Shown one piece after another: positions 1 to 64,000 of a stretch of DNA of 64,000 nucleotides (positions within the stretch are counted from its first letter, which is position 1; each line of letters begins with the position of its first letter). Origin of the DNA: Timema cristinae (Eukaryota; Arthropoda; Insecta; Phasmatodea; Timematidae); assembly GCA_039000515.1 (NCBI GenBank), contig JBCFYV010011135.1, positions 28,283,491-28,347,490 of the forward strand, read 5' to 3'. Under the pieces are notes generated by a model, which ran no database searches, was not told where the DNA came from, and saw only the letters and a list, made by a program, of their open reading frames with translations. Made by a program: the position numbers and the translations under genes.

Positions 1-170
1 CTCAGTTAGTAGTAGCATGTTTGTCTATAGAGCTAAGGGTCCCGGCTTTGATTCCCAGCATGGCCGAAAAATTTATCTTTGGTGAAATTTGGGCTTACCC
101 TTTCACAGTGATGAATTACCAGCCTGGGGACTGGATGTTGTGACTGTCCTAGTCTTAAGTTAGATTATAA
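1..170 (+). repeat. tRNA-headed SINE type C (head cut by window start)
   Basis: Starts CTCAGTTAGTAGTAGC with a B-box-like TTTGATTCC, then GGCCGAAAAATT and CCCTTTCACAGTGAT. The same body recurs at 11343-11520, 22464-22660 and 45680-45848. Confidence 0.7.
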
Positions 171-984
171 GGAATATGAAGTTATGACAGGCCTAGCAAG
201 CCGGTAGTGGAAAATATATGGCTTGAATAAAAAAAACTTATCGAGGCTGGAAAGGGTAATGGATGAAACAAATGTGTATTTCACGCATTTTCCTGTGGTA
301 CAATTTTACTGGAGTAACTATTCTACAACAAATTTCCCAATATTCCTCTTCCCCCCCACCCCACACCATCTCCCAATCTCTCTTTTAAGAAATCTCTTTA
401 AGGAAAACATCTTTTTTGCATTTTGAGGTATTTTTTTATAATATGTATTAGGAAGAAGATACAGGGAAAGTGGATAGAAACATAAAAGGGAACGAACACG
501 TTATGGCTTTTTATTAAACTATAAGAATCGGGTTCACACTTTACATTGCTGCCACTGGACAGAGAGGTAATGGCTGCCTCTGCCCGTTGGGCTTGAAAAC
601 ATTTAATACCAAACAATATGAGAAGTAATCAGACATACTTCGCTCCCCAAAAGATGTTGGCGGAGAATCAGCGTCACCACGCTGATTGGCTGGTATTAGC
701 GCTACATTTTCCCTACTTGGTGTGGTTATTTATTCCCCCTTGATTATAACAAAGATCTAATCTAAAAATAACCCAAAGCTTTTGGATAATAGTAAAATTA
801 ACTTAAATTTGGTCAAAATCAGACTTTAAACTATAAATGCTTTATAAAAAAAATGGAAAGCTACTGATTTTAAAAGTTAATAAATTGAAAATTCCTAGAA
901 ATGGATCTAAAATCTTACAAGAACATATAGATAGACATATTGAAATGAGAAACTTGCCCACTAATATTAAAACAAAATAAATTA
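171..984. other. Gene-free, with a transposon remnant at 388-590 (-)
   Basis: 388-590 reversed resembles 45290-45475 and 23548-23695 (shared GGTAATGGCTGCC, GTTCACACT and AAGGAAAAC blocks). The rest is AT-rich with nothing identifiable. Confidence 0.5.
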
Positions 985-1383
985 CAGTGGTAGCATTTAT
1001 GATTCAGACAACACAAATCTGCCTCGTCTATAATCCGGAGTGCCAAGATAAAATTAAATAATAAATATCCAACTATCAAGAAACATTGCCAAAAAATAAA
1101 CCCACGAAAACACTTGTTAGATAAAAAAAATCAAGACTTTTTTGTTGTTAAATTCTCACTTCATTATAATCTTTTGGAATTTGTGATATTTAGGAACAAC
1201 AAAAAAATGTGTAATGTGTGTTGTTTAAATAAAGTGAAAATGTTTCTACATTAACACTTGTGTATGTAATCATTCTGCTCATTTTTATTTTTGGTAAAAG
1301 TACTGTATTTTTGAAAATCAGGATGCATCGATAATCCAGACTAGGTTGATTCACAAATGGTCCGAATTATCAACGCTCCACTG
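985..1383. mobile_element. Pogo/Tigger-type MITE
   Basis: Ends CAGTGG (985) and its inverse CCACTG (1383), flanked by TA on both sides (983-984, 1384-1385). Homology inside the ends continues loosely (ATAATCCGGA against ATAATTCGGA). No coding capacity. Confidence 0.6.
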
Positions 1384-1385
1384 TA

Positions 1386-2639
1386 CTTAAACAGATAGAC
1401 TAAGGTAATGCCTATGATAGATAATAATTGTAAACATGCTGAAGTCTTCGAATAACATAATGGGCCAAAATTGATAAAAGAAAGTACAATTGAAATTGGG
1501 GTGTTTTATAACTCTTTAATGACAATGGGAACATATCGCTAACTGATAAACTTGAAGGGGATTGGGGGTGAGAGGTATATTGATGAAAATAAATTATTAC
1601 TTGTCCAAAAATCTTCTATCATAATTAGAGATAGGTCGAATCCACTATTATCCGAATCCTAGCAAATCGTTATACATTTTTAATGATGAAATAAACAAAT
1701 TAGATCTAGTTATCCTTTGATCAAATTTAATAATCATTTAAGGATATTTTATTGTATTAGGATATCAAAAATAAAAATACAGACATTTTTAATAAAGACC
1801 AAAACAACATGCTTAATAATTAAACATATATTGGAAATAGTGAACTCAATAATGCCTAAGTATGTTTTATTATTTTCTTATATATCCATCTATTTTCGAT
1901 TGGCCGGTACGGATAAATAAACAGTTTTATCGCTGTCTGAATTGACTATTTATTTTTTATGAAACCCAACAAAATGTCTAATTGAAGGATCGTATGCAAT
2001 ATATTGGGGTTATTTGCATAGTTGTAGATAATTAAAACCAGTTGGGTAGTAATAATTAACAGTATCTTTATTTTAATCATCACTCGGGCGAGTAAACATA
2101 ATATATGTCATGGCGACACTTTGCATCATGCGTAATGTGTTCTTATATTTGTTATTAAAAAAAGCTGTAATTTGTTTTATTTATTTTGAGTTTATTTGTA
2201 GTTCTAGTTTTGATTTTCAGTTTTTGAAGAGTTTTAGAAGTGAGCATGTGCAACTGTTTTGAGTCCAAGTTTCCCATACAGGTGGGAGGGTAAGGTACTA
2301 GGCACTAAAGATTTTCCACACCTAACAATTGTTTTTAAGAAGATTTTCATTCGTGTTTATCTCTTTTGTCCGACAAAATAAATATTAGAGATTATGTTGT
2401 GCTTTTCAAGTAGGCCTAACTAAGTAGTTTTTGAATTAAAAATATGCTTTGTTTATGAGGTGAAAGATTTGATGATCGAATCCAGTAAAACACTGAATCC
2501 TCGAATCTTGAATACTTGTCAGGATTCGGTGGATTTGAGGATTCTAAGATTCGAGTGGCACATTCATTCATAATTGATGACACTTGCAAGCCTTTAAAAA
2601 AACAATTTAATTTATGTGATTAATGTTAACTAATGATCC
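1386..2639. other. AT-rich gene-free stretch
   Basis: Nothing coding seen. GAATCC/GGATTC-rich pieces near 1636 and 2470-2560 resemble the repeats at 40.0 and 41.9 kb. Confidence 0.5.
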
Positions 2640-3470
2640 TGTAGTTCTGATTGGTTACAATCTATCTAGTTACCTCTACGATGCGATGATAGAAGAGTGT
2701 GGAAAACGCAACATTTTGTTTACTTTTGTACCTCCCAATTCACCACATTTGTGTCAACCACATGATGTTGCTTATTTCTGACCACTAAAGGCAGTTTGGA
2801 GGAAAATTCTAGAGGAATGGAATTTTTTTTTTTAATGTTGGATTTTTGCTTAAATCTGAGTTTCCTGATAAGTTAGATGAAGGAAGCATCGGAGAATGTT
2901 GGAATCAGCAATTCAGCAAAATGTTCTGTCGTGCTTCAGAGGGTTGGTTATATTTCCTTTAAATCGCAGTAATGTTCTGAAGAAACTTTCAGCAGGCATG
3001 GAAGAATGAGCTTCAAACCTCTTTGACTGTCTTAAAACTCAACAAAATCCTAATAGGTGAGCCAGCTAGTCATGGAAAAGGGTAAATGTTACACCTGGTA
3101 GGCTAGTTTATGTTAAATATCTTGGGAGATTCGTCCACAACATCTGATACTACTATTATTATAACTGATAGGTTAACTTTTATAAAGAACCGTATTCTTG
3201 GGGGAAAAAAATTGTTCCAAGCTACCAGTTTATCAGCAATGAAGAAGTAAACGTTGATTCACCGGATTCAAGTTCCACCAACATAAGTACCAGTTCTGAA
3301 GGCATTGATGAAGTGGATTCTCAAGAAACCAGCAGTGATAAATTGGACTTGACAAGCTTAATGGAAGGTGATTTTATATTTGGTCAATTTTGAAACAGAT
3401 GGACGTACACGAAAATTTATGTGGAAATTTCAGAATCTTCTTAAAAACGAGTATTGTAAGATTTGAGTTT
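2640..3470 (+). pseudogene. Broken pogo/Tigger-type DDE transposase
   Basis: Conceptual reading with stops and frame changes gives NLSSYLYDAMIEECGKRNI, FVPPNSPHLCQPHDVAYF, stop, PLKAVWRKILEEWN. Later come a Ser/Asp-rich stretch (SSSTNISTSSEG) and GRTRKFMWKFQNLLKNEY. These match the end of the DDE domain (PPNSTHLxQPLDVxFFxPLK) and the C-terminal tail of jerky/pogo transposases. The element is dead: internal stops, frameshifts, no 5' half. Confidence 0.75.
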
Positions 3471-6400
3471 TTAAGATAATTCAAAGGATATTAAAAACAT
3501 TCTTTCGCCATCAGTTGAAGAAAAGGGAATTATAAAATTAAGTCTGGATTTAGGAAAATATGAAACTAAAGATCTAAGTTGTGATAGTTATATTTTTCAT
3601 ATGCTTGATCATAAAATTGTTGAGGGATTACCGTAGTATGTGAAATTAAGTGTTTAGTTGACAAGAAATAGGTGTAGTTAAGTTTTTATAACTATAAAAA
3701 TGAATTATTATAATTTACTAGCTTTATTGATAGTAGAAATAGTCAAAATAAATATTTTATGGTGAGAAATAATTTTGTGATCATCAAAAAAATCTAATTC
3801 GAGATTTTGATAAATGTCAACGTTTCATAACCCCCGAAAAAAAATATTTTGGTTTACCGTCTGTCCGTACCTCGGGCTTTAGCCGAATCTATTTTACTGA
3901 TTGGGCTAAAACTTGATGTCTTGGATTTTCACAAGGTCACCCCGAGGGTTTTTTTGTAATTAAATATCCAACCCTAAAACTAAGGGTAGTTTATTGAAAA
4001 GCAAAGAGAAAAAAAAATACAAATTCTCAAAATTCTCTCTTACAATTTTGATTCAATTTTATATCTGAACACTGATCATTATTATTAATAAAATGGAAAT
4101 TATAATTTTCTCATAAAAATGACTTTGAGGGTACCGGTACCTTACATGGGGAAAATTCTCCAATTTCGATAATTTCTCCGGAGTTATTTGAGATATGAAA
4201 TAATTTATCATTGAAAAGTTGTAGTACAATTAAAAATAAAAACCTTTTAGTTAAAATTTATTAATATAAAACCAATAGTTTCTTAGATATAAGCAAATAT
4301 ATAAACTCTTAATTCAAGACTTTGAAAATTAATTTGATTTTTATGCTCTTTGGTGAACAAAGAAATTTCTCTTTTCTCACTTTTATTGTAAATACGGTAT
4401 GTCCCTAATGCCATAGAGCAAGAATTAACAGTGTATATTATTTCATTTATGATCTTTGGTTAAGTGTTTCCCCAACAATGCATATACCTATTGATTTGTT
4501 TCACAAAACATGAGTTTTTAGTAAATGTCTATTTTCAGATAAAAACGAGTTTGTGTAGTGTACCATACAATTTTGTTGTTGAAATTATTAGCTTAATAAC
4601 GTCCAATTTGTGTTAATATATATTTGGAATCACTATTGTTTATAGTTGATAAGAATTATATAAACTATGTGATCAATTTTACCCCTCTTTATGCTGCCAA
4701 AGTAATTATTTTATCATCAAGATATTGTTCTTAAAACTTTATTTAACATTACCTATCTTTTAATAGCGACATTAAAAATTTATATAAAAAAAACTAATTC
4801 TGATAAACTTTAATCGTATTGATGGTACATTATTAAAATGGAAAAAAAAAATAGCTAAAATATTTTAAGAAATTTTAGGTATTAATTTATATAATATTTT
4901 CGGTCTAGATTTTTAATAAAATGAATTTGATTATTTTATCTATTTTATCTAAAGTTGATTCGAAACGGTCTCTGATGACAAATGGTTAGTATTAAGGGCG
5001 TGATATAGTTTAGATAAAAAATTGTAAAATTTCCTCAGCTGTTGAAAACCCACGGTTTCTTATTGTGGAATAATTGACAATTTGGGGGTAAAATTTCTTT
5101 TAAATAAATATCCTGAATACTTCTGATCAGAAACTTTCCCAATGAATTATAAACACTGACCACAATTTTACTAGTTGTCTTGCGGGACACATTTGAATAA
5201 TATTATTTAAAAGTTTAATTTGTAAAAACTTAAATTTCCCTATTACTCCAAAAGATATTGAAAAGAAAGAACCTAAAATCTTGTTCAAAATTGTTCCTGT
5301 TACATATTTTCACAACGATTTAAAGGGGAAAAAATGTTCCAAATAAGTTAGGGATAGAAATAATCAGATGATAATACCCTGTTACTGAAACTGGTCCTAG
5401 AAAGCTGAGAGAAAATATATAGAAGAAAATAAAGTGTAAAAAAATATAGAGACAGGATATTAATAAGAATATTCCTTGCTCTAATGTCTGAAATTTTCAG
5501 AACCCACCAAACACCCTTATGTTTTTGGAACTTCCATAAAAATAAAAGATAAGTATAGAAATGCCACTCTAGTATTGGCCAGTATTTAGTAGAACTACAT
5601 CGATAGTGCTCCTGGCGTTAGTGCCTCAAACTAAAATATTTGAATTGGGACGTTACGCTTGAAACACAACACATTTTCTATACGAAATGATTATTAGTCA
5701 ATTATTATATCAAATTCAATCAAATGTAATTAAATTCTTTATTTTATAAATAAAGCACGTTATAAAATGTAAAATATAGAAAATCTATATAAACTCCTCT
5801 AAAATAAACGACAAATTGCTAACAAATCTGAATTTGGAAGAAAATAAACAAATAACTTGACTTGATTCGCTGGAATATTAAAGGCAAAAAGTAGGTAAGT
5901 AACCTAAACTGTACTTAATCTTGCTTGAAATTGTATTTTCTAACTCTGGGATTTAGTGGTAAGTCTCTTTTATACTGAATTGTATCTAAAGATAAAACTG
6001 TTTTGGCTTGAGTTAATCTTTTATAGTTAACACTAGTGGAATGCGACGATATTGTGTATCAGCTTTCGAAAATTGTTTTCAAAGTATTACCAATAAGAAA
6101 AATTATTAAATATTAAGAATACTAGAAGAGGGAACGAACTATCTTTGTCTCTCACCTACTACTCTTTTAAAAAAAAAGTGCCAAGAAGACCAGTTCAGAA
6201 AGGGAATTACATTATTTTAGGAAAATAACTTCATGAAGAGGTAAAGATGTTTATTAGGGGTCACTTTATATATATATAAATCAAAGTGCGAGGGTGACGT
6301 ATAGGTTATTGGTGTATTAAAGCCAACTGTAGTCCTAATCTTAACTGAGCATTCTGATAGAGATATATTTAATTAGCATTGAACTCTTTACACATTTTTA

Positions 6401-6640
6401 TAAAGACGTATATCTTAAGCCGAAAAGGCTACTTGGATTGGTGGCAAGGGATAAACTAGATAAAATGAACATAAAATAAGAACCAAATAAAAGTTATTTA
6501 AATGAACACTTGGATTCAAAATGGCTTCCATGTCTTATCATATTTATTCCTCTAGTTAGATCTATAGCTAAACAGCGCTAGAGATATATATAATATATAG
6601 CAAGTTATTTTAAAATTGGCGGTAAATCTTTTCTGGTATC
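3471..6640. other. Long AT-rich gene-free stretch
   Basis: No ORF of note. 3810-3960 (AACCCCCGAAAAAAAATA, GTCTGTCCGTACCTCGG) resembles the dispersed element at 55.9-56.3 kb. The remainder shows only A/T tracts. Any ASB3-like promoter or 5' exon would lie near the right end, but no element is clear. Confidence 0.5.
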
Positions 6641-6747
6641 TGTGATTGAGAGACAACTTTATATAAATTATATTTTAATCAAGTTTATGAATAACTGTGA
6701 GCTTCTTTCGAATGTTTGTCATCAAGTAGCTGTCACATGCATTAGTA

Positions 6748-8397
6748 ATGCAGTTCAACGAAATATACCCTGGAAACTATCCTTCTCTGAGTGCCGCAGT
6801 AGCGTTGGGCGATTTAAATGCGGTTCGAAAACTGGCAAAAGTACGGAGTAGGCTGGACGCCCATGATAATCGTGGAAGAATTCCTCTTCATGAGGCCGCG
6901 TTTCACAATCGGCCCGAATGTGTGGACTTACTCCTGAAACGTAAACAAAATGTTGTGAATGCACGCACGTTTGAAGGAGAAACGCCACTATTTCTCGCCT
7001 GCAAAGCTGGTAGCTGCCTTTGTTTGGTTAAATCGCTGATTGAGAATGGAGCCGATGTTAATTTGGCTAACAACGAAGAGGTTACACCACTTCATGTGTG
7101 CAAAGACTATGAATTGGCGTTTTGTTTGATACAGGCAGGTGCAAATGTTAACGCACAAGATTTCAACAATTCCACCAAACTACATCTTTTACTCGAGACT
7201 GAAGGTAACAATTCATCAAACTCTTTAATTGATTTGTTGCTTTCGAGTGGAGCGAATCCCTCTTTAGAAGATGAATGTGGCAGGACTTGTCTGTTTGTTG
7301 CTGCCCAGTTCGGTAATATCCACGCTCTGAAGAAGATCATCGAATTCTTCCCTAATATTGATGTAAATCAAAGGGCAAATGACGGAGCAACTGCACTTAT
7401 GTTGGCCGCCCAAGGTGGCCATCTTATGACTATCAGGATCCTATTGGAAATAGGAGCCGACCCCAGCTTGGTTGATCATGACGGTCTTAACACTATGTAC
7501 ATGGCCATTTTAAAAAATAACATTGTCGTGCTCAAGCTCTTAATTAAGTTGACCGGTGGCGAAGCTGTTTTTTTAAATGATGTGACATGGCAGCAATGGT
7601 CTTATATGAAATTTGCCATTAAATCGAATGCTTTCGAATCTGTCAAAGTCCTTGCAAAAATATGTCAGCGACACGCAATTTATCCTAGATTCCGTTTGGG
7701 CCCACATCCTGTCCCTCGTGTGTCTTCCATAACCAGTAACACATTGTTTGATTTCTACAATAAACCTTTTGAAAGTGCGGTCAGTTATATTTTCTGCGCC
7801 ATAGGCCAAGAGGATATTTTAAAGTATTTAGATTGCCTGCTAGAATGTGGTTTCCCTGTAAATGATCAAGACGAACAGTGCACTTCACCGATTGCTTCAC
7901 TTTTTAATGCTGGTTATCGGCGTGAGATTGTGTTGGCGTGCCTAGACAAACTAATCTCAAAAGGGATAGATTTAAATTCTTCAGAGTCAAACGGTTTTAT
8001 TCCAGATGCCCTTCTGTTGGCGTTGTTGCGTTACAACACCGACGTTATGTTGTTTATTTTTCAGCACACTGATTTTGTGACCCCTGATAATGTTTTGGAA
8101 TTGTATTATTCCCATAATATTGTTGCTGGGTACAATTATATTTCTTCTGATGTACTTAACTTTCTTATCACACTGGGTATTGAATTCCCTCTTCCTGCCA
8201 AAATTGGTTATGAAGACGAGGTGAAAACGAAAATAAGAAAAGAGCTTGCAACTGCTGGTGTAACAACACTCAAGAAATTGTGTAGAGCCAAACTACGAAA
8301 ATTATTCAAGTCTAATTGTGGTGGTTATAATATAGATGAAATAATGGCCGAATTAAAACTGCCACTTTCGATCCTTCAGTTTCTAAAGTATCAATAA
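6748..8397 (+). CDS. ASB3-like: Ankyrin-repeat and SOCS-box protein, ASB3-like, single exon
   Basis: Intact 549-residue ORF. About eight ankyrin repeats fill roughly residues 12-290. Typical helices are seen, such as RIPLHEAAFHN, ETPLFLACKAG and TALMLAAQGGH, with loops ending GADVNLA, GANVNA and GADPSL. The middle is a more divergent helical stretch. The last 45 residues form a SOCS box: LKKLCRAKLRKLF, then an LPLSILQFL end. The N-terminal DNRG-IPLHEAA-HN and TFEG blocks match vertebrate ASB3 best (518 aa). By family knowledge, ASB proteins bind Elongin B/C and Cullin-5 and present substrates for ubiquitination; the substrate here is unknown. The chosen ATG opens the frame just before the first ankyrin helix. 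There is no intron in the coding region, although vertebrate ASB3 is split. AATAAA at 8587 and 12 A at 8608-8619 follow the stop. Family is secure; the ASB3 assignment is likely but needs a tree. Confidence 0.93.
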   Translation: MQFNEIYPGNYPSLSAAVALGDLNAVRKLAKVRSRLDAHDNRGRIPLHEAAFHNRPECVDLLLKRKQNVVNARTFEGETPLFLACKAGSCLCLVKSLIENGADVNLANNEEVTPLHVCKDYELAFCLIQAGANVNAQDFNNSTKLHLLLETEGNNSSNSLIDLLLSSGANPSLEDECGRTCLFVAAQFGNIHALKKIIEFFPNIDVNQRANDGATALMLAAQGGHLMTIRILLEIGADPSLVDHDGLNTMYMAILKNNIVVLKLLIKLTGGEAVFLNDVTWQQWSYMKFAIKSNAFESVKVLAKICQRHAIYPRFRLGPHPVPRVSSITSNTLFDFYNKPFESAVSYIFCAIGQEDILKYLDCLLECGFPVNDQDEQCTSPIASLFNAGYRREIVLACLDKLISKGIDLNSSESNGFIPDALLLALLRYNTDVMLFIFQHTDFVTPDNVLELYYSHNIVAGYNYISSDVLNFLITLGIEFPLPAKIGYEDEVKTKIRKELATAGVTTLKKLCRAKLRKLFKSNCGGYNIDEIMAELKLPLSILQFLKYQ

Positions 8398-8619
8398 ACC
8401 TGGCAAGTTGAACATGTTGATTCGAATAAATGTTTACCTTTCTTTTTCGAGGTTAAACATAAACAATCACCTCTTACCTCCTTTACTAAATAAAACTGTA
8501 TGTCAATTTCACTTTCATTAGCTGAAGTGCAAAAATTGTATTCATAATTAAAGTTTATAGACTTCTTTTTACGGAACTTAATATATAATAAAATCTTGTT
8601 ATTATGTAAAAAAAAAAAA
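8398..8619 (+). promoter_or_regulatory. 3' UTR, poly(A) signals and genomic A-tract of the ASB3-like gene
   Basis: AATAAA motifs occur near 8426, 8488 and 8587. The last is followed 16 bp later by 12 consecutive A residues (8608-8619). A genomic A-tract at the expected cleavage site is what a reverse-transcribed mRNA leaves behind. I did not find a clear flanking target duplication. Confidence 0.6.
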
Positions 8620-9405
8620 CTTGTTTATTTTGTTCATAAACACAATCTATGTTTTTTTCTTCTTCTTTAGCACTAGGTTTAGTACCTGTTCAAGTTACAC
8701 GCACACAATCCATGTGTAATGCAATAGATTTGACCCTAAGGAGTATTTGAAAGCATTGACCATTTATCATTCTAATTATTCATATATTCAAAAATATTTT
8801 ACATATAATTAAACATATTTTACTTTATTTAAATTTTACAACCTATTACGTGGCGCTTAAATCACGTCTTCCTCTAAATTATTTACTAGTTAGTTCGCGC
8901 CTCGTGGTACGATGGCAGCATCTACTGGAGCTAAACTTAAGAAATGTTAACGTCTTTTAACGTAATCCAGACAAGTTAAGATCTTTTAAAGTATTTCCTC
9001 TTCGAGAAGATTCCACACGCAATAGGTATTTTTGTTCTGAGTTTGTAGGTGTGTAATTTACCGTTAGAAAGGTTCCTTCGAGAAGCTTCTATTGAACTCA
9101 GATATATGTGACTTTTTGAAACTTCGTATTTTACTGTGCAATCAGTCGTGGTCTTGAATGGACGTGCTTTAAGCGATCGGTGATTATAAGTTGCTAGGCC
9201 CTCGACATGATCGTGTTTCGATTAGAATATTAATACCAATATGTTTTCAATTTAAGGAATAAATAGATATCAAACTTTATGATATATTATCATTTATTAA
9301 AGTCTAATGATAAGGAACGAGGCATTATAAGTAAAGCACATAGTTGCGTAATAGAAACGATGATTTACGGAGTGACTCTTAAATGATTCTGTTATGTAAT
9401 ATAAC
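8620..9405. other. Gene-free stretch downstream of the ASB3-like gene
   Basis: AT-rich. 8690-8730 (TACCTGTTCAAGTTACACGC) resembles the shared SINE tail in reverse; otherwise nothing. Confidence 0.4.
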
Positions 9406-9407
9406 AA

Positions 9408-9556
9408 ATAGCATTCTAACGTGGGGAGGAGAAATATAACAAATGACGTCCAACGAGGGGCTGAAAAGAAGTATAACAAATGACTCCCAATCACGGGGCT
9501 ATTATACGTCAATAAAAAGAGAAGTATAGCAAATGGCGACACAACGTGGGGGTTAA
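9408..9556. repeat. Degenerate short tandem repeat, about 55 bp, three to four copies
   Basis: Repeated GTATAACAAATGACxxCCAA blocks, each followed by a CACGGGG/CGAGGGG/CGTGGGG stretch. Confidence 0.5.
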
Positions 9557-9559
9557 TAT

Positions 9560-11340
9560 GCAACTATTAACACTTGCCGCGAACACGAAACATAACACAT
9601 GTTAACACAATGAACACACCCAAGGTACGCTCGAGCTAGATGTCTTGTCATAGGTTACAGGTATTTGATTATGGCATTGCTTACATCACCCAGTACTCAG
9701 CAGTTATTTTTTAAACAGTCACACATGCATATTTAAAAAAAAAACACCAAGTAATGACATTAATTGGATATTGGTGTTGATTTTAAAGTTGTTGTTTTTA
9801 GAAATGTGCAACAATTTTTTTTCAATTCGAGACGGGAATATAAAAAAGTATCGAGACACAAGATCGAAACAAAAATGTAAATTATGTTTATTAAAGTAAA
9901 TATATAGTTTAAAAGAGTTCTTTTTTGATATTTGATCTGACGTTTTCTTTAGATTTTCTTATAGTTCATTTAAATACTTGAGATATAACTCGTACACATT
10001 TTAAATTCAATTAATAAAATAGTGATAGTGTGTTACAATGAACACTATTTATAAAAGCTTATATTGTCAATGTTTGATATTGAAAAAACAATATTTATAA
10101 CCAAAACATTTCTAATAATGGCTGTTTGGGTTGGGTGGGGGAAATGGGTTATTACGGTATTATTGGAAATGATAAATTCTTGGTTTAGGCTTTTTAATCT
10201 CTTAAGGCCATTATTTGCTCCACCCCCCCCCCCCTGGAATTTTCGAATCTCGCACATCCCTAGTTTTTTCCCTTAATTAATTTTAAGTATTTAACATGAA
10301 TTTTCTAAACTGATTATTTTAGCACACGAGGGATTTTTTTGTGAGTGAGAGGTATTTTAATTTTCACACCCTTTCCTGGATTCTCTAACACAAACGACAT
10401 TGAACCAACAACGTCTTTACATACCCTCAGAAGGTAGTTGCGCTACGGATTTTTTATCACCGAAGAAAAATCATTTTACCCCTCTTCAAACCCACAAACC
10501 TCGGGTTCTCGGACGAGCACTTTACCCCAAGACCTCGGAGGTAGACTTATTTCTGTTGCACCAATGGTCCATGTACTCCATCAGTTCGTATCGGTGCCAT
10601 TTTCAATGTATCTAAGAAATAATTTATTAATCTCGAAAATGTACTCCCCTTTCTTGAGAGTCTTGGTCTCTGATAGCAATGTGGTATCGATACTTTTTTT
10701 TTAACATCCCTAGTCACTAACACGAGCTCGGTGACTTGAACAACCGAAGGTACAACTGCTCTCGGTGAAGGAAGCCTTGTAACGGATAGGGTGACTGTTT
10801 CTCATTGTGTACACCAGGAGTTCCGCCATATTTTTTTTTTATGGTCTTGGGCGGTTACCACATACAGTAGGCTCTCAGAAATTCGGACACACAGTTGTTG
10901 GCACCAGTCATCGCAATCCAAGGTCATTCAACTGTATAACCTCTCAGTTTGTTTGTGTAACAATCGTGCTGTGTTTGCTAGTTTTACATTTCAATAACGT
11001 GTTATTCGAATCAATACAACATTATATATACAGTACTCTACTGAGTTTCTGTATAACACACACATAATATATTGTACCATCCAATACTACAGTACAGTAC
11101 AACTGTTCCTATAATATTCGATACTGTACTGTGATTCATTCTTGTTTAGTAAACGTTACATAGTAAACATATATCTCATGCGAGTTTATTCGTAAAACTC
11201 GATACCATCTCGCTCCACATCAGGTCGAGACTCTACTGTACTGAAGATACCCAGGCTCAGCTAGATAGATATCTACGAAGCAAGTTTTATGAGTTAAAAT
11301 GATATTTAACAGACAGTTTTGATGTAAATGTGTGAATCCA
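9560..11340. other. Gene-free stretch
   Basis: A poly-C run at 10222-10233 and a few overlapping short ORFs (10400-11067) in competing frames, with no protein signature. Nothing else identified. Confidence 0.45.
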
Positions 11341-11342
11341 AC

Positions 11343-11520
11343 ACCTTAGCTCAGTCAGTAATGTGTGTCTTGACAACTGAGCTAAGGGTGACAGGTTCGA
11401 TTCCTGGAATGGCCGAAAAATTCATCATTTGTTATAGGGGTTTACCCTTTCACGGTGATAAATTAAAGGTCGAGGGATGGATGTTGTGTCTGTTATAAAT
11501 ATAAATTAGTTAATAAGCCG
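11343..11520 (+). repeat. SINE type C
   Basis: Head CTTAGCTCAGTCAGTAATG, B box GGTTCGATTCC, body GGCCGAAAAATTCATCA and CCCTTTCACGGTGAT, end GGATGTTGTGTCTGT. Confidence 0.75.
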
Positions 11521-12680
11521 TGTGCTGATACACTCAATGTACATCAAATACCTCATATGAATGAAAATTATGTATATATGGTTTAGGTTGGGATACAATA
11601 AAGAAATAATTTTTAATAAACCTTTAATTAGAATATGTCAAAAAGAGTACATAATTTGTTTAAAGTAAACATGATTTTTTTTTTCTTATAAACTAATGCA
11701 AATAGAGAGAATATTTCATAACAAAGTCATAGTATCATCCACATGTGATAAGAAATTAATAGAAAGTCATAATTTAAAATAATGAAAAGCTTAGAAAGCT
11801 ATTTTAATTAACTGATGATAATGTACTATAAAGTTTCAATAAACTAAAAAATAAAAAATTACAACATAAGCAGTGTTATGATCTAAAAAAAAAAATGTTT
11901 TCTACACAAGTAATTGCTACACTTAAAAAATGTTTCACAGTTATGGAATGAAATATTATAATATAATTTTATGATAATTTTTTTTTTTCCTTAGTTGGTT
12001 TCCCACTTCACGCACACACACAAATGAGGAAACATTTACTTTAAATTCAACCTTCCTCCTCCTTAACCCAATATTATAAATATGCGGCTAATACATATAC
12101 ATATACAACAAAAAAACATATTTTTATAACAATTTTTACTTCAGCATTCCCCCCCCCCCCTCCCCGCATCATACACCGTTTTGAGTCTAGCATATATGTA
12201 CTAATTAGTAATGTGCTAGGGATGAATTTAGAGAAAATGTATCGACATTTGCGTGGAGCATGGGAAACCTTTTGGAAAAAACCAACAAAAAAACACACCA
12301 TCAATACGCACGCACAACCAGGATTCAAAATCCGATCTCTTCATTGACAATCAGTTTAGTCGATTGCAAGAATAGCACCTTGGACCACCAAAGAAGTCTT
12401 AATCCAATGATAGTTTGAAAGCGTACGAAATATTCTTCCCGCTTTTATCTCCTCTATTTCGTCAAATTACTCAAATCTTTTTATCAGTAAATATGTTTTC
12501 CAATAAAATCGATGGCCATGCCTCTGACTGTGTTACGTTAATACTAAAGTTATTCTTCAAACCGCTAGATTAAAACAAAATCAATCTCAAGAACCGACAC
12601 CAATGGATGACACTTTTTTTTTAATACCAGTCTTACACAACCATCCTAATAATAAGAATGATTGCACGGCCGTGAGCGAG
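11521..12680. other. AT-rich stretch with a degenerate SINE (about 12195-12400, -)
   Basis: The SINE relic shows GGATTCAAAATCCGATCTC and a reversed tRNA-like head near 12390. Poly-C at 12150. This region is downstream of UBC9 exon 5b and may hold its 3' UTR. Confidence 0.4.
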
Positions 12681-12747
12681 TTATTCTTGCATGGTCACAG
12701 TTCGGGCGTAAGCGCGTACCCTCTTCTCGTACTCGACAGGATTTTGA
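12681..12747 (-). CDS. UBE2I: UBC9 alternative last exon 5b
   Basis: 67 bp, the same length and phase as 5a: completes Cys138 as TGT, then [21 protein letters not shown] and TAA. Acceptor TTCTATTTTCAG, sharing its last 10 bases with 5a. Compared with 5a, of 22 codons 5 are identical, 9 differ synonymously and 8 change the residue. A relic would not keep that pattern. ATTAAA occurs downstream on the minus strand near 12620. Confidence 0.85.
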
Positions 12748-15700
12748 CTGAAAATAGAAACAAATAACATCCATTAAAAATTGCGCCAAACTGTAGCTTT
12801 TTTTTCCCCCCTTCTAAAAATGTGTGCATTAAAGTTACTTTAATCAGAGTGGAACTGTATAGAAATTAATCCAAGTTGGAAAATTAAAAACGGTATCTTA
12901 TATACAGGACGCAGACCACCCTCTAGCAAGGGAAAACATGATTTACAGACACCTTTATGAAAAAAAAATAAATATAGTAATCACTAATCAGATATATGAG
13001 TATATTATATGGATAAATTCATCTGACACCTTAATAATATTATGCGATATAAATTTCAACAAACTAACAAAAATGTATAACATAACTAGTGTAAGGATCA
13101 TAAATAAATAAATATATATACATACACACACACACAATTCATCATTATCATCTGTTTCCAGCCTGTGGCTGGGTGAGTTTAGTACTACATTTAAATTTTC
13201 ATAGGCAGAACCTTATCTGACAGCTAGAAAAGTTACTACAGTCCAATGTTCATAGGAAGAACCTTATCTGACAGCTAGAACAGTTACTACAGTCCAATGT
13301 TCATAGGAAGAACCTTATCTGACAGCTAGAAAAGTTACTACAGTCCAATGTTCATAGGAAGAACCTTATCTGACAGCTAGAAAAGTTACTACAGTCCAAT
13401 GTTCATAGGAATAACCTTATCTGACAGCCAGAAAAGTTACTACAGTCCAATGTTCATAGGAAGAAGCTTATCTGACAGCTAGAAAAGTTACTACAGTCCA
13501 ATGTTCACAGTAAGAACCTTATCTGACAGCTAGAAAAGTTACTACAGTCCAATGTTCATAGGAAGAACCTTATCTGACAGCTAGAAAAGTTACTACAGTT
13601 CAATGTTCAAAGGAAGAACCTTATCTGAGAGATATAAGTTACTACAGTCCAATGTTCATAGGAAGAACCTTATCTGAGAGTTAGAACAGTTACTACAGTC
13701 CAATGTTCATAGGAAGAACCTTATCTGACAGAAAATTTACTACAGTCCAATGTTCATAGAAACAATCTTATCTGACAGTTAAAAGGTTACCTAGATCTAT
13801 TTTCTAGCCATGTGATCTGCAGCTGTCACTTTTGATAGATATTATCAACAACATTAAATAACACTAATAATATAGTAATTATTATCAATGTTGACAGTAG
13901 AAAATATGTTTGTATTTTCTAAATGATTCCTCCATTTCAAATTCTCACCATATCTGGAGACGTGACTTATATTAATCAACTTTTAATTTCCTTTGATATG
14001 TGTATCCTTGCCAACCTTCAGCTATGTTCTCGTTAATGTATGGATGTTGTCACGTTTATATTTGACCATAGTGTTCCAGGGTGTCCAGCCAAACTATATT
14101 TCAAAATTCACAGAGCCAATTTCCAACTTTTCCAGTCACTATATTATAAACATTATTGTATTAAAATCGCAACTTAGTGTAGTATTTTTAGACACACACA
14201 CATTTTGAAACGGTAGCACTCGATGAAGAGGTTAAATGATGTCAGCCTAAAGCAATGGGCTGTCGGGTCATGTGATCTAAGTTAGATTTCAGTCAGATTA
14301 TATCTACACATTAAAAGATCACCTTACACGTGCTAGTGAACTAATGACTCAACTTTGGCTAAAGACACGCAACTGAGGGATGGAAGTTGGGATGAAACTC
14401 CCATGTTGACCTGCATAATTCAAGATGGACAACTGTACTAAAATAAATTCACAGCGAGTATTAACTGGAAGAAAAACTGTTATTTTGACAGTTATTGTAA
14501 ATGAAAATGGCACTGGCATAATATTTTATTGAATATGTGAAAACTCCAGAAATTTGATCTAATTCCCTGATTTTTTCCTGACTAAGCAAATTACCTGACT
14601 TTTCCCTTTTTTCCAGGTTGTTGAAGACCCTGTTAATCCTATTATATACACAGACTGGCTTAAACATACTTTCTTGAAATTATCATCCTCAGCATCATTT
14701 AAATGGGTGACCTTGCGGTCTAGGGGTAAGGGGTCGGACTTCTGTGCTGGGGGGTCCGGGGTTCAATCCTCGGTCCCGGCACAGATTTATCTGATTACCA
14801 AACCCTTCCTTCACCTCTGACAAGACTTGTATTAATCACAACTTGTGAATGTGTGGGAATGCCAGGCCTCCACCGTGGTTCGGATTCCACGTTAAACTGT
14901 AGGTCCTCCATTTCATCTCACAATCACCCTACCATTACACATTAGCGTAAGTGCGTATAACCCGAACAGGTAGTAAGACGCGGTGCTAATAATAATTATT
15001 TCCAGCTTGTCAGCTCAATTTAGTAAAGCGCCTCTAGTCAACTCTTTCCTTCCACTATTCTTCCTCCTTTAATAGCTTTCATTATTTTCCTTTCAGTGGC
15101 ACACTTTCTGTTATCTTCTCCTCCTGTTTCTTTATAGGTCTCCCTTGTGCTCTTTTCCTTACAAACCTTCCTTATCTCAAACTCTCACTCTGGTATTCTC
15201 TCCTTTTACAGCCTCGTTAAATCAATCAAATCTCAGTTTTCAGTATGTGAAGCTTCGAAAATAAAGAATATCTGTTACCTACAAAATATCAAATTTTGGA
15301 AACTGTAATGCTTTAACAAAAAAAAAAATATAAAAACATTCCTAGCGAAAATACGCATTTTAAATTTATCATTCTATGCTGTTATATAAAGAATGGTTGA
15401 ATAAGTAAAACATTTACATTATTTGTTTTAAATTTGACATTTTAAAAATTTAACTGCATTGGGGTAATATTAATTACCCAAGCACCCTTGAAAATGATTT
15501 AGATTGTGAATGACAGGGAGATTTTAGTTCGATCCTAGTTGGGTATATTGAGGATGGTATTTTTTTTAAATAAACAATAATACTTAGCACCACATCTTAC
15601 TACCCATTCAGGTTAAGTACTGTAACGTGTTTTACTATTTACAAATTATATATATATATATATATATATTTACAAGAGTACAACCATTGGTACACATATA

Positions 15701-18700
15701 TATACGCGTACGATACTTGGTCACTGTGTCGACGTCTCTAGTATGACACGACCAGTCCCAAACGCACTCACAGGAAGACTACTCCGCTACCTGGCTATTT
15801 GCACCTGTCTCCCCCAACCCCTCTTTTCCACATTCCAGTTAGAGAGGTGGGTACGCTCACTGCTCTCGCAAAATGGTAATTAGAGTTATCAGTTACACTA
15901 CTAATAAAGCTAATGGGTTAGGAATTGGTAAGGTTGAATATAGAGGAAGTGAATCCACATTTGTGTGAAGGCAGAGTGGAAAAACCACCCACCTGAGCGA
16001 GATTCGAACCTCGATCTCCCCGTCCTCAGTAGTCTTAACTCAACACAAAACTAGCCCGTTAGCTAACTATGTCACCTAGGCGGGTTTTTCCAAAAAATAG
16101 TTCACTAAATCATCATGCAAATGCTGGTACACTTTTAAATTTAATTTACTCATCCTTAGCCCTAGCGTAATAAGTACCACAAGCATCTTACCCAAATGAG
16201 TGTAATATTTTTTCCCCCAAGTTTCGGCTTTAGTTACAACAGCCGTCATTAGGGTGTCATCTTTTTTATGGGAGGCTAAGTACATAAATGTTGATCATCA
16301 TACTTTAGTTGTAGACATTTATATTTTATAAGTATTTTTTTTTCTGTCATTTTGAATTTTGATGTAATAATTTCTCAGTTTGTGTCATTTTTGAGCCATT
16401 TTAAGGCATTTATGTTGAATAGGTATATTTTTTAAGTACTCTCGATATTTTATAAATCCATAAATGTTTTCAACACACATTGAGAAGATAATGAAGGCCT
16501 TAAACTTTGTATCCTCTTTGCTTGTTTAGTTGTAAAATACACATTCCTGGTGAGACTGCAACTAGACTGGAGAGGGTTGCGTTGGGAGGGGGTAGCTATT
16601 ACTTCTGAAGCAGATATTTGTAAACCAATATTATATTCAGTAGAATACAAGAGTTTAGTTGTAAAATACACATTCCTGGTGAGACTGCAACTAGACTGGA
16701 GAGGGTTGTGTTGGGAGGGGGTAGCTATTACTTCTGAAGCAGATATTTGTAAACCAATATTATATTCAGTAGAATACAAGAGTTTAGTTGTAAAATACAC
16801 ATTCCTGGTGAGACTGAAACTAGACTGGAGAGGGTTGTGTTGGGAGGGGGTAGCTATTACTTCTGAAGCAGATATTTGTAAATCAATATTATATTCAGTA
16901 GAAAACAAGAGTTTAGTTGTATAATACACACTTTTGAAATGGATTTTTCAAACATTTCATGAAAAAATTTTTTTTTGTGGAAATTCAGTGTTGCTATCGA
17001 CCAGTCACCAGACACATCACAAAGTGGTCAAAAAACCTTTTATTATGAAATTCCTTGACTTTTTTCAGATGATATTAAAAAAAAAATCTTGACTCACTTT
17101 TATTTACATTTTTATGTGCAGAATTAGTCAAGTATTTATATTCCCTGACCTTTCTCCATTTGTGCTATTTGAATCCACCCTGTATTAGTTTCGATTGGTT
17201 AAAACGGAATTACCAGTGAAGTCTATATCTCAACTCAGGGTTCTTACAGACATATAAAACATAAATTCAAGGACTTTTTAAGGACTAAAACTGTTATTTC
17301 TCGTAATGTCTTAAGCTAAGCACGCCAATAAAATAAAATTATAAACCATATCAAATTTTAAATAGATGGAAAACAACTTTTCATTAAATTTAATCAACAT
17401 GAAGGACTATAAAAATAGTAATTAAACTTTGTTGTCCCTTACTTCATTCTCCTTGATTTATTGGTTAGTGCAGTCATTCTAGATTCAGTATATATGGATA
17501 TAACAGGAAATTGAGTGCTAAGATGAAGGGGAGATGAGCTACTAGTTATCGGCAGGCAATTTAATGCAAAACTGTAACTTTTAAATACTAAAAGTGTTGA
17601 TAGGTAGTCAAATATCCTAATAGAATTATTACAAATGATAGTTTTAAAGCAACTTTAAAAAAAACAAGCGAATGCACATGAATTGAGATTTTTAAATATA
17701 GGAAATTAAAGAAAATAACATTGTATTTCATCAAGAGTATTCAATCCATTTGTCAGAGAGGTTAACACTGTTTACCCTTATAGAGATCCCACCCCCATGG
17801 GTGCAACTATCTCTGAGCTGATGACGCGATAACCAATTAAACAAGAGCAGCGGGGAGTAAAGTAAACAAGAGGCAACAGCTAACCTTGATCAAAGAGGAT
17901 GCGCTAGATATTTACCACCCGAGTGATTCTTAGATCACGGTCTTTACAACCACTCTTCAGAACCATTTCAAAAATAAATATTGTAACCTGGAAATTCTAT
18001 GACTTTTCCAGGCCTTGAACAGACACACATTAAATTCCAGGTCTTTCAAGGACCGTATGAACCTGTCAACTTCAAACTATTATTATTATATTATTATTAT
18101 TAGCACCTTGATTTTGCTTTGAAAAGAAAAAATGAGCTACGCACAACTCTCACAGATAAAACTGTTAACATTAGAAAAAAAAAATCATGGCATCCAGCTT
18201 TACCGACCGAGTGGCCTCTGTCATTAGCGATGGCAGCGCCGACATTCACGGATAGAGGGTGTCATGTGGCCGGCGCAATGATTCCTCCAGCCGTTAATCT
18301 CAGTTTTATAGATCATATCTGCTACTCATTCATTCAAATAGCTCCTCATTTCTCCTCATGAGCCAAGAGTTTGATCTCGTTCCAGACAAAACCCGCTTCG
18401 GAGAAGTGTAAGCACCAGGGATCGAACCCATGAAATCTGACCACTAGACCATTACTCCAATTTAATGAAATGAAATTTGCATTTGTCTTGACCAATTTTG
18501 GGAGGAGTCTTATCTAACTACACATCAAGAAAAGTCGCAATTTTCAATAGCAGAATGGGTGTGATGATGGTAGAAATGAGAGAAAATGTACTTGCGACAG
18601 TTTGTCTGTGTGTGTGGGGAGGGGAATCATCCCTCTCAATTCACCAGGCAGGGATTCAAACCCCGATCTATAAATCACCGGCAACTTCAATCTATTCCGA

Positions 18701-21700
18701 GAGTGACGTCTGAAGGATCCCTTCATAGTTAGAGGTATGAGATGCACTGCACACGTTTAGAAATCTTGCCTAGTTTAAAAAGTTGTTTGATAACTTTTAA
18801 AACATGCTTTTCAACAAAATGTAGGCGAAAATTATCAGTAGGTCTCTTACTGAATAAAATGTTTACTTATGAGATTAACGCAAAAGAAACCTAGATATAG
18901 CCTAGAGCTATCTCTATCTTATGATAGTGTCTTAACCAGGGAGTCAAACCTGAACCAGAACAGAAATTAAGTTATTTTTAAAGAAAAGGAACCCTAAAAA
19001 CACTATTCTGATGAATCATAACCGATAAAAATATCGGTTCAACTCCCTGGTCACAACAGAGCATTTTAAGATAATAGAGGATTATTTTTTTAAAAAAGGG
19101 TTGTATTAAGTTATTACACTTTAAAAAAAATCTTAACCTTTTAACTGGTCAGAACCTTAACCTAAATTTAAATAAAAACAAAATAAAAAATATCTAACCC
19201 TTTACTAAATATTCCAGAAATCCCAAATATCTGCAGCGCTTAGCTTTCCCATGCTCAAATGACCACTATTCGGGGTAGTTGTGATATGAAAACCATTTAA
19301 AGTTGTCATAAAACTATTTATTAATAAGATATGAAATGATTACAAACTGTGTATAAACACATTTAATTTAAGATACAAACAAACACAAAATCTACACAAA
19401 ATGGTATTTAACTGACATTTCAAAATCTTTTAAGATTTTAACATTAAAATATTTAAATTAACAATCAAGAAATTAAGTAACACATAAGTAAAAAAAAGAA
19501 AATATTCGCGGACAAATGCACAACTATAAATACTAAGGGTGTGCAAGCTGGCGTTTTTCACTTCGAGTCGAGTTTGAATAAAAGGTTTTCTCTCTCTCAG
19601 GAGTTAGAGTAATATAGATCAATATTTCTACTATAACTATTTCAATTTTAATTTCTGTAATAGATCCATTTAGTACAATTTTTTTTTTTCAGAATTAATT
19701 TTTTTTCATGAAGAAATTTATATCATACAAATTAAGATTTTAAAAAAAGACAGTTTGAAATATTTGGGGACTATATTTGCTATGAATTATTTCATTAAAA
19801 TTGAATAGAATTAAAATTAAACTCAACACAAACTCGAATTTTTATTTAGTACTCGCACCCCTCCTAATTAAATACACTACTTCAAACTAAAAAAAAAAAA
19901 AATTATATATATATATAAGTTTGTCAGCACTTCTCAAGAGAACACATTACAAAAGTTTTTGTCTTTTTTTTTATTAATCCGACACGACAACGGATCAGAG
20001 AGTTAACCCTCGGAAACAATAATGCTGAACGGTAAACACCTCCGTCTACTCCTGGGGAGACATGGCCCGTGCCTGAGCGCGGACTCTCTTGTCATACTCC
20101 AACCTGTTTTGGCTGAAAATAGATCGCCTCATTTTAGTCTCTTGGGGTGTTTTTTTTTTTGGGGGGGGGGGGGGGGTCATGTGTGTCAAAGAGTTTTGTT
20201 TCTACCATTAGTGAATAAAGTTTCAGTCTCTTAATTATAATAATATTTAGCACCACGTCTTACTACCCGTTCGGGTTATACGCTTTAAGTACTAATTACG
20301 CTAATGGATTAGGAATTTGAGAGGGTTGAATTAGAGGAAGTGAACCCGCATTTGCGTGGAGGGAGAGTGGAAAACCATTTAGGAAAAACCACCCCCGGTT
20401 CACCCGAACGAGATTCGAACCTCGATCTCCCCGTCCTCAGAAGTCGAGCTCAACACGACTAACGCGTTAGCCAACTACGCCACCGAGGCGGGTAAGTCTC
20501 TTAATTAAAAACTTATCTAAATATACTATCATTTAAGTAATTCTTCCTTCAATCATATTTCGTAAGGGTGTGCACATAATTATATTGTGATTAGAGACAT
20601 TTTTTTGAATCAATTGGCTAAATTCTAGAATCAAATACAAGTATTACAATTTTAGCTGTCAGAAAAGGTTGTTCCTATGAAAAGTGGACTGTAGTAATTT
20701 TTCTAGTTGTCAGAGAGAGAGTCCGTTGGATTTGAACTAACACCTTAAAATTGAATCCAAATGACTCAAAATATGAGATAAAATTGAAAATTCCAAGTAC
20801 TCGTATACCCTTTTACAACAAGTAAATAATATCAGAGAATGAAGGATGAGAAGAAACTAAACAAACTAAAAGAAAACTAAAGAATCTAGAAGAAAGTAAA
20901 ATTTTCTAATACCGAATAACCAACTACTAAAAGTTCATAAGACAACTTTGGATTTTTTTCTGAAGGCAGATAAGATAAAAAAAAGGGCTTCTTATGCATA
21001 CAATTCCCAAATATATTTTTGTAACTTTGACAAGTAATATGAACCAATTTCACTTGTCGAAATTTACAAAAAAAATATTTTTAGACAGTTGAATTAGAAA
21101 CCAGGCCGTAGAGTCCAATTCATGGAGTCGGATGTAAAAAAATGTATCGAAACCAACTTAGAATAAAAACTTATAGTACTATAACAATATATGGTAACTA
21201 CAGTAGCTCCATGGCTTCTTTGGTGCTGACTGACAGCTCACAGCTGACTTCTGACAGTCAACATTTAGGTGTATACCTAAAGTTTGACTGTCAGAAGTGA
21301 CAGCTGATAAACACATGTTTTTGCAGATCACATGGTTCGGCGTAGGGATATATAATTTGATCTGGTAACTTTTTAGAGTTGTGAGCTGTCAGTCAGCACC
21401 AAAGAAGCCATGGGGCTATTGTATATCATTTTAATTGTATACTTTGTTTCTATTCCTTAGGACCAATATTTATAATTGTGATTAACAATTTTTTTTTTTA
21501 ATATTTACTCACACAATGCCAAAGAAGCTTCCAATGAAGTAATCTTAGTTTGAGGTATTTTACTGGACAGTGGTAAAAAAAGAGAAGTTAAATTCGAAGG
21601 CTTGGCGTATCGCTTTCACAGCCCTGCCTTTTACTGACTTTTTTTATTTTAAACATCACAAAACAAAGTTATCCTAAATTAACCACAACAAACACATGCA

Positions 21701-24700
21701 CAAACAAAACAAGAATAAAAAATTATTTCAAGCAGAGTAGGAGTGATCTCGTATATAATTAGTCTTGTTATATTTGTCTAACACCGCAAACGAGTGGAAA
21801 AAATTACAGTTGAATCAAGGAATCAATACGATCCGTGATATTCAAATTTCAAGAGTTTTTTTTTTTAAACAACTTGTCTTTATACCTGTTCAAGTTATAC
21901 ACTTAGATGTACTAATTACATTAATGTCTTAGAGAGGAGGTAGATTAAATTGTGAATAGTTGTACCGACATTTTAAAACCCTTAGCGTAATTAACACATA
22001 AGTGTGTAACCCAAATGGCTAAGTAAAACTTAGTGCTTAAAAAAATAAAAGGGAGTAAGCGAGCAGGCATTTTTTTCCTACAATTTGACTTTGAATGTAA
22101 ACAAGGTTTTTTATTGAGCTTGAGTAGCATAAAGCAATATTTGTAAAATAAATATTAAAAAAAAACACATTATAATCACATTATCTTGAGGTTCCAAATA
22201 AATTCAATATAATTGTAATCTGTTTTAACTAAACAAAGGAAAATATGAGGTACTTTATTTGATATGAAAATTAACCCTTAAAATTTAATAAAATCAATTA
22301 AAATAGGACTTTTTGAGGAAAAGATACAAAATTCAGTTAAATTCGAGCAGATACTAACTCAACTCAAACTTTGGTACTCGCACAACCTTACAAATAACAA
22401 CCCCCCCCCCTCCCCCCCTCTCTTGTTTTATATCCTTCTGTGTTAACTTTTCACTAGATCCTGTTTGACATCCTAGCTAAGTCGGTAGGTAGCGTTCTCC
22501 GAGTTAAGGGTCCCACGGTCGATTCTTGGCATGACCGTAAAATTAATCAATGGCGAGAAATGGGTGGCGAGAAATGGGTGGCGAGAAATGGTTTCCTCTT
22601 TCACAGTGAATAATTAACGTCCTGGGTGCTGGGTGTTGTGTCTGTACTAGATTTAATAATATTAGCACCGCATCTAACTACCCGTTCGGGTTATACGCTT
22701 TAAGTAATAATTACGCTAATGGATTAGGAATTGAGAAGGTCAAATTAGAGGAAGTGAACCCACATTTGCGTGGAGGGAGAGTGGAAAACCATTTAGGAAA
22801 AACGACCTGACCGAGATTCGAAGCTCGATCTCCCCGTCCTCGGCAGTCGAGCTCAACACGACTAGCGCGTTAGCCAACTACGCCACCGAGGCGGGTATTG
22901 TGTTCTAGATTTAAATAAGTTTATATGTCAAGTGTTGATATAATCAGTTTTGAACCAGTGTGCCGAGGACAGGGAGATCGAGGTTCGAACCTCGGTCGGG
23001 TAAACTTTCCCCCCCCCCTCCCTAAATGGTTTTCCACTCGCCCTCCACGAGAATCTGTGTTCACTTCCTCTAATTCAACCTTCCAAATTCCTAATCCATT
23101 AGAGTAATTAGTACTTAAGCGTGTAACCCTAATGAGTAGTAAGAACGCGATGCTAAATAATAATAATAAATGATCGGTTGGTTAAGAAAATGCACGTTAA
23201 AAGAAAAAATAAATCTTATAAATGAGCAATAAATGGAGCATTAAACTCAATCGTGTCGCGTAACAGGAGCCATGAACTAGTTGAATGAATGAATATTTAA
23301 TAGAAGTGTTCAGGCGCGATACACAATGGAACGTATACACAGCAAATGCAAGAGCATTCTACAACGACGGTTAAACTATTTTACAGAAAATATTTCATCA
23401 TGACAAATCAAGAAAGTGCTTAAGAGAAATCTAGAAACCACTCGACCTAACAATCGCCAGAAGAGTGAAAAATTATATGACTTAAAAGTACACCATCGAT
23501 GATTGCCCATTTGAGATCCAACACGACAATTATATCTCCCAAAAAAAAAAAGTTATATTTGGAAAAAAAGAACAAAAAAAAAGTGGATAGAAAACATTTA
23601 AAAGGAACAAACACAAAATGGAATGGCTTTTACAATGAAAAGAAGAACACAATTCACACTGGACCATGAGGTAATGGCCGCCCCTTGAAGAAAATCGATT
23701 ATTACCGCCTAATCACCCTGAACTAGGTTTCATTCGATCGAAACTCATCAGGAGGGAGTGTGAAACGCACAAACATGACTTCCTACAAGAGGGAAACCAA
23801 AAGAACACAAAAGAAAAAGGAGATTTGTAAAGAATGACAGGACACTTAGATACAGTAGCCCCGTGGCTTATTTGGTGCTGACTGACAGCTGACTTCTGAC
23901 AGTCAACATTTAGGTATATACCTAAATGTTGACTGTCAGAAGTGACAGCTGCTAAACACATGTTTTTGCAGATCATATGGTTCGGCGTAGGGATGCATAA
24001 TTTGGTCTGGTAACTTTTCAAAGCTGTCAGCACCAAAGAAGCCATAGGGCTACTGTAGGAACAAGTAAAAAGGACTAATATAAGGACAATACAGAAAATG
24101 AAATTATATGTTTCTCTATACCTTTTCTATATCTTCTTCCAAATATAATACAACTACCTCATAAAGCGAAAAGAGGCTTTCCTTAAAGATTATATAAAGG
24201 TTAATAAAAGAGTGTTTGGATTTATGTGAATCATCAATCTAGGGGTGCTGTTATTTAACTAGAAGCATAGCAGAATAAAATATTTGAATTATTCCTGAAT
24301 CTCAATCAGAAGTTAGAACATATTATTAAATCGTTTTATGATGAGGGATTTTTTTTTTTACTGTGTAACTTTTAAAGACTAAACATTATTCGGATTTTTC
24401 TTTCTTCAAAATTGTCTAAAATATTTTATTCTAATTGTTGAATCAAGATATTATTCCTTGCTTTGATGGCCACATGGTACAAGGCACTAATTTCGCAATC
24501 TACTCGACTGCCAAAGACAAGGAGATCGGGGTTCGAGACCAATCGGTTGCGCTGAGGGTGGTTTTTATTAAAAGGTTTTCCACTCTCCCTCCACGCCGAG
24601 TGTGGGTGCACTTCTTGGAGATTAAAAAAACGATAACACATTAGTTTAGTTAGTGAATATGCGTATAACCCAAACAGGTAGTAAGACAAAGATATATATC

Positions 24701-25205
24701 TATATATATAAAATAAAATATTATTACAACATGCAATTTCCATCCAAATATTAATGTATAATTTACATAAAGGGCCATAATTGGACATACCCCCACCCAA
24801 TGAAGATGAAGCCAATACATTTTAGAAGCTGATCTGAAGTGTTTGATGCTATGCATGCCCCTTGCATCAAATTTAAGGTGCCTATTTTTGGGAAAATAGC
24901 AACACACTTATCGTTGAAAGACATTTTCGTTACCGACACCAGTTCCAAAAATCACAGCACCACCTGGTGTCTGTCTTGAAGATATTGCAGCGTATATTAG
25001 CTCGGTACCACCGACAACCAACTCGGATTCAAGAGTCGCGCAAATTATCTTTCCTCATTATAATGAATCATAGTATCTGGACCAAATATATTTTTAAATT
25101 TATCGACTTTCCCAAGAATTCCAGTGCCTATCCGTTACAGCCCAATCCCCTGACCTAAATTTCATTCTATCGGAAATAGTCAGGAGCAAGTGTTAATCGA
25201 GACAT

Positions 25206-25237
<32 letters not shown>

Positions 25238-28200
25238 AATAAATAATCACAATTTAAAGTAAAAACACAACACATATTAACAAACACAATTCAAAGTTTT
25301 GATGTCACACGACACCTTCCTTGGAAAGTAGCTGTCTAAACAGGAAGTTGGATTTTAATTAGTCATATTGAAGGTTTTTTTATCACCGTATCTTACCTGT
25401 TCGTGTTATACACATGTATGATATATACTCTGATAGGGTAGGGATGAGGAAGGAAGCGTTTAAGAAGTAATATACCAGCATTATCGATGAAGGCGAATGG
25501 GAAACTCGTTTAGGGAAACCACCCTAATTAGACCCGACTGAGATTCCAACCCCGATCTCCCTGTCTTCAGCAGTCGAGCTCAACACGAGAGTGACGCCTT
25601 AGACCGACTGGCCAATGAAGCAGCTAACACTGAAATTATTATTATTAGCACTGCGTCTTACTACCCGTTTGGGTTATACGCACTTACGCTAATGTGTAAT
25701 GGTAGGATGATTGTGAGATGAAATGGAGGACCTACAGTTTAACGTGGGATCCGAACCACGGTGGAGGCCTGGCATTCCCCACATTCACAAGTTGTGATTA
25801 ATACACGTATTGTCAGAGGTGAAGGAAGGGTTTGGAAATCAAATAAATTGTGCCGGGACCGAGGATTGAACCCCGGACCCCCGACACAGAAGTCCAACAC
25901 CTTACCCCTAGACCACCAGGTCACCCGATACTGGAATTAACCCCAATATCACTACTACTACTTCTTCTTCTTGAAGAAGATGCCATGGAAACATTGAAAT
26001 ACTAAATCTGGTTTAAAAATCTCATTTCGGTGGTCGCGTGGTCTAACACGCTTCTCTCGCAGTAGACTAGACCACCATTGACAAGAATGAGGTTTGAATC
26101 TCAGTCGGGGTGGTTTTTTTTCAAAATGTTTTTCCACGCAAATGTGGCTAAACTTCCTATAAATGTAACCTACATAATCCCTAAAACCATTAATGTATAG
26201 CCCAAAAAGGGTAGTAAGACGTGATGCTAGAAAAATAATAATAGAAAGTGCCTATTATTATGTGTTCAAGAGTCTTTTTTTTTACTTTGATTTGTGCTCA
26301 ATTTTTTTCTAAAATTCTATTATTTAATTACATATTGTAATAACCCTGCCCTAGATTGGGATGTTTGATTAAAAGTAACGTAACAGTGTTGAAACGAAGC
26401 AACTGAAATAACGAGTTTGGGCTACTTTACTTGTTGTGATTAGTTAGAAAACATTAGGAAAGAATGCTGACAACTCATAACAACTTGTCCCCGTTGCAAT
26501 CGGGCTGATTTGCAGTATAAAGGGTTATGTTTAAGAAATATCGAGGCTTACACAATAAAATCTACTCAAGAGGGGCCCCCACTGCCCGTTTTCAGGGCCA
26601 TGTGGATTATAGCATCGGTTACTTGTGCTAGAGGGCAACCGTCATACCCAGAGTACTGGGTTCGAATCTGTAAGTGGTGTCAGTGGTCAAGTATTCCTCG
26701 CTAAGCCAGTTTTATCACAAGCTCCTAACGTCAAAGTCATTATATCTTTTTGTAACGACTTTCTAACACCACATTTTTCAAGTGACTCCAAAAACAACAG
26801 ACTTTATGATTTCGAGCCCCACACATCTATTTTGCTATCGTCCTTATCCTTTCTCTCAAGCTATCCTGACAGATTTAGATCCGCAGGAAGGGGTGGGGGG
26901 TACAATATTATCTTATATTGATAGTCTCGAAGCTTCACACAGACTTTGCGAAAATAAAAGCCATGCAATTTGTAAGGAAAGCTGTTAAAATAGCATTCAA
27001 TAAAGAAGACAGTAAAAAGTGTTCTAAGAAGATATCAGCTTCCTTCCACCCTCATTCCCCCACCTCCCCAAAAAAGAAAGATTTATATTGGTTAGGAAAT
27101 CAAAGTATTCTAACCAGTAGATGGTGTAAGCCTCGGCTTGGGCGGGGTCCTTTATGTTGGGTTCGTTCAGTAGGTCCTGGATGCCGAGCAGAATCTGTTT
27201 GATGGTGATGGCCGGACGCCAGTCCTTCTCTTCGTCCAACAGCGACAGGCAGACGGTTCCTACAAAAACAGCGGACAAAGTAAAACTGCGCACAAATCAT
27301 AAGAAAGTTGGAACAAAAATTATTTCTCATATTCAAAGTTATTTTGAAGCAAACTTAAAAATTAGGGATGTAATCCTCGAATCCTTAAGGATATTTATGA
27401 AAATATCAGATTAAAGTTTAGAAAAAAAACAAAAACTAGTTTTTCTTTCTCCGAATAATTTGAATGGGAATTGGGTTAGGGATGAGGATAGTGGAATTGA
27501 GAGGAAATGTACCTGCATTTGTTTGTAGAGTGGGAAGCCATTTAGGAAAAACCACCCCCAGTTCACCCAACCGAGATTCGCACCTCAATCTCCCTGTCCT
27601 CGGTAGTCTGGCTCTACACGAAACTAGTGTGTTAGCCAACTACGCCATCGAGGCTGTGCATATATGCGGTGTTATTTACATTTTTCGGTGGCTAAGATCC
27701 ATTTGCAAGATAAAACTAAATAATGGGTTCTGAATTTCATCAATTTCCGGTTATCGACAGTGCTCTGGTCTTCCATCTGTTGAATAAGCATGGTACACCT
27801 GTCTTATGAGAAGAAAGGGGTAGCCTCCACACTAGCCCCTAGTCTGGAGATTGAAATGTGACCTTCCGAATACGAGGCAGGTTCAATAAACTCGACACCA
27901 AATGACCTTGAGCCTGTACAAACCTGAAGGGTAGACGTTTGGATGGAAGAGGGGTGGCTCGAACTTGCACTTTGGAGGGCTGGAGGGGTAGTCCTCCTTG
28001 AAGATCATTCGGAGCTTATACAAGCCGCCTTCCCATGGAGTCTGAGGGGTAAACAACCATTTTAGATTGGCGTAACATTAAACAACCACTATAAAGTGGG
28101 CGTAACATTAAACAACCACTGTAGAGTGGGCGTAACATTAAACAACCACTGTAGAGTGGTCGTAACATTAAACAACCAACTGTAAGTGGCCATGACAACC

Positions 28201-31040
28201 AGGTAGACGTGGATAACATTAACATCACTTGTAGAGTGGGCGGTAGCCTAAACAACCACTTAAAGTGGGCGTAGACATTAAACAACCACTATAAATGGGC
28301 GTAACATTAAACAACCACTATAAAGTGGGCGTAACATTAAACAACCACTGTAGAGTGGGCGTAACATTAAACAACCACTGTAGAGTGGGCGTAACATTAA
28401 ACAACCACTGTAGAGTGGGCGTAACATTAAACAACCACTGTAGAGTGGGCGTAACATTAAACAACCATGTAAGTGGCGTAACATTAAACAACACTTAAGT
28501 GGCTAACACTTAAACAACCATTAAGTGGGCGTACATTAAACAACCACTTAAGTGGGCGTAACATTAAACAACCACTATAAAGTGGGCGTAACATTAAACA
28601 ACCACTGTAGAGTGGGCGTAACATTAAACAACCACTGTAGAGTGGGCGTAACATTAAACAACCATTGTAGAGTGGGCGTAGCATTAAACAACCAACATTA
28701 GCGTTCCCTTCCATTACTGAGCTCTACGGAAAGGTTTATTTTGATTATTATAATCGTGGCTATACAGATCTTTAACAAAATGTAAATCTATCCCAAGATT
28801 CAATGGCTATCTTGAGGAGTTTACATTATAGGAATAGTTACTCACCGATTTTTTGCCGGGAATAGCGCATTCCCAGTTCATGAGATTTAAACCTCCATCG
28901 GAAGTTTTCATTGGGCGAGCCACAAATCCCTTAAAAATAAAAATATAAACGTAAAATATACATTAGCTTACAATTATTTAAAAGTACTGTACACACAATA
29001 ATATTTAAATCGATAGGCTATTTCTTATTTAAGTAAAAATATTTTTAATAATATTTAGCACCGCGTCTTACTACCCATTCGGGTTATACGCTTTAAGTAC
29101 TAATTACGCTAATGGATTAGGAATTTGGAAGGTTGAATTAGAGGAAGTGAACCTGCATTTGCGTGGAGGGAGAGTGGAAAACCAGTTAGGAAAAACCACC
29201 CCCAGTTCACCCGACCGAGATTCGAACCTCGATTTCCCCGTCCTCGGCGGTCGAGCTCAACATGACAACGCGCGTTAGCCAACTACACCACCGAGGCGGG
29301 TAAGTAAAAATTAAAGGTGTGATAAATTCATAAGTCCTTTTCAAATATTCTATTGTATACCTTAATTATATTATGAATGGACAGCTGGTGCACTTTTATA
29401 AAACAAAAGTCATATTTTTTCTTTAAGTCAACAGTGATAACATTTTATTAAATTATCAGTATTGCTTTTATTTTTAATTTAGCACCGCGTCTTACCCGCC
29501 TCTCTGGCGTAGTTGGCTAACGTGCTAGTCGTGTTGAGCCCGACTGCTGAGGACGGGATAATCGAGGTTCGAATCTCGGTCGGGTGAACTGGGGGGGTTT
29601 TTCCTAAATGGTTTTCCACTCTCCCTCCCGCAAATGCGGGTTCACTTCCTCTAATTCAACCTTCACAATTCCTAATCCATTAGGGTGATTAGTACTTAAA
29701 GCGTATAACCCGAACGGGTAGTAAGATGTGGTGCTAAATAATAATAATAATTAAAAAAAGCACCGTGTCTTACTCTCAGGTTGGGTTATACGCTTTAAGT
29801 ACTAATTACGCTAAGTGGGCTAAGAATAAGAAAGGTTGAATTTAGAGGGAATTTACCTTGCATTTACGCAGAAAGAGAGAGCAGGAAACCAATTAGGGAA
29901 AACCGCCTTCAGTACATTCAACCGGGTTTCGAACCATGATCTCGTCATCGGTAGTATAGTATACTGCAATCTTGAGTGACACCTTAGGCCATGCGGCCAC
30001 CGAAGCAGGTTACTTTTACCAGTGATAATACTAAATAACGTTAACCACATTCTGTGACTTTTTCAAGACCCATGTATTTAATATTGACGAAAGGGTGGGG
30101 GAAGGTAGGGAGGAAGAAAAAAATGTTCAACCGCATCCTTGACACTTCTTGGTGTTAATGTGATTTGATTTTTCATCTTTTGAGGCTAGTGATAATTATT
30201 GACATTTTTTAATAAACCTAAAAAGTGTCTAAAATGTTTATACAATTTTTAATGGATTTGATTCATAAACTTGACATAGTAAAATATTCAACAAAGAGTT
30301 GATTATAGTAAGCCTAAAATAAATTATTCGATTCAGATCCAAACCTACTTTTAAATCAATTTTTTTTTAAACCACAAGATTCGATTTGAGTTGGCCTAAG
30401 TTAGCCAATATTCGAATTTGATTCGAAATTGAAAATAATGGTTTCGCAGAGGCTTAATATTTTTTTACAGGTAAACCATTTCATAAAAATGTAAGCTAAT
30501 TTTGTTTGAGCAAAGTACTGTATATTATATACATACCAACTCCGGTTATAAAATAAAAACTTAACATATTATAACAATATTTATAGTCCTACTTTTATAT
30601 TATTTAGGATCACAATTTTAAATTTGGAATTGAATATAAAATATCTGTGAAGTAATTGTATTATATTTGGAAGAAGGTAAAGGAAAGGAGGATGGAAAAA
30701 TTGGAATTGACAAATTTATTTAGAATTTAGATTCACAATGTCAACGAAGCTTCCCATGAAGTAATCTGTATCGGAGCATTTTACTGTGACCAAGACAATA
30801 AATTTGTTATTACTAATTAATATACTTTAGGCCACTTCTGAAGGGAGTTGGGCAATAGAAAAGTATAGGAACCGGATTGACCACGACCACGACTATGTTA
30901 ATAGATATCACAAGCATCACCGACGTCATAGATGATTTATACCGTAGAAAGACAAAAGTGTGTGAACAACTTACGAAAGGGTGGTCTCGCCTCCAGGCTC
31001 TTCGTTCTTCTGCAAGACGAGTGGTCGAAATGCCAGACAT
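12681..31040 (-). CDS. UBE2I: SUMO-conjugating enzyme UBC9 (UBE2I), with two alternative last exons
   Basis: Coding exons, in transcript order: 31040-30975, 28929-28846, 28041-27924, 27259-27115, then either 20112-20046 (5a) or 12747-12681 (5b). All junctions are GT-AG and in phase, and each form encodes 159 residues (human 158). UBC9 takes SUMO from the E1 as a thioester and passes it to target lysines, mostly in the nucleus. Key residues fall at the human numbers: HPN loop with N85 (FHPNVYPSG), catalytic C93 (GTVCLSLL), D127 and Y134 (DPAQAEAY). The N-terminus [26 protein letters not shown] exon carries the basic helix that binds SUMO and E1. The gene is divergent from RNPS1. The paired last exons are the oddity: they change residues 139-159 only. 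Confidence is very high for identity and splicing of exons 1-5a, and high that 5b is a usable exon. Confidence 0.95.
13198..13785. repeat. 51-bp minisatellite, about 11 copies (intron of UBC9 exon-5b form)
   Basis: Unit begins AGGAAGAACCTTATCTGACA and ends CAGTCCAATGTTCAT. Later copies carry small deletions. It sits 450 bp upstream (transcript sense) of UBC9 exon 5b. Confidence 0.93.
14215..14660. repeat. Dispersed repeat, family also at 42690-43095
   Basis: Shared blocks include ATGACTCAACTTTG, AAAGACA, GAGGGxTGGAA, CATGTTGAC and AATGTGAAAA followed by AATTGATC-like sequence. Class unknown. Confidence 0.5.
14706..15000 (+). repeat. SINE type B, copy 1
   Basis: tRNA-like head GGTGACCTTGCGGTCTAGGG with B box GGTTCAATCC. 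Body AGATTTATCTGATTACCAAA; tail CGTATAACCCGAACAGGTAG, then AATAAT. Confidence 0.88.
15001..15240 (-). repeat. Pyrimidine-rich sequence, possibly LINE 3' region
   Basis: CT-rich text (CTCCCTTGTGCTCTTTTCC) resembles the LINE-associated stretch at 37.8-38.5 kb. Weak. Confidence 0.3.
15585..16087 (-). repeat. SINE type A, split by an LTR-like insertion
   Basis: Tail (CACATCTTACTACCCATTCA) at 15590, middle from about 15898, tRNA head ending CACCTAGGCGGGTT at 16087. Interrupted by 15621-15897. Confidence 0.85.
15621..15897. mobile_element. Short solo-LTR-like insertion inside a SINE
   Basis: 277 bp starting TGTAACG and ending AGTTACA (inverted TGTAAC/GTTACA), flanked by GTAC and CTAC. It precisely interrupts the SINE consensus AAGTACTAATTACGC. 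Contains a (TA)n run. Confidence 0.55.
16524..16924. repeat. 129-bp tandem repeat, about 3.1 copies
   Basis: Unit starts GTTTAGTTGTAAAATACACA and contains CTGGAGAGGGTTG and GGGGGTAGCTATTACTTC. The period is a multiple of three, which produces long ORFs on both strands that are not genes. Confidence 0.93.
17236..18065. mobile_element. TIR element with CAGGTTC-type ends
   Basis: Left end CAGGGTTCTTACAGAC; right end, reversed, CAGGTTCATACGGTCC. Flanked by the direct repeat TCAACT (17230-17235, 18066-18071). Both ends carry CAAGGAC motifs. No transposase. Confidence 0.55.
18190..18465 (-). repeat. SINE with a different tRNA head (type E)
   Basis: Reversed head TGGTCTAGTGGTCAGATTTC with B box GGTTCGATCCC near 18440-18420. 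Confidence 0.55.
18500..18720 (-). repeat. Degenerate SINE type A relative
   Basis: GAGAAAATGTACTTGCGACA and GGATTCAAACCCCGATCTAT match the SINE A body and B box with many changes. Confidence 0.45.
18730..20040. other. AT-rich gene-free stretch (UBC9 3' side of exon 5a)
   Basis: No ORF or element recognised. AATAAA for exon 5a on the minus strand at 19973-19968. Confidence 0.4.
20046..20112 (-). CDS. UBE2I: UBC9 alternative last exon 5a
   Basis: 67 bp: completes Cys138 as TGC, then 21 codons ([21 protein letters not shown]) and TAG. The acceptor is CTATTTTCAG. It is the closer match to the usual UBC9 end ([17 protein letters not shown]). An AATAAA on the minus strand lies about 75 bp past the stop (19973-19968). 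Confidence 0.92.
20239..20494 (-). repeat. SINE type A copy
   Basis: Full-length: tail TAGCACCACGTCTTACTACC at left, B box TCGAACCTCGATCTCC, head end CCACCGAGGCGGGT at right. Confidence 0.9.
20495..21198. other. Gene-free; one inverted half-unit of the 51-bp minisatellite at 20650-20715
   Basis: 20655-20700 reads GAAAAGGTTGTTCCTATGAA, then GGACTGTAGTAA, the reverse of the 13.2-kb unit. The rest is AT-rich. Confidence 0.5.
21201..21421. mobile_element. TA-flanked MITE, copy 1
   Basis: Long TIR CAGTAGCTCCATGGCTTCTT, then TGGTGCTGACTGACAGC, and its inverse; TA on both sides. A nested palindrome (CTTCTGACAGTCAA and reverse) is inside. Copies at 23853 and 41235. Confidence 0.88.
21424..22460. 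other. AT-rich gene-free stretch
   Basis: Possible degenerate SINE tail near 21885-22030 (TACCTGTTCAAGTTATACAC). Poly-C at 22401. Nothing coding. Confidence 0.4.
22464..22660 (+). repeat. SINE type C copy with an internal triplication
   Basis: Head TAGCTAAGTCGGTAGGTAGC, body CATGACCGTAAAATTAAT. GGCGAGAAATGG is present three times in tandem; end GGGTGTTGTGTCTGTACTAG. Confidence 0.7.
22655..22896 (-). repeat. SINE type A copy
   Basis: TAGCACCGCATCTAACTACC at left, head end CCACCGAGGCGGGT at right. Confidence 0.9.
22957..23170 (+). repeat. SINE type A copy, 5' truncated
   Basis: Begins within the anticodon-arm region (GTGCCGAGGACAGGGAGATC), has B box GGTTCGAACCTCGG, and ends GCTAAATAATAATAA. 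Confidence 0.88.
23548..24195. mobile_element. Decayed transposon fragment with a DDE-type remnant, interrupted by a MITE
   Basis: The plus frame at 23702 reads [20 protein letters not shown], resembling the PPYHPELNPIE block of DDE transposases. Flanking pieces match 388-590 and 45290-45475. The TA-flanked MITE at 23853-24055 is inserted in it. Confidence 0.5.
23853..24055. mobile_element. TA-flanked MITE, copy 2
   Basis: CAGTAGCCCCGTGGC and inverse GCCATAGGGCTACTG, TA at 23851-23852 and 24056-24057. Contains GGTTCGGCGTAGGGATGCAT, shared with the other copies. Confidence 0.9.
24505..24695 (+). repeat. Degenerate SINE type A copy
   Basis: GGAGATCGGGGTTCGAGACC, TTTTCCACTCTCCCTCCACG and tail CGTATAACCCAAACAGGTAG. 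Confidence 0.65.
25130..25200 (+). pseudogene. Short DDE-transposase-like remnant
   Basis: CCCCTGACCTAAATTTCATT reads as PDLNFI, an SPDLNPIE-like block. Too short to classify. Followed by a (TA)n run at 25201-25238. Confidence 0.3.
25384..25622 (-). repeat. Degenerate SINE type A copy
   Basis: TATCTTACCTGTTCGTGTTA at left; GATTCCAACCCCGATCTCCC as B box; head end GCCAATGAAGCAGCT. Confidence 0.7.
25637..25928 (-). repeat. SINE type B, copy 2
   Basis: AGCACTGCGTCTTACTACCC at left, reversed B-box region GAGGATTGAACCCCGG and head ACCACCAGGTCACC at right. Confidence 0.9.
26024..26250 (+). repeat. SINE type A2 copy (GGTCGCGTGGTCTAA head)
   Basis: Head GGTGGTCGCGTGGTCTAACA with CTCTCGCAGTAGACTAGACC, B box GGTTTGAATCTCAG, tail GTAGTAAGACGTGATGCTA. 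Confidence 0.8.
26600..26720 (+). repeat. tRNA-like fragment, possible SINE head
   Basis: GCTAGAGGGCAACCGTC with CTGGGTTCGAATCTG. Not a foldable tRNA gene by eye. Confidence 0.3.
27115..27259 (-). CDS. UBE2I: UBC9 coding exon 4 (catalytic cysteine)
   Basis: 145 bp from Gly90 to the first two bases of Cys138. Contains TVCLSLL with catalytic C93, [17 protein letters not shown] and [11 protein letters not shown]. Acceptor TTTTTGTAG, donor GTTAGA. The split TG|N codon lets either last exon complete Cys138 (TGC or TGT). Confidence 0.95.
27440..27655 (-). repeat. SINE type A copy in UBC9 intron 4
   Basis: Contains AACCACCCCCAGTTCACCCA, GATTCGCACCTCAATCTCCC and head end CGCCATCGAGGCTG. Its tail is truncated at the left. 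Note that it lies in intron 3 (27260-27923) of the UBC9 transcript. Confidence 0.8.
27924..28041 (-). CDS. UBE2I: UBC9 coding exon 3
   Basis: 118 bp encoding [19 protein letters not shown] through FHPNVYPS plus the first base of Gly90. It holds the HPN motif (N85). Acceptor CCCTCAG, donor GTTTGT. Confidence 0.95.
28050..28700. repeat. 30-bp minisatellite, about 20 copies, filling UBC9 intron 2
   Basis: Unit (plus) GTGGGCGTAACATTAAACAA, then CCACTGTAGA. Intron 2 spans 28042-28845, so the array occupies about 80% of it and begins within 10 bp of the exon-3 acceptor. On the transcript strand each unit ends CCACTCTACAG, which looks like a 3' splice site. Confidence 0.93.
28846..28929 (-). CDS. 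UBE2I: UBC9 coding exon 2
   Basis: 84 bp, 28 codons, including [19 protein letters not shown]. Acceptor TTTTTAAG, donor GTGAGT. The last codon is Ser where human UBC9 has Gly51. Confidence 0.95.
29044..29300 (-). repeat. SINE type A copy in UBC9 intron 1
   Basis: TTTAGCACCGCGTCTTACTA at left, head end CACCGAGGCGGGTA at right; full-length. Confidence 0.9.
29476..29752 (+). repeat. SINE type A copy preceded by a reversed tail stub
   Basis: A reversed stub TTTAGCACCGCGTCTTAC (29477-29494) abuts the head CCCGCCTCTCTGGCGTAGTT of a plus copy, which ends GTAAGATGTGGTGCTAAATA. Confidence 0.88.
29753..30012 (-). repeat. SINE type A copy, tail-to-tail with the previous one
   Basis: AGCACCGTGTCTTACTCTCA at left; A2-like head end GGCCACCGAAGCAGG at right. 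Confidence 0.82.
30013..30800. other. AT-rich part of UBC9 intron 1
   Basis: No element or ORF recognised. Confidence 0.4.
30975..31040 (-). CDS. UBE2I: UBC9 coding exon 1
   Basis: 66 bp, 22 codons from ATG ([18 protein letters not shown], then DHPF), ending in donor GTAAGT. Fourteen bases upstream of the ATG is a good acceptor (pyrimidine-rich, TTTCATAG, AG at 31056-31055), so a non-coding first exon probably lies further upstream. Confidence 0.95.
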
Positions 31041-31336
31041 GGTGAGCTCAACGCCTATGAAACAGACAGAATTTGACATTGACTCAAGAGAGAGGGGGAT
31101 TTTGGCCCTTTATAAGCGACTTCTCCCTGAAAATTTTGCCGGCCAATTGGCATTGTGAAGTAGCAGGTTGACAATGTAGAAGTAGGCCTATCCTACTAGG
31201 GTTGTTATAATTTTACCCACCACAAAAAAATAAAAAATATAAAAAATCGGTTATTAAAACTTATTGTATTGAATACAAAGCAATAATTTTATCGTCTGAA
31301 TGAATTTTTTGAAAATGGTTAGCCTATTTTCCATTT

Positions 31337-31590
31337 AATAATTTTAACACCGCGTCTTACTACCCGTTCGGGTTATAAGCTTTAAGTACTAATTACGTTA
31401 ATGGCTTTAGGAATTGGGAAGGTTGAATTAGAGGAAGTGAACCCGCATTGTGTGGAGAAAGAGTGGAAAACCATTTAGGAAAAACCACCCCCAGTTCACC
31501 CGACCGAGATTCGAACCTCGATCTCCCCGTCCTCAGCAGTCGAGCTCAACACGACAAGCGTGTTAGCCAACTACGCCACAGAGGTGGGTC
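31337..31590 (-). repeat. SINE type A copy upstream of UBC9
   Basis: ACACCGCGTCTTACTACCCG at left, GATTCGAACCTCGATCTCCC, head end CACAGAGGTGGGT at right. Confidence 0.9.
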
Positions 31591-31624
31591 ATTTAATAAT
31601 TAAATTACGATTAATTTTATTTAT

Positions 31625-31845
31625 ATAGCACAGCGTCTCACTACCTGTTTGGGTAATATGCTTATGTACTAATAATACTAATTATTGTAGGGATTAGTAA
31701 GGTTAGTTTAAAAGTATTCACATGGAAGGAGCGTGGTAGAACCGTTTGAAAAAAAAACAAAAAAAAACACCTTCAGTAGCTTACACCTGACCAAGATTCC
31801 AACCTAGATCTCCTCCGTCATTGGCAGTTAGTCTAGTGCGGGAGT
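31625..31845 (-). repeat. Degenerate SINE type A copy
   Basis: AGCACAGCGTCTCACTACCT at left, GATTCCAACCTAGATCTCC at right. Confidence 0.65.
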
Positions 31846-31967
31846 TAATCTTTAAAATAGAGGTGGGTAACATGTGTTTCAATGTAGCCTCAGGTGTAGA
31901 AAAGGAGAAGTGTAAAAAAATTAATAAATTAGTTTTCTCAAATGAACATTTAAAACAACACACTAGT

Positions 31968-32148
31968 TGTATCCAAATAGTCTATTTCACACGTCGTTTA
32001 GTTGCATTGGCAATCGCGTGATCAAGAGTAGATCTGTCCGAAGAATCGTGAAGTGTACCGATGCTGTGCAAATAATCTGTTGCAGTCTTCAATCTCAAGT
32101 GTGTGATAAGTGTACATTTATCAAGTCAAGTGTGATTATTCGGATACA
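31968..32148. mobile_element. TGTATCC-ended TIR element, copy 1
   Basis: Ends TGTATCCAAATAGTC and GATTATTCGGATACA (inverted). Interior TAGATCTGTCCGAAGAATC matches the reverse of the copy at 34720-35094. Confidence 0.7.
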
Positions 32149-33219
32149 GCCGCTCTGTTCTAAACCTACCTCAAGATGCAAATACAAAAAATTGTTCGAA
32201 TTGAAAATATTCAGGACAATGTAATTCAAAATTGGATAATATTTTGTCTGAAGGCAGAGCTGAAACAAAGTGTTGGATCAGATAATTTAAAACCCAATTT
32301 GGATATGGTTTTTCTATTCCATAATTTAAAAAAAAAAGTTAAGTGACAAGAGAAAACAACATTTTAGACTCCGTTTTCTTATGTTGCACATTCTTCCCCC
32401 AGTTTTCCAGCTGTTAATTTATCATTTTCTAAACTGAAGCTTTGATTTCAAAAATTGATAATTGTCTTGTTTATGGCATAACCAGGAATTTGATATAAAA
32501 GGAAAAATAAAATAATCTGTCAAGATACAAAGCACCAGATAAATAATTATTGTAAAATTAATATAACCTTTGCTGATCCTTAATGCTATTAATATAAACC
32601 AATAGTTTGTATGAATGTTTTTAATTGTTTACATTAAAGCCAATGGCTGCAATTGGCATCAGTCACACGTTTAAATGATACTTCGATTCCCACCACATTA
32701 ACTTGGTGTAGGTCCACAAATGATTTTATTTTAAAGACAGGGAGCTCCAAACATTTTAAATACAGTTGGCAACGATTATGAAATTCATAATAATTCAACT
32801 GTACCAACGACCAAATTGAGCACAAAGAAAGAGTGAATTGACAACATGAATGAATTGTAGTTTGAACCAAATATAGACATAATCTTCATTATAAATGGTA
32901 ATAAGCTTACATAGAACAAATCGGTTATTTTGCTAGCTAAACTAAAATTAAAGATGTACTCACCAATAACTTAAGTTTGTAAAAACTCCCGTGGAAATAT
33001 CACATTAGCGTCAACGATAAAGACAAGAGCACCTTCACTTATGCAATAATCTTCAATGTAACGTATTCCTATTCGCTTAGCTAGCGCTTCACAAGCATGT
33101 ACGTTCATTGGCTATCGCATTATTGAGGCAGGTACCTTCAGAAATTATCATTGGTTTGTAAATAGTTTATGAATCAAATATATTTGATTGTTTATAAATC
33201 CACATTTAATTATTTTACA
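32149..33219. other. UBC9-RNPS1 intergenic stretch
   Basis: AT-rich. The likely home of UBC9 and RNPS1 5' exons and promoters, but no exon or CpG-like segment is visible. Contains the coding-like fragment at 32990-33108 (-). Confidence 0.4.
32990..33108 (-). pseudogene. Unidentified coding-like fragment
   Basis: The minus frame reads about 45 residues from an ATG: NVHACEALAKRIGIRYIEDY, then CISEGALVFIVDANVIFPRE. The composition is protein-like and unlike the AT-rich surroundings. A stop lies three codons upstream in frame and TAA follows. I do not recognise the family; it may be a transposon or gene remnant. Confidence 0.35.
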
Positions 33220-33500
33220 TGGTGACCTGGTGGTCTAGGGGTAAGGTGTCAGACTTCTGTGCTGGCGGCCGGGTTTCAATCCCCGGTCCTGGCACAGATT
33301 TATTTGATTACCAAAACCTTCCTTCACCTCTGACAAGACATCTTGTGAATGTGGGGAATGCCAACCCTCCACCGTGGTTCGGATTCCACGTTAAACTATA
33401 GGTCCTTCATTTCATCTCACAATCACCCTACCATTACACATTAGCGTAAGTGCGTATAACCCGGACGGGTAGTAAGATGCGGTGCTAATAATAATAATAA
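33220..33500 (+). repeat. SINE type B, copy 3
   Basis: GGTGACCTGGTGGTCTAGGG head, GGTTTCAATCCCCGG, tail CGTATAACCCGGACGGGTAG. Confidence 0.9.
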
Positions 33501-34382
33501 TATATTATTATTATTTTACCACGTTTAGCTAAAAAAACAATTTATGAATATTAAAACTTTAACGCAACTTAAGAGATTAACAAATTATACATTAAAAAAA
33601 ATTGGAATTACGTAAGTTCAGATAATATTTATCATTCTTAAACATTTAAACGTATTAAACCTAAAAAAAAAAAAAAGAACGCCTATGTGGTCCGAGTTAC
33701 TGGCTAAGGACTCAAAGGTGCCAGGTTCCATCGTTGGCACTCACAGATATCTCAGTGTAGCAGAAGCAGTGGGTCTAGGACGGGGTTGGACTCCGTCTCG
33801 TGTGGACAAATTAAGAGCTAGTTGAATAAAAAAGTAACAGATTTTGTCTAAAAAACTGAGACTAATGTCCGAAAAGTTTCTAATATATTAGCCACATAAC
33901 ATCCTATATCCGTAGAAGTTGGCAATCTTTCGCCAGCAGTTTGCAGCTGCTTGGTATATGACTTTATGGCAGGTTGAAGCTATGAGAGAAAGAGAGTTTG
34001 TTAATTAACCTAATTAATTCTACTTTTACTTGATTTTTTGTACCTTTAACTACCAATCAAAATAGTTTGCTTGAACTAATACATATACGGACCTTGCTTT
34101 GAATTAAAAGCAGAGAGAGAATAATCAATTATAATTATATTTGTTGTATTTAGCTTTGATCCTTTCTTTGTTTTTTGATCCGTGGTATTAGTATGTAAAC
34201 TCAAGTCTTTAGTTTACAATCTATTGCTAAACACAACAACGTGTTTGTAACATCCTTTCTGGATTTGTTTATTAAAGGTTACCAATAAACATGTGAGTTT
34301 GATCCACTGTTTTGTATTAGTATTATAAATTATCGAGCTTTTTGAAGCTTATATTTAATCTAATATTGTTTTTTTTTCTTAG
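33501..34382. other. AT-rich stretch before the first visible RNPS1 exon
   Basis: 33685-33800 is tRNA/SINE-like (CTATGTGGTCCGAGTTACTG). No RNPS1 initiator exon found. Confidence 0.4.
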
Positions 34383-34525
34383 GGCCGCAATAAGCGTGAC
34401 GCCAGCAATGGAAAAAGTGACTCGGACAGTGAAGCTTCTGAAAAGGATACTAAAAAAGAAAGAGGACGAGACAAGAAGAAAAAAAGTGCATCTTCATCGA
34501 GTGGAAGTGGTAGTAGCAGTAGGAG
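34383..34525 (+). CDS. RNPS1: RNPS1 first visible coding exon
   Basis: 143 bp after a poly-T acceptor (TTTTCTTAG). Encodes GRNKRDASNGKSDSDSEASE, then KDTKKERGRDKKKKSAS. Donor GTAATT. Confidence 0.88.
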
Positions 34526-37500
34526 GTAATTACGTAAAAAAAAAAAAAACTAATGTACTATAATATTTTCAATTAATCTTCCGATATCATAGCTTGTTTC
34601 CTTTCACATAATGTCGGCTTTTTTTAGAATTCATTGAAGCACTTCGCTTAGACGAAGTACTTGGCATTTATAGATTCTATTTAATGTTAAGTTATAAAAT
34701 TAATACATTTCTCTTTTGCTGTATCCGAATAGTCCAAGACTCCCTAGTCAGGTACTTTATTAGTTTTAGACTTGATACAGTCTTGATGATTTTACACTTC
34801 TCGTGGTATTCATAGCGAAGACTGCATCAAACTATTTGAATGGCAACAACGGTATTTAAAATGGCGGAAAACGGAAGTCATTGCTCTAGCAGACGAAACA
34901 ATAATACTAAAACTGACATTGTGAGAAGGCGTATGGCTTGTAGACTTCTGTATGCATGTTTACCAAGACATCGAGAAGACTGCATCGATCTCCTCCCTGA
35001 TTATTCGGACAGATCTACGCTTGGTCACTTGATTACTAATGCAGCTATCAAGGCCACGAACCAAGACGCCGCATAAGTAGACTATTCGGATACACCCTTG
35101 ACGTTCTTGCGATTAAGGATGTAACTACATAGGCTCTTTACTTTATGTTGTATTGTAAAGGCTGAAAGGGAGTTATCTGTTACACTAGACAATACAAAAC
35201 AATATTTAGAGACCTGAACAATACATTGACTAGCGATGTTGCGGAACAGCAGTAGTAATGATGCTAACCTGATTGCTTACTTGCAGCTCCAGTGGGTCGA
35301 GTTCTCGCTCCTCCAGTGGCTCCAGTTCATCCCACAGCTCCAGCTCGGGTTCCAGTTCTCACTCTAGCTCAAGTTCCAGCAGTTCAGGCAGTTCCACGTC
35401 CAGTTCCACCACGAGGGCTCGGCCGAAACGCAAGTATGTCGTTAAAAAAATAAGTACCCAAGAAGAATTAACAGACATGTGAAAATGTGACAGTAGTTTA
35501 TTTATGACTTTTTAACCATATTAGTCATATTAATCATAGAGCTTTCCTCTTTACCTTGAGATAAGAAGTTTCCTCTAACAACTACAGTCATTGTATTTGA
35601 GAACTAGCAGCGAGCTTTCCTCTTTACCTTGAGATAAGAAGTTTCCTCTAACAAATACAGTCATTTATTGTTATTTGAGAACTAGCAGCGAGCTTTCCTC
35701 TTTACCTTGAGATAAGAAGTTTCCTCTAACAAATACAGCCATTGTTTGATATTTGAGAACTAGCAGCGAGTTTTCCTCTTTACCTGAGATAAGAAGTTTC
35801 CTCTAACAAATACAGTCATTGTTTGATATTTGAGAACTAGCAGCGAGCTTTCCTCTTTACCTTGAGATAAGAAGTTTCCTCTAACAATACAGCCCATTTT
35901 GATATTTGAGAACTAGCAGCGAGCTTTCCTCTTTACCTTGAGATAAGAAGTTTCCTCTAACAAATACAGTCATTGTTTGATATTTGAGAACTAGCAGCGA
36001 CAAAAATGTTGGCACACTTCCTATAAATGCAACCTTTCTTAATCTCTTAAACCACTCTCATAATGAGTTCATACTCATAAAGTAGAAAGGTTTTAAGATG
36101 CAATGCTAAAAAAAACCTTAAGGGTAAAAAATGTTCATTATTTTAATATGCTATCAGATTAGAACTAAAAACAGATGCTTGCTAAATAAGGCGATATACT
36201 AGCATGTAGGCCCAAAATGTATTATATTAAAAACTTAAAGGACTACATTATAATTAATTTTAATCCAACTGGAAATCAAATCAAATTCTCTTGTTTAATG
36301 GAAGGGTATTTAATTTTATATTAAATTTGAAAACAAACTTCTACAACATCGAACAATCAGTGTAATATATATATTTTTGAATTATTTGATATTAATCATA
36401 TATCATAATATTGTTACAATTCACTTGAGCCCTAGGCTTTTACTTTTAGCGTAATATCTGAATATTGGATCTTACGATTATACAGGTTGTGAATTTATTT
36501 TACGAGTAGTAGTATCCAGATTGTATAGTTGACAATAGTGGCATTCTTATAGTAAGCTTAAGGCATATAACCTAGAACTTAAGTAGATAATACAGCTAGA
36601 ACCAGACGTCTTAAGAGCCCGTCTTAACCCCCGGATAACACCTAACTTGGGTAGGTAATACAGCTAGAACCAGACGTCTTAAGAGCCTGTCTTAACCCCC
36701 CGGATAACACCTAACTTGGTAGGTAATACAGCTAGAACCAGACGTCTTAAGAGCCCGTCTCACCCCCCAGATAACACCTAACTTAGGTAGGTAATACTGC
36801 TAGAACCAGACGTCTTAAGAGCCGTCTCACCCCCAGATAACACCTAACTTAGGTAGGTAATACAGCTAGAACCAGACTCTTAAGAGCCCGTCTCACCCCC
36901 AGATAACACCTAACTTAGTAGGTAATACAGCTAGAACCAGACGTCTTAAGAGCCGTCTCACTCCTTAGATAACACCTAACTTAGGTAGGTAATACAGCTA
37001 GAACCAGACGTCTTAAGAGCCGTCTCACCCCCCAGATAACACCTATCTTAGGTAGGTAATACAGCTAGAACCAGACGTCTTAAGAGCCCGTCTCACCCCC
37101 CAGATAACACCTAGCTTAGGTAGGTAATACAGCTAGAACCAGACGTCTTAAGAGCCCGTCTCACCCCCAGATAACACCTAACTTAGGTAGGTAATACTGC
37201 TAGAACCAGACGTCTTAAGAGCCCGTCTCACCCCCCAGATGACACATAACTTTAGGTAGGTAATACAAAAGGTAAATCTAAAAAATTCACACAAACTGTC
37301 CCATACTTTATGTTTAATTTCACTAGCTAAGTACACTATAGTTAACCACTAAACAAGGATATGGGAATCAAACCAGGGATCTTTGGTTTAAACTGAATGT
37401 TTGTGAATGATACTACCAAAGTTTAATTTCAGTGTACAAAGTTAAATCACCTTATAAAATAAACTTATCTCCATCATAATAAAATAACAAAACCCAGATT

Positions 37501-40500
37501 AAAACTTGTAACAAAACAAATAATTTCACAAATAACTTTGTTGTTTCTCACAGACCAGGAAGTCCGAGTCACAGCAAAAGTCCGGATGTGAAGAAAGTTA
37601 AGGAAAAAGAAGAAAAGAAGAAAAAACCTGAAAAACCCAAACCAAAAGTTCGATCAAGGTAGGTAATAAACATAAGCTTGGATGGACATTTTTTTTTTTT
37701 AGAAATGTTATAGTCCCTAAATTTTGACCTCGGATTTCTTGACACTTGAACGATTTCGATCCTTTTATTATTGTCATAATCATCATCGTCGTCATGAACA
37801 GTTTACAGCCATTGGCCGAGGGTTTTTGGAACATAGGCCCTTCCAACGTATACTTTCTCTCCGCCATGAGCACTCACTCCTCTCCTCTATCCTTTACACT
37901 CCCTTCAGCCATCCGTCCCTTGGTTTTACTCTCAGGATATTACTCTCCTAATATCCTCCATTCTCCTCTCATGCTCATACCACCTTAGTCGTGTCTTCTA
38001 TATCCTGTCCTGGACTAGTTCCTCCATAACTATTCATCTCACCTTATTGATTCTCATCCTATCCATTCTTGTCACTCTTATAGCACTTGGAGACCTGGTG
38101 ATCTAGGGGTAAGGGTTCAATCCTCGGTCCCGGCACAGATTTATCTGATTACCAAACCCTTCCTTCACCTCTGACAAGACATCTTGTGAATGTGGGGAAT
38201 GCCAGGCCTCCGCCGTGGTTCGGATCCCACGTTAAACTGTAGGTCCTCCATTTCATCTCACAATCAACCTACCATTACACATTAGCATAAGTGTGTATAA
38301 CCTGAATGGGTAGTAAGACGCGGTGATGTTGATAATAATAATAATTTCATTTCACAGTCTTGAATTCAGCTTCCATCCTCCGCCTTCATTACCCCCACGT
38401 TTCTGCCGCGTATATCATTTTTGATGCATAATATGTCTTGTAGATTATACTTCCTTGCTGCAATCCTTTTCTATAAATTACTCTTCTCTTCTCTTTAAGC
38501 TGCACTGAAAAAAATGGGAACTTCTTCTGGAACACGAGGAATTTTATAATAAAAAAAAAATAGTGGCAAACCTTTTAAAAAATTAGAGCCTGAAGGTTAT
38601 GGTTATAAAAAGGACAAGTGAAAGCCTTATATTTAATATATTACTATTATATGTTCTGTCTTACGACAGGTCCATTCCTTTTGTCAGTGAACTTAGACCG
38701 CCAATGCACCCTGTCCTCTGCCGCCTCCTTCAGCTCCCATAATTTTCTTCTTTCCTTCAAGTCATCCAATATTAGAATCCTCCTCCTTCCTAAGCTCCTC
38801 TTTCCCCCAACCTTTCCTCCTATGACGTCATACAGAAGATAGTTCCTCCTAAGGATGTGTCTGATACAGTTTGCTTTGTACCGAATAATCTCACCCACTA
38901 TTCATTTGTCACCCTGTCTGTCCATCTGATATTCTCAAGCCTTCTTCATATTTCAAAGCTCTTCAAGTATTTCTTTTTCATCTTCCTGAGAATCCAATTT
39001 TCTGTTCCAAATGTAACATTTTATCAGTATCTTCCTCAGTTCCAAACTGATATTGCTGGTCAGTGCAGTAATATCTTCTTGTTGAAAGCTCCCTTGGCCA
39101 TAACAATCCTCGACCTATGAACTAATTAAAATGTAAAATGGATATAAAATTTGTAAAAAAGAGCATTTTCTTACTTTGAGGTTATTTTTAATTAAAACAT
39201 TGATATTTTTCTTGAGTTTGAGGGTAATATAAAGCTAGAAATAGTTCCAGTTCAATTTTTGTAATGAGTTCATGCATACATACATGAATTTTTTTAAAAA
39301 TAAAAATTTTTTTTTTCTGTAATAAATAAATTGACAGGGAGATCAAGGTTTGAATCCTGGTCGGGTGTGAACTGAGGGTAGTTTTTCCTCTCTCCCTCCA
39401 TGCACTCCGAACACGTGGTAAGAATTGGTAATAAAAAAATAATATTGCACAAGCTATATATTTTTTAAATTAGACAAAATATTTAAGGGCTCTATTTGAA
39501 ATAAAATAGTATTTTAAAACTTGAATCATGTTGATTAAACTCAGAATTTTTCCAGTTTCCTTTTTATAAATCTTTCGAACTGAATTCGAACAACTACTAA
39601 AATGTGACTCAAACTCTAATTGTCGACTACTCGCGAAAATTTTAGGTTCACCATTTTTTTTTTTGGGTCTGAAACAGGTCTCCGTCACCGCGACGTAAAC
39701 GTAAGGAGCGTTCTCCCACCCCTCGCCCCATCAAGATCCACGTAGGACGCCTTACCAGGAACGTAACTCGGGAACATATCCTTGAGATCTTCTCCACGTA
39801 CGGCGCGGTGAAGAGCGTCGAGTTTCCGTCTGATAGGTGCCACCCTCACAACGGGCGCGGCTTCGCTTACATAGAGTTTGAGACGCCTAACGAAGCAGAG
39901 AATGCGATGAAACACATGGATGGAGGTAAACCCGTGCAAATTTTCTAAGATTTTATAATTATGAAACAAAAATGCTTCAACTGGAAAGTTTTGATTCAAA
40001 TCAGACTAGGGTAGAATCCACTATTGTACGAATCCCGAATCTCCAATTTAGCTTTGAATCTCAAATCTTAATCTTTGTAATAATGAAATAGAAATATATT
40101 TAAAATATAGAAACTACAGATGGTTAATAAATTTTAACATTTTCTCTTATAATCTATTCATTATAACATTCAATTGAGTGCTAAATCACTGGTCTGGGGC
40201 CTGGTTGTTGAGCTCATCTTATATTTATAATTGTTTCTGAACCACCAATAAACAGGGTTAAGAGTTATAAAACAAATTTTACTTTAAAAATATGATTTTT
40301 TTTAAAAGGATTTAAGTCTCGAATCTGAAATTTTCTCTAGTCTTAAGGATCCAGGAGATTTGAGTCTCCTATCTCTAGTTAAAATGTTTCTATTCCGAAT
40401 CCAGGGGCTCACTGTTGATTGTGGTAGTAAACTAAGCTGTGCTGATCTGTAGAAATATCACCGGTTCTAATACACAAACTGGTACAGGTCAAATCGACGG

Positions 40501-42340
40501 TCAGGAGATAACGGCTGCGCCGGTGTTGCTCCCCAAGCCTCGGCCACCTCCGCCTCGCCGGAGCCCTCCGCCCATCCGCAGGGCCCCACCGCGCAGGGCA
40601 TGGTCGCCCCCAAGGTAATAATATAGTACTCGCTTTAAATTAGATCTTTTATCAATTTATTTGTCAGAATTTGCGTCCAAGCTTTATTCAGAACAGGCGT
40701 GCCCGAACCTGTTTGATCATATGGGTCACATTGAAAATATAAATTACTGAGTGGGCCCCCATTTAAAAAAAGGGGCACTTTTTTTTACTGTTTTAAAGGT
40801 GGGATGCAGAAAACGCGATAAAAGGTCAGTATTTTTGTAGTTTTTTTTTCATAGCAAAACAATTTTATGGTTAAAATAAATCAAATATTGTTTAGTACAA
40901 ACCTAGAGCTTAATTTTCTTCATGTGGTGTTATCAACAGTTGTTGAATATCTATCAAGAGCATGGCGATATTAGACAAAACACTTTTTAAGTGAAAAAAA
41001 AAAGTTATCATTAAATTCCAGGACACCCTTGACAGATATTCAACAACTGTTGAAATCACCGCGTGAAGAAAATTAAACTCTTATGTTTTTACTGAAGAAA
41101 TTTTGACCAAAAATGTTTTAATATAAAAAAAACTGTCCTTTATCGCGTCCCTTACATCTCCATCTTAAAGGACCCATCTCAGGATTGGTTGAGAGGGAAA
41201 TTAGATACATAGTAACTCTTGATCAAGGAGTCTACAGTAGCCCCACGGCTTCTTTGGTGCTGACTGACAGCTGACAGTCAACATTTAGGTATATACCTAA
41301 ATTTTGATCGTAAGAAGTGACAGCTGCTAAACACATGTTGTTGCAGATAATATGGTTCGGCGTAGGGATACATAAATTGGTCTGGTAACTTTTAAAAGCT
41401 GTGAGCTGTCATTCAGCACCAAAGAAGCCATGGGGCTACTGTAGATGGGAGGTGCAGGTAAACAGCGAGTGAGAGGAGAAGACCAGAAACAAATATAGGA
41501 AGAAGAAAGAAAGAGTGCATTGAGTGGTCACTTCGAGCAACGCTTTTCTATACTTCTGACAAAAAAGAAAAAAAAAAAGATTCTTCCAACCTAATTGTTA
41601 ATTAACGGAAAAAAAAATTGAATCACAAATTAAAATTCCATTTTCAACGTGCACATCTTTTTTTTTTTCACAAGGGCTATTAGTTTTAAAATGTCAATCA
41701 TCTGCTTGCGGTAGATATCGAGCAATGCTAATAACCGAGCGCCAAATAAACTCTTCACTTTATTAGTAATGATATTTAGATTTCAGGGTTTCAAAGAAGT
41801 TAAAAATAGTGCAAATATCTCATCTAAATCTATGAGGCCTATCATGATTTTCTCCCTGAACCTCTAATAAATGAGAATATAAGTTTTTTTGATAAAATAC
41901 ATTGATGCATCCAGTTAAATTACTGGTCTGGGGTCGTGTTGTTGAGTTCATATAATTATAATTGGTTCTGAACCACCAATAAACAGTATTAGAACTCATA
42001 ACATTTAGAAAAAAAAAAAATATTATTATTATTATTTTTTTTTTCCAAATTTTGAACCTGATATTTTCCCGAATCCTCATATCTCGAATATCTTAAAGGA
42101 TTCTAGGATTCCATCCTTATGAGATTTATTCCTTGGTTTGCATGTTAATTGTTGCCGTTTTTGTTAATTTACATCTGACTGAGGTGCCGATCTCTCCCGT
42201 ACAGATACCGTCGGCGTTCTCCTCCGCCACCGCGACGCCGGTCTCCTCCTCCTCGACGTCGACCCAGATCGCGTTCAAGGTCTCGCAGCCCAGCTCGTCG
42301 CAGGCGTTACAGCCGTTCGAGTTCCAGCAGCTCTCGCTAG
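34383..42340 (+). CDS. RNPS1: RNPS1, serine-rich RNA-binding splicing and exon-junction protein (first exon not found)
   Basis: Exons: 34383-34525, 35287-35433, 37554-37658, 39678-39925, 40488-40614 and 42205-42340. All have GT-AG borders and compatible phases; together they give 906 bp, 301 residues plus stop. Order of regions: acidic/basic segment (EKDTKKERGRDKKKK), a poly-Ser tract, a Lys-rich linker, one RRM (RNP2 IHVGRL, RNP1 GRGFAYIEF, ending KHMDGGQIDGQEITAAPVL), then a Pro/Arg and RS-rich tail (RRRSPPPPRRR-like blocks) ending SSSSSSR. By family knowledge RNPS1 is nuclear, promotes splicing and joins the ASAP/PSAP parts of the exon-junction complex. The first visible exon begins in phase 0 with GGC; no initiator exon could be seen in 31.1-34.4 kb, so the N-terminus is incomplete. 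AATAAA at 42414 follows the stop. Confidence 0.93.
34720..35094. mobile_element. TGTATCC-ended TIR element, copy 2, in an RNPS1 intron
   Basis: Perfect 15-bp TIRs TGTATCCGAATAGTC and GACTATTCGGATACA. Contains a 78-codon ORF (34840-35076, starts MATTVFKMAENGSHC) not recognised as a transposase. Confidence 0.82.
35287..35433 (+). CDS. RNPS1: RNPS1 poly-serine exon
   Basis: 147 bp after TTGCAG. Almost entirely Ser with a few Gly, His and Arg, ending TTRARPKR. Mixed AGY and TCN serine codons show a maintained protein tract and not a simple trinucleotide expansion. Donor GTATGT. Confidence 0.88.
35539..36001. repeat. Minisatellite, 72-79-bp unit, six copies, RNPS1 intron
   Basis: Unit GAGCTTTCCTCTTTACCTTG, AGATAAGAAGTTTCCTCTAA, ending GAGAACTAGCAGC. 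Small indels between copies. Confidence 0.93.
36010..36115 (+). repeat. SINE type A 3' fragment
   Basis: CACTTCCTATAAATGCAACC to GATGCAATGCTAAA. Confidence 0.5.
36575..37270. repeat. Minisatellite, about 67-bp unit, about ten copies, RNPS1 intron
   Basis: Unit GTAGGTAATACAGCTAGAAC, CAGACGTCTTAAGAGCCCGT, then CTCACCCCCCAGATAACACC. C-run lengths vary between copies. Confidence 0.93.
37554..37658 (+). CDS. RNPS1: RNPS1 lysine-rich exon
   Basis: 105 bp after TTCTCACAG: PGSPSHSKSPDVKKVKEKEE, then a Lys/Pro-rich run ending KVRS. Donor GTAGGT. Confidence 0.88.
37740..38090 (-). repeat. Probable LINE 3' portion, interrupted by SINE B
   Basis: CT-rich text continuing beyond the SINE at 38346-38510 and leading to LINE coding remnants at 38647-39120. 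The assignment rests on position and texture. Confidence 0.4.
38090..38345 (+). repeat. SINE type B, copy 4 (head deleted internally)
   Basis: GGTGATCTAGGGGTAAGGGT joins directly to TCAATCCTCGGTCCCGG. Tail CCTGAATGGGTAGTAAGACG. Confidence 0.88.
38647..39120 (-). pseudogene. LINE (non-LTR retrotransposon) C-terminal remnant
   Basis: Minus-strand reading: AKGAFNKKILL, then stops, EIIRYKANCIRHILRRNYLL, GKRSLGRRRILILDDLKERR, ELKEAAEDRVHWRS. This is the WIGHxLR...GKRxRGRRRxxxLDDLK...ERAxDRxxWR end of LINE reverse-transcriptase proteins. Stops and shifts show it is dead. Confidence 0.8.
39337..39440 (+). repeat. SINE type A fragment
   Basis: GACAGGGAGATCAAGGTTTG, AATCCTGGTCGGGTG, and CTCTCCCTCCATGCA. 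Confidence 0.5.
39678..39925 (+). CDS. RNPS1: RNPS1 RRM exon
   Basis: 248 bp after GAAACAG. Encodes most of the RRM: RNP2 IHVGRL, REHILEIFSTYG, RNP1 GRGFAYIEF, ENAMKHMDG. Donor GTAAAC. GC-rich against its AT-rich surroundings. Confidence 0.95.
40005..40410. repeat. Dispersed GAATCC-rich repeat, copy 1 (RNPS1 intron)
   Basis: Shares TCTGGGG(C/T)C(T/G)TGTTGTTGAG-like and GGTTCTGAACCACCAATAAA-type text with 41885-42115. Confidence 0.55.
40488..40614 (+). CDS. RNPS1: RNPS1 end-of-RRM and proline-rich exon
   Basis: 127 bp after GGTACAG: GQIDGQEITAAPVLLPKPRP, then Pro/Arg repeats ending WSPP. Donor GTAATA. Confidence 0.93.
40794..41170. repeat. Foldback element, copy 1 (RNPS1 intron)
   Basis: Arms read AAACGCGATAAAAGG against CCTTTATCGCGTCCC, and TCAACAGTTGTTGAATATC against GATATTCAACAACTGTTGA; also GAAAATTAAACTC against GAGCTTAATTTTC. 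A sister lies at 47477-48300. Confidence 0.75.
41235..41441. mobile_element. TA-flanked MITE, copy 3 (RNPS1 intron)
   Basis: CAGTAGCCCCACGGCTTCTT and inverse AAGAAGCCATGGGGCTACTG; TA at 41233-41234 and 41442-41443. Confidence 0.9.
41885..42115. repeat. Dispersed GAATCC-rich repeat, copy 2
   Basis: GGTTCTGAACCACCAATAAA and CCGAATCCTCATATCTCGAA shared with 40005-40410. Confidence 0.55.
42205..42340 (+). CDS. RNPS1: RNPS1 last coding exon, RS tail
   Basis: 136 bp after CGTACAG: YRRRSPPPPRRRSPPPRRR, then RSRSRSRS and a Ser run ending SSR and TAG (42338-42340). Confidence 0.93.
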
Positions 42341-42689
42341 AACGATCTGCTGTGTGTATATACACACATTTTGTGTGTGTGTAATTCTTTAAGACAAGTT
42401 TTAATTATTAAAAAATAAAGTTGAAATGTGCATAATTAAAATTTAATCACTTTTATGTTTTTTTTTGTTGTATTTACCATATCCACGACCTAAGAACAAT
42501 TGCAAGCCAAGAAGGCGCCTCAACTTAGAAAAGCTGGAACACTAAAACTTTGTTATAAAGAGCAGAAAATAAAACACGATGTCTAGCTAAACTAAATTTT
42601 AAAATTCCTTAAGTTTACCAAAGCCAATTTCCCACCACTATGTAGTCCACCCTCCCATTATTTTAATAATTTGTTTAGACTGGCACAGG

Positions 42690-43095
42690 TTCTGAAATTG
42701 TGTCACACTATGAAGTGTCTAATTCAGCCTAAATCATTGAGTTGTGCGAAGTTAAATTTTAGTGAACGCATATTGCGACATTAAAATATCACCTTAACCA
42801 ACCAGTACATTTTAAAATTGTCGTGAGATACTTTTTTTTTTTTTTAGTAGTTTAGTTTATTCATCCTTTAATGTAATAAAATTCTCACGCATGCACATAG
42901 CTATGACTCAACTTTGTCTATAAAGACATGTGGTTGAGGGGTGGAAAGATAATATGAAAATCACATGTTGACAGAGATTTGCAATGTGTATTAAATGGGA
43001 TAAAAATATTATTTTACCAATTGTAAGTATAAGTTTCATTATAATTTCAGTGAATGTGAAAATTCTGAAAATTGATCAAATTCCCAAGGTCGCTG
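42690..43095. repeat. Dispersed repeat, second copy of the 14.2-kb family
   Basis: ATGACTCAACTTTGTCTATA, AAAGACATGTGGTTGAGGG and CACATGTTGACAGAG align with 14340-14420. Confidence 0.5.
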
Positions 43096-43719
43096 GACAT
43101 CCTGCTAAAGCGTGACCTATGGCGATAGTAATAAGTACATGTATTGCCCAATTGATTTAAATAAAAACCTGCAAACTAATTTTTTAATGTTCGCTTTTTT
43201 TTTTAAATTCAATCTTTGTTCACAAAACTACACATTGCAGATCATTTTAAAGAATGGTAAACTAATTCCACTTTTTCAATTCAAAGTAGGAGTGTGTGAA
43301 GAATTTCAAGGTCTTGATTTGGATTGAAACAAATGTCGCCTTCAACTTCGCGTAACAAGAAAATATTTTAGCTTCAAGAGTTAAAAAGCTTCATCGATAT
43401 AAATATTGAGAGCTAAAATAATATCCCAATCTTATTTTGAAAGTAAAAGTGAGTCTAGAAAAACAAAAATCGGCTTTAAGAAATTAAAAAACAAAAACAA
43501 ATTGGGAATTTCTAATGATACTGTTTTGACTAAAAAGTAGGCCGTAATTCACACAGCTCTTCCTAGTTGATCTCTGCAACAAACTTTTACATAAGTGTCC
43601 TCTCTCCTACAAAATTGTCAAGGGTGCTAGTTGTCTCTCTCCCACAGTAATGCTCAATCCGTCTGTTAGGACCTATAGATAACTTGTGCAATAGACAAGA
43701 AACATCTATCTAGCTTGCA

Positions 43720-44140
43720 AGCTGATGTTGTAAAACGAGACTACTTGGACTTTGTATCAAAGCAAGAAGTTATTGACCAGCTTGATAAGTTCTTCATGAA
43801 TATTTTTTCTAAAGTAACTGCATCCCAGGAACTACAATATTTTACTAAAAAAAAAATCTTGTTCTCTTCCATAGCAATACGCTGTTGAGCAAAGTTTTTC
43901 TGTGAATAAAGAATGTCTGATTGAAAACCTACATGAGGACAGACTTATTGCTCAACGTGTAACTTATGATGTAGTCATTGCAGCCGGGGGTCTTCTAAAT
44001 ATGACATTTTCAAAAAATATGATTCATGCTGTAAGGAATGCATCAGGATTAAGGAAAGAAGCGCTTGAAAAGAAGAAAAGGATTGAAGTCGAAAAAGAAA
44101 ACAGTATCTGAAAAATAAGAACATTAAAAGTGAAAAGAAG
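43720..44140 (+). pseudogene. Transposon-derived coding remnant (hAT-like, uncertain)
   Basis: Readings QADVVKRDYLDFVSKQEVID and, after a break, AVEQSFSVNKECLIENLHED, RLIAQRVTYDVV, MIHAVRNASGLRKEALEKKK. The xVExxFSVNKExxxEN-xxxxLIAQR pattern recurs at the C-termini of transposon-like proteins in invertebrate genomes. One break between the two parts. Confidence 0.5.
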
Positions 44141-44199
44141 AACAGTTTGGCAAAAATCAAAGAAAGAGGCAGAAGTTTTTAAACATGAAATGCAAAAAT

Positions 44200-44345
44200 T
44201 TCCTGCAACTCTTCTTTATTTTTGGCCAGCAATACAAGATCTGCGTATTTTATTGTGTTGATGACACTTCCATCTAGGACTTCCCTAACCAGCCACTCTC
44301 TATACAAGTTGAACAGACTGGGTGACAAACAGCACCCATGCTTCA
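44200..44345 (-). pseudogene. LINE reverse-transcriptase fragment
   Basis: Minus frame: GRGVKHGCCLSPSLFNLYRE, WLVREV, then IKYADLVLLA. It corresponds to the GVRQGCxLSPxLFNxY and KYADD-VLLA motifs of LINE RT. One catalytic Asp is missing. Confidence 0.75.
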
Positions 44346-44401
44346 CTCCTCTTCCTATCTCTTCATGAAACTAATTTAAAATTCAATTTAATTTTAAAAA
44401 A

Positions 44402-44650
44402 ACCCGCCCGGTGGCGTAGTTGGCTAACGCGCTTGTGTTGAGCTCGACTGCTGAGTACGGGGAGATCGAGGTTCGAATCTCGGTCGGGTGAACTTTTTTT
44501 TTTTCCTAAATGGTTTTCCACTCTCCCTCCACGCAAATGCGGGTTCACTTCCTCTAATTCAACCTTCCAATTCCTAATCCATTAGCGTAATTAGTACTTA
44601 AAGCGTATAACCCGAACGGGTAGTAAGACGAGGTGCTAAATTATTATATT
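44402..44650 (+). repeat. SINE type A copy
   Basis: CCCGCCCGGTGGCGTAGTTG head, GGTTCGAATCTCGGTCGGGT, tail CCCGAACGGGTAGTAAGACG. Near-consensus. Confidence 0.92.
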
Positions 44651-44671
44651 ATTATTAATTTTAAAAATGAC

Positions 44672-44770
44672 ACCTGGACATAGAAATCAAACTCTGGCCT
44701 TTTGGTTTAGTATGCCAATTCTCTAACCACTGAGCTATCCAAGAGTCGTCTCATGCCCAGGTTCATTCTT
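44672..44770 (-). repeat. tRNA-derived SINE type D, single copy
   Basis: Reversed head TCTAACCACTGAGCTATCCA and body CATGCCCAGGTTCATTCTTC match both arms of the foldback at 62893-63157. Confidence 0.7.
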
Positions 44771-45034
44771 CACTCAAATTATATTATGATTCAAAATGTT
44801 GAAATATATATTATTGTTCATGTTTTCATCGTTAATAAACATAGATACCTTCAAAATCTGAGATGTATTAAATCTGAGACCCACTTATGGTGTCACAAAA
44901 ACTTCATCTATGAAATAATAACATTCACGCTTGGTATGGAAAGTTACGTTACACAGTTTGGAGAAGGGGGGGTGGGGGGGGGTGGCAGGATAAATGTATA
45001 CTTTGTGTTACATGGGAGTTGAAGAAATATGATC

Positions 45035-45475
45035 TTACCGCCCATTACCTCAACCTAAGTTTTATTATATCGGAACTCATCAAGAGGGAGTGTAAAAATG
45101 CGCAATGCAACTTCTTAAAATTAGAAACCTAAATAAGGATGAAAATGAAATTGGTAAAAAAAAAATGATAAAGACATTTAGAAAGGACTATTTAAAAGGA
45201 CTAACACAGGAAATGAACATTTGATGCGACTATATAATATATCTCTTCAAGGAAAACTTCTTTTAACTTTTAGACAGATCAAATTTCTTCAAGAGGCAGC
45301 CATTACCTCTTTGTCCAGTGTCAGCAGTGTCAAGTGTGAACTGTGTTATTCTTTTCATTGTAAAAAGCCATTTTGTGTTCATTCCCTTTTACGTGTTTTA
45401 ATCCAGTTTTTTTGTACCTTCTACCAAATATAACAAAAATAACTCAAAAGTGAAAAAGAGGTTTTCCTTAAAGAG
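45035..45475 (+). mobile_element. Decayed transposon fragment related to 23548-24195
   Basis: ACCGCCCATTACCTCAACCT, GAACTCATCAAGAGGGAGTG, then ATTACCTCTTTGTCCAGTG and AAGAGGTTTTCCTTAAAGAG align with the 23.5-24.2-kb remnant. Confidence 0.5.
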
Positions 45476-45679
45476 ATACTTTTCTATTAATTTATACAAT
45501 TACATTTATTATTAGTAAGTACAAACTCAATTCTTTTCCAGCAATTTTACTTCACTAGTCAAAAAAGATAATTTGTGATTTATTTTTTCATCTTCCCCCC
45601 CCCCCCCCCATTTATTAGAGGTATTTAATGTGCACTTTCTGAATCGACTGATTGTATCAGACACAACTTACAAACTAAC

Positions 45680-45848
45680 CTAAATCTAGAACAGACACAA
45701 CATCCAGCCCCGTGCATTAATTTATCACTGTGAAAGGGGAAACCCACTTTTCACCAATGATAAATTTGTTTCTGCCATGCCGGGAATCGACCTGAGGACC
45801 TTTAGGCTCAGTAAGAGAGAAACACTATCGACTGAGCTAAAGCCTCAC
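45680..45848 (-). repeat. SINE type C copy
   Basis: Reversed: GAACAGACACAACATCCAGC, ATCACTGTGAAAGGGGAAAC, GCCGGGAATCGACC (B box), and CGACTGAGCTAAAGC head. Confidence 0.8.
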
Positions 45849-45889
45849 ACGTTTTTTTTTTAAATATCTAATTCTATCTAATCAATGTT

Positions 45890-46223
45890 TCATGTAATAT
45901 TAATCCTTGATTCACAAAGTTTGGGCAAAACTTCTCCACACTTGGCGCTTATTTTAATATGAGCGAGTTTATCACCCCTAGTAGCACCTATATTTACTAT
46001 AGCTATAGGTTTGTTAAGTTCACGGGCTTGCAGCAAGATGCGATACCCTGAAAAAACTGAGAGCGATGACCCCAAGACCAAAAGCGAGTCACTACGTTCC
46101 AATTCTCGTCTCACAGATTCCAGCCGCGTCCTGGGGACGTTGTCGCCGAAAAAACACGATGTCTGGTTTTAGGATGCCGCCACACTTCGTACAACTCGGT
46201 ATTTCGAATCCTCCTACTTCTTC
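45890..46223 (-). CDS. SIRT4: SIRT4 exon 2 (one apparent single-base insertion)
   Basis: Begins [20 protein letters not shown], then KPDIVFF. Six T (46154-46149) stand where five are needed. It resumes as [19 protein letters not shown] and ends CESRINIT and TGA. A minus-strand AATAAA is near 45616-45611. Confidence 0.87.
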
Positions 46224-49200
46224 CTGAAACAATTGCAAAGAGAAAATAATGTTGAGATAACGTTGAAAAAAAAAAAATCAGACTATTTTACCATTACGAC
46301 TAAAAGTGTGTGAGAGCTGGTTGTTGCGTTTGCTTTAGAATTAAGCTAGTTTAGTCAATCGGTTCAAAAAACTAGGCTACAGGTTAAATATCTCAAACCT
46401 GTGTCGATGGCCGCATGGTCTAAGGTGTCATTCTCAGAATAGACTAGATCACGATGACAGGGAGATTGGAGTTCGAATCCCATTCGTGTGTACAGAGTTT
46501 TTTTATTCCTAAATGATTTCTCAGTCTCCCTTCATGCAAATGCAGTCTCTAAATTTAAATTTCCCAATCATTTGTGTATAATAGGGTGTTGAAAAACTGG
46601 AGTTAACCGAGAATTTGAAGTGGGGGGAGGTGAACGGGAATAAATAGAGAATCTGGTAAATAACAACAACAAAATCTGGGAAAATGTTGTTTTACTGAAA
46701 ATATGAAATGTAATAATTATTAAATCAGTAAATTACAATGTATTTTTTTGTTTGTAGCTGTGTAATATATTTTATAATTTTTTAATTACTAGTAGACTGT
46801 TAAATACAAATACATGTTTATTTAAATTTTAAATCTTATTATTATTCATAAATAAGATTAATTAAAGAACATGAGATGGGGCGATTACAAAGGGTTGTGA
46901 CATACTTTTTGAGTCGGGGGGGGGGGGGGGGGATTTTAGGAAATGATGAAGGAAATCAGGTATAAAGTCAGAAATTTCATTAGTCAAGTTGAGTAAACAC
47001 CATGGACATAAACAGGTAGTAAAAGATGCAATGCAATAGAAAAAAAACAAACTTGAAATAAAATAAAAAGCAATCGTTTAGTTTTGAGTCACAAATAAGA
47101 TGCACCACTGTAAAAGAGGTAAGCACGAAGAGGATAGTTTGAAAAAAAAAAAGTGTGATTCCAGAGAGGATGAGAAAATTACACGACAGAAACCCCAATA
47201 TTCTCGGTCAATATTCGCACCTTGACCCTAGAACAGTGATCGGTGTTAAAGAAATCTTAGCATCTTGACTACTCGAAATACCATTGGCGAGAGTAATTTA
47301 TGTTTGAATCGCAGTTCTATACACTTGGAGCAGCAACAGGCTGAATATGATTGGTAAGAACTGGGCTACAATTCAATCGATCCATATTTATAAAAGATAC
47401 GTAAAATTGCCCGTATTTTCCATTATAATGACAAGTTTTAAAGATTTGGCTAACTTAGTTTCTTTTAATCAGTTTGTTTAAGGTACAGAAGTCGGGAATT
47501 TGAGATAAGGTAAGTGTTTTTGTAGTTTTTATAGCAAAACTTCTTTTGTCCAAAATAGATCAAATATTTCTCCAATACAAACGTAGAGTTGAATTTTCTT
47601 CACACGGTGATATAAACACTTGTCGAATATCTGTCGAAGATGTCCTGGAATTAGATGACAATTTTTTCTCTTCATTTAAAAAGTTTCTCATCAAATGTCA
47701 CCATGCTTGTCCATACTAATATTATAAAGAGGAAAAATTTTATTTTTTGTTTGTAATGGATAAACTCAAAAACTACTGGACTGATTTTAAAAATTCTTTC
47801 ACCATATAAAGCTACATTATCAGCGAGTAACATAGGCTATATTTTATTTTGAAATTTTAATTTATTCCTCATAAAAATGTCGATAGTATATTATATAGTC
47901 GTTGGAAAAAAAAGTTGTTGAAAGGAAAGTGGGGTTGGTGAAGGGGGCGGGGGGCTATGGGTGAGGATAGAGGAATGAGATGAAAATAGGAGGGAGGATA
48001 AAAAGAGGGAGGGGCTATACAGTGATGGTAGGCTGTATTTAAAAAAAAAGTAAAAAAAGTTTTGTTTTTATATTGACATGATGGATGATTTGAAGCTTTG
48101 TTTTACAGGATTCTTTACAATATTTTTTTTCACGAGGAAGGGGCTGTGACAGATATTCAACAACTGTTGACATCACCGTGGGAAGAAAATAATATAAAAT
48201 AATAATTGTTTCTACTGGAAAAACATTTGATTTTGGACAAAAAAAAAGTTCAAAAACACTAGCCTTTTATTGTCTCGACCACATCACCACCTTAAGTTTA
48301 TGTGTTGGCTATTGGAGACATTAAATGAAATGTTAAAACGTTGACTAAAAGGTTTTTCCATTGTTTTATTTCTATGCCAATTTTTTTTTTTTTACAATGC
48401 GTCTTACTACTTATCCGGGTTATCCGGTATTTATACTAATGAGGTAAGAATGAGTAAGGTAGTAGTGTACCCTCCCTTGTATGGTGAGAGTAAAACCATT
48501 TATGAAAAACCACCCGAGTGAGATACGAACCTCGATCGCCCCGTCCTCGGCAGTCTTGCCCAACACAAAACTGGCACGTTAGCTAACTACGCCACCGAGG
48601 CGGCTAATAAAATAGATATTAAGCCATGGTTTTTTTTCCCCTCCTTACCTGTGACAACTCGACATCCCCATCAGGCCGAATAGTTTTCGAGACGATCGTC
48701 ATGTTCGGGTTTAGCTTAGCGAGCGCCGTTTGAAAATCATTTCTATATATTCTATTGTCACATCCGAGGCACATGACGTGGAACGCTGTCCCGTGTAGCT
48801 CCAGGACGTTCCTACTTCCGGCTTTATGGTGGAGTCTGTCTACGTTCTGGGTGATGACACAGCTCACTCTCTTAAGGGCACCTCGAGCTGGTACAAAGCG
48901 AGATGGGTCTGGTTAGGACGGAAAGAACTGAATCTTGGCCAACCGATGTAATTTCTGGCCCAATAACGTTTTCGTACTTGGTCGCTTCTGACGAAATCTT
49001 GGTACTGTACCGGTTTGTTGGTATTACGAGCGTACAGCCCGACTTCTTCGGATCGTAATCGGGTATCCCACTCTCTGTAGAGATGCCCGCGCCGGTCAAG
49101 ACGCAGATATTTTCCCGACATTTTAGAAAATGTTTCAACTGTTCTATTTCTGCTTCGTCGGCTGGATTGTGCTTTGGTACAAAAGCTAGACTATGGAGTG

Positions 49201-49264
49201 AGCATTTAGACCTGAACGAAATGATCCATGTTCTATGGTGACGCAGTATTAATTCGAGTGCCAT
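45890..49264 (-). CDS. SIRT4: SIRT4, mitochondrial NAD-dependent sirtuin, reading frame broken three times
   Basis: Two exons: 49264-48649 (donor GTAAGG) and 46223-45890 (acceptor GTTTCAG). Class II sirtuin features in order: a basic, mitochondrial-type N-terminus; NAD loop [19 protein letters not shown] and [19 protein letters not shown]; catalytic His in LELHG; zinc cysteine pairs CLGC and [22 protein letters not shown]. The best family match is SIRT4 (human 314 aa), a mitochondrial lipoamidase/ADP-ribosyltransferase acting on metabolic enzymes. One base is missing near 49055, one near 48882, and one extra lies in the A-run 46149-46154. Net correction gives 951 bp, 316 residues, which fits the family length. 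All three are at short homopolymers while splice sites and motifs are intact, so assembly error is more likely than decay. A recent pseudogene cannot be excluded. Confidence 0.88.
46400..46590 (+). repeat. SINE type A2 copy, 3' truncated, in SIRT4 intron
   Basis: GATGGCCGCATGGTCTAAGG, GGAGTTCGAATCCCATTCG, CTCAGTCTCCCTTCATGCAA. Confidence 0.75.
46591..47470. other. SIRT4 intron, AT-rich
   Basis: Poly-G at 46917-46932. No ORF or element recognised. Confidence 0.4.
47477..48300. repeat. Foldback element, copy 2, split by an insertion (SIRT4 intron)
   Basis: Left arm to about 47700 and right arm from about 48135 carry the same inverted blocks as 40794-41170 (TCTTCACACGGTGATATAAA; ATTCAACAACTGTTGACATC). 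The middle is foreign. A half copy also sits at 57414-57525. Confidence 0.7.
47702..48130. repeat. Dispersed arthropod-type repeat inserted in the foldback
   Basis: ACTAATATTATAAAGAGGAA, then AACTCAAAAACTACTGGACT and GAGTAACATAGGCTATATTT. I recall this text as a very common repeat in insect genomes; class not resolved. Confidence 0.5.
48392..48605 (-). repeat. SINE type A copy in SIRT4 intron
   Basis: AATGCGTCTTACTACTTATC at left, GATACGAACCTCGATCGCCC, head end CCACCGAGGCGGCT at right. Confidence 0.85.
48649..49264 (-). CDS. SIRT4: SIRT4 exon 1 (two apparent single-base deletions)
   Basis: Starts [20 protein letters not shown] and runs to PDGDVELSQ. The frame shifts after GIPDY (near 49055, one base short) and again after ALYQLE (near 48882, one base short). 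The reading resumes as [19 protein letters not shown]. Confidence 0.87.
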
Positions 49265-50099
49265 TTCACTGACGCATGAAAATTGCCTTTTTTACTTATT
49301 AATAAGACTACTGTTTATTATATGTATTTACAATTAATTAAATACAAAAACAAAGGTTAACTTGTATTACACTCAAGGCTATTGGGTAGATTTAAGTTTA
49401 CTGTAATTCTTACTAAGCAATCAAACATGGTAACCATGGTATGAATAAACTTAGATAGTTTATTTACGTAATACACACTAAATATAGCTAACATAACCTC
49501 AATTATGTCAATCTACCATTTCAATCATTATCACAGACGACGATTATAAGAAGGAATTCACGGAAACAATAATTGGGTAACTCTTACGCATGCGCAACGA
49601 TTGAACACGAAACAAACATGGTACACATAGCTAATAAGTCCAACTTAGCTTTGTAAAAAAGTGAAACCACGAACGAGAATTAAATTGAAATAAAACGAAT
49701 TAAAAATAAAATTTGAGAATATGTTTTAATACATTTCTTTAATATACTTTTAATGTTCTTAAATCATCGCACTTGCGAACCACTACATACCTTATTTCTA
49801 TCGGGATTTTGATGTTATCCAGGCAAGGTTTAATAAAATATACCCCATTTGCTATAGAATATTTTAGAAGATAAAAATAAAATATGTAGAAAAGCTAACA
49901 ATTTTTTGGGGACTATTATTTATATTTTAACATAAATACGTTTTTTTTTACTTTTATGAACCAAGATTTTAACGCTTTTCATTAATATCTAAGGAAAATT
50001 TATTGTTTTTGTTGTGGTCGCTTGGAGCCGGATAACTTGCAAGTAGTTTGACATGTCCAGAGTTTTTGAAATACTTTCTAGAATTTAAAAAGTTTTAAA
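49265..50099. promoter_or_regulatory. SIRT4 upstream region, possibly shared with the divergent candidate gene
   Basis: 836 bp between the SIRT4 ATG (-) and the candidate ATG at 50100 (+). No clear TATA or repeat. The role is inferred from position only. Confidence 0.3.
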
Positions 50100-50373
50100 A
50101 TGGGAACGTGCTTATGTGTGAAGTTTTTGTTGTTGTTTAAACCAGTAAACTGTCTAATCTGTTATTTATTCTTGGTGGAAATACTTTATTATGTGGCAAG
50201 CAAAAATTCCGAAGAACCCCCATTTGAAAACTTTAAATGGTGAGTAATTTTTTAGCGAATGGAGCTGTTTCATAAATATTTTTTCTAAAAATTTAAGAAC
50301 CTCGAGAAGCGTGGCATATCAGAAAAAGTTTTCTGACAAATACAAAGCTCTCAGAAAGAGTGGTCTCGCTTTG
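50100..50373 (+). CDS. Possible first exons of an unidentified gene divergent from SIRT4
   Basis: An ATG at 50100 opens 46 codons (starts MGTCLCVKFLLLFKPVN) ending at a strong donor, ATG|GTGAGT (50239/50240). A second open block, 50298-50373 (SVAYQKKFSDKYKALRKSG), lies between TTTAAG and donor GTAGGT. Joining them directly makes a TGA at the junction, so either one exon is wrong, another acceptor is used, or a base is missing, as in the neighbouring SIRT4. The ATG sits 836 bp from the SIRT4 start on the other strand. No family recognised. Confidence 0.3.
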
Positions 50374-50379
50374 GTAGGT

Positions 50380-50959
50380 AAAAGCTTCCCATTATTATTT
50401 GTAATAGCCTCTGTTTCACAGATTTCGTCTGTCTACGCCTTGCTCTAGTCTAGACAATTCTCTTTCGTAGAGTTTAAATTGTACATATTTTCCTACTTTC
50501 TCAATGGTTGGCACGGTCCTTAATAAAGGATACGGTTTATATAAAACGTTATTTCCATTTCTAAGGATTTGAGGACTATAAGGATGCTGAGCCTACGGAC
50601 TCTATATATGAGGCAGGGTTTTGTCATGATTGTGTACAAAATTTATTTGTGTTTCATTTTATAGTTTTGGTCTTTATGCGCATTGCTCATGTATGATTTA
50701 AGATTTTTGTTTCATGGATATTATTATTTAAGCATCCGCTGGGCAATTCAATATTGTGCCTTGATGTTAACCATCCAAGGTAGAGTAATAAGATTATCGG
50801 CTTGGGGAAATCGTGTGATAGGAACCTCTTGACGTATTTTAAAAGAATTTTTACTTATTTCCCAAAAGTATTAATCTAAAACATAAACATAATCATATTA
50901 TTATACAAGAAAATATAAGAATCATCATCTCAAAATGTCACTCTTTCATGTTTTCATTG
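50380..50959. other. AT-rich gene-free stretch
   Basis: Nothing identified. Confidence 0.35.
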
Positions 50960-50967
50960 TTGCAAAT

Positions 50968-51975
50968 TAGGGATGGGTTGTGAAATCACAACCTTCTCCT
51001 TTGTCACTGTTCCTATGACGTCACATTCACAACCTGTTCCTGACAAATGAAAGGAACTGTTCCTTTTTGTCACTGGTCCACGGATCAAATACATGCTGTG
51101 ACAGGTCCGTAGTAAACTTGTTCCTCGTCTCTCTGTCACAGACAGCGCTGTAACAGGTCCAAAGTAACCCTGCTCCTTGTCTCTGTCACAGACAGCACTG
51201 TAACAGGTCCGGAGCAACCTTATCTATTAATATAGGCCTAGCTTAGAGTTGGTTTGAGGAGTCACAAATGAGTTTTGAAGGGGAAAGCTCTCGTAGTACA
51301 AAACATTATTTCCACAATACAAGCACAGTATGTGATGTATTCTCACAATAAATTGTTACATTGATGAGTGACATTGAAGGGACCCGCTTGGTGATCAAAT
51401 GATTTAAGGCAAGAATCAGCAATCTACTGACTGATTTTATCTAGCCCACAAAATATTTAGCAAACAACAATTTGTTCAAAAAATTGACTTAATAGCTAAT
51501 TACTAATTGGGAAATGTAAAATTGAACTTTTTTTTGCTCTACTTTTTTTTCAAATTAGCCTAACATTTTTTCAAAACCCATAAAGCCCACAATATCAAAA
51601 AGGTTGCCAGCCTCTGGTCTCTGGCTTCACTCTCACACTAGAATGGACTGGCGATAACAGTGAGATTGAAGTTAGATTCCGTTTGGGTGCATTAAGGGTG
51701 ATTTTTCTTAAAACGTTTTCAACTCTCATTCCAAACAAATGGGGGTGCACTTCTTCTAGAATCAACCATCTTCATTTTTAACACATTGGCGTAATTAGCA
51801 TAAATGCGTAAAACCCGAACGGGCAGTAGATGCGGTGCTAAAAAATAACTAGGCCGTGACTAGGTACGAATACTGTCACTGTGACAAAAAAGAGCTGGTA
51901 AAAATAACAGGGCCATTGGTGGAGCAGTGACAGATTGCTCTTGCTCCACTAAAGTAGCAGTTTTTCCCATCCCTA
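50968..51975. mobile_element. hAT-type non-autonomous element with 8-bp target duplication
   Basis: Ends TAGGGATGGG and CCCATCCCTA; flanked on both sides by TTGCAAAT (50960-50967 and 51976-51983). An 8-bp duplication with such ends is characteristic of hAT. Subterminal direct repeats (CTGTAACAGGTCC, CTCTGTCACAGACAGC) at 51088-51225. A SINE A copy is nested at 51635-51845. No transposase. Confidence 0.9.
51635..51845 (+). repeat. SINE type A copy nested in the hAT element
   Basis: ATTCCAAACAAATGGGGGTG and tail CGTAAAACCCGAACGGGCAG, TAGATGCGGTGCTAAAA. Confidence 0.75.
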
Positions 51976-51984
51976 TTGCAAATT

Positions 51985-52560
51985 AATCGACTACCAAAGA
52001 GCAAGGACTAAACAGTTCGGTAACGTTCTCATTTTCCGTCTTACTTCGCCTGATCCGGGAATTATTAAAAAAAAATTAAAATAAAGCAACATACAAACTT
52101 TATTTCTCCTTACACTCATGAAAGGAGAGAAATATTAAAATACTGTTTGTGTGTATGTGTACATCTTTAGGAGCATAAACTTTTTGAAATAAATTTGCCC
52201 AAATTAGTTTTATTTAATAACAATTTTATTTTTCTTGGTGTAAATATTAAATAGGAACGCATAAACATTCAATCTAAGAACAATTAAAAAAAATTAGTGG
52301 CCGCATTGTCGCAATAGACTGGCTTTCGATGACGGGGTTCGATTCACGGTCGGGTTTAGAAAAGCACTTTATCATATATAATAAACAAAAGATTTAAAAT
52401 GTTTATAACAATTTTGGTCGAATTTCAACTCTTTACAAAGGATTAAGTTTAAAAATGATATTTCATATATTTTATCGTATTCCCTAAAATAACAAGATAA
52501 CTTATTATAGTCTGAATTTTTTAGGAAACCCGTTATTTTGAAAACAGAAAATTTGCTTTT
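51985..52560. other. AT-rich stretch with a SINE head fragment at 52300-52360
   Basis: GTGGCCGCATTGTCGCAATA and CGGGGTTCGATTCACGG belong to a plus-strand A2 head; no body follows. Confidence 0.45.
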
Positions 52561-52646
52561 CAGTACCACGTCTTACTACCCATTTACGTCACACGCCTAT
52601 ACTCACATAATTTTAGGGATTAGGAATTTTATATTTATAGGAAATG

Positions 52647-53950
52647 TGTGACGTTGTCACAGACATAATGCAAACATGGACGATCTGGCTCACCTGATCT
52701 GGTCCCCTTTGACTGGGCTGGATCTCGACTTCATGAAACACGCGCACTCAACTCCACTCAACATCACGCGGCTTACTGACCGCCCGTGGCTCGAGGCCCG
52801 ATTAGAGCAAGACTCGGACAATTGAACATCAAGATGCGCTAACCCGTATGCGCCGACGGTTGTGTTCGAGTGAAACAAGACTCATCCACCGGCGCGTGAT
52901 TTGAAATTATCACGAGAATAATCGAGATTTCTGTCGAAGCAACGTACACCCCTCTCCCTTCGTCCCAGTGTGATTCCCGCCGTTTGTGAACACGTGATTG
53001 ACTTTGTACAGTATATAACGGCTGGACTGTGTAGTGATGTCACTCATTTCTCTGCACTCGATTAGGTGAGACACTTGTCTTAGATTTAGACGTAGGTCGT
53101 TGTTCGACGTTTTCTAAATTATGTTTGGGTTAAATTGTTCAAAATTTAAGTTTCAACTTTAAATATAAATCATGATTACTAATAGCTATATTTCTCTGAG
53201 ACTGCAGGATTTGCCTGTCAGCCATTATGGTTTATGCGCTAGCTTTTTTCTTTGTACTTAACGTTGTGTCCGCCTCACGGACGGGTTGGAACTTTAGCAT
53301 GGCGCCATCTTGGGGCGCTAATGGAACTTTAGCATGTCGCCATCTTGGGGCGCTAATTATTTCTGTTTAACGTGTAACTTATTTTAAATAGTTGTTCTGC
53401 TTGCTAAAAGTTAAAGATTTGTTACGATTGTGATTCTTTTTAAATTGTTACTCAACTCGGGGGGCGCGAGCCCGTGCACCCAGCACATTGGTTATTACAA
53501 TAATAATAATTAGATTGAACTAATTTGATTGGGATCTATTGTAACAGGTTAGGTTTAGGTAAATCATTTTCTCTGTCGCGCCTTACAATGGCAGTCTATT
53601 ATAAAACTTCATACTTATGTCAATATAGTGTCGGCATCGCCAGGTCGTGTAGACCTATACCTATTACTTGTATTTAACTTTCCTGCTAGGTTAGTCGCCT
53701 TCTGCGAGGGTCAATTTAATTATGACTACGTTGGTATTAATCATTCTGTTTTCTCTTAACGACTTGGGGTCTTGCCCCTTTATTTATTGTTTACTTCGGC
53801 CCTTATCGGCCAGTCACTCGACTTTCCTAGAGTGCCTCGCTCTTGTATGTCTGCTAGTTGTTTGTAGAATAAAATAAACTCTCTTGTAACTTACCTACCT
53901 TTTATTTATTGTAATTTGAACCTATCAAATCATATGAAGGGGGGGTTACA
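52647..53950 (+). mobile_element. Solo LTR, 1304 bp, with 4-bp target duplication
   Basis: Starts TGTGACG and ends GGTTACA; flanked by AATG on both sides (52643-52646, 53951-53954) exactly where a SINE consensus is interrupted. TATATAAC at about 53012, polyadenylation-type AATAAA at about 53869. Termini and duplication length fit Ty3/gypsy-like elements. A 49-codon ORF at its start (52676, MDDLAHLIWSPLTGLDLDF) may be the end of a retroelement protein running into the LTR. Much more GC-rich than the flanks. Confidence 0.8.
53288..53357 (+). repeat. Two 35-bp tandem units with GCCATCTTGG inside the LTR
   Basis: Unit GGAACTTTAGCATGGCGCCA, then TCTTGGGGCGCTAAT, repeated with one change. GCCATCTT is the core of a YY1/Pho-type site. 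Confidence 0.75.
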
Positions 53951-54115
53951 AATGTACCCGTATTTGCGTGGAGGCAGAGTGGAAAAAAAAACATTTAGGA
54001 AAAACCACTCTCGGTACACCCGACCGAGATTCGAACCTCGATCTCCCCGTCATCGGCAGTCTAATCTACTATGAGAGTAGCGCGTTAGATCATGCGGTTA
54101 CCGAAGCGGGTAAGT

Positions 54116-54265
54116 TAACGTTAAGTTGATCGTGATCCCGCCAAAAGAGTCCCAGGTTCGATTCCCGGCATAACCGAAAAAAATGTATCATCGTAGAAAT
54201 GTGGATTTCTCATTTCGAACAGTGATGATTTAATGACAGGGAGGATTTTTGTTAGGTCTCTACTT
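54116..54265 (+). repeat. Degenerate SINE type C copy
   Basis: CCCAGGTTCGATTCCCGGCA, TAACCGAAAAAAATGTATC. Confidence 0.65.
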
Positions 54266-54271
54266 GATTTG

Positions 54272-54320
<49 letters not shown>
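54272..54320. repeat. (ATT)n microsatellite, 16 units
   Basis: Pure run; it is the expanded reversed 3' tail of the adjacent SINE B. Confidence 0.95.
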
Positions 54321-54603
54321 GCACCGCGTCTTACTACCCGTCCGGGTTATACGCACTTTCGCTAATGTGTAATAGTAGGGTGATTGTGAGATGAAATGGA
54401 GGACCTACAGTTTAACGTGGAATCCGAACCACGGTGGAGGCCTGGCATTCCCCACATTCACAAGTTATGATTAATACACGTCTTGTCAGAGGTAGAAGGA
54501 AGGGTCTGGTAAATCAGATAAATCTGTGCCGGGACCGAGGATTGAACCCCGGACCCCCAACACAGAAGTCCGACACCTTACCCCTTAGACCGCCAGGTCA
54601 CCT
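54300..54603 (-). repeat. SINE type B, copy 5
   Basis: TTAGCACCGCGTCTTACTAC at left, GAGGATTGAACCCCGG, head ACCGCCAGGTCACC at right. Confidence 0.92.
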
Positions 54604-55430
54604 TTGATTTGAGTAGTTTTATAAATCGTGTATTGATATAATCTGTTGTTGGTTGAAAAAGTGCAAAAAAAAAACAACTATGTTTTTCTTCTCTATGGCC
54701 GTGAGAGTAAACGACAGTTTTATTCGTCTCTGTTAAATAGCTTTTGCCTGAGGGAACTCTGATTTTAAATGGTTTACTTAAAACTCCCAAGTTAAGCCAT
54801 TAATGTCTGAGCCGTAGTCTTAATATAAAATGGAAAACTTTTCATGCAAAACCACTCTAAAATAAAGAATTCAAATCGTAAATTTCAAGAACGACTCCAC
54901 AAATAAATCGCTTGGAAAAAAAAACCCGTCCCAACAAGCTAAATAAAAATTAGTCGATAAAAACTAAAAAAAAGGTAAGAGTGTGTTGTGTTTGTGCAAG
55001 TACTCAAAATTTTCGATCTTTTTCTCGAAAATTCCTTGTTTAATTAATTTTATTCAATTTTAAGATATATAATTTCATAACAAATGGAGTCTCTCATTAA
55101 TTTTTTTTTGTCTGAAAAAAAAAGTATAATAATATTAATATATTTAAAAATTTCATTTTGTGTGACTAGACCTATAATTGTTTTCACAAAAAAAAAAAGT
55201 GTAATTCTAAAATACTTATGCTTTTACTTATTGATGGTTTAAGTATGAATGGATCTAATACAGAAACTAAACTTGAAATATTTATACACTACTATTAACT
55301 CTAAAAAAAAACCTCGGATTTCATTCTGACTCGAACGCGACTTAAAATGAAAAATGTTTAGGCTACTCCTACAATAGTAGTACAAATATTCTCAAATTGA
55401 TTAACACATGTAGGTATTAACATAAAATTA
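54604..55430. other. AT-rich gene-free stretch
   Basis: Long A-runs, no element recognised. Confidence 0.35.
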
Positions 55431-55439
55431 CATTATCTA

Positions 55440-55915
55440 TATTTATAAAATAACATGTCCTGACTGACTGACTGATTCATCATCGCCGAGCGCAAACTAT
55501 CAAGGCTACAAGCATGAAATTCGGACTGTATATTCATTTTGTTATGTAGGCACCCACTAAGAAAGGATTTTAGAAAATTCCACCCCAAAGGGGTCAAAAT
55601 AGGGGATGATAATATGTATGATAATATGTATGAAAGTCCGTCATTTTGAAAGTTACATAAACAAAATTTTGTATTTCGGTTATTGACGTAAACAAATAAA
55701 TACGTGTTTCAGGAATTTTGGAAATTTTATTTAATAAGGGATGAAAAAAGGGGGTGAAAGTTTGTATCGGACTTGCATTATTTTTGATGTGAGGTCAAGT
55801 TATGTTCATCAACGTAACGTAATATTTTAAATTAATCTGTAAATACATATGTATATTTTCGTATTTGTATATAATCAACTTCCACGCGAGCAAAGCCGCG
55901 GGTAACAGCTATCTA
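55440..55915. repeat. Dispersed non-autonomous element, arthropod type
   Basis: ACTGACTGACTGATTCATCA, CCACCCCAAAGGGGTC, and end CGAGCAAAGCCGCGGGTAAC. I recall such text as abundant in insects; possibly Helitron-like but unproven. Confidence 0.45.
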
Positions 55916-56270
55916 GTTATACTATAAAGCCACACGGCTGACTCATTCACTCACTGACATTAATGTTTACCCACTTACAGATGAGATAGAAACTTGAAAT
56001 TTGGCAAACTTATAGCGTCTAGCCTGTAACCAACGGGACAGTTCCCAAAAAGTTAAAAATTTAATTTTTTAACCCCCGAAAAAAAATTCAAAATGTCGGA
56101 GCAACTTTAAAGTCGGTACGGACCTTTCTTTGGAGTTCTCTTGTGGCTAAACGGTAAGACCTATATAAAAAAAATCGGCTCTTGAATTACATTAGTTTAC
56201 ATCCACTTGCAAAGAAAACTCACCGGGGGTTTGGGGGCGGAGCCCCCAGCGACCAAAGTAAGTATTATAT
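55916..56270. repeat. Second dispersed element of similar type
   Basis: CTATAAAGCCACACGGCTGA, GAAACTTGAAATTTGGCAAA and GGGGGCGGAGCCCCC hairpin at its right end. 3810-3960 resembles its middle. Confidence 0.45.
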
Positions 56271-56274
56271 ATAT

Positions 56275-56516
56275 TTAAGAACCGCGTCTTACTACCCGTT
56301 CGGGTTATAAGTTTATGTGCTAATTACGCTAATTGTTTTAGTAACTAGAAAGGCTATAATCATATGAAGTGTTACCCGAATTTGTCTTGAGGGAGAGTGG
56401 AAAAAACCAACCCTCAGTACACCCGACCCAGATTCGAACCTCGATCTCCCCGTCATCGGAGGTCTATTCTTTTACGAAAGTAGCGCGTTATATAACGCGG
56501 CCACCGAAACGGGGCT
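56275..56516 (-). repeat. SINE type A2 copy
   Basis: ACCGCGTCTTACTACCCGTT at left, GATTCGAACCTCGATCTCCC, GGCCACCGAAACGGGG at right. Confidence 0.88.
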
Positions 56517-57010
56517 CTGCCTTAGTTACCATATAAAAAGAAATGAAATAACTTCTAAAGCCATTTAATAGTCATAAATGTTGCCTTCTGCTACGGTGGT
56601 TATGAAACTGCACCACTCACCCTAAAGATAATTTCTGTGTGCGCCACTGTCTCTTCAGTCAAGGAGCGAACATTGAAATGAAGTGGATTTAGAAACTGTA
56701 AAAACACACACACGCACAAATTCTCAACTAAAATATCCCTTCTAAACACACACATGATTAAAACGAGGCATTACTTTTGTCTCACTAATTAATATAATGA
56801 TGCCCTGCGGTTTCTCAGATACTTTTTTTTTTTTTTTCACCATTTCGAGAAACGTAATTAAATGTTTTGAAGTCTCAAAATGAGCTCGTTTCTGGTCGTT
56901 GAACTAATCAAACGACCAATTTTTCCGTGCAAACAGTCTGGAAGTCTACTCGTAACTTGGTGGGTAAACTTAACCACAGTACGTTAAAGACTCGCTTTAA
57001 ATCGGCTTGG
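56517..57010. other. Gene-free stretch
   Basis: Poly-T at 56822-56837. Nothing identified. Confidence 0.35.
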
Positions 57011-57012
57011 TC

Positions 57013-57308
57013 GGTGACCTGGCGGTCTAGGGGGGTAAGGTGTCCAGACTTCTGTGCTAGGGTCCGGGGTTCAATCCTCGGTCCCGGCACAGATTTATCT
57101 GATTACCAAACCCTTCCTTCACCTCTGACAAGACGTGTATTAATCACAACTTGTGAATGTGTGGAATACCAGGCCTCCACCGTGGTTCGGATCCCACGTT
57201 AAACTGTAGGTCCTTCATTTCATCTCACAATCACCCTCCCATTACACATTATCGTAAGTGCGTGTAACCCGAACGGGTAGTAAGACGCGGTGTTAATAAT
57301 AATAATAA
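57013..57308 (+). repeat. SINE type B, copy 6
   Basis: GGTGACCTGGCGGTCTAGGG head, GGGGTTCAATCCTCGG, tail CCCGAACGGGTAGTAAGACG. Near-consensus. CGGCTTGGT precedes it and recurs just after its tail (57308), a likely target duplication. Confidence 0.93.
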
Positions 57309-57413
57309 ATCGGCTTGGTGACACATGAAGAAAAACCCAAAAATGTTGGTTGATGGGGGGAGGGGGGGGGGGAGGGAGAAGAGAGATGAAATAGATAGTG
57401 ATCAGTTATCTTC

Positions 57414-57525
57414 TTAAAGTGAGACGGTGAAGGCTAAGAGTTAGGGGCAGTATATTTTTTTTTTGCAATTGTTATAGCAACAAATTTTTTTTTTCTGCAC
57501 AAAATAGATAAAATATTTTAATCTT
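57414..57525. repeat. Half copy of the foldback element
   Basis: GGGGCAGTATATTTTTTTTT, TATAGCAACAAATTTTTTTT and AAAATAGATAAAATATTT match the left arms at 40.8 and 47.5 kb. Confidence 0.5.
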
Positions 57526-57527
57526 TA

Positions 57528-57747
57528 TCACCGCGTCTTACTATCCGTTCTGGTTATAAGTGTATGTGCAAATTACGCTGTGTTAAGGATGAGTAAGGTT
57601 GAATTAAAAGGAAGTGTACACGTATTTGCATGGAGAGAGAGTGGGGAAACCACCCGACTGGACTCGGACCATGATCTTCTTCCGTCATCGGCAGTCTTAT
57701 CTATTACAAAATAAACGCTTTAGACCATGTGGCCACAGAAGCGGGTT
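57528..57747 (-). repeat. SINE type A2 copy
   Basis: TCACCGCGTCTTACTATCCG at left, TGTGGCCACAGAAGCGGG at right. Confidence 0.85.
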
Positions 57748-57784
57748 TCTTCAAAATGGTGATAAGCAACAGTTCATGAAACCC

Positions 57785-58045
57785 GTTTAGATGGCCACGT
57801 GGTCTAACGCGCTACTCTCGCAGTAGACTAGACTGCCGATGACGCGAAGATCGAGTTTCGAATCTGTCAGGTGTACTGAGGGTAGTTTTTTTCCTAAATG
57901 GTTTTTCCACTCTCCCTATACACAAATGCTGGTGCACTTTTTATAAATATAGCCTTACTAATCCCTAAGACCATTAACATAATTATTACGTATGGTAACT
58001 GTTTAACCCGAACGGTTAGTAAGACGTGATGCTAAAACAATATAT
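57785..58045 (+). repeat. SINE type A2 copy, head-to-head with the previous
   Basis: CCGTTTAGATGGCCACGTGG, GTCTAACGCGCTACTCTCGC, tail CCCGAACGGTTAGTAAGACG. Confidence 0.88.
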
Positions 58046-58069
58046 AAAAAATTGGAATGATTTTTTTTC

Positions 58070-58245
58070 ACTCACTGCTTCTTACTACCTTTTTTGGATT
58101 TTACGAATTTAAATTACGTTAATAGGTTAAGGATCATTAAGGTAGTAAAATGAGGAAATGTACCAGTATTCCCATGTAGGTAAAGTTAAAAATGCTCCTA
58201 CTCTAATACTCGACCTGAATATGAAACCCCCATCTCCCGATTGAT
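58070..58245 (-). repeat. Degenerate SINE type A copy
   Basis: TCACTGCTTCTTACTACCTT and GAGGAAATGTACCAGTATTC. Confidence 0.5.
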
Positions 58246-58579
58246 TAATTAATTAATTAATCATTAATGAGCTAGAAAGTTCACGTGTCCAAACATGTGG
58301 GTCAACAAAGTTATAGCAATTATTACTCTAACAATATAAATACATTTTTTTATTTGAAGCTATGGTATCAACAAATCATTTTGACAATCAACGTAAATGT
58401 AAACTGATTAAATGTTGTGTTTTAACTCTAAATATAATTCAAATTTATTAGGCCTGCCTAAAATTGCATCCAATATTACTCCATGTAAACATTTTGTCAA
58501 AGTTTTAAAACTATAATTGTAATCGCTATAATAAAACAACGCGGTAGGTATTTAAATCAAAGAAGAGATCATCATAAAA

Positions 58580-58875
58580 ACAAACTCCAAGGATTATCTC
58601 AACGAGACCTTTCAATCGGAAAAATCTTTGATAGTAAACAAATATATTCCAAGGACTGTCTATCAAGCATTAGCTTATCAAACACATTCCAAGGCTTGTA
58701 AATTTTTTCAATCGTAATCAAACATTCTAAGGACTATTAGCAACAAAAGTTTTATCGATAACAAATATATTTCAAGGATCATATATAAAAAAAATGTTTT
58801 AGAACAATAATCATTCCAAGGACAGTATATATTTTTTATCATAAACATTTTCCAAGGATTGTCTATCAAACGAAG
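58580..58875 (+). repeat. Degenerate 40-50-bp repeat with TTCCAAGGA core, seven units
   Basis: TCCAAGGA or close variants near 58585, 58645, 58689, 58727, 58769, 58814 and 58850, several followed by CTGTCTATCAA. Lies directly upstream of the 80-aa ORF. Confidence 0.65.
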
Positions 58876-58903
58876 TTTTTGTTGTTGTTAATCACTGACA
58901 AAG

Positions 58904-59146
58904 ATGAGCGATCGATTGAAGACCTTGATTGGTAGAATCGACCAACTGCAAGAGGAGATATGTATGATTAACACAATGTCCAAGAGGTTGGGCTCGATGA
59001 AGGAATTTCTTGAGAGAAGGAACTCGTCGATGAACGAGAAGATAAAGGCCATTGAAAGGCAGAAAGGGCTACTGGAGCAGAAGAAAGTGATGCTGGCGTT
59101 GGCCAGAGAAATAAAGCTAATTAAGGAAAGAAGCATCGGATTGTGA
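58904..59146 (+). CDS. Intact 80-aa coiled-coil ORF, unknown protein
   Basis: Complete ORF starting MSDRLKTLIGRIDQLQEEI and ending LIKERSIGL and TGA. Regular hydrophobic spacing and many Lys/Glu/Arg residues over residues 4-75 indicate one long amphipathic, coiled-coil helix. Codon choice (AAG, GAG, CTG, TTG) is richer in G+C than the AT-rich flanks, as in a real coding region. An AATAAA-type signal is at 59167. A degenerate 40-50-bp repeat (58580-58875) lies directly upstream. I recognise no family. It could be a small gene, a last exon, or a fragment of a mobile-element or viral protein. Confidence 0.45.
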   Translation: MSDRLKTLIGRIDQLQEEICMINTMSKRLGSMKEFLERRNSSMNEKIKAIERQKGLLEQKKVMLALAREIKLIKERSIGL

Positions 59147-59179
59147 TATAAAAGACTAACGGAGAAATAAAAATAAGCC

Positions 59180-60090
<911 letters not shown>

Positions 60091-60339
60091 AACGGCTTAA
60101 TCATAAGGATCATGGAAAGCTGAGTAGGTTAGATAAAATGCAGCCACACTAGCGTTGAGTAGGGATGGGAGGATGATATTAAATAATTATTTTTTAATAT
60201 TTTAAAGGTATAGGTGGAAAATATAATTAAATTCAAATTGAGTTAATGCTGCCATCTGTTAGACATTCATGATACCTTTCTTATTAACTTTATATATGGT
60301 TAAAAGAGGTTTCTGTTATATTTAAATTAATTAAAAAAT

Positions 60340-60920
60340 GTGTTTCCTGGGTTTCTGGTGAGGTTTGAGATATAAAAGTGTTTCCTGGGTTTCAGGTTAG
60401 GTTTGAAATATAAAAGTGTTTCCTGGGTTTATTGTGAGGTTTGAGATATAAAAGCGTTTCTTGGGTTTCTTGTGAGGTTTGAAATATTAAAGTGTTTCCT
60501 GGGTTTCTTGTGAGGTTTGAGATATAAAAGCGTTTCCTGGGGTTCTTGTGAGGTTTGAGATATAAAAGTGTTTCCTGGGTTTCTTGTGAGGTTTGAGATA
60601 TAAAAGTGTTTCCTGGGTTTCTTATGAGGTTTGAGATATAAAAGTGTTTCCTAGGTTTATTGTGAGGTTTGAGATATAAAAGCGTTTCCTGGGGTTCTTG
60701 TGAGGTTTGAGATATAAAAGTGTTTCCTGGGTTTCTTATGAGGTTTGAGATATAAAAGTGTTTCCTGGGTTTATTGTGAGGTTTGAGATATAAAAGTGTT
60801 TCCTGGGGTTCTTGTGAGGTTTTAGATATAAAAGTGTTTCTTGGGTTTCTTGTGAGATTTGAGGTATAAAAGTGTTTCCTGGGTTTCTTGTGAGGTTTGA
60901 GGTATAAAAGTGTTTCCTGG
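60340..60920. repeat. 38-bp minisatellite, about 15 copies
   Basis: Unit GTGTTTCCTGGGTTTCTTGT, then GAGGTTTGAGATATAAAA. Copies differ by point changes. Ends at a perfect hairpin (60919-60954). Confidence 0.93.
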
Positions 60921-60954
60921 AAACTGGGTGAAATGTATCTTTCACCCAGTTTCC
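60919..60954. repeat. Perfect 15-bp-stem hairpin at the minisatellite edge
   Basis: GGAAACTGGGTGAAA, six-base loop, TTTCACCCAGTTTCC. Confidence 0.9.
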
Positions 60955-60987
60955 CTTGTATTCTTTATTTGGAAAACACATTCTCAA

Positions 60988-61070
60988 ATGATTCCGGCCA
61001 AGATTCGAACCTCAACCACACCGTCACTTGAAGTCCTTTCTTTTGCGAGTCTGTCGTCTTAGACCGTGGG
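60988..61070 (-). repeat. SINE type A2 head fragment
   Basis: CAAGATTCGAACCTCAACCA and TCTTTTGCGAGTCTGTCGTC. Confidence 0.5.
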
Positions 61071-61834
61071 GACCACTGGTACATGCTCCATGTTCTAGAA
61101 CTACAATACAAACCAGATGTTACAAACTAGGAAACTTTTCCTTCTCCCTGGAATCTGATGATAGGGTACAAAGTTTAATCGTCCGCTTGACAGCCATAAA
61201 GATTTTAAATTGCCCTTCTTACCTCCCCCCCTCCCCCTCACCCTTGAGTTTATCAGTGTTCTCAAATCCTTCCTTCTTACCTCTTTTTTTTTATTCCTTC
61301 ATACCTTTCTCTACCTTACAAAATAAAAGTTTAAATTTTTCTCAGTTTATGAGTAACAAAAAGTTTTAAAGTGTTTTCCGAAACTTATTATTTTTCTCCC
61401 TAATGTAAAAAAAAAAAGCAGGAATATTTTTCGTGTGTAGTCATACAGAATTGGAAAAAAGGAGAAAATATGGCCCCGTCTTAATACTCATTGACGTGTT
61501 AGGCCTGGTTCAAATTGGTGAGGAATTTATTATTAATAATTTGGTCGACGTCCAATGTGCCAAAAGCCCCCCCCCCCTCACCTATTTTTTTTTATTCTAC
61601 CGCATACTAGTACACTTTCGGGATAGAAGTATACATTGATCATGTTAATTAAAAGGGATTATGAATGTATAATTTTAGAAGAAATGCACCCGAATATGTG
61701 GGTAGGGAGAGTGGGAAAAAAATCTAATTAAACTACTGTACCCTTCCTGCATCCTTAGGGAGAGGACGTGTAAAATTACAACATTAAAAACAAACAAGAA
61801 CATTTCATAGTGTCAGAGTGACCCATATGAACAA

Positions 61835-61871
<37 letters not shown>

Positions 61872-62890
61872 GTGAACTGTATCCAGTGGGTCGCTTCACA
61901 TATAAATCTAAAAAAAGAAAGAATGATCATCAAACAGCAGGAGGTAATTTGTTAATTGCACAACATCGGTAATTGTTTTGGGCGGGACGAAACATAAAAA
62001 GATAAATCAGAGGTGAAAGATTTCATTGTAATTTATTAAAATGAAGGAATATAGTAGTTTTAAACAATACAACATATGTTTCAAAAGTCTTCTTAGTATC
62101 TTCAATACTATGATGTGTCAAAAAATATTTACTCGCTATATAAATAATAATAATAATAATTACTGTTTTCATAGAGAACAAAACTTATCCATCCCATGTA
62201 TGTAATACAGTCCGAATGCTTTTAATAATTCTCAAAAGGTACTATTCAGAAATATTCATTCAAAATAGCTAATATACAAACATCAGATTCTCGTTTTAAT
62301 CTCTATGATCCAAAAGCTATAATTTTAAACATAAATAATAAGTATTTCAATACTTTAAAACTCATAATAAAGAAAATCAAAAGGATATACTATCAAATAA
62401 AAGATTGCATCAACAACCCAGATTACCTAATAAATGATGATATATATATATCAATCTATCCCATTTAACCAGGAATTCAAGTAAATACAAAGCGACCAAT
62501 AAATTCTCATATTTAATGGTCTAGCCAAACTTAAAGTATTAAATATTTGACCATTAAGGAACAATTTATTAAAACGAAGTTTCTTTCAATATTAATAGAA
62601 TTATGCCATAAGAGCCAACATATTCTTTTTTTTAACGCGTATATTCATACGTCATCAGGTATGTTTTTATAACTGGTAAAGTCCAAGAATATTCAGAATA
62701 TTCAATGTTGAATTATTTACAAGAGGTAAATGAAAGATTGATATCCATTAGCTATCAATAACACATCTAATTTATCAAATGGCATTTTGAAAAATTAATA
62801 TTTAAAGTTATTTTGAACGAAAATATAAGAGAATCAAATAGCGGAAGCTATTATTTATGCTTTTTATTGAGGAATTCTCCGTCTAGATTT
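61071..62890. other. AT-rich gene-free stretch with a (TA)n run at 61836-61870
   Basis: Short ORFs at 61028-61639 lack any protein signature. A SINE-like scrap lies at 61685-61725. Nothing else. Confidence 0.4.
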
Positions 62891-62892
62891 CA

Positions 62893-63157
62893 TATGCTGA
62901 AAATTGAAAAATGACTCCTGAACATGGGAATCGAACCCGGGACCTTTGGCTTAGTACGCCAATGGTCTAACCACTGAGCTATCCAGGAATCGTCCCGTGC
63001 CCAGGGTCATCAAAGACTCTGCCTTAAATTATGAGTGAAGAATGACCCTGGACACGGTACGATTTCTGGATAGCTCAGTGGTTAGAGCATTAGCGTACAA
63101 AGCCAAAGGTCCCGGGTTCAATTCCCATGTTCAGGAGTCATTTTTCAATTTTCAGAA
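62893..63157. repeat. Head-to-head inverted pair of tRNA-derived SINE type D
   Basis: Arms from AAAATTGAAAAATGACTCCT (62898) to its inverse near 63155. Each arm carries a tRNA-like head: GATAGCTCAGTGGTTAGAGC and B box GGTTCAATTCCC (+), and the same reversed. The short centre holds ATGACCCTGG and its inverse CCAGGGTCAT. Confidence 0.88.
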
Positions 63158-63479
63158 GAAGAAAATATTAAAGCTTTAGAAAAGTTCGATTCTTAAATCT
63201 AAAGGAGTCCATATAATGAAAATTAAATATATTAATATTTGAAGCAATGTCCAGAAGATTAAAAAAAAAAAAAGTTCAATTTATTTTTAGCGATGATTAA
63301 TTTTGAAACTAAAGTTTAAATGTTTTTATAAATATATTTGTCGAAACAATAATTTTGATTAGTCAGCTCAGGCCGAAATATAATTTTGAAAGTCTTAAAT
63401 TTTCCTGGACAAGAAGTGTCCTCGGTGAGAATCCAAACGAAAGTAAAGTACAAGGGAAAAATCATCAGTTTATATTCAC

Positions 63480-63910
63480 TCCGCAGCCCAGCTTGAAACG
63501 TAACAGAAAGGATAAAAGGGAGGGTTGACGCGCCATGGTAGTTCTATTTATTCTGGAAGCCCATTCTAGGTCGACCCAGAATATTCTGGACTAAAGTAGT
63601 ACTTTCGAGGCGTGTCAAGGGACGAGCTTGGAACTAGCTCCGTGTCCCAGCAACTTGTTCAGTCGGCAGGGCTAGTTGATATGGCTCAGACGTGTTCTAT
63701 TTCGCTGGTTATCACGTTGTAGTTTAGGTTATATGGAGCGGAATATTTGTTCAAATGCTGGAAGAGGTGAGTAATATTAACCACAGTTAAATGATTTATA
63801 TATAGTATTTATGTTCTTATCTCTTGTAACGTCAACGAGGTTATAATATATATATAATATTTATGTTATTGTCTCTGGTAACTTCGGCGAGGTTACAAAT
63901 CTCCCCCCCC
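63480..63910 (+). other. GC-richer segment, possible LTR or promoter with a short exon
   Basis: GGATAAAAGGG (TATA-like) near 63507. A possible first exon at 63732-63767 (MERNICSNAGR, then donor GTGAGT). An imperfect duplication holding TCT(T/G)GTAAC and CGAGGTTA(T/C)AA at 63815-63898 follows. Poly-C comes after. Too little sequence to the right to decide. Confidence 0.25.
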
Positions 63911-64000
63911 CCCTTGGTCCGCGAGAAGTGGGGGCGGGGGAGGGGGCAAGTGGTCGATCTTCAGGATGCTGAAAGGCCCCAGATAGACTAGTCTTCTGGA

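Follow-up and report, generated by a model that had tools for sequence, protein, structure and literature searches.

The UBC9 gene and its last exons

The minus strand of the 64-kb window, by which we mean the whole stretch of DNA that was analysed, carries a complete coding sequence for the SUMO E2 enzyme UBC9. The features on which the argument rests are the following, with a slash marking the splice boundary.

30975..31040, minus strand: UBC9 coding exon 1, residues 1-22
28846..28929, minus strand: UBC9 exon 2, residues 23-50
27924..28041, minus strand: UBC9 exon 3
27115..27259, minus strand: UBC9 exon 4, containing Cys93 (TVCLS) and ending TG/gttaga inside codon 138
20046..20112, minus strand: E5a, the proximal last exon, 67 bp, encoding the ordinary insect tail
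19970..19975, minus strand: AATAAA, a poly(A)-signal-like hexamer 70 nt past the E5a stop
12681..12747, minus strand: E5b, the distal last exon, 67 bp, encoding tail B
12620..12625, minus strand: ATTAAA, a poly(A)-signal-like hexamer 55 nt past the E5b stop

Exons 1-4 are joined at GT/AG boundaries and encode residues 1-137 together with two bases of codon 138; Cys93, in exon 4, is the catalytic residue. An AG acceptor adjoins the start of exon 1 (tttcatag/GCGTTGAGCTCACC-ATG), and therefore a further 5' exon upstream of coding exon 1 is likely. Assignment of the protein to the UBC9 class follows its best matches in the PDB, which are UBC9 chains (312-314 bits for the human ones). Among the best 60 of 311 matches, chains that carry some other name than that of a SUMO E2 reach at most 117 bits once 4l83 is set aside; the latter, a Ube2i2 protein that is UBE2I by name, scored 275 bits.

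Intron 4 upstream of E5a spans 7,002 bases, and E5b lies a further 7,298 bases (about 7.3 kb) downstream of E5a. Both exons follow ...tctattttcag in the same phase, complete Cys138 as TGC or TGT, encode 21 residues past it and stop at the same place; the open reading frames spliced with E5a or E5b measure 480 nt and encode 159 amino acids each. A preliminary description of this DNA had proposed that the two are alternative last exons, and the exon coordinates, the 67-bp lengths, the completion of Cys138, the 21 residues plus stop and the intact acceptors that it gave all hold on re-examination. No other UBC9 exon and no second set of exons 1-4 was found among the tblastn matches listed for the 64-kb window with both isoforms as queries, and thus E5b appears to be without a gene of its own there. 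A second UBC9 gene in the window was considered and set aside on the same search, which among the matches listed returned just the known exons. Two tRNA matches were reported by Rfam, far from the UBC9 gene.

Divergence and homology of the two exons

E5a and E5b differ at 26 bases and are identical at 41 of 67 (61%), the differences falling at 7 first, 2 second and 17 third codon positions. Across the 22 sense codons 138-159 there are 5 identical, 9 synonymous and 8 replaced pairs and no indel, exactly as first counted, and the stop codons (TAG and TAA) make a tenth synonymous pair. When isoform A was used to search the 64-kb window by tblastn, E5b was matched at E = 1.7e-4 and the next match, an unrelated one, stood at E = 1.8; none of 500 dinucleotide shuffles reached the alignment score of the two exons. 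On these two grounds the resemblance is judged not to be due to chance. Upstream of both exons tctattttcag alone aligns, and its score was attained in 24 of 500 shuffles; the downstream flanks match weakly at a poly(A) run (37 of 500), so that the extent of the original duplication is not readable from the flanks. The two exons are homologous, lie on one strand, share their phase and their length (67 and 67 bp) and both complete codon 138, which are the properties by which tandem duplicated exons are recognised.

C-terminal tails in relatives

The tail encoded by E5a is identical to that of the T. californicum protein P0019, and that of the cricket Gryllus protein P0017 is also close to it. 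Because P0019 ends exactly in tail A, comparison of the tails marks E5a as the ordinary version and E5b as the diverged copy. Three Timema protein models end in three different ways: P0019 in tail A, P0122 of T. cristinae in an intron read-through and P0126 of T. genevievae in CYLLL, an unrelated short end. P0122, the public T. cristinae model, matches residues 1-137 exactly, then reads into intron 4 for 14 matching residues before diverging; a later piece of it matches 26667-26572 at 75%, and both last exons are missing from the model. The exact match over residues 1-137 and into the intron identifies the DNA as that of T. cristinae or of a species very near to it. When proteins were searched with residues 110-159 of isoform B, 534 matches were obtained, P0019 among them; the tails of the 120 that were listed were compared and none is tail B, in a 90%-clustered database where an isoform about 95% identical to A could sit hidden inside a cluster. 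Two further searches revealed no Timema UBC9 proteins beyond P0122 and P0126 among 120 of 3,358 and 120 of 197 matches.

For comparison of individual residues a sample of 237 proteins was assembled, of which 45 were without a matching tail region and 27, whose ends resemble mispredictions or read-through into an intron, were dropped for want of a Y[ED][KR][RK][VI] motif; the 165 that were kept represent 58 distinct sequences for residues 138-155. Tail B keeps Q139, N140, E143, Y144, K146, R147, V148, R149, A150, A152 and R153, although columns 144-148 are conserved in the sample by construction of the motif filter. That the isoforms differ past residue 138, and that the differences include R141P and Q151Y, was part of the original proposal, and both replacements are present in E5b. 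Proline at 141, where A has arginine, occurs in 2 of the 58 distinct tails, valine at 142 (leucine in A) in 8, and glutamate at 145 (aspartate in A) in 50. Residue 151, by comparison, is Gln in 55 of 58, and the Tyr of tail B is found in none; Thr154 (alanine in A, at a column with ten residue types) and Val155 (methionine in A) are likewise found in 0 of 58. Residues 156 and 157 are also replaced in B, and the profile covered 138-155. The changes in tail B are thus partly of kinds tolerated in other UBC9 proteins and partly unprecedented in the 58-tail sample.

Location of the changes in the protein

An AlphaFold model of P0004, the protein of a relative, served to place the tail in the structure (mean pLDDT 81.6, with the numbering offset by +4). 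The final helix of this model corresponds to UBC9 residues 141-155, with pLDDT values of 89 and 78 for the ten-residue blocks over it, and for this reason exon 5 is predicted to encode the last helix along with the tip and the two residues that precede the helix. Residue 141 is the first residue of that helix in the model, and proline is usually tolerated at the first residue of a helix. On an ideal helix Y144, V148, Q151 and M155 face one way (0, 40, 340 and 20 degrees), and two of these four change in B in opposite size directions, Q151 becoming Tyr and M155 Val. Q151Y and M155V together may repack the helix on the core.

Constraint on the coding sequence of E5b

The distribution of differences among codon positions is the simplest sign of constraint, with differences at 17 of 23 third positions and at 2 of 22 second ones (Fisher p = 1.3e-5). 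In a pairwise codon model omega was 0.045-0.07, with synonymous change saturated, and omega = 1 was rejected in 6 of 6 settings (p from 2e-5 to 2e-4). A low pairwise omega could stem from constraint on E5a alone, and the E5a branch was therefore fixed at omega 0.01 or 0.05 in a second model with equal branch times; E5b omega was then 0.08-0.13 and neutrality was rejected in 12 of 12 settings (p 0.001-0.005), values that, like those of the pairwise model, rest on 21 codons, average over the whole history and are obtained without outgroup DNA. Mutation was also simulated by placing 26 random base changes in each of 200,000 copies of E5a. Those that stayed open with the same stop numbered 20,776, with a mean of 14.6 residue changes; a single one of them had 8 or fewer, and none reached the score of E5b against a profile of the 58 distinct homologous tails. 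A preference of the E5b replacements for variable columns is weakly supported (p = 0.07). These data support the conclusion that both last exons have been under protein-coding constraint, as an average over their history and across 21 codons. That the exon was duplicated long ago and that each copy has since been constrained as coding sequence had been proposed from the outset, and codon-position differences, codon models and mutation simulation support it.

Splice and candidate poly(A) signals

The acceptor of E5a, which comes after a stretch of C and A, has 9 pyrimidines in 17 positions, the poorest tract of the five that were scored; that of E5b has 14 of 17 and is one of the two best, the acceptors of exons 2, 3 and 4 having 14, 11 and 13. 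These counts hint at a possible competition in which the proximal last exon would be the weak partner and the distal one the strong. The hexamers past each stop, of the AATAAA/ATTAAA type that is common in AT-rich DNA, are candidate poly(A) signals.

Interpretation and alternatives

The explanation that we favour, and consider probable, is that the last exons of Timema UBC9 form a homologous, alternative pair and that the gene has a predicted second SUMO E2 isoform. The last exon of UBC9 would have been duplicated long ago, with the ancestral tail kept by E5a, while E5b, under purifying selection, came to differ from it at eight residues. Exon 4 would be spliced to E5a and the transcript cleaved at the candidate signal 70 nt past the E5a stop, or the proximal exon would be skipped and exon 4 joined to E5b, with cleavage at the signal of E5b itself. 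The outcome would be two 159-residue SUMO E2s, the same over residues 1-140 with the catalytic core and distinct solely within the C-terminal helix (141-155) and the tip. On this account both last exons would be transcribed, a choice would be made between them, and the two helices may pack differently or bind partners differently. The reading predicts two splice junctions and two stable, active proteins; the preliminary description likewise suggested two isoforms, perhaps with different E3 or substrate preference. There are points that weigh on the other side: tail B is in none of the three Timema models and in none of the 120 homologues compared of 534, Gln151 is nearly uniform and Tyr151, Thr154 and Val155 are without precedent in the tail sample, the preference of replacements for variable columns is weak, and the 3' UTRs show little resemblance to each other, their score being reached by 37 of 500 shuffles.

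A competing reading is that E5b is a once-used alternative exon whose role was lost in the recent past and which is now decaying, with R141P, Q151Y and the tip as early signs of decay. Tail B shows more departures from the usual insect sequence than A does; Gln151 is nearly invariant, none of the 58 distinct tails has the residues of B at 151, 154 or 155, and tail B is in no annotated protein among the 120 listed of 534. Recent loss of use is moreover compatible with a codon test that averages over history across 21 codons. However, the frame, stop and acceptor of E5b are intact together with 11 conserved positions from Q139 to R153, and neutrality is rejected over the E5b branch as a whole; we regard such a loss as unlikely, while holding it to be the strongest of the competitors. 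Less probable again is that E5b is spliced in but rare or regulatory, a distal form that provides another 3' UTR or lowers UBC9 output and whose tail is simply tolerated. The poly(A)-like signal that each exon has of its own and the variability of positions 141, 142, 145 and 154 among homologues would fit such a role, but the constraint on B at the level of the protein suggests that the protein is used.

The names UBC9-A/-B and E2Ia/E2Ib suggest that some animals have extra UBC9 genes, and E5b might accordingly belong to another copy, which could be an incomplete tandem duplicate or a second gene that has been rearranged. This is improbable, given that no further UBC9 exons were seen in the 64 kb, the interval from E5a to E5b included (among the matches listed), and that E5b lies on the same strand as exon 4 and in phase with it. 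That E5b is a product of chance or of assembly is scarcely credible: nothing was found in its favour, an identity of 61% falls well short of what a collapsed haplotype would show, the likeness stands far above that of the shuffles (0 of 500), and the window is without N. It is conceivable, though less likely than not, that Timema, and perhaps stick insects or Polyneoptera more widely, obtain two SUMO E2s from one UBC9 gene, and that a re-packed inner face of B (Q151Y and M155V beside the kept Y144 and V148) changes the choice of E3, importin or substrate, for example in the germline or in a sex-specific tissue.

Comparison with known systems

We take UBE2D3 to be a precedent among E2 enzymes; the open-licence literature searched gave no match for it. 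That literature likewise yielded no UBC9 with alternative homologous last exons, and the residue terms looked for at positions 141 and 151 of UBC9 do not occur in the main texts of papers on the RanBP2 complex (PMC12246119) and on Pdr6 (PMC6548137). As far as the literature searched extends, the mechanism is of a known kind, and what would be new is its occurrence in UBC9, a surprising gene in which to find it. SUMO conjugation is usually described as proceeding via one E2, with little room for specialisation, and a review describes the pathway with a single E2 enzyme (PMC12687455). A constrained alternative helix would, if real, represent a choice at the level of the E2 that evolved within a single gene, and it would provide a natural experiment on the role of the UBC9 C-terminal helix.

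The Timema gene resembles UBC9/UBE2I/lesswright in its 159 amino acids, in its homologues with PF00179 and in an isoform A with the ordinary insect tail, and differs in having a second last exon that encodes a diverged final helix. Paralogous UBC9 genes, such as UBC9-A/-B of fishes and others, are another route to more than one SUMO E2, but those are whole-gene copies whereas the Timema case is an exon pair inside one gene. The closest parallels are found in tandem duplicated exon substitution, where homologous exons are mutually exclusive: of 236 such events in a human set, 77 swap the C-terminus, and the three tandem 3' exons of tropomyosin genes give rise to homologous C-terminal ends (PMC9741552). 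The likeness lies in homologous duplicated exons that would swap one segment of a protein; the difference is that the Timema gene encodes a SUMO E2, and that use of its second exon is a prediction.

Repeats in and around the UBC9 introns

The second intron of UBC9, the SUMO E2 gene, carries a repeat array that runs up to a splice site:
28042-28694, minus strand, 30-bp minisatellite in intron 2.

The array consists of 20 copies of TGGTTGTTTA, with a spacing of exactly 30 bp in 13 of 19 cases, and it directly abuts exon 3, the acceptor of which (TGGTTGTTTACCCCTCAG) is the final, truncated unit. Because this last unit serves as the exon 3 acceptor and CTCTACAG is present in 8 of the 20 units, the array looks like a multiplied splice-acceptor region, the units of which are possible decoys.

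Other simple sequences lie near the two homologous last exons, E5a and E5b. The weak acceptor of E5a is preceded, approximately 40 bases upstream, by a minus-strand stretch of 16 C and then 11 A (20150-20176), which may be variable in length and influence splicing. A 51-bp tandem array occupies 13132-13692, approximately 0.4 kb upstream of E5b.

Several copies of a dispersed repeat family with a tRNA-like box sequence (GGCGTAGTTGGCTAAC ... GGTTCGAATCTCGGTCGGGTGAA) are found within 20352-31589, including copies in both orientations in UBC9 introns. This family is likely a SINE, a label that we infer.

Other features of the window

62916-62988, minus strand, Rfam tRNA match (score 30.7; gathering score 29)
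63066-63134, plus strand, Rfam tRNA match (score 33.5; gathering score 29)
6730-8397, plus strand, 555-aa open frame with ankyrin repeats and an Ank_2 match
48872-49291, minus strand, open frame with a 20-residue segment resembling sirtuin

The two tRNA matches, adjacent and on opposite strands, score barely above the Rfam gathering threshold, and could be either true tRNA genes or repeat-derived. The Ank_2 match (E = 1.2e-39) was obtained with the portion of its frame from the first Met. The 48872-49291 frame, which we take to resemble a sirtuin (SIRT4-like) exon, had no match in a Pfam search of the entire frame.

Variation of UBC9 within Timema

UBC9 proteins of Timema species differ in their N-terminal part, the variable stretches corresponding to 31014-31040 and 28891-28908 (minus strand). 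In protein comparison the 15 residues that the window encodes at these two stretches are identical to those of the T. cristinae model P0122, T. genevievae P0126 has MSGIAITRL and KNSDGS at the corresponding stretches, and the N-terminus of T. californicum P0019 is MSGIAVNRL. Such variation is much for a single genus, given the strong conservation of the protein.
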